Source of the DNA: Syntrophaceae bacterium
GTDB taxonomy: Bacteria > Desulfobacterota > BSN033 > UBA1163
Assembly (NCBI GenBank): GCA_013388635.1
Contig: JACAEX010000051.1
Coordinates: 1-32,665, forward strand
Reading direction: 5' to 3'
Length of the DNA: 32,665 nt
In this document: piece after piece, positions 1 through 32,665 of the stretch
Layout: the number at the start of each line of letters is the position of its first letter
Position numbering within the stretch: position 1 is the first letter of the stretch
Notes under the pieces: model-generated
What the model saw: the letters and a program-made list of their open reading frames with translations, nothing else
What the model was told of the DNA's origin: nothing
Database searches by the model: none
Translations under genes and position numbers: made by a program

Positions 1-641
1 GCCTCCACACACGCAGGCAGAAGTCCCTGAATCAACCTCTCCTCGCAGAAGTTACACTTCTCCACCACCCCTTTCGTCCTGGTGGGAAATTGAAGGTTGA
101 CATCCTTGATAAAAGGCCTTGGATCTCTCCAGTTAAAACTTCTCGAGCCATAAGGACATCCGGCCATACAGTACCGGCATCCGATACAGCGATGAAAATC
201 CATCATCACGATCCCGTCCTCTCTCTTCCAGGTGGCCCTGGTCGGACAGTACTTTACGCAGGGAGGGTCATCACACTGATTACACAGGACCATGACCGAT
301 TTTCCTTTATATTCCTCCTGGTTGAACTCATGGACATGTTCAGGAAAGGCCTTCTCGTATTCGATCGTCCAGATCCATTTGATCTCTTCCTTAATGTATC
401 CAAAGGTGGGGACATTATGGATCCGGTGACACGCATCGATGCACTCCCTGCACCCTTCTTTTGCCTGCCAGCACTTCCTGAGGTCAATCGCCATCCCCCA
501 CTTCTTTCCGGAGAAGGAGTTCGGTGCAGGAGAGGGCTCGAGCGGTTTGATCTGGGAGACCACCTCCCAACCCGGTTTTGCAGTGAGGCCGAGGAATGTG
601 AGACCGGCGATCTTTAAGAATCCTCTTCGACTGAAATCCAT
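1..641 (-). CDS. dsrO: DsrO, periplasmic iron-sulfur subunit of DsrMKJOP (partial, C-terminus off the left edge)
   Basis: The reverse complement reads an open frame from ATG at 641 to the window edge without a stop. It begins MDFSRRGFLKIAGL, a twin-arginine (SRRGFLK) signal, so the protein is exported folded with its clusters. Ferredoxin-type cysteine sets follow (CWQAKEGCRECIDAC; CNQCDDPPCVKYCP; CIGCRYCMAACPYG; CNFCEER). This is the layout of DsrO, the periplasmic [4Fe-4S] protein that relays electrons between DsrJ and the quinone-interacting membrane protein DsrP. It starts 3 nt after the dsrJ stop and follows dsrM, dsrK and dsrJ, the usual order. An AAGGAG lies 11 nt upstream of the ATG. 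About 213 residues are visible; dsrP should follow beyond the edge. Family assignment is confident; the partner role is known biology of the complex. Confidence 0.92.
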   Translation of the reverse strand, partial: MDFSRRGFLKIAGLTFLGLTAKPGWEVVSQIKPLEPSPAPNSFSGKKWGMAIDLRKCWQAKEGCRECIDACHRIHNVPTFGYIKEEIKWIWTIEYEKAFPEHVHEFNQEEYKGKSVMVLCNQCDDPPCVKYCPTRATWKREDGIVMMDFHRCIGCRYCMAGCPYGSRSFNWRDPRPFIKDVNLQFPTRTKGVVEKCNFCEERLIQGLLPACVE

Positions 642-644
642 TCT

Positions 645-1046
645 CTACTTGGCTCCTTTTTCCATCTCTTTGGGATAGAGATGACAGTCCCAGCACTTAT
701 TCGTCACTCCCATATAATTATGGCACTGGTCGCAGAATTTAGTCCTATCTCGGTGACACTCCATGCAGGTTCGATTCAAGCTCATCGTATATCGCTTCTG
801 ATTACTGGCCTGATAGGTCCTCACACCGCTTCGTACTACGGAGAACCTCCAATCTTCGAGAAGTTCTTTATGATTCACCCTGATGTAGGCCTTCGGTTCG
901 ATGCACTCCTTTTTGTCCTTTGGAATTTCGAGTTTCGGGACATAGGAGGTCTTTCCGCTAACCGTATTATGCCAGATCGGATAAGAGACCAATCCAAGAA
1001 AGATGATCAGGCCGGGTATGATCTTTTTCCCGTCATAGAGGGCCAT
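645..1046 (-). CDS. dsrJ: DsrJ, trihaem cytochrome c of DsrMKJOP
   Basis: 133-residue protein beginning MALYDGKKIIPGLIIFLGL, with a single N-terminal membrane anchor/signal. It carries three haem-attachment motifs: CMECH, CDQCH and CWDCH. A separate cysteine in KECIEPKAYIR, upstream of the haem motifs, matches the conserved Cys that ligates one haem in the DsrJ family. The frame is open upstream to 1106, but that extension only translates a C/G-rich repeat. The GAGGGG Shine-Dalgarno placed just before the ATG at 1046 decides the start. DsrJ is the periplasmic cytochrome of the transmembrane redox complex linked to DsrC. It lies 10 nt after dsrK and 3 nt before dsrO, so it is co-transcribed with them. 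Confidence 0.93.
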   Translation of the reverse strand: MALYDGKKIIPGLIIFLGLVSYPIWHNTVSGKTSYVPKLEIPKDKKECIEPKAYIRVNHKELLEDWRFSVVRSGVRTYQASNQKRYTMSLNRTCMECHRDRTKFCDQCHNYMGVTNKCWDCHLYPKEMEKGAK

Positions 1047-1056
1047 CTTTTTCCCC

Positions 1057-2691
1057 TCACCCTGCCCTCTCCCCACTGGAGGGAGAGGGGGAGATTGTGG
1101 AATCAAGGGGTTCTCCTCGCAGATTGGTCGTTCTTTCCTTCTCGCCCCTCAGGACGAGGGCATTTCCAACCAGTTCGTGAACCCCTGCCACTTCAACCCC
1201 TGGGACCCAGTATTCCAATAAAGGAGGAAGGGTCGCCCTATCAATGGCGCAGATGCAAGTGAGGAGGTTGACTCCAAATTTTTCGTGGACATATCTGACC
1301 GCATTGGCCCTTGGAAAACCGCCTCTCAAACGCGTCTCCATGTTTTCGTCCGCGCCCAACCCGGATCCGCTTCCACAGCAGAAGGTCTTCTCCTTAATCG
1401 TGTTTTCCGGCATCTCGTAGAACTCCTGGCATACGTTTCGGAGAATATATCGGGGTTCCTCAAACAGGCCCATTCCTCTGGCGGTGTTGCAGGAGTCGTG
1501 ATAGGTCACCTTCCATTTACGATTTCGGCTTGGATCCAATCTCAGTTTATTGTTCATCATCAGATCGGCAGTGAACTCGCAGATATGGACCATCTTGGTC
1601 GAACGGGCATGATCAAAGCGGGTGCCGGTGATCGGAGAGACAGGTTCCTCTAAGAAATCGGCCGGACCGTTGAAGGTATCCATGTACTGATGGATCACCC
1701 TCCACATGTGACCGCATTCTCCTCCGAGAATCCATTTTACCCCGAGCCTCTTTGCCTCACTGTAAATCTTGGCATTCAATCGCTTGGCCAGCTCCGCAGA
1801 ATGAAAAAGACCAAAGTTTCCACCCTCAGAGGCATAGGTGCTCCAGGTGTAGTCAAGGCCGATCTCATGGAAAAGGAGGAGGTAGCCCAGGAAGGTGTAC
1901 CAGTGGGGACTGGCGAAGTAGTCGGCTGAAGGGGAGATGAAGAGGATTTCAGCTCCCTTTCGGTTGATCGGGACTTCCACCTTTACGCCGGTGATCTCCT
2001 GGAGTTCATCCACTGCGAAGTCAACCGTCGATTTGAAGGCATGGGGAGGGATCCCAAGATGGTTTCCCGTCCGGTAACAATTGGCCGCGGGCTCAAGAAT
2101 CCAGTTGATGTTAAGGCCCACCAGATTGAGGAGTTCCCTGGCCATCATGGTGATTTCGCAGGTGTCGATCCCATAAGGGCAGAAGACGGAGCAGCGACGG
2201 CACTCCGTGCATTGATAGAAATAGGAGAACCATTCCTTCACAACCTCCTCGGTCAGCTCTCTCGCCCCTGCCAGTTTTCCAAAGACCTTTCCCGAGAGGG
2301 TGAAATACTTTCGGTAGATTGACCTCAGGAGCTCGGCCCTGAGGACAGGCATGTTCTTCGGATCTCCGGAGCCGATAAAGAAGTGACACTTATCCGCACA
2401 GGCTCCGCACCTGACACAGATGTCAAGGAAGAGTCGATAGGAGCGGTATCGATTCAGGCGATCTTCCATCCCCCTGAGGATCACCTCTCTCCAGTCTTCC
2501 GGAAGCTTCCAGTCCTCATCCGTCGGCTGCCACTCCCTCGGATGAGGAAGTTCGAGATACTTTTCGTGCCTGGATGCAGCCGGATAGCAGTAGGTCCCCT
2601 TCCGAAACTCGGTCGAGGGCTCCATCCAGCTTTTCTTCGGGATGGTATAGTCGATCTCTAAGGATTTCTCTTTTGAAGGCTCGTCTGCCAT
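1057..2691 (-). CDS. dsrK: DsrK, HdrD-like cytoplasmic catalytic subunit of DsrMKJOP
   Basis: 544 residues. Two N-terminal [4Fe-4S] motifs, CVRCGACADKCHFF and CTECRRCSVFCPYG, are followed by a C-terminal heterodisulfide-reductase-type CCG region (DSCNTARGMG, then FCCGSGSGLG, then LLTCICAIDRATLPPL). DsrK is thought to reduce the DsrC trisulfide through its special noncubane cluster, using electrons from DsrM haem b. The CH rather than CP at the end of the first cluster motif is usual for this family. The gene follows dsrM with 2 nt between stop and start and precedes dsrJ by 10 nt. The last ~30 residues (after VGNALVL) translate a repetitive C/G-rich palindrome and look like a late 3' extension of the gene. 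The assignment is secure. Confidence 0.95.
   Translation of the reverse strand: MADEPSKEKSLEIDYTIPKKSWMEPSTEFRKGTYCYPAASRHEKYLELPHPREWQPTDEDWKLPEDWREVILRGMEDRLNRYRSYRLFLDICVRCGACADKCHFFIGSGDPKNMPVLRAELLRSIYRKYFTLSGKVFGKLAGARELTEEVVKEWFSYFYQCTECRRCSVFCPYGIDTCEITMMARELLNLVGLNINWILEPAANCYRTGNHLGIPPHAFKSTVDFAVDELQEITGVKVEVPINRKGAEILFISPSADYFASPHWYTFLGYLLLFHEIGLDYTWSTYASEGGNFGLFHSAELAKRLNAKIYSEAKRLGVKWILGGECGHMWRVIHQYMDTFNGPADFLEEPVSPITGTRFDHARSTKMVHICEFTADLMMNNKLRLDPSRNRKWKVTYHDSCNTARGMGLFEEPRYILRNVCQEFYEMPENTIKEKTFCCGSGSGLGADENMETRLRGGFPRANAVRYVHEKFGVNLLTCICAIDRATLPPLLEYWVPGVEVAGVHELVGNALVLRGEKERTTNLRGEPLDSTISPSPSSGERAG
1064..1090. repeat. C/G-rich palindromic repeat at the dsrK-dsrJ junction
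   Basis: The arms CCCTCTCCC (1065-1073) and GGGAGAGGG (1081-1089) form a perfect 9-bp stem with a 7-nt loop. The sequence just to the left (ttcccctcaccctg) resembles the dispersed palindromic C/G-rich repeats seen in many bacterial genomes. It encodes the odd low-complexity tail of DsrK (TISPSPSSGERAG) and supplies the GAGGGG Shine-Dalgarno of dsrJ. It might also weakly modulate dsrJ expression by folding in the mRNA; that is inference. Confidence 0.6.
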
Positions 2692-2693
2692 CT

Positions 2694-3686
2694 CTAACCT
2701 TTCTCTATCGGCAACCCCACTTCCTTCATCGAATCCCGAAACTCCTCTTCGTACTCCTCATAGGTATGGGTTTTGACCGGATAATCCCAGGGATTGATGT
2801 GCCGCTGATTACGGCTGGTATTGGTCAGGTTGCGCGTGGGACTCAGGAAGATTCCTGGCATATGCATCAATTTGCTAAGAGGGAAGTAGGCCACCAAAAG
2901 GCTGATAAAAAAGAGATGAATATAGAAGAGCAGGTTTACCTCCTTCGGAGCCACTGGCCGAAGGCGGAGCATGGCCATGGCCCATTCCTTCACCTGAACC
3001 AGATCGACCTTGTAGATCAGCCGCATCAGCACTCCGGAGAGGACGATCCCGAGAATCAGAAGGAGGACGAAATAGTCCGAGGAAAGGGAAATGTACCTCA
3101 CCTGCGGGTAGATGATCCGCCTCACGAAGAGATAACCCAGGGCGACCAGAATGATGATATCGGTGATGTAAATGACGGGGATGAGACCTTGAAAGATCGA
3201 GTCAACCCTCTGAAGGATCACGATGGTCGAAGGCACAGGTTCGAGAAAGAATCTTAAGTGCCTCAGGAGGATCACAAGAAAAGACCAATGGAAGGCCATG
3301 GCTCCAAACCAGAGAAGAACGCTTGGTTTGAAGAGAAGCCTCTGAGGTGCCTGCATCTCAACTTTTTCATTTTTGAGAAGGGGACGAAAGAGGAGGATGT
3401 CGAGGGCCAGCCTTTTCACCACACCTCCTGTGGTGTAAGGGCTGTCGATATTGTCCGCTTTGATCCAGGAAAGGGATCTCTGCTGTCCCGAAACCGTGGG
3501 GATGTGGAAGGGAACAGGGGAGGTCGCCCATTTCAAAACACGGTAGAGAAAACCGACGACGAAGAGGAAAAGAGCCGCATAGGGAATAAAAATGGTAAAG
3601 AAAGAGACCAAACCCATGCCTTCGATGCCGATCACGACAAGAAAGGTAAGTAGAAGAATCGCTGAGACGGAATACCAGAGGCCCAT
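2694..3686 (-). CDS. dsrM: DsrM, membrane cytochrome b subunit of DsrMKJOP (NarI-like)
   Basis: 330 residues from MGLWYSVSAILL, with about six hydrophobic membrane segments. Two NarI-type histidine pairs are visible: FHW...RH spaced 10 residues apart and YIH...LMH spaced 18 apart, fitting two haem b groups. DsrM moves electrons between the menaquinone pool and DsrK. The frame stays open to an upstream ATG at 3758, but those 24 residues translate an intergenic A/T-rich repeat, and an AGGGG lies 9 nt before the ATG at 3686, so the shorter form is chosen. The C-terminal tail (KTHTYEEYEEEFRDSMKE) is cytoplasmic-looking and may contact DsrK, whose gene begins 2 nt later. Confidence 0.94.
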   Translation of the reverse strand: MGLWYSVSAILLLTFLVVIGIEGMGLVSFFTIFIPYAALFLFVVGFLYRVLKWATSPVPFHIPTVSGQQRSLSWIKADNIDSPYTTGGVVKRLALDILLFRPLLKNEKVEMQAPQRLLFKPSVLLWFGAMAFHWSFLVILLRHLRFFLEPVPSTIVILQRVDSIFQGLIPVIYITDIIILVALGYLFVRRIIYPQVRYISLSSDYFVLLLILGIVLSGVLMRLIYKVDLVQVKEWAMAMLRLRPVAPKEVNLLFYIHLFFISLLVAYFPLSKLMHMPGIFLSPTRNLTNTSRNQRHINPWDYPVKTHTYEEYEEEFRDSMKEVGLPIEKG

Positions 3687-3701
3687 AATTTTAAACCCCT
3701 G

Positions 3702-3816
3702 TAAATTCGAAGCACGAAATCCGAAATTCGAAACCCAAAACCTTTTTGTTTTGAACATTAGAGCATTCGAATTTTGGATTTGTTTCGAGTTTCGATATTC
3801 GGATTTCGGATTTTAT
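3702..3816. repeat. A/T-rich TTCGAAAT/CCGAAAC inverted-repeat element
   Basis: This 150-nt gap between dsrM and the RsbRD gene is filled by degenerate TTCGAA, CGAAATCC and GAAAC words. The left half (3703-3733) is imperfectly complementary to the right half (3780-3814), so it could fold into a long hairpin. Related elements lie at 7233-7377, 26566-26692 and, in part, at 27645-27690 and 28925-28988. No gene is seen in it. It is probably a small dispersed non-coding element; mobility is not shown by this sequence. Confidence 0.7.
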
Positions 3817-3836
3817 TTAACCTGATCCCCTCTTGT

Positions 3837-4355
3837 TTACCTTTTCTCCTTAGACGGGGTCATCCTCTCCATCATCCGAAAGGCCATCTCTTTCTCGATC
3901 CTGGCCTGCTTGACCCGAATATCACAGATCTTCTCCCGGCAATCCATATAGACATCGAAGGCCTGAAGGGCCAGGTCATCGATTCTGGACTGAAATTTCA
4001 GCCACTCCTCAATGGCCGGGGCCTTAGCGATCTCATCCCTAAGCATCTCTCCGATGGCCCTCTTCAAGAGGAAAATGAATCCGACGGCCTTGGAAGGAGG
4101 AAAGTCCTGAACCGATCTGATCTTAAGGATCGAATCCAGAGAAGACTGGCATTTCTCATCCTGAATCCCTTCGCAGAGCTTTCCGAAGAGAATCTCTATC
4201 TCCCGGGAGATCGTCGAACCCACTGGGTTCGTGAATGGATCCTTGTCCTTTTTCATCAAGCTCGCCGTATCCGCAGGATAGGTCTCCAGGATGAGATCGA
4301 ACCATCTCTTCAAAATAGCCGCTTCGTTTTTTGAGAGAAGGTCTTTTAGCACCAT
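3837..4355 (-). CDS. RsbRD N-terminal-domain protein of the dsr operon
   Basis: 172-residue, largely alpha-helical soluble protein beginning MVLKDLLSKNEAAILKRWFDLILETYPADTA. This fits the RsbRD_N domain, with helices around ILKRWFDLILETYP, ISREIEILFGKLCEG and SKAVGFIFLLKRAIGEML. In stressosome RsbR proteins the domain acts as a sensor next to a STAS domain; here no STAS domain is present, so a stand-alone sensory or scaffolding role is inferred. The ATG is 1 nt from the stop of the DsrE-like gene, so translation is coupled. It sits between the second DsrMK pair and dsrMKJO. Domain assignment is moderate confidence; function unknown. Confidence 0.7.
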   Translation of the reverse strand: MVLKDLLSKNEAAILKRWFDLILETYPADTASLMKKDKDPFTNPVGSTISREIEILFGKLCEGIQDEKCQSSLDSILKIRSVQDFPPSKAVGFIFLLKRAIGEMLRDEIAKAPAIEEWLKFQSRIDDLALQAFDVYMDCREKICDIRVKQARIEKEMAFRMMERMTPSKEKR

Positions 4356-4356
4356 G

Positions 4357-4698
4357 TCAGAGGTTGACCACCTCGTGATGAAGAATCAAATCCAAAATCT
4401 CATCCATCGTCGCCGATCTGCCAACGGCCATCTTCCCGGTCAGCTCAAGCTCGCTGACACAGAGCTGCCCTGCCAGAAGTCGGACTCCCTTTCCTTCGAG
4501 GACCTTGAGATGAGGGACCGACGGAGAGCCTTCTGCCAATAGCCTCACCGCTGTATTCCAGAAGATGATAGCCAGCGGCCGATCCTCCCGTTCGAGAAGG
4601 GCTTTCAGCATGGACATCCAGATCTCGTACCCGAGGTCGTCATCTCCCCGGCCAATGCTCTCCGACCCCATCAGGAATACTTTTCCCTTTGTATTCAT
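4357..4698 (-). CDS. DsrE/YedF-like small sulfur-relay family protein
   Basis: 113 residues from MNTKGKVFLMGSESIGRGDDDLG; a start 7 codons upstream (ATG at 4719, just after a GAGGGGGA) is equally possible. The pattern of an N-terminal strand, GxGDxxLG, then RPLAIIFWNTAVRLLAEGSP, VLEGKGVRLLAGQLCVSEL and KMAVGRSATMDEILDLI matches the DsrE-fold C-terminal domain of YedF proteins. A single Cys (QLCVSEL) occupies the place of the DsrE-family active cysteine. DsrE-fold proteins carry or transfer sulfur. The location between a DsrK-like gene and an RsbRD gene suggests a sulfur-binding accessory to the second DsrMK pair (inference). Confidence 0.75.
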   Translation of the reverse strand: MNTKGKVFLMGSESIGRGDDDLGYEIWMSMLKALLEREDRPLAIIFWNTAVRLLAEGSPSVPHLKVLEGKGVRLLAGQLCVSELELTGKMAVGRSATMDEILDLILHHEVVNL

Positions 4699-4725
4699 GG
4701 CCTCCCCATCGCTATCCATTCCCCC

Positions 4726-6345
4726 TCAATGCCATTCCCAATCGATAAAAGGCTTCTTCATGGCGACCATGGCATTGGCCACCAGTTCGACCAGGCCTCC
4801 ATAGTAGATGCTATGTCTTTCCCACAAACCATTACTGGCAAGGATATCCCTTATGGCCCCTTTGCAGTTGGAACAGGGAGCGCAGACGTATTTCTTAATA
4901 CCTGGATCCAAAACATCGTTGAAGGCCTCCAGGATCTGTTTCAGCTTCATCCGGCTGGAGATGTTCTCTCTCCACTCCTTGAAATTCATCGACGACATGA
5001 TCGCAAACCCGCTTCCTCCGCCGCAACAATAGTTTTCAACCCCATGGGGTTCCATCTCTCTGAACTGGGGGCATATCTTTCTGAGGATGCGCCTTTGAGG
5101 TTCGACAATGCCCATCAATCTCACAAAATTGCAGGGGTCATGGAGCGTCACCGGAAAGTTGTTCTTTTGAGGATCGAGCTCCAATTTACCGCCGCAGACC
5201 AGTTCCTCCAGAAGGGGAAGAAAACTCTCTCTGGGAAAATTCATCTCGTCTAACAATATCCGATCCGCGATGACGATCAGTCCTTTATGGGCATGGCCAC
5301 ATTCTGCCATCACCATCTTTTTGACCTTCAGCTTTCGCGCCACTTCCACCTGTTTGAGGGAGATCCTGGCCAATTGGACATCGTCATACCATGTGCCATA
5401 GTTGGTGGCCTCGTACCCGTAGATTTCGCTCGAAAGCGTCCAGCTCAGACCCGCTGCCTCAAAGACGATGGCAAAGGCGACCGGGTTTTCGATCCAGGAC
5501 ATGAATTCGCCGGAGTTGTGGATCAGCAGGATGTCCGAGCCCTCCTTATCCACAGGGATCTTGATCCTCCTGCCCCATTTCTCCTCGATCTCATCCTCCA
5601 TGAATTCAACCATTCCCTGGAAGGCCTCTGGAGAAATCCCGGTGCTCGCGCCCACTCTTAGCTGTTGAACCGTGCCTGATTCATGGAGCTCCTTCGGAGC
5701 GATCCCCATCTCCTGGCTGAAGAGTTTTCTCAGTTCTCTACCGATCAGGCCATTATCACTTCCAAGGGGGCAGCGCTGGGCACATCGCCGACAGAGGCTA
5801 CACCGGTAAGCCAATTCAGCAAGTCTGGCAACGGTTGGCCAGTTCAGCTCGATATCGTCTCCGGTCAACTTAGAAAGGATCTTTCCCCTTTTCTTGATAT
5901 ATTTATTAATGATCCTCCGGAGGATCTCTGATCTGTAGGTAGGCCGGTAGATCTCCTGATTCCCGCTGGAGAGATAGACAGGGCAGGCATCGCTGCAGGT
6001 CTGGCACCGGACACAGCTTTCCAGGGATTGGATCAGAGGCTGCCAGAAAAGCCAGTTGTCGTTCGGTGAGAGCAATTTCTCGAGGCCCCGGAGAAAACGC
6101 TCCACCAATTTCTCCTCCTCTTCTTTGTTCCTCGGTTTGGGAAGGGATAGGGCTGAAACGCCGTCGAGGGAAGATTCATAACGCTTCTTCTGTTCCTCAG
6201 ACAGAGAGGGATATGGATCTTTCTTCTCCTCGCGAGCCAGAGGAGGAGGAAGCGGCATCAGGTCATCTGCCCTTATCGTAATGAGGGGTTCATCCGTGGG
6301 CAGACTGATATCCTGTAATCGAATTTTCTTCCTTTTGGCCTTCAT
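4726..6345 (-). CDS. DsrK paralogue (second HdrD-like iron-sulfur protein of the operon)
   Basis: 539 residues. The protein has a charged, proline-rich N-terminal extension of about 110 residues absent from DsrK proper. Two complete [4Fe-4S] motifs follow (CVRCQTCSDACPVY, CSLCRRCAQRCPLG), then a CCG region (DPCNFVRLMG, YCCGGGSGFA, CAPCSNCKGAI). The last motif is a normal CxxC, unlike the CxC seen in the dsrK at 1057-2691. It is clearly homologous along its length to DsrK (for example KVKKMVMAECGHAH versus GVKWILGGECGHMW). Its start codon overlaps the stop of the cytochrome b gene by 4 nt (ATGA), so the two make one membrane module. A heterodisulfide/trisulfide-type reductase reaction is inferred; the substrate is unknown. 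Confidence 0.88.
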   Translation of the reverse strand: MKAKRKKIRLQDISLPTDEPLITIRADDLMPLPPPLAREEKKDPYPSLSEEQKKRYESSLDGVSALSLPKPRNKEEEEKLVERFLRGLEKLLSPNDNWLFWQPLIQSLESCVRCQTCSDACPVYLSSGNQEIYRPTYRSEILRRIINKYIKKRGKILSKLTGDDIELNWPTVARLAELAYRCSLCRRCAQRCPLGSDNGLIGRELRKLFSQEMGIAPKELHESGTVQQLRVGASTGISPEAFQGMVEFMEDEIEEKWGRRIKIPVDKEGSDILLIHNSGEFMSWIENPVAFAIVFEAAGLSWTLSSEIYGYEATNYGTWYDDVQLARISLKQVEVARKLKVKKMVMAECGHAHKGLIVIADRILLDEMNFPRESFLPLLEELVCGGKLELDPQKNNFPVTLHDPCNFVRLMGIVEPQRRILRKICPQFREMEPHGVENYCCGGGSGFAIMSSMNFKEWRENISSRMKLKQILEAFNDVLDPGIKKYVCAPCSNCKGAIRDILASNGLWERHSIYYGGLVELVANAMVAMKKPFIDWEWH

Positions 6346-7220
6346 CGATTTGAATCCAGTATAGGAGGTTGTTGCATTTCAGAGGCAACCTCCCTCCATT
6401 GCTTTCCCGATTGAATGTGTGGAGCAGACCAGGTCACAGGTCGCTCCAGATGCTCCCTGACTCTCTTTTCGATCTCGCCTCCCTTTCGATTCGGTACATC
6501 GTCCCAGCGAAGATAGTGATAGTATCTGAAAAAGAGCTGATAGACATGGCTGAAGGGCAGGTAGATCAACCAGACCGAAGCGAAAAGGACATGAAGGGCT
6601 GGCGCCGGTGCCGGACGGAGTTTGTGCTCGAAATCTGCAAAGGTGACCTGCTCCCTCACATACTTCAGAAGAGACGGGATGCTCGATTTAAAATGGAGAT
6701 CGACTGCATAAACCCCTCCAATTAAGGTGAGGAGGAGAAACACCCACTTTACGTAGTGAACGGGAGGATAATGAACCTTTAGCTCCTCATCCCTCATTCG
6801 CATGATCAAAATGGCCATGCCTCCGATGAAGGTGAGGAGGGTGGAGAAGGTCCCCCAGACCCATCCGAAGATCGAGGCGGTTTCAATGTCTGCGACCACG
6901 GCCCGGATGAAGAGCCATGCGTGCCAGAGGATGAGCAGGTAGAGCCCCGTATGAAAGAGATAGAGGGGATACCAAAACCTCCTGTTGCGATGGTAAAATT
7001 CTCTCAGAAAGAGAAGGTCCAGAACCATGGACCAGAGCTTTTCGCCGAAGGTGATCTCTTTTTTCGTCCACCACTCGGTCGATTCATAAATCGAACTCCC
7101 TTTGTAAAGTTCCCAGTGCAGGTGAACGGGTGCATCGATGCACTTCTTCACCCGAAGCGCTGTGGTGAGAATAAAGAAGAGGATGCTTCCGTAAAAAATA
7201 AAGAGGATCAAACCACCCAT
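6342..7220 (-). CDS. NarI/DsrM-like cytochrome b membrane protein paired with the second DsrK
   Basis: 292 residues with about five hydrophobic segments, beginning MGGLILFIFYGSILFFIL. One histidine pair with the NarI spacing of 10 is present (LFHTGLYLLILWH). In the last helix the first His aligns with DsrM, but the second falls 15 residues later (LHVLFASVWLIYLPFSH), not 18, where Gln stands instead. Haem coordination on that side may therefore differ. The protein should take electrons to or from quinone and pass them to the adjacent DsrK paralogue. A GAGG precedes the ATG. It lies downstream of dsrC, separated by a 161-nt repeat-filled gap. TmcC/HmcE-type cytochrome b is an alternative family name. 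Confidence 0.85.
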   Translation of the reverse strand: MGGLILFIFYGSILFFILTTALRVKKCIDAPVHLHWELYKGSSIYESTEWWTKKEITFGEKLWSMVLDLLFLREFYHRNRRFWYPLYLFHTGLYLLILWHAWLFIRAVVADIETASIFGWVWGTFSTLLTFIGGMAILIMRMRDEELKVHYPPVHYVKWVFLLLTLIGGVYAVDLHFKSSIPSLLKYVREQVTFADFEHKLRPAPAPALHVLFASVWLIYLPFSHVYQLFFRYYHYLRWDDVPNRKGGEIEKRVREHLERPVTWSAPHIQSGKQWREVASEMQQPPILDSNR

Positions 7221-7232
7221 CTAATCCTCGGA

Positions 7233-7377
7233 AAAATTCAAAATCCAAATATCGAGATCCGAAACAAATCCCAATTTTCAAAATTCAAATTTCCTTAAAG
7301 GTTTTTTCCGTTTCGAAAATTTAACCTTTGGTCATTTGAGATTGTTTCGAATTTCGGATCTCGTGCTTCGAAATTAT
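7233..7377. repeat. A/T-rich TTCGAAAT/CCGAAAC inverted-repeat element between dsrC and the second dsrM
   Basis: This is the same element type as at 3702-3816. The words CGAGATCCGAAAC (near 7252) and its near-complement GTTTCGAATTTCGGATCTCG (7345-7364) lie at opposite ends, making an imperfect long hairpin. It fills the only sizeable break inside the dsr array, so it could mark an internal processing, pausing or promoter site; nothing in the sequence proves this. Confidence 0.7.
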
Positions 7378-7381
7378 GTCT

Positions 7382-7699
7382 TTAGACGCAGCCCGTGGGT
7401 TTGGGTAGGCCCGCGACCTTACAGGCTCCCTTGGCCGGACCGCTCGGGAATAACTGGTAGATCTTCTTCAGATCATTCCCCGTCTGTTTACATAACATTC
7501 GGACCGGGGGAGCGATCCCGAACTTCAGGTAGTAATCCCTGAGATAATTGACCACCTTCCAGTGCTCTTCAGTCATTCCAGAGACATTCTCGGTTTTTGC
7601 GAGGTCCTCTGCCACCTCTTTGTTCCACTTGTCAGGCTCCTGAATGAAACCGTCCTCGTCGATCTCAATCTCAATCCCGCCAAGCATTGCCTTTGCCAT
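7382..7699 (-). CDS. dsrC: DsrC sulfur-carrier protein
   Basis: 105 residues ending PAKGACKVAGLPKPTGCV. The penultimate Cys104 and Cys93 are exactly the two redox cysteines of the DsrC swinging arm, so this is a catalytic DsrC rather than a TusE-like variant. DsrC receives the sulfur from DsrAB-bound sulfite as a trisulfide, which the DsrMK module then reduces. The start is set by an AGGAGGAGAAAAG directly upstream of the ATG. The gene lies 11 nt downstream of the YHS-like gene and upstream of the second DsrM/DsrK pair. Identity is near certain from length and C-terminus. Confidence 0.96.
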   Translation of the reverse strand: MAKAMLGGIEIEIDEDGFIQEPDKWNKEVAEDLAKTENVSGMTEEHWKVVNYLRDYYLKFGIAPPVRMLCKQTGNDLKKIYQLFPSGPAKGACKVAGLPKPTGCV

Positions 7700-7710
7700 C
7701 TTTTCTCCTC

Positions 7711-7908
7711 CTAAGCTTTGATAAATTTTTCAGGTGATTCATCAAACTGCTTCTTACAGGCCTTGCAACAGAAATAGTACGTCTTATCCCCGACCGTGCT
7801 GGTGGCCCTCGGCTTCGCAGCCACCGCTCCATAAAGGACTCCCACCTTGCTTATCTCCATCTCCCTGCCACATACCGGACATTTCACTTCCATGCGTTCT
7901 TCAGCCAT
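7711..7908 (-). CDS. YHS/TRASH-like small cysteine protein
   Basis: 65 residues with two cysteine knuckles: KCPVCGREM near the N-terminus and YYFCCKACKKQFDESPEKF near the C-terminus. The second matches the YHS-type signature (Y-F-C-C-x-x-C...F...P-x-x-F). Such domains bind metal (Zn, Cu or Fe). The middle segment is short and alanine/lysine rich. It overlaps the 3' end of dsrN by 8 nt and is followed 11 nt later by dsrC, so it is translated as part of the core dsr unit. A role in metal or sulfur handling near DsrC is plausible but unproven. Confidence 0.75.
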   Translation of the reverse strand: MAEERMEVKCPVCGREMEISKVGVLYGAVAAKPRATSTVGDKTYYFCCKACKKQFDESPEKFIKA

Positions 7909-9322
7909 ATTTCGCCTCCTTTAAAGGTGTCTTCCCCTGCCTTCGTGCGAGGGAAACGAAAGCCTCTGCCCAACAGGGCGTCCCTGAGGCGTGTAAGTGC
8001 ATATAGCTCGCAAACAAATTCTTATAGAAGATTCCATCCCGCTTGCCGTCGATCCCATGACCCCGCTTGATTTCGTAGGCGAACCTGATCCCATTCTTTA
8101 CGGAGAGTCTGGAATGATGGAATTCATGGCCTCGGATGGTCAATCCTATCGGGAGAAGGGGGTTTTCATCAGTGACTTCGGCAAGGACGTAGCCGTGCCC
8201 TTCAGGCCTTTGAGAGATCTCGACCTCGGCGGGAATGACCCCGACCATTTCATGGGATCGACCTTGCCAGTGGATCTTTCGGCATAGGTACATCAGCCCC
8301 GCACATTCCGCATAGACCGGAAGACCAGCTTCAATCGATTCGGCTATATCTTTTCGCAACAGTCGATTTTCCTCTAACTGCTTAACGAAGAACTCAGGGA
8401 ATCCGCCTCCAATATAAAGCCCATCCACCGGCGGCAATCGGTCTTGCAGGGAATTGATAAAGATGAGTTCGGCATTCTCCTGTCTCAGGGCCTCAAGGTT
8501 TTCTGGATAATAGAAGTTGAAGACCTGGTCATGCATCACCCCGAGCCTGACTTCGGGAGCTCTCTCTCGGCTCTCCTCTAAGGCGCGAGGGGAGGGGCGA
8601 GGGGGACTAAATCCCTGAGCGATCTTCAATATCTGATCCAGATCGAGGTAGGGTTTCAACTTATTCCCGATCCGTTCGACGAGCGACTCCGCCTCGCTCG
8701 ATTCCTTCGACGGGATGAGCCCTAAATGTCTTTCAGCGATTTGAAGATCAGGATCACGGGGGATGCCGCCGAGAACAGGGATCGCGCAATGCTCCTCCAC
8801 AGCCTCTCTCAACTTCTTCTCATGTCGGCTGCCTGAAACGTAATTGAGGATCACCCCCACAATCTTGATGCCGGTCTCAAAAAGTTGGTACCCCTTCACC
8901 ATTGCTGCAATGCTACCTGTCATCCTGCTTGTGTTCACCACCAGGAGAATCGGAATGTTCAACAGGCGGCTTATCTCCGCGGTCGTCTGTTGACTGTCCA
9001 ACCCATCGTAAAGTCCCATCGCCCCTTCCACAATGGCCAGGTCTGCCTCTTCGCAAGCCCGCGCAAAAGTCTGAATTAATTTCTCTTTTGGAATTAGGAA
9101 GAGATCGAGATTGCGGCAACCTCTTCCTGCCGCAATCGTGAGCCACGAGGGGTCGATATAGTCGGGGCCTTTCTTAAAGGGTTGGATCGAAAGGCCCCGG
9201 TTCGTCAATAACTTGCACAAGCCGACCGTAACCACAGTCTTGCCCGAGTGACCCTGCGGTGAGGAGACGAGAAAGCAACCCAAGGTCCGATCACCACCGG
9301 TGAAGCGATCACCTCTTCCCAT
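7901..9322 (-). CDS. dsrN: DsrN, CobB/CbiA-like glutamine-dependent amidase (sirohaem amidation)
   Basis: 473 residues. The N-terminal ATP-binding domain has a P-loop GHSGKTVVTVGLC, then KKGPDYIDPSW and VEGAMGLYDGLD, as in cobyrinate a,c-diamide synthases. The C-terminal glutamine amidotransferase domain has the Cys in YAECAGLMYL and the histidines in HEFHHS. In dsr operons this protein is DsrN, which amidates sirohaem to the amide form used by DsrAB. It begins 5 nt after dsrD, fixing that role over cobalamin synthesis, although a dual role cannot be excluded. The linker between the two domains (about 240-258, FSPPRPSPRALEESRERAP) is low-complexity and encoded by a C/G-rich repeat. Confidence 0.9.
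   Translation of the reverse strand: MGRGDRFTGGDRTLGCFLVSSPQGHSGKTVVTVGLCKLLTNRGLSIQPFKKGPDYIDPSWLTIAAGRGCRNLDLFLIPKEKLIQTFARACEEADLAIVEGAMGLYDGLDSQQTTAEISRLLNIPILLVVNTSRMTGSIAAMVKGYQLFETGIKIVGVILNYVSGSRHEKKLREAVEEHCAIPVLGGIPRDPDLQIAERHLGLIPSKESSEAESLVERIGNKLKPYLDLDQILKIAQGFSPPRPSPRALEESRERAPEVRLGVMHDQVFNFYYPENLEALRQENAELIFINSLQDRLPPVDGLYIGGGFPEFFVKQLEENRLLRKDIAESIEAGLPVYAECAGLMYLCRKIHWQGRSHEMVGVIPAEVEISQRPEGHGYVLAEVTDENPLLPIGLTIRGHEFHHSRLSVKNGIRFAYEIKRGHGIDGKRDGIFYKNLFASYMHLHASGTPCWAEAFVSLARRQGKTPLKEAKYG
8560..8612. repeat. C/G-rich repeat inside the DsrN interdomain linker
   Basis: On the minus strand the segment reads as runs of CCCCTCGCCCCTCCCCTCGCGCC followed by GAGAGCC/GAGAGAG, unlike the flanking coding DNA. 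It is in frame and encodes the Pro/Arg/Glu-rich linker between the ATPase and amidotransferase domains. The CCCCTC-rich style resembles the repeat at 1064-1090. It may be an inserted dispersed repeat tolerated in a flexible linker. Confidence 0.45.
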
Positions 9323-9327
9323 TCTTA

Positions 9328-9531
9328 TCAGGTCTCATGTTTACCCGGGAGGGCCACGTAGGTGATGCCGCCAAAGCTTCGGTATTCAATCTTTCCTTCT
9401 TTGGCCAGTTCGGCAATCGCCTTATCGACAAGACTCTTATCCTGTGCGACCGCCCTCGCCACCTCTTTGTTCTTAGCCTGGCTAACTGTGGCAAGGTACT
9501 TGAGAATGCTCTCCTTGAGGTCTTCGCTCAT
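9328..9531 (-). CDS. dsrD: DsrD, small winged-helix activator of dissimilatory sulfite reductase
   Basis: 67 residues, MSEDLKESILKYLATVSQAKNKEVARAVA, with a winged-helix-like pattern (DKAIAELAKEGKIEYRSFGGITYVALPG). It lies directly downstream of dsrB, the standard position for DsrD. The family is found in sulfite-reducing (not sulfur-oxidising) microbes and acts as an allosteric activator of DsrAB, so its presence supports the reductive direction. It is somewhat shorter than the ~78 residues commonly seen. An AAGGTGG precedes the ATG. Confidence 0.93.
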   Translation of the reverse strand: MSEDLKESILKYLATVSQAKNKEVARAVAQDKSLVDKAIAELAKEGKIEYRSFGGITYVALPGKHET

Positions 9532-9593
9532 TTTACCACCTTCCTTCCCACCTTCTCATCCCGCGCTTGCCCATCTCCCGGGAAAGAGAGAGA

Positions 9594-10658
9594 TTACCAT
9601 TTGAACTGGGTGGTGGTCCTCCAGGTTTCCCTCGCATAAGTAAAGTCGTCAATGTGCTGCTCCGCAAAAGGTATCCCCGTCAGTTGGAAGAACTTCTCCC
9701 AGCCTATCCTCTCGATCCACTCCCCCATTCTCTCGAATTTACGAGCATTCTTCGCATAGACCTCGACGATCTTCTTGACCGTGTTCACCACCTCAGGCCA
9801 ACGGGGAGGGTTGTTCGGAAGGTAGGGGACGACCAGACGGGAAAACATCGGAGGTTTTCTCGCATTGGATACCTTACCTCCGGCATAGATGGCTACGCCG
9901 TCACCTTCAGGGTCTGCAAGAGGCATGGCGGGGCAGACCGTGTAGCAGTTTCCGCAGTACATGCAGAGGTCTTCCCGGATGACCACGCTCTTGACTTCCT
10001 TGTCAGGATGGCGCCGAATGGCCCCCGTGGGGCAGGATCCGATGGTCGTCGGGATCTCACAGATCGCTCCCACCTTTTCGTGATCGATCTTTGGGACCTT
10101 GGTATGAACTCCGACCACAGCGAGATCCGAACAATGGATCGCACCACACATGTTGATACAGCAGGCCAACGATACCCTCAGTTTGGCCGGGAGCTTCATA
10201 CTGGTAAAGTAGCCATAGAGCTCGTCCATGAGTGATTTGACGACCGATGAACTATCCGTGGCTGCGCTGTGGCAATGGGCCCAGCCCTGGGTATGAACGA
10301 TGTTCGAAATAGCGTTTCCAGTCCCGCCGACCGGAAGGCCGAGCTTCTTCACCTCTTCGATGATCGGCCTGATATTCTTCTTATGGGGGGTCATGAATTC
10401 AATGTTATACCGGCTGGTAAACCGAAGGTATCCGTCACAATATTTATCAGCAATATCACAGATGTCCCGGATGAAGTCGACGCTGACCAGACGGGGCGAT
10501 CCCACCCTCACCGTAAACACCTCGTCTCCTGTCTCGGAGACATGGCGCATCACACCTGGCTTGAGGATCTCATGGTATTTCCAGTTGCCATAATTTTTTT
10601 TGATGACCTCAGGGAGCATCTCCTGAAAATTCGGAGGACCGATATCTGATCTTCCCAT
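9594..10658 (-). CDS. dsrB: Dissimilatory sulfite reductase beta subunit
   Basis: 354 residues. The sirohaem/[4Fe-4S] region shows the DsrB pattern CCINMCGAIHCSD. The inserted ferredoxin domain has CPTGAIRRH and LCMYCGNCYTVCPAMPL. The N-terminus (SDIGPPNFQEMLPEVIKKNYGNWKYHE) and the C-terminus (RETWRTTTQFKW) are family-typical. With DsrA it forms the alpha2beta2 enzyme that reduces sulfite and loads sulfur on DsrC in the cytoplasm. A strong AGGAGGTTATT lies before the ATG. Length is normal. The 98-nt dsrA-dsrB gap contains a GC-rich hairpin, so dsrB may have some post-transcriptional tuning. Confidence 0.97.
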   Translation of the reverse strand: MGRSDIGPPNFQEMLPEVIKKNYGNWKYHEILKPGVMRHVSETGDEVFTVRVGSPRLVSVDFIRDICDIADKYCDGYLRFTSRYNIEFMTPHKKNIRPIIEEVKKLGLPVGGTGNAISNIVHTQGWAHCHSAATDSSSVVKSLMDELYGYFTSMKLPAKLRVSLACCINMCGAIHCSDLAVVGVHTKVPKIDHEKVGAICEIPTTIGSCPTGAIRRHPDKEVKSVVIREDLCMYCGNCYTVCPAMPLADPEGDGVAIYAGGKVSNARKPPMFSRLVVPYLPNNPPRWPEVVNTVKKIVEVYAKNARKFERMGEWIERIGWEKFFQLTGIPFAEQHIDDFTYARETWRTTTQFKW

Positions 10659-10720
10659 AATAACCTCCTCTCACGTCATTTCAGATTTCAAATTTCGGAT
10701 TGAAAAAAACCAGGATCAAA

Positions 10721-10749
10721 AAGCGCTCTGCGCATAGCGCCACGCGCTT
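10721..10749. repeat. GCGC-rich hairpin in the dsrA-dsrB gap
   Basis: AAGCGC (10721-10726) is complementary to GCGCTT (10744-10749), with further GCGC words between them. A related GCGC-rich run (CGCCATGCGCTAAGCG) lies at 29458-29473 before mnmA, so this may be a small dispersed repeat. In the dsr transcript it could form a hairpin between dsrA and dsrB. The neighbouring 10678-10705 also carries a short piece of the TTCGAAAT-type repeat. Confidence 0.5.
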
Positions 10750-10756
10750 GGCATCT

Positions 10757-11920
10757 TTAAAAGAAAACGTAAGGATTTGCTCTCGGCGCCTTGATCATCT
10801 GCGGCGTCGGCTTCAGGCCAACCGCTTTTAAAAAATTTCTCATCCCCAACCTTTCGATCAGTTCGCCGACCCTCTCTCTCGTCCTTCCATTTTCATCCCA
10901 CCAGTCCCATATCTTTCGAACGAGCTCCTTGATCTCGGTATAGGGAGGTTCGACTTTCATAAAGGGAACGATGACCGACGAGAGCATGGCGCCTTTCAGA
11001 ATCGGCGCCTTTCCACCGATCAGCAGCGTCGCGCCTTTGTCCAACCCGGGTCTGATCGCTTTGGTCATTTTGTTAATACAATGCATACATCGGACACAGT
11101 CCTGAGGAACCACTCTGAGCTTCTTGGTCTTTTCATCCCATTTGAGTGCATTGGTTGGACACTTATCAACAACCAGCCCCTTCACGTCAAAGCCGGCCTT
11201 TACATACTCTTTGACCGCCTTCTGATCGATCTTCAGGCTATCCCTCCAGGTGCCGATGATCGTCAGGTCAGCTCTCGCTATAGCGGCCACACAATCATTA
11301 GGACATCCTGAGATCTTGATCTTAAATTTATAGGGCCACCGCGGCCGATGGATCTCATCCTGGAACTCCATCGTCAGGTTATGAACCAGATCGAGGGTGT
11401 TGATATTGGTCCACTCGCATCGCGCCGGTCCCACACAGGCTGTGAGTGTCCTCAGAGCCGAACCCGATCCTCCTAAGTCAAATCCCACTTCGGTCAACGC
11501 ATCGAAGCAGGGCTGAAGGTTTGCTGTGGTTGTCCCGAGCAGAATGATGTCGCCCGTTGAGCCATGAAAATTGGTCAGGCTGCTACCATACCGCTCCCAG
11601 ACGTCGCAAAGTTGCCTCAATTTCTTGGTTGAGTAAAACCAACCTGCAGGATGATTGACTCGAAGCGTGTGGAACGATTCCACATTTGGGAAGAGGTGCG
11701 GCACATCACTATACCTTCCGATCACTCCCCCGCCATACCCGGTGACGCCTACAATTCCCCCATGCTTCCAATGAGTTACTTTGTCTTTAAATGATAGTTC
11801 CTGGACGCCCAAAAGATCCTTTGCCGCAGCATTCTTCTTGGCTGCTCGTTTTATCTCTTTAACATAACTCGGCCACGGCCCCTTTTCCAGTTGGTCCACC
11901 AACGGGGTCTCCTCTTTCAT
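10757..11920 (-). CDS. dsrA: Dissimilatory sulfite reductase alpha subunit
   Basis: 387 residues from [16 protein letters not shown]. An ATG two codons earlier (11926) exists, but AGGAGG lies only 2 nt before it and 8 nt before this one, so the inner start is preferred. Sirohaem/[4Fe-4S] motifs are CVGPARC (C-x5-C) and CPNDC (C-x3-C). The ferredoxin domain has CPTNALKW and [15 protein letters not shown]. This is the catalytic sulfite reductase subunit. It is the first gene of the dsr array, with about 80 nt between its start and a sigma-54 promoter at 12000-12015. The two-component genes at 12144-15516 diverge from it, a layout that suggests local control. Confidence 0.97.
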
Positions 11921-11999
11921 CCGCATTCCCTCCTTTAACTAATGAATTATAACTTTTTATACATCTCAGACGAAAAGAAATCAAGGATTAAATTTGTTG

Positions 12000-12015
12000 A
12001 GCAAAAACTGTGCCA
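12000..12015 (-). promoter_or_regulatory. Sigma-54 (-24/-12) promoter of the dsr operon
   Basis: On the minus strand the sequence is TGGCAC (12015-12010), five bases AGTTT (12009-12005), then TTGCT (12004-12000). This matches the sigma-54 consensus TGGCAC-N5-TTGCW at every defined position with the obligatory spacing. It points toward dsrA, giving a leader of roughly 65-70 nt. Sigma-54 promoters need an NtrC-type activator, and one is encoded on the other side of the same intergenic region. Confidence 0.85.
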
Positions 12016-12089
12016 CCAGATGATGGTCCCGTTAGCTCTTGAAAACTATAATCAATTTAATTTAACATACTGAAGGAACATACAAATTC

Positions 12090-12116
12090 AAATGCAAAAA
12101 ATATCTGGCAGTGCTA
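12090..12116 (-). promoter_or_regulatory. Candidate activator-binding site (UAS) for the dsr sigma-54 promoter
   Basis: Read on the minus strand from 12116, the segments are TAGCACT, GCCAGAT, ATTTTTT and GCATTT. It aligns without gaps to 15514-15540 at 22 of 27 positions. Its end is 74 nt upstream of the -24 element, a usual enhancer distance for NtrC-family activators. The TGC...GCA ends give partial dyad symmetry, as expected for a dimeric Fis-type HTH. It also lies 28 nt before the kinase start, so it may mediate autoregulation. Confidence 0.7.
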
Positions 12117-12143
12117 TATCTTGTTGGCACAGGGGTCGAAACG

Positions 12144-14099
12144 ATGAAGGCAGGTAGGAATCTCAAACTGACCAAGAAGTTGATGCTCGGGATCGGGATC
12201 ATCCTTTTCATTACCTTCGGTACGATCTCCCTCTTTTTCTATTATTATGTGAAGCACCTCTATTTAAAAGAGACCTACAGGCAGACAGAGCTCCTCTTCT
12301 CTTATATCAATGCCACTGCAGAATATGTCAAGGATGAATTGAGACCAAAGATGTTCCATGTCTTGCCAAAGGACGAATTCATTCAGGAGGCGATGTCCAC
12401 CACCTTTGTCACAAGGGGTATTACAAAGAGATTCATCCAAAGATTCCCGGAATATAATTACAGAAGGGTGGCGGTCGACCCGAGAAACCCGTTGAATATG
12501 GCAAATGAGATGGAAAAAGAGTTCATCAATGGCTTCTCTAAAAATCCAAAAGATACCCATGAATGGAAAGGGTTGATTAAGAGGGATGGAAAGAGATACT
12601 TTGTCCATCAAAAACCGGTGATCATGGAGGCCCAGTGCCTCATCTGTCACGGGGATCCATCCTATGCACCGAGATCCCTGGTCAAGATTTATGGAAAGGA
12701 CCATGGTTTTTACAGAAAGATCGGCAATGTGGCCGGGGTCGAATCGGTGGCCATACCCGTGGACAACACGTTTTATCAGATCACCCGATTGGCCTTCTCG
12801 ATATTCCTCTTAGGTCTCTCAGGAATGGCTGCGACATTCCTCATCCTGAACTACTTCCATTATGTGGTACTGGTCAAGCCACTCAGGAAGGTCAGTTCTT
12901 TCTTTAGGTCGATTGTCAGCGGCGAAAGAGGTCTGGATATGAAGCTTGAGGTGAAGGGAGATGACGAGATCTCCGAGGTCGTAGGATCCTTCAATCAGAT
13001 GATCTCCCACCTCAAGAGGTCGCGGGATGAATTGATATCCTCGGAGATGAAGTACCGTCGAATCTTTGAGGGTTCCAAAGATGCCATCCTCCTGATCGAC
13101 TGTACAGGTCCGATCAGGGATGTAAACCATTCAGGCGTGGAGTTATGGGGTTACAGCAGCAAGGAGGAGTTCATCGAGAATGTGTCCTTAAGCAATCTCT
13201 TTGTGAAGGAAGAGGTGTTGAACGATTTTCTTGCCCGGATCGGAGAGGACGAATTTGTAAAGGACTATGAGATCGTCTTGAGGAGAAAGGACGGAGGGGA
13301 GAGGAATGGACTGATGACAGCGACTTTGAGGAGAGATGGGGAGGACCAGATCTGCGGCTACGAGTGTATTGTCAAGGACATCACGGAGAGAAAGAAGATG
13401 GAGGAGAGAATCAGAGAGGCGGATAAGCTTGCCTCGATTGGACAATTGGCAGCAGGGGTTGCCCATGAGATCAACAATCCCTTGAGCGTCATCCTCGGGT
13501 TTACAAGGTTGCTCACGAAGAAATCCTCTTTCGACAGGCAGACCAAGGAGGATCTGGAGATCATCCAGAGCAATGCCAGGCTGTGCAAAAAGATTGTCGA
13601 GGACCTCCTCAATTTTTCAAGGCAGAGAAGGCCACAATACACAGAGGCAGATCTCAACGGGACGATCGAATCGATCGTCTCCGTGGTGGAAGCCCAGTTC
13701 AATCATGGCGGCATCACCATGGTAAGGGACTATGACCCTTCTATCCCGGCCGTGACAATGGATGTGGATAAGATGAAACAGGTCTTCATGAATCTTCTGA
13801 TGAACGCCTGTCAGGCAATGAATTCGGGTGGTTCCATCCACATCGCCACCCATTACGATGCGGCAAGGCAGGGGGTTTTGACCGTCTTTGCCGATACCGG
13901 ATGTGGAATCCCGAAGAATATCCAGCACAGGGTATTCGACCCCTTCTTCACCACGAAGGAACCAGGGCAGGGGACCGGCCTTGGGCTCCCCGTATGCTAT
14001 GGAATCGTCAAAGAACATCATGGTGAGATTTCTTTTGAGAGTGAGGAAGGCAAGGGAGCGACGTTCAGGGTATGGCTCCCGTTGAACAGTATGGGGTGA
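12144..14099 (+). CDS. Membrane sensor histidine kinase with haem-c (Tll0287/DUF3365-like) sensor domain
   Basis: 651 residues from MKAGRNLKLTKKLMLGIG, with AGGGG 8 nt upstream of the ATG. Order: membrane segment (~10-35); periplasmic Tll0287/DUF3365-like domain with a CLICH haem-attachment motif at about 165-169; second membrane segment (~215-240); HAMP (~240-300); PAS (~305-410); HisKA with the phospho-acceptor in GVAHEINNP (His ~441); HATPase with N-box MNLLMNACQA, DTGCGIP and GQGTGLGLPV. A covalently bound haem suggests sensing of redox state or a small ligand such as sulfide, NO or CO (inference). It diverges from dsrA and lies 10 nt before its response regulator. Its promoter is not obvious. 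Confidence 0.93.
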   Translation: MKAGRNLKLTKKLMLGIGIILFITFGTISLFFYYYVKHLYLKETYRQTELLFSYINATAEYVKDELRPKMFHVLPKDEFIQEAMSTTFVTRGITKRFIQRFPEYNYRRVAVDPRNPLNMANEMEKEFINGFSKNPKDTHEWKGLIKRDGKRYFVHQKPVIMEAQCLICHGDPSYAPRSLVKIYGKDHGFYRKIGNVAGVESVAIPVDNTFYQITRLAFSIFLLGLSGMAATFLILNYFHYVVLVKPLRKVSSFFRSIVSGERGLDMKLEVKGDDEISEVVGSFNQMISHLKRSRDELISSEMKYRRIFEGSKDAILLIDCTGPIRDVNHSGVELWGYSSKEEFIENVSLSNLFVKEEVLNDFLARIGEDEFVKDYEIVLRRKDGGERNGLMTATLRRDGEDQICGYECIVKDITERKKMEERIREADKLASIGQLAAGVAHEINNPLSVILGFTRLLTKKSSFDRQTKEDLEIIQSNARLCKKIVEDLLNFSRQRRPQYTEADLNGTIESIVSVVEAQFNHGGITMVRDYDPSIPAVTMDVDKMKQVFMNLLMNACQAMNSGGSIHIATHYDAARQGVLTVFADTGCGIPKNIQHRVFDPFFTTKEPGQGTGLGLPVCYGIVKEHHGEISFESEEGKGATFRVWLPLNSMG

Positions 14100-14109
14100 G
14101 GAGAGGCAG

Positions 14110-15516
14110 ATGAAGGAATCTATTCTTGTTGTCGATGATGTGCCGGATATGCTTAAGTTCCTCGAAAGGCTCATCCAGGAGGAACTTCACGTCGATGTGG
14201 TCGCACTGGACGATGCGGAAAAGGCGATGGAGAAGGTATTGAAGGATCCGCCCAGCATCGTCCTTGCCGATATCCGGATGCCAAAGATGAACGGGGTCGA
14301 ATTGCTGAGACGGATCAAAGAGATGGACCATTCCCCTCTGGTGATCATGATGACTGCCTACGGGAGTATCGAGGATGCCGTCGAAAGCCTTAAGCTGGGG
14401 GCTTACGATTACATCACGAAGCCTTTTGATGAGGAGAGGCTACTGCATACGCTTAAAAAGGCCCTTGAGCATCATGACCTCGTTAAGAAGAACATCGATC
14501 TTGAGAAGAGGGTGAAGGAGAAGGAGGCGTTAAATGGCTTCATAGGAGAATCGCTCCCCATCCGAAGGCTGGTAGAGACCATCAAAATTGTGGCGAAAAC
14601 GGATTTGACGGTCCTGATCACAGGTGAGACCGGAACGGGCAAAGATCTTGCTGCGAGGATGATCCATGCCCTGAGCCACCGATCGAATAAACCCTTCATC
14701 CCTGTAAACTGCCCGACCATCCCAGAAACGATTTTGGAGAGCGAGCTTTTCGGTTATAAGAAGGGCGCCTTCACAGGAGCAGCTCAGGATAAGATGGGGC
14801 TCTTCGGGACTGCTGATGGCGGAACTCTTCTGCTCGATGAGATCGGGGACCTGCCGACGATGCTTCAGGCAAAGCTGTTGAGGGTCTTAGAAGAGAAGGA
14901 GATCAAACCTCTCGGTGATACGAAAACCAACAAGATCGATGTGAGGGTCATCGCCTCAACCAATCAGGATCTTAAGGAGAAGATCGCCTCCCATCAATTC
15001 AGAGAGGATCTCTATCACCGGTTGAATGTCGTTTCGATATCCACACCCTCCCTCAAAGAGATCGCGGAGGATATCCCTTTGATTGCGAACCATTTTCTTT
15101 CCTTCTATTGCTCAGAGTTTAATATCGCTCAAAAGAGATTTTCAGAAGATACTTTGAGAATGTTCATTTCAAGAAGATGGACCGGAAATGTCAGGGAGCT
15201 CCAGAACGAGATCAAAAGGGCTGTGATATTCTCAAAGGGTGAAATGATTACCCCTGAGGATTTTCAAAATGAGACGAGATTGCCATATCCCGAGGAGAAT
15301 GCCGATTCTCTATTGAAACTTACCTATAAAGAGGCAAGGAAGAACCTTCTTGAAAAATTCAATGTTCAATATATCAGAGACTTACTGGACAAATATAGTG
15401 GTAACGTCTCTCTGGCGGCCAGGATGGCAGGCTTAGAAAGGCAGTCCCTTCAGCACCTGATCAAGAGGTATGGCATCCACCCTGAGGAGTTTAGAAAGAG
15501 TGCAAACAAAATGTAG
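14110..15516 (+). CDS. NtrC-family sigma-54-dependent response regulator
   Basis: 468 residues. The receiver domain has acidic VVDD near the N-terminus, phospho-acceptor Asp54 in VLADIRMPKMNG and Lys in YITKPF. The AAA+ domain has Walker A GETGTGKD (~172-179), GAFTGA (219-224), which contacts sigma-54, and Walker B LLLDEIGDL. The C-terminal Fis-type helix-turn-helix (~433-458) reads NVSLAARMAGLERQSLQHLI. It is encoded 10 nt after the kinase, so the two form a two-component pair. Two sigma-54 promoters with a shared upstream site flank the pair, making this the predicted activator of both dsrA and the split-Soret gene. The second predicted site begins at this gene's stop codon. Confidence 0.95.
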   Translation: MKESILVVDDVPDMLKFLERLIQEELHVDVVALDDAEKAMEKVLKDPPSIVLADIRMPKMNGVELLRRIKEMDHSPLVIMMTAYGSIEDAVESLKLGAYDYITKPFDEERLLHTLKKALEHHDLVKKNIDLEKRVKEKEALNGFIGESLPIRRLVETIKIVAKTDLTVLITGETGTGKDLAARMIHALSHRSNKPFIPVNCPTIPETILESELFGYKKGAFTGAAQDKMGLFGTADGGTLLLDEIGDLPTMLQAKLLRVLEEKEIKPLGDTKTNKIDVRVIASTNQDLKEKIASHQFREDLYHRLNVVSISTPSLKEIAEDIPLIANHFLSFYCSEFNIAQKRFSEDTLRMFISRRWTGNVRELQNEIKRAVIFSKGEMITPEDFQNETRLPYPEENADSLLKLTYKEARKNLLEKFNVQYIRDLLDKYSGNVSLAARMAGLERQSLQHLIKRYGIHPEEFRKSANKM

Positions 15517-15540
15517 CACTGCAAGGCTTTTTTTGCATCT
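15514..15540 (+). promoter_or_regulatory. Candidate activator-binding site (UAS) for the split-Soret sigma-54 promoter
   Basis: The segments are TAGCACT (15514-15520), GCAAGGC (15521-15527), TTTTTTT (15528-15534) and GCATCT (15535-15540). It has 22/27 identity, without gaps, to the site upstream of dsrA (12116-12090, other strand). It ends 71 nt before the -24 element at 15612, against 74 nt at dsrA, and has the same orientation relative to its promoter. TGCAA...TTGCA ends give dyad symmetry. It starts on the stop codon of the regulator gene. Confidence 0.7.
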
Positions 15541-15611
15541 CCAGATACTCAATCAACCAGTTATTAATCAAGAATATCTTTATTTTCAGATGGTTCCGCC
15601 ACCTGGGGTTA

Positions 15612-15627
15612 TGGCATAGCTATTGCT
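15612..15627 (+). promoter_or_regulatory. Sigma-54 (-24/-12) promoter upstream of the split-Soret cytochrome gene
   Basis: TGGCAT (15612-15617), AGCTA (15618-15622), TTGCT (15623-15627): GG and GC doublets at the required spacing, one mismatch to TGGCAC. It lies 90 nt before the ATG at 15717 in a 200-nt non-coding gap and points toward the cytochrome. Together with the matching element before dsrA it indicates joint sigma-54 control. Confidence 0.8.
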
Positions 15628-15716
15628 AAGCTATTCAAGCTAAGCAATGAAATGGCTGATTTTTCCAAATCTTGGATTATCAGGTTCTTGAATTTCATTG
15701 GAAAGGAGGAGAAATC

Positions 15717-16523
15717 ATGAAGCTATCGAGAAGGGGTCTTTTAAAAGAAGGAGGTGTATTTTTGCTCGGGGCCACAGCAGCAGGGTTATCCTTTTCTCGA
15801 TCGGGAGAATTGATGTCAGCAGTCGCGGCAAATCAGGAGACAATGGAGGTTCCTTGGCCTTATAAGAAATTGAATCCAGAGGTTGTAGCGGAGAAGGCCT
15901 ATCATGGGTACTATAAGGGAGCCTGTTGCTATGGCGTTTTCGATAGCATTGTTGGAGAGCTGCGAAGGGAGATAGGAGCTCCTTATACGACGATACCCAC
16001 TTCGATGATGATCTTTGGAGAGGGCGGGGTAGCTGGTATTGCATCCGTTTGTGGAGCCCTCAATGGCGCAGCTGCAGCAATTTTTCTTATCACAGGCAGT
16101 ATGGAGAAGGAGAAGAGAGAGCTTGCCTTTTCCATTACAAAGGAACTCTTCAACTGGTATGAACAGGTTCCGCTGCCAGATTACAGGCCCTCCAAGCCAA
16201 AGTTTGAGATTGTCAAATCGATTTCTCGTTCCAATCTCTGCCATGCTTCTGTCTCAAACTGGTGCAAGGTAGCCAAGGTGAAAGCGTTTTCAAAGGAGCG
16301 ATCTGAGAGGTGTGGCTGGCTTACCGGATCTGTGGCTAAATATACGGTTGAGCTTCTGAATGCAAACGCCGAAGGGAACTTTAAAGCCATCCATAAGCTT
16401 TCAAAAGAGGTTCAATCGTGCAGGAGCTGTCATGACAAAGGGGGTGCCATTGAAAACACCCGGGGCATGATGGATTGTGGCGGATGCCACTTTCGAGCGC
16501 CCTCCAAGCACCCGAAAATATAA
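15717..16523 (+). CDS. Split-Soret cytochrome c-like protein (C_GCAxxG_C_C family), Tat-exported dihaem
   Basis: 268 residues from MKLSRRGLLKEGG; AAAGGAGGA 6 nt upstream sets the start. SRRGLLK followed by a hydrophobic stretch (VFLLGATAAGLSF) is a Tat signal. The body has the C_GCAxxG_C_C pattern (GACCYGVFDSIV, SVCGALNGAAAA, LCHASVSNWC, RCGWLTGSVA), and the C-terminus has two haem motifs, CRSCH and CGGCH. This combination describes split-Soret cytochrome c of Desulfovibrio, a periplasmic dihaem protein with an iron-sulfur centre whose physiological partner is unsettled. Control by the same sigma-54 system as the dsr operon would tie it to sulfite respiration (inference). Confidence 0.82.
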   Translation: MKLSRRGLLKEGGVFLLGATAAGLSFSRSGELMSAVAANQETMEVPWPYKKLNPEVVAEKAYHGYYKGACCYGVFDSIVGELRREIGAPYTTIPTSMMIFGEGGVAGIASVCGALNGAAAAIFLITGSMEKEKRELAFSITKELFNWYEQVPLPDYRPSKPKFEIVKSISRSNLCHASVSNWCKVAKVKAFSKERSERCGWLTGSVAKYTVELLNANAEGNFKAIHKLSKEVQSCRSCHDKGGAIENTRGMMDCGGCHFRAPSKHPKI

Positions 16524-16531
16524 TATTTCTG

Positions 16532-16560
16532 TTGACAACCCATCGAAAGGATGATTAGAT
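16532..16560 (+). promoter_or_regulatory. Possible sigma-70 promoter before the PSE transporter
   Basis: TTGACA (16532-16537), a 17-nt spacer and a weak TTAGAT (16555-16560). It would give the transporter its own expression besides read-through from the split-Soret promoter. The -10 element matches only partly. Confidence 0.3.
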
Positions 16561-16714
16561 AGAGACAAGTCATTCAGGCTTTTAAAAAATTTGAATTTAA
16601 GGAGGTGATCTCAGAACGAGAGAGAAGAAATGATTTTTGTTGTACGGAAAGAAAGGGAAAGGGCTATATCAAGTAGTTTTTCGATCAGGTTAAATTTTAG
16701 AGGGGGGTGTCATT

Positions 16715-18247
16715 ATGGCCGAAAAGAAAGGTATCGATTGGTCAACGCTTTGGAAGAAAGATGACTGGGTTTCGGTATGGATCGGATTTCTCATTCTGAT
16801 CATCTTCATGGCAGGAGCCACCTTCAAACTTCCGGGATGGAAATGGCTGACCGATGGGGCATTTGTTGAAAAGATCCCGGGTTACAGCAAGAAGGTCGAT
16901 GGCCTTGTAAAGGATGCAGAGGCAAAGGGAGAGGAGGGATTAAAGGCGGGTGCAATCGAACTCAAGACAGCCCTCGACGCAAAGGATCGGAAGGCGATCG
17001 GAGAGGCTGCAGGAAAGTTCGAGAAGGCTGTAAAGGAAGTAAAGGATAAGGATCTGAATAAGAAGGCAGAGAAGCTCGCCAAAGATATCAAGGGCGATGC
17101 AACGAATACATTCGGGAAGGTCCTCTCAGGCCCGAATCTGTTGAGGATGCTCTATCTGCTGATCGGTTTCTGGATCTTCGCATTGATCGGCATCCTCATT
17201 ATGGGAATGCCGGCAGGCAAATTCATTACAGGTTTCCCATTTGTATTCGTCCTCTCTGTCATCGCAGCGATCATCGGTGGAAACTCAACGATCTCCTATT
17301 ATGGTCTTGAGACCGTATTCTGGGCCTTGATCTTGGGCCTCCTGGTCAGCAACACGGTCGGCGTGCCTGGATGGGTCAAAGAAGCGGTGAAGACCGAGTA
17401 CTTTATCAAGATCGGCCTCGTGCTTCTCGGCGCAGAGATTCTCTTCACAACCATTGTAAAAGTGGGGGCGTATGGGATGGTTCAATCGATTATCGTCATC
17501 GGGCTTGTATTCTATTTCTGCTTCTGGGTGGCTAAAAAACTTGGCCTCGATGATGAGTTTGCCTCGATTCTCGGTACTGCTGTCTCGATCTGCGGAGTCT
17601 CGGCTGCGATCGCTGCTGGCGGTGCGGTCAAGGGTGATCCGAAAAAAGTGAGCCATACCATCTCTCTGGTCCTCCTCTGTGCGATCCCCATGTTGATCTT
17701 CCAGCCGGTGATCGCAAAGGCAGTGGGGATGTTACCAGCAGTGGCAGGGGCCTGGATAGGCGGGACGATCGATACAACCGGTGCCGTGGTAGCAGCAGGT
17801 GCGATTGCTGGCCCTGAGGCGATGTCTGTGGCCGTTGTGGTCAAGATGGCACAGAACGTATTGATCGGAGTGGCTGCATTCCTTCTGGCCATATGGTTCG
17901 TCTTCAAGGGGAGGGAGGCAGGCCAAAAACCGAGCGCCGCAGAGATATGGTTCCGGTTTCCGAAGTTTGTGGTCGGTTTCGTGATTGCCTCGATCGTCTT
18001 CTCTTTCTTCCTGACAGAGGCGTATGCGAAGGGAGTCACGGGAGTTACAGGACCGATCAGGGCGTGGTGGTTCAACCTTGCTTTCATCTGCATTGGTCTG
18101 GATACGAGATTCAAAGAGCTGGTGGCCATGGGAGGTGGAAGGCCAGCAGCTGCCTTCCTGATCGCTCAGGGTTTCAACATCATCCTGACGCTGGTTTTGG
18201 CCTACCTGATTTTCGGCGGGATTCTATTCCCAGTTCCAAAGTTTTAA
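16715..18247 (+). CDS. PSE/YeiH-family (UPF0324) membrane transporter with a helical insertion
   Basis: 510 residues. After one hydrophobic helix (~20-42) comes a hydrophilic, Lys/Glu/Ala-rich, helix-forming stretch (~55-135, such as AKGEEGLKAGAIELKTALDAK and KKAEKLAKDIKGD), then about nine or ten membrane helices. Conserved PSE features are LVLLGAEILF, ASILGTAVSICGVSAAIAAG, GAWIGGTIDTTGAVVAAG and FICIGLDTRF. Ordinary members lack the insertion and are about 330-350 residues long. The family is called putative sulfate exporter; in a sulfite reducer it might move sulfate, sulfite or sulfide. Start from AGAGGGGGG before the ATG. It follows the split-Soret gene by 191 nt and precedes a terminator. 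Confidence 0.88.
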   Translation: MAEKKGIDWSTLWKKDDWVSVWIGFLILIIFMAGATFKLPGWKWLTDGAFVEKIPGYSKKVDGLVKDAEAKGEEGLKAGAIELKTALDAKDRKAIGEAAGKFEKAVKEVKDKDLNKKAEKLAKDIKGDATNTFGKVLSGPNLLRMLYLLIGFWIFALIGILIMGMPAGKFITGFPFVFVLSVIAAIIGGNSTISYYGLETVFWALILGLLVSNTVGVPGWVKEAVKTEYFIKIGLVLLGAEILFTTIVKVGAYGMVQSIIVIGLVFYFCFWVAKKLGLDDEFASILGTAVSICGVSAAIAAGGAVKGDPKKVSHTISLVLLCAIPMLIFQPVIAKAVGMLPAVAGAWIGGTIDTTGAVVAAGAIAGPEAMSVAVVVKMAQNVLIGVAAFLLAIWFVFKGREAGQKPSAAEIWFRFPKFVVGFVIASIVFSFFLTEAYAKGVTGVTGPIRAWWFNLAFICIGLDTRFKELVAMGGGRPAAAFLIAQGFNIILTLVLAYLIFGGILFPVPKF

Positions 18248-18266
18248 GCTTTACGTTGACCGAAAA

Positions 18267-18300
18267 GGCCTGGCGGCTGATGGCCGCCAGGCCTTTTTTT
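18267..18300 (+). terminator. Rho-independent terminator after the transporter
   Basis: A perfect 11-bp stem (18267-18277 with 18283-18293, GGCCTGGCGGC/GCCGCCAGGCC), 5-nt loop and seven T residues. On the other strand the stem is followed by only four T, so it may also partly stop transcripts of the convergent radical SAM operon. Confidence 0.93.
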
Positions 18301-18309
18301 CGTATTCCT

Positions 18310-19407
18310 TCAGAGCCCCAGAATCTTATGGCATGTCCGACAGGGCTGCGGTGGTTCCGGAAGCAAACGAGCCTCAGAGCTTCTCGCCTTTGGACTGTCC
18401 CAGAGCGAGAAATATAGTTCTCTGAACCTCTTTTGCCTCTCGGCAAAGAGATCCCTGAAACGCAGATAATCCTCACCGAGCCATATCCTGGAGAGGGAGG
18501 TTTTGAAGATATTGCCAAAGCTGACCCTTTCCTGCCAGTATTCCCCTCCACAGAAGATCCGTTTGAAAGGCGAGGGAAGGGGGGGGTAGAGATAGACACA
18601 GGGCGATACCTCACCGCTTGAGGAGATATAAAGATTTCTGAGGGGGTTTTCTTCACAGACCGGCACGTCGACAGGAGAGAGGCCAGGCCTCTTGATCTTG
18701 ACCTTTGATCGTCGGGCATTCGCTTCGGCTTCTCTCAGAAACCGATTGAAATCATTCCCTCCTTCTCCATAGGAAAATGCTTTCTGGTCATCCTGCGATG
18801 GACTGGTGATGTGGATGATATGGGTGAGAAAGACCTCTTCGATTCCCGCCTCTTTAGCGAAGACCGGTACATCGGGGACTTCGTGAATATTGTCCTTCAA
18901 CATAAGGAAGACAAGGTGCATCTTTGGCCAGGTGATGCCCCGGCGTCTTTTTTCCTCTGTAAAGAACTGAATGGCGTTGAGGATCTCTGAGAGATGGGAG
19001 TTGACCCGAATCCTGGCATGGCTTTCTGGTCGAGTGCCTGCGATGGAGAAGCCCACAAAGTCGAGCCCTGCATCGATCAGCTGAGATACACGCTCCTCGG
19101 TCAGTCCCTTTCCGCTGGTGACAAATCCTACGCAGGGCCCCTCCTTTTTGACGAGCCTGATACATTCGGGAAGATCCTTATAAAGCAGGGATTCGCCCCA
19201 GCCCTCAAGGATGACATTTTCAACATCTCTGAGATATGGAAGAATCTTCTCAAAATCCTCCAATCGCATATCCTGGTATTGCCACTCTTTACTCTCCGTG
19301 CGAACACACATCTTGCATCGCAGGGCGCATCTCGTGGTCAACTCAATCTGCCATGTTGAAAAGGGTTTCTCTTTCTTAATCAGTCTTTTAAAAATGCTCT
19401 CAATCAT
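18310..19407 (-). CDS. Radical SAM/SPASM-type protein of unknown substrate
   Basis: 365 residues. The N-terminal radical SAM motif CALRCKMC sits in QIELTTRCALRCKMC, followed by LEGWGESLLYKDL and VGFVTSGKGLT as in MoaA/SPASM enzymes. C-terminal cysteines (VCEEN, SPCVYLYPP, FCGGEY, PCRTCHKILGL) with FGNIFKTSLSRIWLGEDY resemble the SPASM region that binds auxiliary clusters and often a peptide substrate. It is the last gene of a four-gene minus-strand operon, 34 nt after the second GNAT-like gene; GAGG precedes the ATG. No precursor peptide gene is visible next to it. The substrate is unknown. Confidence 0.82.
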   Translation of the reverse strand: MIESIFKRLIKKEKPFSTWQIELTTRCALRCKMCVRTESKEWQYQDMRLEDFEKILPYLRDVENVILEGWGESLLYKDLPECIRLVKKEGPCVGFVTSGKGLTEERVSQLIDAGLDFVGFSIAGTRPESHARIRVNSHLSEILNAIQFFTEEKRRRGITWPKMHLVFLMLKDNIHEVPDVPVFAKEAGIEEVFLTHIIHITSPSQDDQKAFSYGEGGNDFNRFLREAEANARRSKVKIKRPGLSPVDVPVCEENPLRNLYISSSGEVSPCVYLYPPLPSPFKRIFCGGEYWQERVSFGNIFKTSLSRIWLGEDYLRFRDLFAERQKRFRELYFSLWDSPKARSSEARLLPEPPQPCRTCHKILGL

Positions 19408-19441
19408 TTTTCCTCAGGGATGATGAATCGCTCAGAACGGG

Positions 19442-20281
19442 TTAAAGTTTCTGCATCAGTTTATTCAAGGCCTCTGCCATCGAAGGCGTATACAAGCAAT
19501 AGGCATACCGAAGAAATGGAACTCCGCCCCACTTCTTCTTGAAAAAAGTGATCCCTGAATTAATCCCCAGGCCCAGGTTCAAATATCTTTTCCTTTTGGT
19601 TTTTGCTTCTTGGATCATTTCCGAAAGGAGGAGGTCAGAAGCCCCCGGTACGTAAATAGGCTCCGAGGTAAAATTGAACATATAAAGACCATAGTCCCTG
19701 GGTTTGAATTCGGCAATGTCAAAGGCCACCAGATCGCCCTTGCTGTTTCTCGCGTTGAAGATCCACGCATCAACCGAAGAAGCAAGGTATTCGCCAATTC
19801 TCCTAAATATGAATTGAGTCCCCTCGTCAACCGGATGGAGCTTCATGAAGTTCTCGACCATATTCCTATGTTCTTCATCAAAACTCCTGCTCTTTTCTAT
19901 GGAGAGCTCCCGACCTGCCCGTTTGATCATATTTCTCGTCTTTTGAGGAATGGACAAGGTTGAGAGGTCGAGCCGATAATAATAGTCCGACGAGAACTGA
20001 ATGCAATCGGTGTGCGAGAAAGGAATGGAGGGCGCGGTCAGGGAGACGGTTTTTGGCCGGAAGCGGCTGATCGAATCCTCGAGCTCATTTTTCATCCTCT
20101 TTTCATCAAAAGGCTCTTGGAGGGGATAGCCGATGAAGATCAGATGGTCCTTCTTGACGTAGGTGAGAAAGTTCCCAGAAATAAATGGTTCCGCCCGCGA
20201 AATCGCTGTCACATATTGGGGTATATGTTCTGGAAGATAGGCGCTCTGCTCGATCCGTTCCATTTCAATCTGTTTAATCAT
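19442..20281 (-). CDS. GNAT/FemAB-like acyltransferase-fold protein (paralogue 1)
   Basis: 279 residues. The C-terminal half has the acyltransferase-like run IFNARNSKGDLVAFDIAEF, YVPGASDLLLSEMIQEA and LNLGLGINSGITFFKKKWGG, the last resembling the end of FemAB/BioF2-like GNAT domains. It is clearly homologous to the protein at 21154-22005 over its whole length (both share YxPEH, EPF, GYPL, RFRP, YYRLDL and the final FKxKWGG). The start overlaps the stop of the TraB-like gene by 4 nt. An aminoacyl or acyl transfer is a guess from fold; the substrate is unknown. Confidence 0.68.
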   Translation of the reverse strand: MIKQIEMERIEQSAYLPEHIPQYVTAISRAEPFISGNFLTYVKKDHLIFIGYPLQEPFDEKRMKNELEDSISRFRPKTVSLTAPSIPFSHTDCIQFSSDYYYRLDLSTLSIPQKTRNMIKRAGRELSIEKSRSFDEEHRNMVENFMKLHPVDEGTQFIFRRIGEYLASSVDAWIFNARNSKGDLVAFDIAEFKPRDYGLYMFNFTSEPIYVPGASDLLLSEMIQEAKTKRKRYLNLGLGINSGITFFKKKWGGVPFLRYAYCLYTPSMAEALNKLMQKL

Positions 20282-21105
20282 GCCTCTTCCCGAGCAACCG
20301 TGTAGCCTTCCTCAAGAAACATCTTTCTAATTCCGGGTATATGGATCACTCCAACGAAGGCCACCACACTCTCCTGTTCGGAGAATGCCTTAATCCTCTT
20401 AAAGAAGACCGGATCTCGCCTGGCGACGATCGATTCACATCGGGTGGGAAACTCGCCGGTCATGGAGGCAAACCTTTCGAGATCTCCGGAGAGGAAGGCC
20501 TGGAGAAACATCTCTCGATAGACGTTCCAGTGATCGATACGATTGAGAAAATTCACAATACGCTCGAAAGGTATCCCGTCCAGAGCACTCAGTTGATCCT
20601 CGATCGTCTCCAGGTATTCGATTCTCTTTTTGAGCTTCTGGGCAATCTTATAGGCCTCCACGTCCATCGAATACTTCCAGTTTAGAAGGGTGGACCAGAT
20701 CGAAAAGAATCCGAGCCAGGGTCGAACCCCCTGGGTCAGGCTTTTCAGTAAATTCGAAGGGGTTCGATAAAGGATATCAAAATCAGAACCTGCTGAAGTC
20801 ACCGAAGCCTTCAACCTAAGGCTGAGCTGGCGGTTGAGCTCTTTAACCGCGCCAGGCTCCAGCGCATCATCGAGCGATGGAAAATCCTCGCCTCTTCGGC
20901 CATACTCCACCACCCTTGCCATGCTCTCTTGATCGAGAGGTCCCTCGAAAAGGACTGTGGTAAAAGGCTTGATGATTCTTGTCAGGGATTTCTTGAAAGG
21001 ATACGGAGAGAAATGGGCTGTCCCCACGAGAAATGAAGTTCTACCATCCTTCTTTACCCTCCAGACGGTCCTCAGCCGTTTTTCCTTCCACCAGAGTAAA
21101 TCCAT
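20278..21105 (-). CDS. TraB/GumN (Tiki-like) family protein
   Basis: 275 residues. The N-terminus has RTVWRVKKDGRTSFLVGTAHFSPYP, the family's conserved GTxH near a short strand, followed by a conserved glutamate in VLFEGPLD. The middle has DVEAYKIAQKLKKRIEYLETIEDQL and the C-terminus VVAFVGVIHIPGIRKMFLEEGY, the second family motif with His. Related proteins (TIKI) are metalloproteases, but the bacterial role is undefined. AGAGGGG precedes the ATG. It is flanked by two paralogous GNAT-like genes, overlapping one by 4 nt and 48 nt from the other, so all belong to one transcript. Confidence 0.8.
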   Translation of the reverse strand: MDLLWWKEKRLRTVWRVKKDGRTSFLVGTAHFSPYPFKKSLTRIIKPFTTVLFEGPLDQESMARVVEYGRRGEDFPSLDDALEPGAVKELNRQLSLRLKASVTSAGSDFDILYRTPSNLLKSLTQGVRPWLGFFSIWSTLLNWKYSMDVEAYKIAQKLKKRIEYLETIEDQLSALDGIPFERIVNFLNRIDHWNVYREMFLQAFLSGDLERFASMTGEFPTRCESIVARRDPVFFKRIKAFSEQESVVAFVGVIHIPGIRKMFLEEGYTVAREEA

Positions 21106-21153
21106 TTCCCCTCTTCCGGTTAACTCCGATTTCTAAGTTGGAATCTCCTGTTA

Positions 21154-22005
21154 TTAAAGCTTCCCTTCAATGGCCTTTATCAAAGAGAGCGTCCTCGTGG
21201 TCCCATAGTAGCATTCGCAGAATTCGTACGGAAGAGATGGAGCCCCTCCCCATTTCTCTTTGAATCTTCTTATGCCTTCATTTACTCCCAAACCTAAGTT
21301 GATTTCGTTCTTACCATGTTCACGACTGAGTTCGATCATCTTGAGGAATAGGAGGTCCGAGGCGTGAGGGACATAATGTTTCTTTGAATGGGATCCGAGG
21401 AGGTAGGTGGTAAATTTTTTTGCTCCGAGATCGAGGACATAAAAAGCGATCAGCCTCCCCTTCTTGTCCCGGGCATTGAGCACGCAAGCGGTTTGTGAGT
21501 GAGAAAGGTACTCAGGCATGGCACGATAAAGCGCGGTGATCCTCGATGACAATTTTTCCCTCTTGAGAAGCTCCCTGATCAGTGCTTCATGATCTTTTGA
21601 AAACGAACGCGTCCTTTCCACGGTCAATTCTTTTGAGGCCTTCTCTGCGATTCGCTGAAGAGAGGGCTTCGGGTTTGATTGTTCGAGGTCGAGCCTGTAG
21701 TACCGATCTGTTTCCCTCTCTCTGCAGGTGTCCAGAAGGGGAGCAGGAATCTCTGGTGCGATAAGCCAGAGGTACTCGGGCCGGAATCTTTCGACGACCT
21801 TTTTGACGACCTTCTCGCATCGTTCGATTGAAAAATGCTGATCCAAAGGGTATCCGACCAGAATGGCCCAGTTGTCCTTTACGAAATTGAGGTGGTCTTC
21901 GATCAGAAAGGGTTCCCCTTTTGATACTGCGCTCATCAGGCCGACGAGGTGTTCTGGGACATATCCGTTTGTAAATACGTATTCTTCCTCTTGACAGGTA
22001 ATCAT
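21154..22005 (-). CDS. GNAT/FemAB-like acyltransferase-fold protein (paralogue 2)
   Basis: 283 residues, the first gene of the operon. It shares its full architecture with the protein at 19442-20281 (GYVPEHL, GEPFL, VGYPLD, RYYRLDL, NLGLGVNEGIRRFKEKWGG). The conserved segments suggest an N-terminal FemAB-like half and a C-terminal GNAT half. The two copies have diverged greatly, so this is an old duplication with likely distinct substrates. GAGG lies 8 nt before the ATG. The promoter must lie in the A/T-rich 140-nt region shared with divergent larC. Confidence 0.68.
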   Translation of the reverse strand: MITCQEEEYVFTNGYVPEHLVGLMSAVSKGEPFLIEDHLNFVKDNWAILVGYPLDQHFSIERCEKVVKKVVERFRPEYLWLIAPEIPAPLLDTCRERETDRYYRLDLEQSNPKPSLQRIAEKASKELTVERTRSFSKDHEALIRELLKREKLSSRITALYRAMPEYLSHSQTACVLNARDKKGRLIAFYVLDLGAKKFTTYLLGSHSKKHYVPHASDLLFLKMIELSREHGKNEINLGLGVNEGIRRFKEKWGGAPSLPYEFCECYYGTTRTLSLIKAIEGKL

Positions 22006-22145
22006 ATTGGATCCTCGTCTTTTTATTTTATCTCATAGGCTTCTAAATTACAAAAAAGATTTCGGGTCGCGGAAGGAAATTTTATTTGATTTTCTTCCTT
22101 TTCTCTTGGATAATGGTGGCACATCAACCCTTTTTGGAGTCGAAG

Positions 22146-23348
22146 ATGAAGATCGCCTATTTTGACTGTTTTTCCGGAGCAAGCGGAGATATGATCCTCG
22201 GCGCACTGATCGATGCAGGCCTCAGTGCGCGTCGATTAAGAGAGGAGCTGGAAAAGCTTAGGATCCCAGGGGTCCAGCTGAAGGTTAAGAGGGTTTTAAA
22301 GGGAGGCATAGCTGCCACCCGGGTGAGCGTGGAGGGGAGGAGCGAGAGACATCATCGCCATCTCGACGAGTTGCTGAAGATCATTGACCGGAGCAGGATC
22401 GAGCCCGAGGTGAAGGAGAAGAGCAGGGAGATTTTTGAAAAGATTGCCTCCGTGGAGGGTGAGATCCATCAAAAGCCCGCAGGGGAGATCCACTTTCATG
22501 AGATCGGCGGTCTGGATTCGATCGTGGATATCGTGGGATCGGTGTGGGGGGTCAGCCAGATGGGGATTGACGAAATCCATGTCTCAAAGGTGAACGTCGG
22601 AGGAGGCTTTGTGCAGTGTGAACACGGTACCCTTCCAGTTCCAGCCCCTGCCACGTTGGCTTTGATGAAAGGCAAGCCTCTCTACTCTTCCGGTGTGGAG
22701 AGGGAACTTCTCACTCCCACCGGGGCTGCCCTTCTTACTTCCCTGGCCTCTCATTTCGGTCCCATGCCTGTGATGAGGGTGGAGAGGGTAGGCTATGGGG
22801 CAGGCCGGGATGACCTTCCCCATCCAAATCTGCTCCGGTTGATGATCGGAACCTCGCAAGGAGAACCCGAAAGGGAGAGGGTCACCATTATCGAGACGAA
22901 TATTGATGATATGAACCCGCAGTTCTATGACTTCCTGATGGAGAGGCTTTTTGAGATGGAGGTCCGGGAGGTCTTTCTCACTCCCATTCTGATGAAGAAG
23001 AGTCGCCCCGCGACGCTCCTCACGGTGATCTGCAGGCCTGAGAAGCTCTCTTCGGTCACACGATTTCTGATCAGGGAGACGACCACGCTCGGTTTGAGGT
23101 GGCGTGAGGAGGAGAGGAGTTGTGCGGAAAGGGAGATGGTCAACCTTCAAACAAGATATGGAAAGATCCGTTTTAAGTTGGCTCAATGGGAGGGAAAGGT
23201 GGTCAATCTCTCTCCCGAATATGAGGATTGCAGAAAGCTGGCCTTGGAGAGGAAGGTTCCTCTCAAGGATGTCTACGAAGAGGCAAAAAGAGTGGCCATC
23301 ATCGTTAAGAAAGAGTACGAAAAGGCCTTGCCCCAGAGACCTCGATAG
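22146..23348 (+). CDS. larC: LarC, nickel-insertion protein for the nickel-pincer cofactor (DUF111)
   Basis: 400 residues from MKIAYFDCFSGASGDMILGAL, the typical LarC start, with GGAG 6 nt upstream; a longer frame to 22086 lacks such a site. HFHEIGGLDSIVDIVG, the RELLTPTGAALL stretch and the C-terminal ETNIDDMNPQ are family signatures. LarC is the CTP-dependent enzyme that inserts Ni into the pyridinium-bis-thiocarboxylate cofactor made by LarB and LarE. A larE gene is present at 30725-31540, but no larB or larA is in the window. It diverges from the GNAT/TraB/radical SAM operon. Confidence 0.93.
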   Translation: MKIAYFDCFSGASGDMILGALIDAGLSARRLREELEKLRIPGVQLKVKRVLKGGIAATRVSVEGRSERHHRHLDELLKIIDRSRIEPEVKEKSREIFEKIASVEGEIHQKPAGEIHFHEIGGLDSIVDIVGSVWGVSQMGIDEIHVSKVNVGGGFVQCEHGTLPVPAPATLALMKGKPLYSSGVERELLTPTGAALLTSLASHFGPMPVMRVERVGYGAGRDDLPHPNLLRLMIGTSQGEPERERVTIIETNIDDMNPQFYDFLMERLFEMEVREVFLTPILMKKSRPATLLTVICRPEKLSSVTRFLIRETTTLGLRWREEERSCAEREMVNLQTRYGKIRFKLAQWEGKVVNLSPEYEDCRKLALERKVPLKDVYEEAKRVAIIVKKEYEKALPQRPR

Positions 23349-23432
23349 AAACTTTCTCCCCGCTTTTTAGAATCCGCCTCCTTGACAACCAGGTGTCGGA
23401 CGATTATCCTTAAATTGAAGGAGGCGAAAGCA

Positions 23433-23990
23433 ATGAAAATCAAAAAACTGAGTTATGTTTTTGCTGTTTTATTGCTGCTTGGGATATGGTCTATCTCTCC
23501 GGGATGGGCTCAATCCAAACCCACAGGAAGCCCGCCGGTGATCACCCATTCCTTTGCTGTTGAGAAGGGACCTTACGGATATGTCTGGAGACTCTATATT
23601 GAAGCTGAGGATCCTGACGGCGATATGCTTAAGATTGCCTCAGTGGTGAGACAGACCGGCTATGGCCATTACCCAACCGATTGGATCTTCCTTAAACCCG
23701 ACCAACGAAGGCATCTGAAGGGATATATCGAGTGGAGCACCTATAGTTCAAAGGCACCCTCCCTCACAGAATGGACCAGGATCACCCTGACCGTCTCCGT
23801 TTTGGACCAGGCCGGCAATGAGAGCAATGAAGTTTCGTTCCCATTTACTTTTGAATCAGGGGTCAAGAACCCTTATCAGTACAAAGCACCCCCTCCATTC
23901 GATCAAGGGAATCTGCCCAGGCTGGGCCGTATCTTCATCGATCTTTTTGAGCCCTTATTCATGGGCGGCGGGGACAATCGGAGCGATTGA
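23433..23990 (+). CDS. Exported protein of unknown function
   Basis: 185 residues from MKIKKLSYVFAVLLLLGIWSI; GAAGGAGG before the ATG sets the start. A Sec signal peptide runs to about residue 27 (SPGWAQ). The mature part reads like an Ig-like/cadherin-type beta-sandwich: VITHSFAVEKGPYGYVWRL, EAEDPDGDMLKIASVVRQTG, RITLTVSVLDQAGNESNEVSF. The C-terminus (RIFIDLFEPLFMGGGDN) is not recognised. Between larC and a terminator it forms its own unit or the end of the larC operon. I do not recognise a specific family. Confidence 0.75.
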   Translation: MKIKKLSYVFAVLLLLGIWSISPGWAQSKPTGSPPVITHSFAVEKGPYGYVWRLYIEAEDPDGDMLKIASVVRQTGYGHYPTDWIFLKPDQRRHLKGYIEWSTYSSKAPSLTEWTRITLTVSVLDQAGNESNEVSFPFTFESGVKNPYQYKAPPPFDQGNLPRLGRIFIDLFEPLFMGGGDNRSD

Positions 23991-24034
23991 TTAGTCTCTC
24001 TCGCCTTTCGGCCAAGAAACCTATGGATTTCATG

Positions 24035-24061
24035 AGGCCCCAATGATCCGGGGCCTTTTTT
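24035..24061 (+). terminator. Rho-independent terminator
   Basis: AGGCCCC (24035-24041) and GGGGCCT (24050-24056) form a 7-bp stem with an 8-nt loop, followed by T residues. It ends the larC/exported-protein unit, 45 nt after the stop. Confidence 0.88.
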
Positions 24062-24128
24062 GTCTTGCTTTTCTCTTTGTTGAATGGTAAAGATTTTTCT
24101 AACGATTTGACAGAAAAGGAGGAAAGAG

Positions 24129-24593
24129 ATGGAGCGAGAAGCCTATCAGAGACAGATTGCGGTACTTTTAATCCTGACCTTTCTTCTGGCCGTGATGTGG
24201 ACAGCATGTTCGAGCACGGTGAAGGAGAGGCGGGAGGAAGCGGCAAAGACCGAATGGAAGGGGACGGGCAGATATTACCATTTTGACGATGTTCTCGTCC
24301 CCGGGGAATTGAAGTATCAACAGAAGGAATCTTTCATCTATGAGACGCCTCGCTTCAAGACAGGGGTGATGGTCTTTTCAAAATGGCGGGTCGACGTGGG
24401 CTCTCTCGTCGATTTCTTCACTTACCACATGGAGAAGGATAATTGGAAGATGGTGAACAGTTACAGAGGAAAAGAGTCCGTTCTAAATTTTTCAAAGCCT
24501 GATAGGACCTGCACGATCAAGATCTCCGAAAGATGGTATGGCACCACGGAGGTGGAGATCCGGGTGGGTCCCCTGGGAGAGAAGAAGATGTGA
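24129..24593 (+). CDS. Predicted lipoprotein of unknown function
   Basis: 154 residues. An N-terminal hydrophobic segment (IAVLLILTFLLAVMWTAC) ends with a cysteine in a lipobox-like context (WTAC-SS), although the -3 residue is unusual, so lipidation is likely rather than certain. The mature domain (VLVPGELKYQQKESFIYETPRFKTGVMVFS, then VDFFTYHMEKDNWKMVNSYRGKESVLNFSKPDRTC) looks like a small alpha/beta domain found in conserved deltaproteobacterial lipoproteins. AAGGAGG precedes the ATG. It lies 9 nt before tilS and may be co-transcribed with it. Confidence 0.72.
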   Translation: MEREAYQRQIAVLLILTFLLAVMWTACSSTVKERREEAAKTEWKGTGRYYHFDDVLVPGELKYQQKESFIYETPRFKTGVMVFSKWRVDVGSLVDFFTYHMEKDNWKMVNSYRGKESVLNFSKPDRTCTIKISERWYGTTEVEIRVGPLGEKKM

Positions 24594-24602
24594 GAGCAAG
24601 GC

Positions 24603-25997
24603 ATGGTGTTAGAAAAAGTAAGAAGGACCATCGACCGCTACCATCTGCTCGATAGGGGCGACCGGGTGGTCGTTGGTGTATCGGCGGGCGTAGATTCCAT
24701 GGTCCTCCTCCACGTTTTAAATGCCCTCCGTCAGGAATTCGATCTTTCTCTTATCGTTGCCCATGTCAACCATGGCATCAGGGTGGCAGAGTCAGAAGCA
24801 GAGGCCGAACTGGTCCGAAGAGAGTCACAACGGCTCGGACTATCCTTTGAGTGTGGCCAATTCAACGCAAAGGAATTTCAGAAAGCGAGGGGAACTTCCC
24901 TCCAGGATGCCGCTCGAAGGATTCGTTTCCATTTCTTTAATACCCTCCTCCGAAAATATCATGCCAACAAGATTGCACTGGGCCAAAATGCAGATGACCA
25001 GGTCGAGACCGTCCTGATCAGACTGATAAGAGGCTCGGGTTTAAAGGGTCTGAAAGGAATGCTTCCGATCCGGGAGGGAAGGGTGATCCGACCCCTTCTC
25101 GAAGTCTGGAGAAGGGAGATCGAATCCTTTGCCCGAGATCAGAAGATCCTTTACCTTTTGGACTCTTCCAATATGAGTCAGCATTACCTTCGGAACCGGA
25201 TTCGTCTCAGTCTGATTCCACTGATCGAAAGAGAGTATCAACCCAATCTCAAAGGCATCCTCTTTAAAACCTCTGCCATCCTCCGGAGCGAGGACGATTA
25301 TCTGGAGAGGGGGGCAGAGGAGGCTTATGAGAGGATCGTTCAGGCAGAAGGAGAGGCTCTCTCTTTCCGGTTTTCGGAATATCAATCCCTTCATCCGGCG
25401 ATTCAGTGGAGGCTCCTTCATAAGATTCTGGAAAGGGTTTGCGGTGATGAGATGACCAGGGAAGAGGGAGAGGGAGGGGTGGTCGAGCAGGTCCATGGGA
25501 AATTGGGCCAGTCCCATGCAAGCTTTCTTATGGAATTGCCTCACAGGATCTCCCTGGAGAAACGGTATGATCTGGTCCTAATAAAGAAGGGATGGTTGAA
25601 ACCGGTTCCGCCCTTTGAGGTGGAGCTGCTTTTGCCTGGCCGTACCCAGATCAAGGAGATCGAAAAGGAGGTGATCACTGAAGAGATCAGCAGGAGTGAT
25701 GGACTCGATGACTTTATCCGGGTTCCCGATATCGCCTTTTTCGATTTCGAAAGTCTCCGGTTCCCGTTAAAGATGAGGAATTTCAGACCGGGTGATCGAT
25801 TCCAGCCGCTGGGGATGAAGGGGACTCAGAAATTGAAGGAGTTCTTTATCGATCATAAAGTCCCGAAATTTGAAAGACCGAGGATCCCTCTGCTCACCTC
25901 GGGAGAGATGATTGCTTGGGTAGTTGGCTACAGGATCGATGAAAGGGTGAAGGTTACAGAGAAGACTCAAAGGATTTTAAAGATAGAAGTAATTTAG
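24603..25997 (+). CDS. tilS: TilS, tRNA(Ile)-lysidine synthase
   Basis: 464 residues. The N-terminal PP-loop ATPase has VVVGVSAGVDSMVLLHVL, VAHVNHGIR, DAARRIRFHFFNTLLRK and LGQNADDQVETVLIRLIRGSGLKGLKGM, all TilS hallmarks. The C-terminal substrate domain ends FRPGDRFQPLGMKGTQKLKEFFIDHKVP, as in bacterial TilS. It attaches lysine to C34 of tRNA-Ile(CAU), an essential step. The PP-loop reads SAGVDS rather than the usual SGGxDS. It follows the lipoprotein gene by 9 nt. Confidence 0.95.
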   Translation: MVLEKVRRTIDRYHLLDRGDRVVVGVSAGVDSMVLLHVLNALRQEFDLSLIVAHVNHGIRVAESEAEAELVRRESQRLGLSFECGQFNAKEFQKARGTSLQDAARRIRFHFFNTLLRKYHANKIALGQNADDQVETVLIRLIRGSGLKGLKGMLPIREGRVIRPLLEVWRREIESFARDQKILYLLDSSNMSQHYLRNRIRLSLIPLIEREYQPNLKGILFKTSAILRSEDDYLERGAEEAYERIVQAEGEALSFRFSEYQSLHPAIQWRLLHKILERVCGDEMTREEGEGGVVEQVHGKLGQSHASFLMELPHRISLEKRYDLVLIKKGWLKPVPPFEVELLLPGRTQIKEIEKEVITEEISRSDGLDDFIRVPDIAFFDFESLRFPLKMRNFRPGDRFQPLGMKGTQKLKEFFIDHKVPKFERPRIPLLTSGEMIAWVVGYRIDERVKVTEKTQRILKIEVI

Positions 25998-26027
25998 GAC
26001 CTGCCAAGCTCCCACATATTCGAAATG

Positions 26028-26042
26028 TCGAAGGACCTTCGA
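26028..26042. promoter_or_regulatory. Perfect palindrome upstream of the Rrf2 promoter
   Basis: TCGAAGG-A-CCTTCGA lies 8 nt upstream of the -35 element of the Rrf2 gene, with no T-run after it on either strand. The position suits an operator, perhaps for the Rrf2 regulator itself, but no consensus match was recognised. Confidence 0.4.
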
Positions 26043-26050
26043 TTACCCAG

Positions 26051-26080
26051 TTGACAAATCGCCTTCTGTCAGGTTAATAA
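26051..26080 (+). promoter_or_regulatory. Sigma-70-type promoter for the Rrf2 gene
   Basis: TTGACA (26051-26056), a 17-nt spacer and TTAATA (26074-26079), or TAATAA one base on, 39 nt before the ATG. This is a near-consensus housekeeping promoter and the likely start of the sulfur-assimilation series. Confidence 0.65.
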
Positions 26081-26118
26081 AGTATATTTCATATAGAAAA
26101 AGTATGATTTTATAACTC

Positions 26119-26562
26119 ATGAAGATATCAACGAAAATCAGATATGGAGCAAGAGCGATGTTGGAGCTTGCCTATCGTTATGGTCAGGGGCCCATTGAAT
26201 TGAGGGAGATTGCAAGGAGAGAGAACATCTCTCTGAAATATCTCGAGCAGGTGATTATTCCTCTACGAACGGCTGGTCTGGTCAAGTCGATCCGGGGTTC
26301 CAAGGGAGGATACTCCCTGGCCAAGCCTCCTTCGGAAATATCTCTGAACGATCTGGTCGAGATCTTAGAGGGACCGGTCAATTTGGCCGAGTGTGTAAAA
26401 GACTCAAAGGCCTGCCAGAGATCGCCGATCTGTGTGACACGAGATATCTGGAGGGAGACCTCGGAGGCGATCCATAAGATTTTCCGTTCCATCACCCTCG
26501 AGGAGATGGTGAATCGAAGGAAAGAAAAGGAGGGAGTGATTCCTCCCATGTACCAGATATGA
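26119..26562 (+). CDS. Rrf2-family (IscR/CymR-like) transcriptional regulator
   Basis: 147 residues. The N-terminal winged helix begins MKISTKIRYGARAMLELAYRYG and includes the recognition region ISLKYLEQVIIPLRTAGLVKS and the wing IRGSKGGYSLAKP, all Rrf2-typical. Three cysteines (ECVKDSKACQRSPICVT) sit where IscR carries its [2Fe-2S] cluster, with C-x7-C-x5-C-like spacing, so cluster sensing is plausible. CymR, which lacks this cluster and controls cysteine metabolism with CysK, is the alternative; the position just upstream of cysK supports a cysteine/sulfur-responsive role. No clear Shine-Dalgarno is seen before the ATG at 26119. Confidence 0.9.
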   Translation: MKISTKIRYGARAMLELAYRYGQGPIELREIARRENISLKYLEQVIIPLRTAGLVKSIRGSKGGYSLAKPPSEISLNDLVEILEGPVNLAECVKDSKACQRSPICVTRDIWRETSEAIHKIFRSITLEEMVNRRKEKEGVIPPMYQI

Positions 26563-26565
26563 TAA

Positions 26566-26692
26566 ATACGAAATTCGAATATCTAAATCCGAAACAAATT
26601 CGAATATCGAATGACCGAAATTCGAACAAGCTTTGGACATTTGAATTTGGCTTTTTGAGATTCTTTCGTATTTCGTGCTTCGGATTTTTTCA
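26566..26692. repeat. A/T-rich TTCGAAAT/CCGAAAC inverted-repeat element
   Basis: The element fills the Rrf2-cysK gap. The left part has ACGAAATTCGAATATCTAAATCC and the right part TTTCGTATTTCGTGCTTCGG, complementary in part. It has the same word content as 3702-3816 and 7233-7377. Confidence 0.7.
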
Positions 26693-26709
26693 TTAATGGG
26701 AGAATCGGG

Positions 26710-27642
26710 ATGGCGAAAATTTCCAACTGTATTTCAGAATTGATTGGCAACACACCTTTATTAAAGTTAAATAAAGTGACGAAGGGCTGTCATGGAGAGG
26801 TCGTCGCAAAACTTGAGTCCTTCAACCCCTGCGGAAGTGTCAAGGATCGGATTGGCGTCGCCATGATCGAGGCGGCTGAGAGAGAGGGGTTGATCCGCAA
26901 GGATACGATCATTTTGGAACCGACCAGCGGGAATACGGGGATCGGCTTAGCCTTTATCTGCGCAGCAAAGGGTTATCCATTGGTTTTGACCATGCCAGAT
27001 ACCATGTCAGCGGAGAGGGTTTCTCTCCTTAAGATGTTTGGGGCTGAGGTGGTCCTGACCCCTGGCAATGAAGGGATGGCAGGTGCGGTCAAGAGGGCTG
27101 AGCAGATGGCTGCGAGTGATCATCGCTATTTCATTCCCCAACAGTTCAGAAACCCTGCGAACCCGGATGTTCACAGAAAGACTACAGCTCTGGAGATATG
27201 GGATGACACCGATGGAAAGGTGGATATGGTTGTGGCCGGTGTGGGCACGGGCGGGACGATCACCGGGGTATCGGAAGTTCTTAAAAAGAAGAAACCGGAG
27301 CTGAGAGCGATCGCCGTGGAACCAGAGAGTTCTGCCGTCCTCTCTGGAGGAAGGCCAGGGCCTCATAAAATACAGGGGATTGGTGCGGGCTTCATCCCTG
27401 AAGTTCTCAAGACGGATCTGATCGATGAGGTGATCAAGGTATCGGATGGGGATGCAGGATTACTTACGAGGAGACTGGCTAAGGAAGAGGGGATCCTGGC
27501 AGGGATCTCTTCCGGAGCCGCTGCCTGGGCAGCGATTGAGGTCGCGAAGAGAGAGGAGAGCAAAGGGAAGATGATCGTCGTCATCTTGCCCGATACAGGA
27601 GAACGATATATCAGCACCTGGCTCTTCAACGGACCGAAGTAA
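26710..27642 (+). CDS. cysK: Cysteine synthase A (O-acetylserine sulfhydrylase)
   Basis: 310 residues, the normal CysK length. PLP lysine in [11 protein letters not shown] (~Lys44), the asparagine loop TSGNTGIG, phosphate-binding [10 protein letters not shown] and C-terminal [10 protein letters not shown] are all present. It makes cysteine from O-acetylserine and sulfide, which is plentiful in a sulfite reducer. It follows the Rrf2 regulator, the typical CymR-CysK or IscR-like arrangement, and precedes the DUF39 gene by 69 nt. No CBS domain, so it is not cystathionine beta-synthase. Confidence 0.95.
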
Positions 27643-27644
27643 CC

Positions 27645-27690
27645 ATGCGCAAAAATTCGAAATACGAAGTACGAAGCTCGAAACAAAACG
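27645..27690. repeat. Partial TTCGAAAT-type repeat after cysK
   Basis: The words AATTCGAAATACGAAGTACGAAGCTCGAAAC match the left half of the longer elements; the right half is missing. Confidence 0.6.
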
Positions 27691-27711
27691 TAAGATGACA
27701 GGAGGAAACCT

Positions 27712-28923
27712 ATGGCGAAGACCATTGAAGAGATAAACGAGAGGATCAAGAAGGGAAAGGCCGTCGTCTTCACCGCAGAAGAGATCATCGATTATGCCGC
27801 TGAGAAAGGCATAAAAAAAGCGGCTCAAGAAGTGGATGTGGTCACCACAGGGACGTTTGGTCCGATGTGTTCTTCAGGGGCCTATTTCAATGTAGGGCAC
27901 ACAAAACCTCGCATCAAACTTGGGGGAGGAAGGACGTATTTGAATGATGTGCCGGTTTATACAGGGCTCGCCGCAGTCGATCTTTTTTTAGGAGCCACGG
28001 CAATGCCAGACGACGATCCGAGGAACAAGATCTTTCCGGGAAGGTTTGCTTACGGAGGAGGCCATGTGATCGAAGAGCTGGTTGCTGGCAAAGACGTGAG
28101 GTTAACCGCCACGGCATACGGGACAGACTGTTATCCAAGGAAGACTCTGGAGACATACATCTCTCTCAAGGATATGAACGAAGCAGTCCTTTTTAACATC
28201 AGGAATGCCTATCAGAACTATAATGTGGCTGTCAATCTCTCGGACAAGGTGATTTACACCTATATGGGAGTTCTACAACCCAAGATGGGCAATGCCAATT
28301 ACTGTAGCGCTGGACAGCTGAGCCCGCTGCTCAACGACCCCTATTATAAAACCATAGGGATTGGAACCCGAATCTTCCTCGGAGGGGGGATAGGGTATGT
28401 GGTGGGGAGCGGAACTCAGCACAACCCCAATGTGAAGAGGACAGAAGGGGGCGTTCCTAAAATGGGGGCGGGGACTCTTTCGGTGAAAGGCGATCTGAAG
28501 ATGATGAGTCCGAAGTGGCTGAGAGGGACATCCCTCACGGGATATGGTGCCACCCTGACGGTCGGCATCGGCATACCGATTCCCATCTTAGATGAGGAGA
28601 TCCTTCGCTACACCATGGTGCGGGACGAAGAGATATACGCTCAGGTGGTCGACTATAGCGAGGCTTATCCTCAATGCATTCCCGGAAGTTTAGGGGAGGT
28701 CAATTATAGAGAGCTGAGGAGCGGAAAGATCAGCGTTCAGGGGAAGGAGGTCCCGACCGCCGGCCTTTCGAGCTATTTCAAGGCGAGGGAAATCGCTGAG
28801 ATCCTAAAGGAATGGATCGAGGCAGGGAAGTTCTTTCTAACCAATCCGGTGGAGCCCATTCCTTCGGTCGATTCGGGGATCGTATTCAAGAGTCTGAAGG
28901 AAAGACCAATCAAAAAGAGATAG
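27712..28923 (+). CDS. DUF39 L-aspartate-semialdehyde sulfurtransferase (homocysteine formation)
   Basis: 403 residues. The N-terminus MAKTIEEINERIKKGKAVVFTAEE, the conserved cysteine in GTFGPMCSSGAYFNVGH (~Cys53) and TAYGTDCYPRK (second Cys) define the DUF39/HcyS family. Its archaeal member (MA1821) together with a NIL/ferredoxin partner makes homocysteine from aspartate semialdehyde and sulfide, bypassing O-acylhomoserine. The partner gene follows 83 nt later, so the same pathway is inferred. AGGAGG precedes the ATG. There is no CBS domain at the C-terminus. Confidence 0.9.
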   Translation: MAKTIEEINERIKKGKAVVFTAEEIIDYAAEKGIKKAAQEVDVVTTGTFGPMCSSGAYFNVGHTKPRIKLGGGRTYLNDVPVYTGLAAVDLFLGATAMPDDDPRNKIFPGRFAYGGGHVIEELVAGKDVRLTATAYGTDCYPRKTLETYISLKDMNEAVLFNIRNAYQNYNVAVNLSDKVIYTYMGVLQPKMGNANYCSAGQLSPLLNDPYYKTIGIGTRIFLGGGIGYVVGSGTQHNPNVKRTEGGVPKMGAGTLSVKGDLKMMSPKWLRGTSLTGYGATLTVGIGIPIPILDEEILRYTMVRDEEIYAQVVDYSEAYPQCIPGSLGEVNYRELRSGKISVQGKEVPTAGLSSYFKAREIAEILKEWIEAGKFFLTNPVEPIPSVDSGIVFKSLKERPIKKR

Positions 28924-28924
28924 A

Positions 28925-28988
28925 TTGTAAATTGCGGATTGCAAATCGCAAATTGAAGAGAGCTTAAATGTGAAATTCGAAATCTGAT
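28925..28988. repeat. Short A/T-rich repeat between the DUF39 and NIL/ferredoxin genes
   Basis: Words such as AAATTGCGGATTGCAAATCGCAAATTG and GAAATTCGAAATC fill the 83-nt gap. It is a relative of the other A/T-rich elements, with a GCAAATTG variant. Confidence 0.5.
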
Positions 28989-29006
28989 GAGAAAGGGAGG
29001 TCTCCC

Positions 29007-29414
29007 ATGCAGAAGAAGAGAGTGGTGCTCAACTATCCTTCACACCTGACCGATCAACCGGTCATCTCAAGACTGATCAAAAATTATGATTTAGAGATAA
29101 ATATCCTCAGAGGCTGGATCACCCCGAGAGAACAGGGGAGGCTCGTCTTAGAAATCACAGGGAAGAGACCGGCTCTGGAAGCAGGGATGAACTACCTTAA
29201 AGAGATGGGGGTGGAAACTCAGCCTCTGGCCCAGGATGTCAGGTGGCATGAGGATCGCTGCACGCACTGTTCGGCCTGCATCTCCATCTGTCCGACCAAG
29301 GCACTGGACATCGATCGGAAGAGAATGGAGGTTTCTTTCCATAAGGACCGATGTATTGCCTGTGAGGGCTGCATCCCGGTCTGCCCCTATCAGGCAATGG
29401 AGATCCTCTTCTGA
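29007..29414 (+). CDS. NIL-domain ferredoxin, homocysteine-pathway partner of the DUF39 protein
   Basis: 135 residues. The N-terminal NIL domain (~1-76, VVLNYPSHLTDQPVISRLIKNYDLEINILRGWIT) is followed by two [4Fe-4S] motifs: CTHCSACISICP and CIACEGCIPVCP. It corresponds to MA1822 of Methanosarcina acetivorans, the reductive partner of the DUF39 sulfurtransferase. AAGGGAGG precedes the ATG. It lies between the DUF39 gene and mnmA and is part of the same transcription direction. Confidence 0.9.
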   Translation: MQKKRVVLNYPSHLTDQPVISRLIKNYDLEINILRGWITPREQGRLVLEITGKRPALEAGMNYLKEMGVETQPLAQDVRWHEDRCTHCSACISICPTKALDIDRKRMEVSFHKDRCIACEGCIPVCPYQAMEILF

Positions 29415-29507
29415 TCCGCCTGAAGCCTGGAAGATAGGGCTAATGAGAATAACAAACGCCATGCGCTAAGCGTCTTGGGCTACGCCGATACGAGAAGAAG
29501 GACGGAG

Positions 29508-30596
29508 ATGAAAGAGAGGGTTGTCGTTGCGATGAGCGGAGGGGTGGATTCAAGCACGGCTGCCTATCTCCTCAAGGAGGCCGGGTATGAGGTGATCGGA
29601 GCGACAATCTGCATCGGGATCAGGGATAGAGCAACGAAAGGCCGTGCCCGGTGCTGCAGCCTCGCCGATATCGAGGATGCCCGACGTGTTGCCCTTCAGC
29701 TCGAAATTCCCTTCTACGTCTTTCAACTCGGTGAGGAGTTTGAAAGAGAGGTGATCCAATATTTCTGTGAGGAATATGCCAGAGGAAGGACACCCAATCC
29801 CTGCATCCTCTGTAATGAGAGGATCAAATTCGGCTCTTTCAGGGAAAAGGCCAAGGAATTCGGAGCAGATCTTGTCTCCACTGGCCACTATGTCAGGTCA
29901 GAATTTGACGAAAAGGAGAACCGCTATATTCTGAAGAGAGGGCTTGATCCGAAGAAGGATCAGTCGTATGTCCTCTTCTCTCTGAGACAGGATCAACTTC
30001 GCCACATCCTCTTTCCTTTAGGGGGGTATCGAAAAACAGAGGTCAGGCAGAAGGCCCTTCAACTCGGACTTTCCGTCCACGATAAGCCGGAGAGCCAGGA
30101 GGTCTGTTTCATTCGGGACGTGTCTTACCACCCATTTCTGAAGGAGAGGCTCAAAGAATCGATTGAACCAGGGCCGATCCTTGACAGGGAGGGGCACGTC
30201 CTGGGGAAACACAAAGGCATCCCTTTCTACACGATCGGGCAAAGGAGAGGCCTTCGTCTCGCAAAAGGGAAACCTCTCTATGTGATCGGAATCGATCGAG
30301 AGAAGAATGCGCTGGTTGTGGGAGAGGAGAAAGAGGTCTACGCCGGTACGTTTGTTGTGGACCCGGTTCACTGGATTTTGCCACCGGCAAGGCGTTCATC
30401 GTTTCGTGCCCAGGTGAAGATCCGTTATAACCACCCTGGGGCAGAGGCCCTCCTCTCACCGAGGGATGGAACCGAGTGGGAGGTTAAATTCAAGACCCCG
30501 CAAAAGGCTGTCACGCCGGGCCAGGCCGCTGTCTTTTATGACGGGGAAAGGGTCCTGGGAGGAGGGTGGATTAAGGAAGTTCGGAGTTCGGGGTGA
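29508..30596 (+). CDS. mnmA: MnmA, tRNA-uridine 2-sulfurtransferase
   Basis: 362 residues from MKERVVVAMSGGVDSSTAAYLL; GGACGGAG before the ATG sets the start. PP-loop SGGVDS, the catalytic Cys in TPNPCILCNERIKF, DPKKDQSYVLFSLRQDQL and the second catalytic Cys in SQEVCFI are all present, as is the GQRRGL motif. It forms the 2-thio group of U34 in tRNA for Lys, Glu and Gln. Its sulfur normally comes from a cysteine desulfurase relay, and no such gene is in this window. The stop lies inside the first copy of a 20-bp direct repeat. Confidence 0.95.
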   Translation: MKERVVVAMSGGVDSSTAAYLLKEAGYEVIGATICIGIRDRATKGRARCCSLADIEDARRVALQLEIPFYVFQLGEEFEREVIQYFCEEYARGRTPNPCILCNERIKFGSFREKAKEFGADLVSTGHYVRSEFDEKENRYILKRGLDPKKDQSYVLFSLRQDQLRHILFPLGGYRKTEVRQKALQLGLSVHDKPESQEVCFIRDVSYHPFLKERLKESIEPGPILDREGHVLGKHKGIPFYTIGQRRGLRLAKGKPLYVIGIDREKNALVVGEEKEVYAGTFVVDPVHWILPPARRSSFRAQVKIRYNHPGAEALLSPRDGTEWEVKFKTPQKAVTPGQAAVFYDGERVLGGGWIKEVRSSG

Positions 30597-30733
30597 TGAG
30601 TTCGCAGTAGAAACTGTAGGGGACTGTCCCGGAATTACGGACGGAGCAAAGCGGAGTCGTAGATTCGGGACTGTCCCCCCCAATACGGATATGGATCAAC
30701 CGATCGAGAAAGTAGTTCGGGGTGATGAGTTCG
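30585..30733. repeat. REP-like element flanked by 20-bp direct repeats between mnmA and larE
   Basis: Identical 20-bp copies lie at 30585-30604 and 30714-30733. Between them, GGGGACTGTCCC (30619-30630) and GGGACTGTCCCC (30667-30678) plus their inner flanks form an imperfect inverted repeat, the look of a REP pair (BIME). The first copy contains the mnmA stop and the second the larE start, with the same GTGATGAG in both. Confidence 0.7.
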
Positions 30734-31540
30734 GAGCTAAAAGTTAAGACTCAAAAGCTAAAAGAAATCCTTCAGTCCATGGGACGTGTGATCGTGGCCT
30801 TCTCAGGAGGTGTGGATAGCACGCTCCTTCTCAAGGTGGCGAGAGATACCCTCGGAGATGATCACGTCCTGGCGGTCACCGCCCTCTCCCCCCTTTATCC
30901 TGATCGGGAATTGGAAGGGGCGAAGCGACTGACGAAAGGACTTGGGGTGAGGCACATTCAGATCGAATCAAACGAATTGGAGATCGAAGGGTTCTCAAAA
31001 AACCCTCCGAACCGGTGTTATTTCTGTAAGAAGGAGCTCTTCGGAGAGTTAGTGAAGATTGCGGAAAGGGAGGCGATCCCATTTATTGTGGAGGGGTCTA
31101 CACTGGACGATGAAAAAGATCACCGGCCGGGGAGGAGAGCGATCCAGGAGCTGGGCGTTCGAAGTCCGCTCAAAGAGGCGATGTTCACGAAAGCAGAGGT
31201 GAGGGAGTTATCCAATCGTTTGGGCCTGGCCACATGGGATAAACCCTCTTTTGCCTGTCTTGCCTCAAGGTTTCCCTACGGAGAGGAGATCACACCGGAG
31301 AAGTTAAAGAGGGTGGACGAGGCTGAGGCTTTCCTTCTCCGGCTGGGATTTAAACAGGTTCGAGTCCGACATCACGGAGACCTGGCCAGGATTGAGGTCT
31401 ACAAGGAGGAGATCGATCGGTTGATAAATGGGCCGTTAAGGGATCAGGTGGTGAGCCGCCTGAAAGAGATTGGCTACAAGTATGTCACAGTAGATCTTCA
31501 GGGCTTCCGGTCAGGATCGATGAACGAGGTCTTAGGATGA
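30725..31540 (+). CDS. larE: LarE, ATP-dependent sacrificial sulfur transferase for the nickel-pincer cofactor
   Basis: 271 residues from MSSELKVKTQKLKEIL; a GTG one codon earlier is possible. PP-loop AFSGGVDSTLLLKV, NRCYFCKKELF, EGSTLDDEKDHRPGRRA and the Cys in KPSFACLASRFPYG (the position of the sacrificial cysteine in lactobacillar LarE) define the family. It adds sulfur to the LarB product. LarC is encoded 7.4 kb upstream; LarB and LarA were not found here. Its end overlaps the next gene by 4 nt (ATGA), so those two are coupled. Confidence 0.93.
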   Translation: MSSELKVKTQKLKEILQSMGRVIVAFSGGVDSTLLLKVARDTLGDDHVLAVTALSPLYPDRELEGAKRLTKGLGVRHIQIESNELEIEGFSKNPPNRCYFCKKELFGELVKIAEREAIPFIVEGSTLDDEKDHRPGRRAIQELGVRSPLKEAMFTKAEVRELSNRLGLATWDKPSFACLASRFPYGEEITPEKLKRVDEAEAFLLRLGFKQVRVRHHGDLARIEVYKEEIDRLINGPLRDQVVSRLKEIGYKYVTVDLQGFRSGSMNEVLG

Positions 31541-32541
31541 AGGCAATCGCCCTTCTCTCCGGAGGACTCGATAGCACCCTCGCAGCCAAGATTATGATCG
31601 ATCAGGGGATCGAGCTGGAGGCGATCAACTTCGTGACGGTCTTCTGCACCTGCACAGAGCGTGGAGAGACCTGTCTGGCCTCACAGAAGGCTGTCAGTGC
31701 TCTCGGTATTCCTTTAAAGGTGTTCAATGTTTCTGAGGAGTATCTCAGCGTGGTAAAGAGTCCGAAGCACGGTTACGGAAGCAATATGAATCCGTGCATT
31801 GACTGCCGGATCTTCATGCTGAAGAAGGCAAAGGTCTACATGGAGGAGGTGGACGCTTCCTTCCTTGTCACAGGTGAGGTGCTCGGCCAGAGGCCGATGT
31901 CCCAGCGACGGGATGCGATGCGTCTGATCGAAAAAGAGGCAGGGCTCGAGGGCTATATCCTCCGCCCCCTCTCTGCAAAATTTCTTCCGGTCACAATTCC
32001 GGAGAAGGAGGGCTGGGTCAACCGGGAAAGGCTTCTTGCGATTCAGGGACGTTCGAGGAAGCCCCAGATCGAGTTGGCTGACCACTACGGGATTCGGGAC
32101 TATCCCTGTCCTGCAGGAGGGTGCCTTCTCACAGACCCCGGGTTTTCAAAACGGCTTAAGGATCTGATGCTCCATGCCCCGGATTTTTCCCTTAACGATG
32201 TCCACCTCCTGAAGATGGGGAGACATTTCCGGCTCTCACCCGGGCTGAAGCTGATCGTGGGAAGGAACGAGGAGGATAATCGAAAGATCCAGACCTTTGC
32301 CCAGAAAGGCGATATCCTGCTGAAGGTCCTTCATCATCCTGGCCCCCTTTCCTTGCTCAGGGGAATGGCCGATGGAACGGAAATGGAGAGGGCTGCCTCG
32401 ATCACTGTTCGTTACAGCAAGGCAAAGGATTTGAAGAGCGTGGAGGTCCTCTGTCGAAGGGTCAAGGAGGACTCAGATCGAAGCATTACGGTTTCTCCCA
32501 TCGCGGATGAGAAGATCAGGGACTGGATGATTGGTGAATAG
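31537..32541 (+). CDS. PP-loop (MnmA/ThiI-like) sulfurtransferase family protein
   Basis: 334 residues. The PP-loop LSGGLDSTLAAKI is at the N-terminus. Cysteine sites are CTCTERGETC, NPCIDCRIFML and YPCPAGGCLLTDP. ETG-type features LVTGEVLGQRPMSQRR and LRPLSAKFLP resemble the catalytic core of tRNA thiolation enzymes (MnmA/ThiI), but no THUMP domain is present. The C-terminal ~110 residues (RHFRLSPGLKLIVGRNEEDN, VRYSKAKDLKSVEVLCR) are a separate small domain. It is translationally coupled to larE. A tRNA-thiolation or other sulfur-transfer role is likely; the exact substrate is not established. Confidence 0.8.
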   Translation: MKAIALLSGGLDSTLAAKIMIDQGIELEAINFVTVFCTCTERGETCLASQKAVSALGIPLKVFNVSEEYLSVVKSPKHGYGSNMNPCIDCRIFMLKKAKVYMEEVDASFLVTGEVLGQRPMSQRRDAMRLIEKEAGLEGYILRPLSAKFLPVTIPEKEGWVNRERLLAIQGRSRKPQIELADHYGIRDYPCPAGGCLLTDPGFSKRLKDLMLHAPDFSLNDVHLLKMGRHFRLSPGLKLIVGRNEEDNRKIQTFAQKGDILLKVLHHPGPLSLLRGMADGTEMERAASITVRYSKAKDLKSVEVLCRRVKEDSDRSITVSPIADEKIRDWMIGE

Positions 32542-32665
32542 CCTGGCTCGGTAATGTCAATTATTTTGTGTCAGCAAAGGAAATGGGGTAGCTGTTCGTT
32601 GTTTAAGGTTCTCGTGCGTAAAGACCGAAAAGAGGATTCGTTCCATACTAGTTCGGTCACTAAAA
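32542..32665 (+). other. Window end, no recognised gene
   Basis: A frame opens at ATG 32554 and runs off the edge without a stop, but it has no recognisable sequence and no Shine-Dalgarno. It could be the start of a short gene or a non-coding flank. Confidence 0.3.

Follow-up and report, generated by a model that had tools for sequence, protein, structure and literature searches.

The dissimilatory sulfite reductase (dsr) operon of an uncultured Syntrophaceae bacterium very probably has as its working main switch a sigma-54 promoter, P1, which would be activated by the response regulator encoded beside it. The operon lies in a window of 32,665 nucleotides, the whole of one contig (C74) in a 3.4-Mb draft genome of 106 contigs (G000). 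From the sequence comparisons below, the best reading of the regulatory elements in the window is a small dedicated regulon, and sulfite respiration would probably be switched by a signal rather than always on.

The candidate promoter P1 and the dsr operon

The -24/-12 element P1, TGGCACAGTTTTTGCT, lies at 12000..12015 on the minus strand and has the GG at -24, the GC at -12 and the fixed spacing of TGGCAC-N5-TTGCW. The original prediction had placed a 16-mer with the full consensus at exactly this position near dsrA, and our search agreed: TGGCACN5TTGCW matched once in the window, at P1, with 0.01 matches expected from shuffles and at least one match in 1 of 100 shuffles. P1 is well supported as the candidate sigma-54 promoter of the dsr operon.

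The first gene of the operon is dsrA (10757..11926, minus strand; TIGR02064 579 bits, cut-off 392.85). Its longest frame begins at 11926, and ATG 11920 is its likely start because a well-spaced AAGGAGG stands in front of it. P1 is 79 bp from this ATG. The usual spacing from the -12 element would place the transcription start at about 11989, giving a predicted leader of about 69 bases.

In the whole G000 genome, TGGCACN5TTGCW had 14 matches versus 0 for the reversed control. By eye, the genes after these matches included an AmtB-like transporter, a type IV pilus ATPase-like protein, a response regulator and ABC substrate-binding proteins; genes of this sort are common sigma-54 clients. The GAFTGA regulators of the genome and these sites say that the organism presumably lives with sigma-54. 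RpoN itself was not found in the G000 assembly (best match weak, 12.8 bits), which was one of two genomes without it in the relatives search; the other 28 of 30 had it. The hpf gene, which adjoins rpoN in 8 of 8 rpoN loci of relatives, was not found in G000 either. Because this usual neighbour is missing together with rpoN, we consider that rpoN is likely absent through an assembly gap.

A simple consensus scan of 11900-12200, which sees only fairly strong sites, gave no sigma-70 candidate directed at dsrA. This result bears on a mixed form of control, in which weak basal expression from a sigma-70 promoter is combined with a signal-dependent boost from sigma-54. Such control is common in respiratory operons, it is compatible with P1 as the main switch, and a weak promoter could have passed below the sensitivity of the scan; with no candidate in the scanned interval, we regard it as possible but rather doubtful. 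A candidate IHF site in the A/T-rich stretch that separates enhancer from promoter was rejected, as only partial matches were seen by eye.

The operon runs on the minus strand in the order dsrA-B-D-N-C-M2K2-(YedF-like)-(RsbRD_N)-M-K-J-O, and then the contig ends. After dsrA come dsrB (9594-10658), dsrD (9328-9531, by eye), dsrN (7901-9322), dsrC (7382-7699), dsrM2 (6342-7220), dsrK2 (4726-6345), a YedF-like gene (4357-4719), an RsbRD_N gene (3837-4355), dsrM (2694-3758), dsrK (1057-2691), dsrJ (645-1106) and dsrO (3-641, open at the contig end). The names dsrD, dsrN, dsrM and dsrO are those we take to be right from gene order and domains. The genes of the operon originally described as dsrABDN-C-MKJO were thus all present, but the operon proved longer, with M2K2 and the YedF-like and RsbRD_N genes in addition.

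Two DsrMK pairs occur in this one operon (1057-7220; DsrK models 343 and 730 bits), separated by the YedF-like gene and the RsbRD_N-domain gene. Paralogues of dsrMK near dsrAB are described as not uncommon in PMC6018796. The RsbRD_N gene places a protein with the RsbT co-antagonist N-terminal domain inside a dsr operon. Elsewhere in the window, a sulfur-related run (26119-32541) comprises an Rrf2 regulator, a cysteine-synthase-like protein, a homocysteine-forming enzyme, a NIL-ferredoxin, an MnmA-like protein and a ThiI/NFACT-like protein.

Repeat-promoter pairs and the divergent two-component genes

The inverted repeat CAGTGC-N12-GCACTG was first spotted by eye when three dsrA upstream regions were compared. 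The window holds two copies with one mismatch each. UAS1 (12109..12132; minus-strand reading CTGTGC-N12-GCACTG) is the predicted regulator site and lies 93 bp upstream of P1, within the 80-200 bp at which an activator site would be expected. UAS2 (15498..15521; plus-strand GAGTGC-N12-GCACTG) overlaps the final codons of the regulator gene, and coding constraint may account for some of its conservation. A second sigma-54 element, P2 (TGGCATAGCTATTGCT, 15612..15627, plus strand), is found 90 bp downstream of UAS2 and is one base off the consensus, with TGGCAT.

Similar pairs were present in two related genomes, G006 and G007. Perfect CAGTGC-N12-GCACTG copies were at the place of UAS1 in both and at the place of UAS2 in G007, where the counterpart of P2 is TGGCACGGCTATTGCT. 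There are thus five repeat-promoter pairs in three genomes, with gaps to the -24 element of 90, 91, 92, 93 and 101 bp: G007 has both pairs (101 bp at dsrA, 91 bp at the P2 counterpart) and G006 has the dsr pair (92 bp). The odd gap of 101 bp is longer by about one helical turn. The five modules align along their entire length, and TTTTTGCAT and TTTTC blocks contribute extra invariant letters. The alignment also revealed a conserved block beside UAS1 (12092..12108, approximate borders, minus strand), which ends in TTTTTTGCAT and in which TTGCAT is invariant in all five modules. This block is possibly a weaker second binding site. A sigma-70 -10 element for the kinase gene within UAS1 was considered and set aside, because its TATA letters recur in UAS2 and so are possibly part of the repeat.

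With up to one mismatch, the repeat occurs at 9 places in the whole genome of G000, 3 in G006 and 3 in G007. Of the G000 places, only the two in the window had a strong sigma-54 site at a distance of 80-110 bp; the other seven had no site scoring at least 22.5 within 20-250 bp, except for one at 225 bp. When the two best sites of the window were placed at random, both landed at a distance of 80-110 bp from a repeat in a fraction of 1e-5 of the trials, in a test devised after the data were seen. Among 23 class genomes, the consensus occurred with 0 mismatches only in G000, G006 and G007; in three others the matches all had 3 mismatches and did not outnumber those of the reversed control. Since the consensus was derived from the sites of G000, G006 and G007, what is informative is that it is absent elsewhere.

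Divergent from dsrA are two genes on the plus strand. One (12144..14099, longest frame from 12111 GTG) encodes a sensor histidine kinase with a Tll0287-like (c-heme Cache) sensor domain followed by HAMP, PAS, HisKA and HATPase domains. The sensor domain scored 113 bits with PF11845 (cut-off 24.1), matches the Tll0287 structure 5b82 (E 8e-6), and has a CXXCH motif, CLICH, at residue 176 with no Cys beyond this pair. The other (14110..15516) encodes an NtrC-family response regulator, a sigma-54 enhancer-binding protein. Its receiver scored 105.3 bits with PF00072 (Asp motif DIRMP at residue 54) and its AAA+ domain 232.9 bits with PF00158 (Sigma54_activat; intact GAFTGA at residue 219). A weak C-terminal match to a Fis-type HTH scored 19.3 bits with HTH_8, below the Pfam cut-off of 22. 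The best PDB sequence matches of the regulator include 1ny5, 4l4u and 5m7n. With a conserved P1, an adjacent GAFTGA regulator and a plausible enhancer, the sequence bears out the original proposal that a sigma-54 promoter at dsrA would need an ATP-using activator. That proposal only postulated the activator, and the predicted circuit at the locus is more complete than it described.

The first gene after P2 (15717..16523, plus strand; longest frame from 15672 TTG) encodes a split-Soret-cytochrome-c-like protein of the C_GCAxxG_C_C family. It scored 211.9 bits, below the curated cut-off of 400, and has a twin-arginine-like signal and CXXCH motifs. In G007, the cytochrome gene after the P2 counterpart is mostly gone by eye, with a remnant left. 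The cytochrome gene is followed by one for a YeiH family putative sulfate export transporter (Cons_hypoth698; 16715..18247, plus strand), which scored 93 bits with TIGR00698, below the cut-off of 232.6, and above the cut-off with Pfam PF03601. A TTGACA-N17-TTAGAT sequence upstream of the YeiH gene (16525-16600) is kept in G007 as well, as seen by eye. Transcription of the YeiH gene may continue from P2 or, since this sequence is kept, may start at a sigma-70 promoter of its own.

Another possibility is that P1 is real but driven by another of the genome's many enhancer-binding proteins, the adjacent pair merely sharing the locus. This seems improbable to us. One copy of the repeat precedes dsrA and another lies where the regulator operon ends, the perfect consensus is confined to three class genomes, and a divergent arrangement of regulator and dsrA is shared by two genera: the G007 orthologue of the regulator is 76% identical and likewise divergent from dsrA, and its kinase is 82% identical. 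In favour of this possibility, G000 has 9 matches to the regulator, itself included, at E<=1e-100, and G006 keeps P1 and the repeat though a close regulator orthologue was not found there (best E 2.5e-107), its contig beginning just upstream of the repeat. A GAFTGA frame was found in the flanks of only 1 of 80 named dsrA loci, that of G007, in a scan with at least 1.5 kb of upstream sequence at 70 loci and at least 5 kb at 53. The next regulator orthologue in a 395-genome sample of the phylum (61% identical, in G273) has transporter genes as neighbours, with no dsrA in 8 kb of sequence there. We continue to favour activation of P1 by the adjacent regulator.

Conservation of P1 and the place of Dsr in the family

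In a search of 99 genomes, dsrA was present in 4 of the 17 family genomes, G000 included. In two of the other three, G006 and G007, P1 orthologues were found at the same place: TGGCACAGTTATTGCT in G006, ending 72 bp before the matched dsrA start, and TGGCACAATTATTGCT in G007, ending 82 bp before it. By tool labels these genomes belong to two other genera. In a three-way alignment of G000, G006 and G007, P1 was identical in 14 of 16 columns, versus 15 of 69 for the leader and 32 of 74 for the spacer. Identity was again higher in UAS1 (17 of 23 columns) and in the block beside it (13 of 17).

For a wider comparison, we scored sigma-54 sites with our own simple weighted consensus, with no trained matrix behind it. 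Among 44 dsrA upstream regions (400 bp where available; 45 dsrA matches minus G026:C487, whose match stops at the contig start), three scored 25.7 and the next, in G026, scored 24.2. Two of the 80 named dsrA loci reached 25.7, and these were G006 and G007. In a set of 124 dsrA upstream regions of up to 1000 bp, which contains duplicates (at least L011=L072, L012=L070, L013=L078 and L015=L096), no score of at least 25 was seen beyond G000, G006 and G007; at a score of at least 23.5, the opposite strand and the reversed control gave one match each. Because the site is kept where its flanks have diverged, and full scores occur only in three genomes, P1 is a conserved element limited to a small clade.

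It is very improbable that chance or decay explains the 16-mer and that an ordinary sigma-70 promoter transcribes dsrA: the missing rpoN, the lack of such a site at most dsrA upstream regions of other bacteria and a relative, G014, that manages without P1 would fit this explanation, but the low chance expectation, the conservation in two other genera despite diverged flanks, the linked enhancer repeat and activator, and the empty sigma-70 scan argue against it.

G014 is the remaining dsr-bearing member of the family. No P1 site, no repeat and no adjacent kinase or regulator was seen at its dsrA, so the motif, for which a search upstream of dsrA in relatives had been suggested, was retained in two of them and absent from the third. 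Directly upstream of dsrA in G014, in place of the switch parts, there is a fragment of a split-Soret-cytochrome-like gene (L078:6629-6946). A rearrangement may have removed the kinase, regulator, repeat and promoter.

Two more distant candidates were rejected. In G026 (L240:2850-3560), dsrA and divergent kinase genes have TGGCACAGATTATGCT between them. The shuffle rate of this site, 0.005, is unremarkable among 44 regions, the repeat-like stretch is not significant (its summed score was reached in 57 of 1000 shuffles), and the contig has no GAFTGA frame. In Anaerospora hongkongensis (L147), TGGCAAAGCCATTGCC lies upstream of dsrA and none of 100 shuffles was equally good, but the flanks are without a GAFTGA frame.

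For AprA, we used a curated family model, TIGR02061, as the query. It stayed below its cut-off of 641.75 in 4 of 4 family genomes (best 47.4 bits in G000), and no control genome exceeded it. The lack of a detected aprA points to sulfite rather than canonical sulfate respiration. With dsrA in so few of the family genomes, the Dsr pathway looks accessory, and Dsr in this clade is probably used for accessory sulfite respiration. An inducible switch makes sense for an accessory pathway. The broader claim of a switchable core respiratory pathway, with a bearing on sulfate reducers generally, was not supported: the aprA result and the patchy occurrence of dsrA speak against a core pathway, and other dsrA upstream regions had no full-score site.

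A proposed circuit and its relation to known systems

We propose the following circuit. The kinase (12144-14099), through its periplasmic c-heme sensor domain, would phosphorylate the NtrC-type regulator (14110-15516). The regulator would bind the repeat CAGTGC-N12-GCACTG, some 120-143 bp ahead of the predicted dsrA transcription start, loop to the sigma-54 holoenzyme at 12000-12015, and open the promoter with ATP. The same regulator would act at the second pair (15498-15521 and 15612-15627) ahead of the split-Soret-cytochrome-like gene, so that the sulfite reductase and the predicted exported cytochrome would be switched together. The regulator may be autoregulated as well, UAS1 being placed immediately before the kinase gene. 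The sequence itself shows the two sites, the two repeats with their spacing and conservation, and the protein domains; binding, activation, and the signal with its direction, whether a ligand or a change of redox state at the c-heme, are steps that we infer. Several observations count against the circuit: no RpoN was found in G000, G014 lacks the arrangement, no close regulator orthologue was found in G006, UAS1 and UAS2 each have a mismatch, UAS2 overlaps coding sequence, the HTH match of the regulator is below its cut-off, the cytochrome gene of G007 is a remnant, and the G273 orthologue lies away from dsrA.

The sensor domain suggests what the signal might be. For the sCache_heme family, a c-heme is reported in PMC12889525, a 2026 preprint, and a signalling-fused member without an axial cysteine is described there as binding NO. 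With no further Cys in its sensor domain, the window kinase would have no second cysteine ligand for its c-heme, and the candidate signals are NO, the redox state and other heme ligands, for example sulfite. A bolder version, in which the c-heme directly binds sulfite with NO as a competitor, and one sigma-54 activator switches a facultative module of sulfite reductase, electron path and exported cytochrome, strikes us as unlikely. If this version is true, the kinase would be a dedicated sulfite-respiration sensor, a kind for which we found no report for DsrAB.

Little is known about control of the synthesis of dissimilatory sulfite reductase. An operon for Dsr that comes with a sensor, an activator, an enhancer and a sigma-54 promoter would provide a testable case, with one start, one motif and one sensor domain. 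It suggests that the Dsr pathway can serve as an inducible accessory in AprA-lacking lineages, and this matters where dsrAB genes serve as a sign of activity.

In the titles, abstracts and passages covered, we found no published sigma-54 control of dsrAB, which is weak evidence of absence. The main text of PMC4641369 and the accessible text of PMC3333781 have no mention of dsr or sulfite reductase, and the accessible text of PMC12316311 has one mention of sulfite reductase, the subunit COG0155 in Aquificia. A divergent sigma-54 two-component system is a known arrangement; dsrAB as its predicted target is the part for which we found no report.

The proposed circuit can be compared with several known systems. 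In Desulfovibrio vulgaris, NrfS-NrfR is described in PMC5701242 as a sigma-54 two-component control of nitrite reductase, and DVU0621 targets nitrite reductase according to PMC3333781. NrfS-NrfR thus target nitrite reductase, whereas the predicted targets here are dsrAB and a cytochrome. For HcpR of Desulfovibrio, the predicted targets in PMC545781 are APS reductase and ATP sulfurylase, and DsrAB is expressly left out of the regulon. HcpR is a CRP/FNR-like factor, and its likeness to the system in the window is in the transcriptional control of the pathway. The regulator shares its receiver, its AAA+ domain with GAFTGA and, by a weak match, a putative C-terminal HTH with NtrC1, NtrX and ZraR; it scored below the cut-offs of the AtoC, NtrC, NtrX and ZraR models and falls outside these named equivalog families. 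The kinase resembles Tll0287-like or sCache_heme sensors in having PF11845 and CXXCH. What differs is the fusion of this sensor domain to a kinase that is linked with a sulfite reductase operon.

Follow-up and report, generated by a model that had tools for sequence, protein, structure and literature searches.

A tandem-dyad site shared by a dsrAB promoter and a split-Soret-like cytochrome/YeiH-family transporter promoter, a putative upstream activating site for the adjacent NtrC-type regulator in a Syntrophaceae bacterium

The window, a stretch of 32,665 nucleotides from a Syntrophaceae bacterium of the Desulfobacterota (contig JACAEX010000051.1), houses a kinase-regulator gene pair flanked by two promoters that face outward from it. 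The first gene of the pair (12144-14099, plus strand) encodes the cognate sensor histidine kinase, which comprises a periplasmic Tll0287-like (sCache_heme) domain (PF11845, E=2e-32) and HAMP, PAS, HisKA and HATPase domains; an ATG start is favoured over a GTG at 12111. The kinase bears the heme-c motif CLICH at residue 165, and CXXCH is found in all 11 of the aligned homologues. The second gene (14110-15516, plus) encodes an NtrC-type response regulator with a receiver domain (PF00072, E=2.6e-30), a sigma-54 AAA+ domain (PF00158, E=2.3e-69) whose GAFTGA loop is intact in the translation (...FGYKKGAFTGAAQDK...), and a Fis-type helix-turn-helix that scores slightly under the 22-bit cut-off (PF02954, E=9e-4, 19.3 bits). 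This last region, GNVSLAAKKAGIERQSLQHLMRKYGI, is almost invariant among the regulator orthologues that carry the site described below. Matches to this regulator number at least 27 in the same genome.

To the left, on the minus strand, the first gene of the target operon is dsrA (10757-11926; TIGR02064, 579 bits), followed by dsrB (9594-10658; TIGR02066, 526 bits), a gene for a cobB/dsrN-like amidase (7901-9322), dsrC (7382-7699) and, again on the same strand, DsrM/DsrK-like genes. DsrAB reduces sulfite and serves as the hallmark of dissimilatory sulfite and sulfate reduction. The cobB/dsrN-like gene and dsrC possibly lie in the same transcription unit as dsrAB. The dsr cluster also contains an ORF with an RsbRD_N domain, a 120-aa ORF for which Pfam gave no match and, between dsrC and dsrMK, a second DsrM-like gene and a second DsrK-like gene (for these additional genes, window 3837-4719 and 6342-7220, minus). 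To the right, the first gene of the operon (15717-16523, plus) encodes a split-Soret-cytochrome-c-like C_GCAxxG_C_C protein, described here as split-Soret-like only, since its NF047622 score of 212 bits falls under the 400-bit equivalog cut-off. The second (16715-18247, plus) encodes a YeiH/PSE-family (UPF0324, PF03601) transporter, which passes the PF03601 cut-off (172 bits against 24.5) but fails that of TIGR00698 (93 bits against 232.6). Its product is thus placed in the same broad family as YeiH, and is predicted to be a likely sulfite exporter.

Both promoters have GG/GC -24/-12 elements with the correct spacing, TGGCACAGTTTTTGC for dsrAB (12001-12015, minus) and TGGCATAGCTATTGC for the cytochrome/YeiH operon (15612-15626, plus), both being conserved in other genomes. 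A preliminary description of this DNA had reported that 27-mers upstream of the two, on minus 12116-12090 and on plus 15514-15540, share 22 of 27 positions in an ungapped alignment, at 74 and 71 nt from the respective -24 elements; re-alignment bore out the match, and with the -24/-12 elements as placed here the distances hold as well. About 0.1% of first-order Markov resamplings give a best 27-nt match between the promoter regions as high as 22/27. The shared block in fact runs 14 nt further upstream, giving 38 nt with 31 identities, where the maximum in 2000 Markov resamplings of both promoter regions was 26. The TGC...GCA ends noted earlier are present, but in place of a single 27-nt dyad there is a tandem pair: the core of both 38-nt sites reads GTGC-N12-GCAC-TGC-N12-GCA, in which two TGC-N12-GCA dyads follow one another head to tail, their centres separated by 19 bp. 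The earlier account therefore stands as to the 27-nt match, and had overlooked the first dyad, GTGC-N12-GCAC, and the overlap with a stop codon. The 38-mer lies 77 nt from the -24/-12 element on the dsrAB side (GTGCCAACAAGATATAGCACTGCCAGATATTTTTTGCA, 12093-12130, minus), and 74 nt from it on the cytochrome/YeiH side (GTGCAAACAAAATGTAGCACTGCAAGGCTTTTTTTGCA, 15500-15537, plus). The plus-strand copy straddles the regulator stop codon (TAG, 15514-15516), while the minus-strand copy lies upstream of the kinase ATG. Weak sigma-70-like hexamers are also present upstream of the kinase (12039-12068, plus), with the minus-strand site between them and the ATG.

A search of the whole genome (3,418,377 bases in 106 contigs; a metagenome-assembled genome, or MAG, 95% complete) with a 37-position pattern allowing up to 3 mismatches returned these two sites and no others, and the reversed control pattern returned none. 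The claim that the site occurs only at these two promoters is thus upheld, and instead of many random genomic copies there are two, both at sigma-54 promoters. Together, the resampling and the genome-wide count rule out chance similarity. The predicted two-promoter regulon stands on this count; its suggested extension to sat, apr or qmo found no support, as no further site within 3 mismatches occurs at those genes in this genome.

A third conserved element, YTTTRTTTTCA, occurs between site and promoter on the right (15575-15588, plus), and its TTTTCA core on the left (12040-12045, minus). About a dozen promoters (the window and loci L033, L096, L043, L089, L090, L092, L040 and L046), from both of the spacing classes described below, have it 23-25 nt ahead of the -24. 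It is AT-rich and may be a bend site for IHF/HU or the site of a second factor. Four HU/IHF-family genes are present in the genome, and according to PMC3897727 IHF is required at the orp operons of D. vulgaris, which depend on sigma-54.

The RpoN domains PF04552 and PF04963 gave no match in this MAG. This is probably an assembly gap, since the domains are present in 15 of the 16 other family members and in all six Nitrospirota searched, the MAG is 95% complete, and its many NtrC-type regulator matches would make little sense without RpoN.

Phylogenetic footprinting links the site with this regulator. Synteny between genomes of the same phylum and named Desulfobacteraceae contigs underlies the placing of that phylum as Desulfobacterota. 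Within the phylum, the pattern search found the site in three of 395 sampled genomes, two of which (the present one and G007) carry two copies each. In G007, which belongs to another genus of the same family, both sites (dsrA copy on L033), both promoters and the gene order are retained, and the regulator is 76% identical. The cytochrome gene of G007 is cut down to its last ~37 codons (L033 5157-5270, plus), with the promoter and the YeiH-family gene intact. In G006, from a third genus, the site and a -24/-12 element lie upstream of dsrAB-cobB-dsrC; the contig (L096) begins 38 nt before the dsrA site, and neither the kinase nor a close regulator orthologue was found in the assembly. When the dsrA upstream regions of the three genera are aligned, the main conserved blocks are the site and the -24/-12 element. 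dsrA itself occurs in four of 17 family genomes, three of which have the site and a -24/-12 element upstream of it. The fourth, G014, has no site, no kinase and no close regulator orthologue. Immediately upstream of dsrA in this genome, in the same direction and with neither kinase nor site, lies an ORF (L104 1200-1517, minus) that matches nothing of the split-Soret-like cytochrome but the heme-bearing C-terminal portion.

The closest relatives of the regulator outside the family are found in MAGs of the Nitrospirota (Thermodesulfovibrionales), at 61-69% identity; the nearest Desulfobacteraceae protein is 51% identical. Between the same two groups, family and Nitrospirota, DsrA is 57-63% identical, and the better conservation of the regulator suggests that a kinase-regulator-transporter module moved between phyla. 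The pattern search found the site in 12 of 396 Nitrospirota genomes, with no match to the reversed control in the 791 genomes of both phyla. All pattern matches in these 791 genomes lie at the regulator gene or at dsrA, bar one: the match in G328 (L093) is away from any regulator and has no -24/-12 element, and was set aside as probably a remnant or a chance match. Among the 16 Nitrospirota orthologues at least 61% identical, drawn from the 396 genomes, all have the site at the regulator 3' end, in the same place as the plus-strand copy of the window, although in four of them it is degenerate (L120, L126, L128 and L130). Each site lies across or just beside the stop codon, and a -24/-12 element stands 73-100 nt beyond it; the loci examined then have a YeiH-family gene, preceded in some by a gene for a rhodanese-domain protein. 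Part of the first dyad encodes the last residues of the regulator, SANK-stop, so that coding constraint adds to conservation at the 3' end; this constraint is inapplicable to the dsrA copies, which are non-coding and have the same first dyad, and the idea that the site is kept merely as code was rejected.

All 13 Nitrospirota genomes that have the system and were checked also possess dsrA, but elsewhere in the genome, and within ~1.5 kb of it there is neither a site nor a TGGCA-type -24/-12 element. From this, control of dsrAB is predicted to be specific to the Desulfobacterota family studied here. The YeiH-family transporter gene would be the most widely shared target, and dsrAB a lineage-specific addition. 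Distances from site to promoter fall into two clusters, 73-77 and 95-100 nt, with a single one of 85; the clusters differ by about two helical turns. A helical period of 10.5 bp was not the best fit (R=0.58, as against 0.71 at 11.5), and since the loci are related, phasing is suggestive only.

The best explanation of these results is that both sites are very probably upstream activating sites of the regulator encoded at 14110-15516, which would activate both sigma-54 promoters. The assignment, which agrees with that of the preliminary description and is here backed by footprinting, draws on the two-copy uniqueness of the site, its spacing from the promoters and its co-inheritance with the regulator across phyla. 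In the proposed mechanism, the heme-c sensor kinase would phosphorylate the regulator, two dimers of which would bind the two adjacent dyads; the bound dimers would then build an AAA+ ring, loop over ~75 bp and open the sigma-54 promoters in both directions, an arrangement to which a bend protein such as IHF/HU at the YTTTRTTTTCA element would be well suited. The left promoter would drive dsrAB, and perhaps also the downstream cobB-dsrC-dsrMK-like genes; the right promoter, the split-Soret-type cytochrome and the YeiH-family transporter.

As to the signal, our best guess is sulfite or a kindred reactive compound of sulfur or nitrogen (NO/nitrite), acting through the periplasmic c-heme Cache domain. 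The guess follows from the targets, one of which consumes sulfite, the other being from a family that confers sulfite resistance; sulfite or a related sulfur species is placed slightly ahead of NO/nitrite. A sulfur oxyanion is favoured also by the finding that regulators 47-52% identical have the tandem-dyad core before TauE/SafE genes. It is then tempting, though tentative and a little short of an even chance, to suggest that a sulfur-oxyanion-responsive, heme-sensing sigma-54 two-component system which normally controls a YeiH-family sulfite exporter has captured dsrAB in this family, so that the terminal reductase of sulfate respiration became inducible. If true, the system would be an activator dedicated to dsrAB and tied to the export of sulfite.

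A signal of NO, nitrite or redox stress, as for NrfSR, is compatible with the sites being activating sites of this regulator, and is itself a real possibility, if somewhat under an even chance; on such a reading dsrAB would be raised because nitrite inhibits DsrAB or competes for it. Kinase-linked Tll0287/sCache_heme domains look like NO sensors in the single case tested (PMC12889525), and the Desulfovibrio sigma-54 system NrfS-NrfR answers nitrite (PMC5701242). The targets, however, point to sulfite handling, namely dsrAB and a member of the YeiH family, which confers sulfite resistance in Salmonella (PMC12880088), and the regulon as found includes no nitrite or NO detoxification gene.

The minus-strand site may have an additional role, compatible with activation, as an operator that, once occupied, represses the kinase-regulator operon, although such negative autoregulation is on balance doubtful. 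This site sits between the weak sigma-70-like promoter and the kinase ATG, at 14-51 nt from the latter, and its position is similar in G007; against this, a sigma-70-like match of this quality is to be expected by chance (one found, 0.8 expected).

It is quite unlikely that the sites belong to another enhancer-binding protein, an NtrC-type paralogue of the neighbouring regulator. The number of regulator matches in the genome provides many candidates, and a single motif can serve more than one enhancer-binding protein, as it does for DVU0539 and DVU0946, while NrfR binds LurR sites (PMC3333781, PMC6456213). The dsrA site of G006, in an assembly where kinase and close orthologue were not found, likewise counts against assignment to the neighbour. 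But the site travels with the neighbouring regulator in two phyla, being at the 3' end in all 16 Nitrospirota orthologues; paralogues at 42-51% identity mostly show no more than chance matches there, though one or two may be exceptions; and G014, the dsrA genome that lacks a close orthologue, also lacks the site. That the two copies are a recombination-duplicated repeat without regulatory role, the regulator 3' end having been copied upstream of the kinase, is highly improbable, for although the copies face outward around the gene pair and are similar over 38 nt, the similarity ends at the dyad ends, the distance to the -24/-12 elements is near-constant, and both copies are preserved in G007 while the surrounding spacer has diverged.

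Activation by the neighbouring regulator would be a mechanism of known kind; as far as found, the dsrAB target and the cross-phylum footprint are new. The sigma-54 regulons of D. vulgaris Hildenborough governed by DVU0539/DVU0946, LurR and NrfR (PMC4641369, PMC3333781, PMC6456213) likewise have a two-component NtrC-type activator beside its target and a palindromic activating site upstream of the promoter; they are small, covering one to four operons, and some include transporters of the PSE family, as here, or of the TSUP family. They differ from the present system in that dsrAB is not among their targets: it is in none of the 36 sigma-54 regulons described for D. vulgaris (PMC4641369), and no dsr- word appears in PMC3333781 or PMC6456213. 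Three of the five D. vulgaris motif groups are of the form TGT-N9/11/12-ACA, as against the tandem TGC-N12-GCA here. HcpR of sulfate reducers also regulates sulfate-reduction genes, being predicted for sat and apsAB, but it is of the CRP/FNR family and its authors remark on the absence of DsrAB from the regulon (PMC545781). In Salmonella sulfite stress, a dedicated regulator, YeiE, likewise serves the adjacent gene for a YeiH-family membrane protein; according to PMC12880088 this regulator is sulfite-binding and activates genes of sulfite reduction as well. It is, however, a one-component LysR-type protein, whereas here the proposed activator is a two-component sigma-54 regulator and the reductase the dissimilatory DsrAB. 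The sCache_heme (Tll0287/DUF3365) kinases share with the present kinase an extracytoplasmic CXXCH domain and a HAMP-linked signalling module; the domains tested are from Pseudomonas, and no sulfur-respiration-linked member is named in the available text of PMC12889525. No named transcriptional activator of dsrAB, sigma-54 regulators included, was found in the open-licence papers searched. The locus thus offers a concrete candidate activator, sensor, site and promoter for dsrAB, in a regulon of two gene sets small enough for complete testing. The motif is defined well enough for searching Nitrospirota and Desulfobacterota genomes with it, and heme-Cache sensor kinases would gain sulfur-metabolism targets from which a signal might be deduced.

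In Desulfobacteraceae, the tandem TGC-N12-GCA core also accompanies more distant regulators, of 47-52% identity, with one mismatch (L049 11532, plus; L047 6736, minus; L050 5156/5192), and these cores, together with -24/-12 elements, precede genes for TauE/SafE 'sulfite exporters'. In L050, one tandem core also faces a molybdopterin oxidoreductase gene. Finally, L043 contains at 13548 (plus) a second, GTGC/GCAC-rich near-match, GTGCAAAAAAGATATTGCACTGCCTGTAATTATATTTTTGCATC, which has an enlarged second dyad and lies before a 542-aa ORF (13793-15421).
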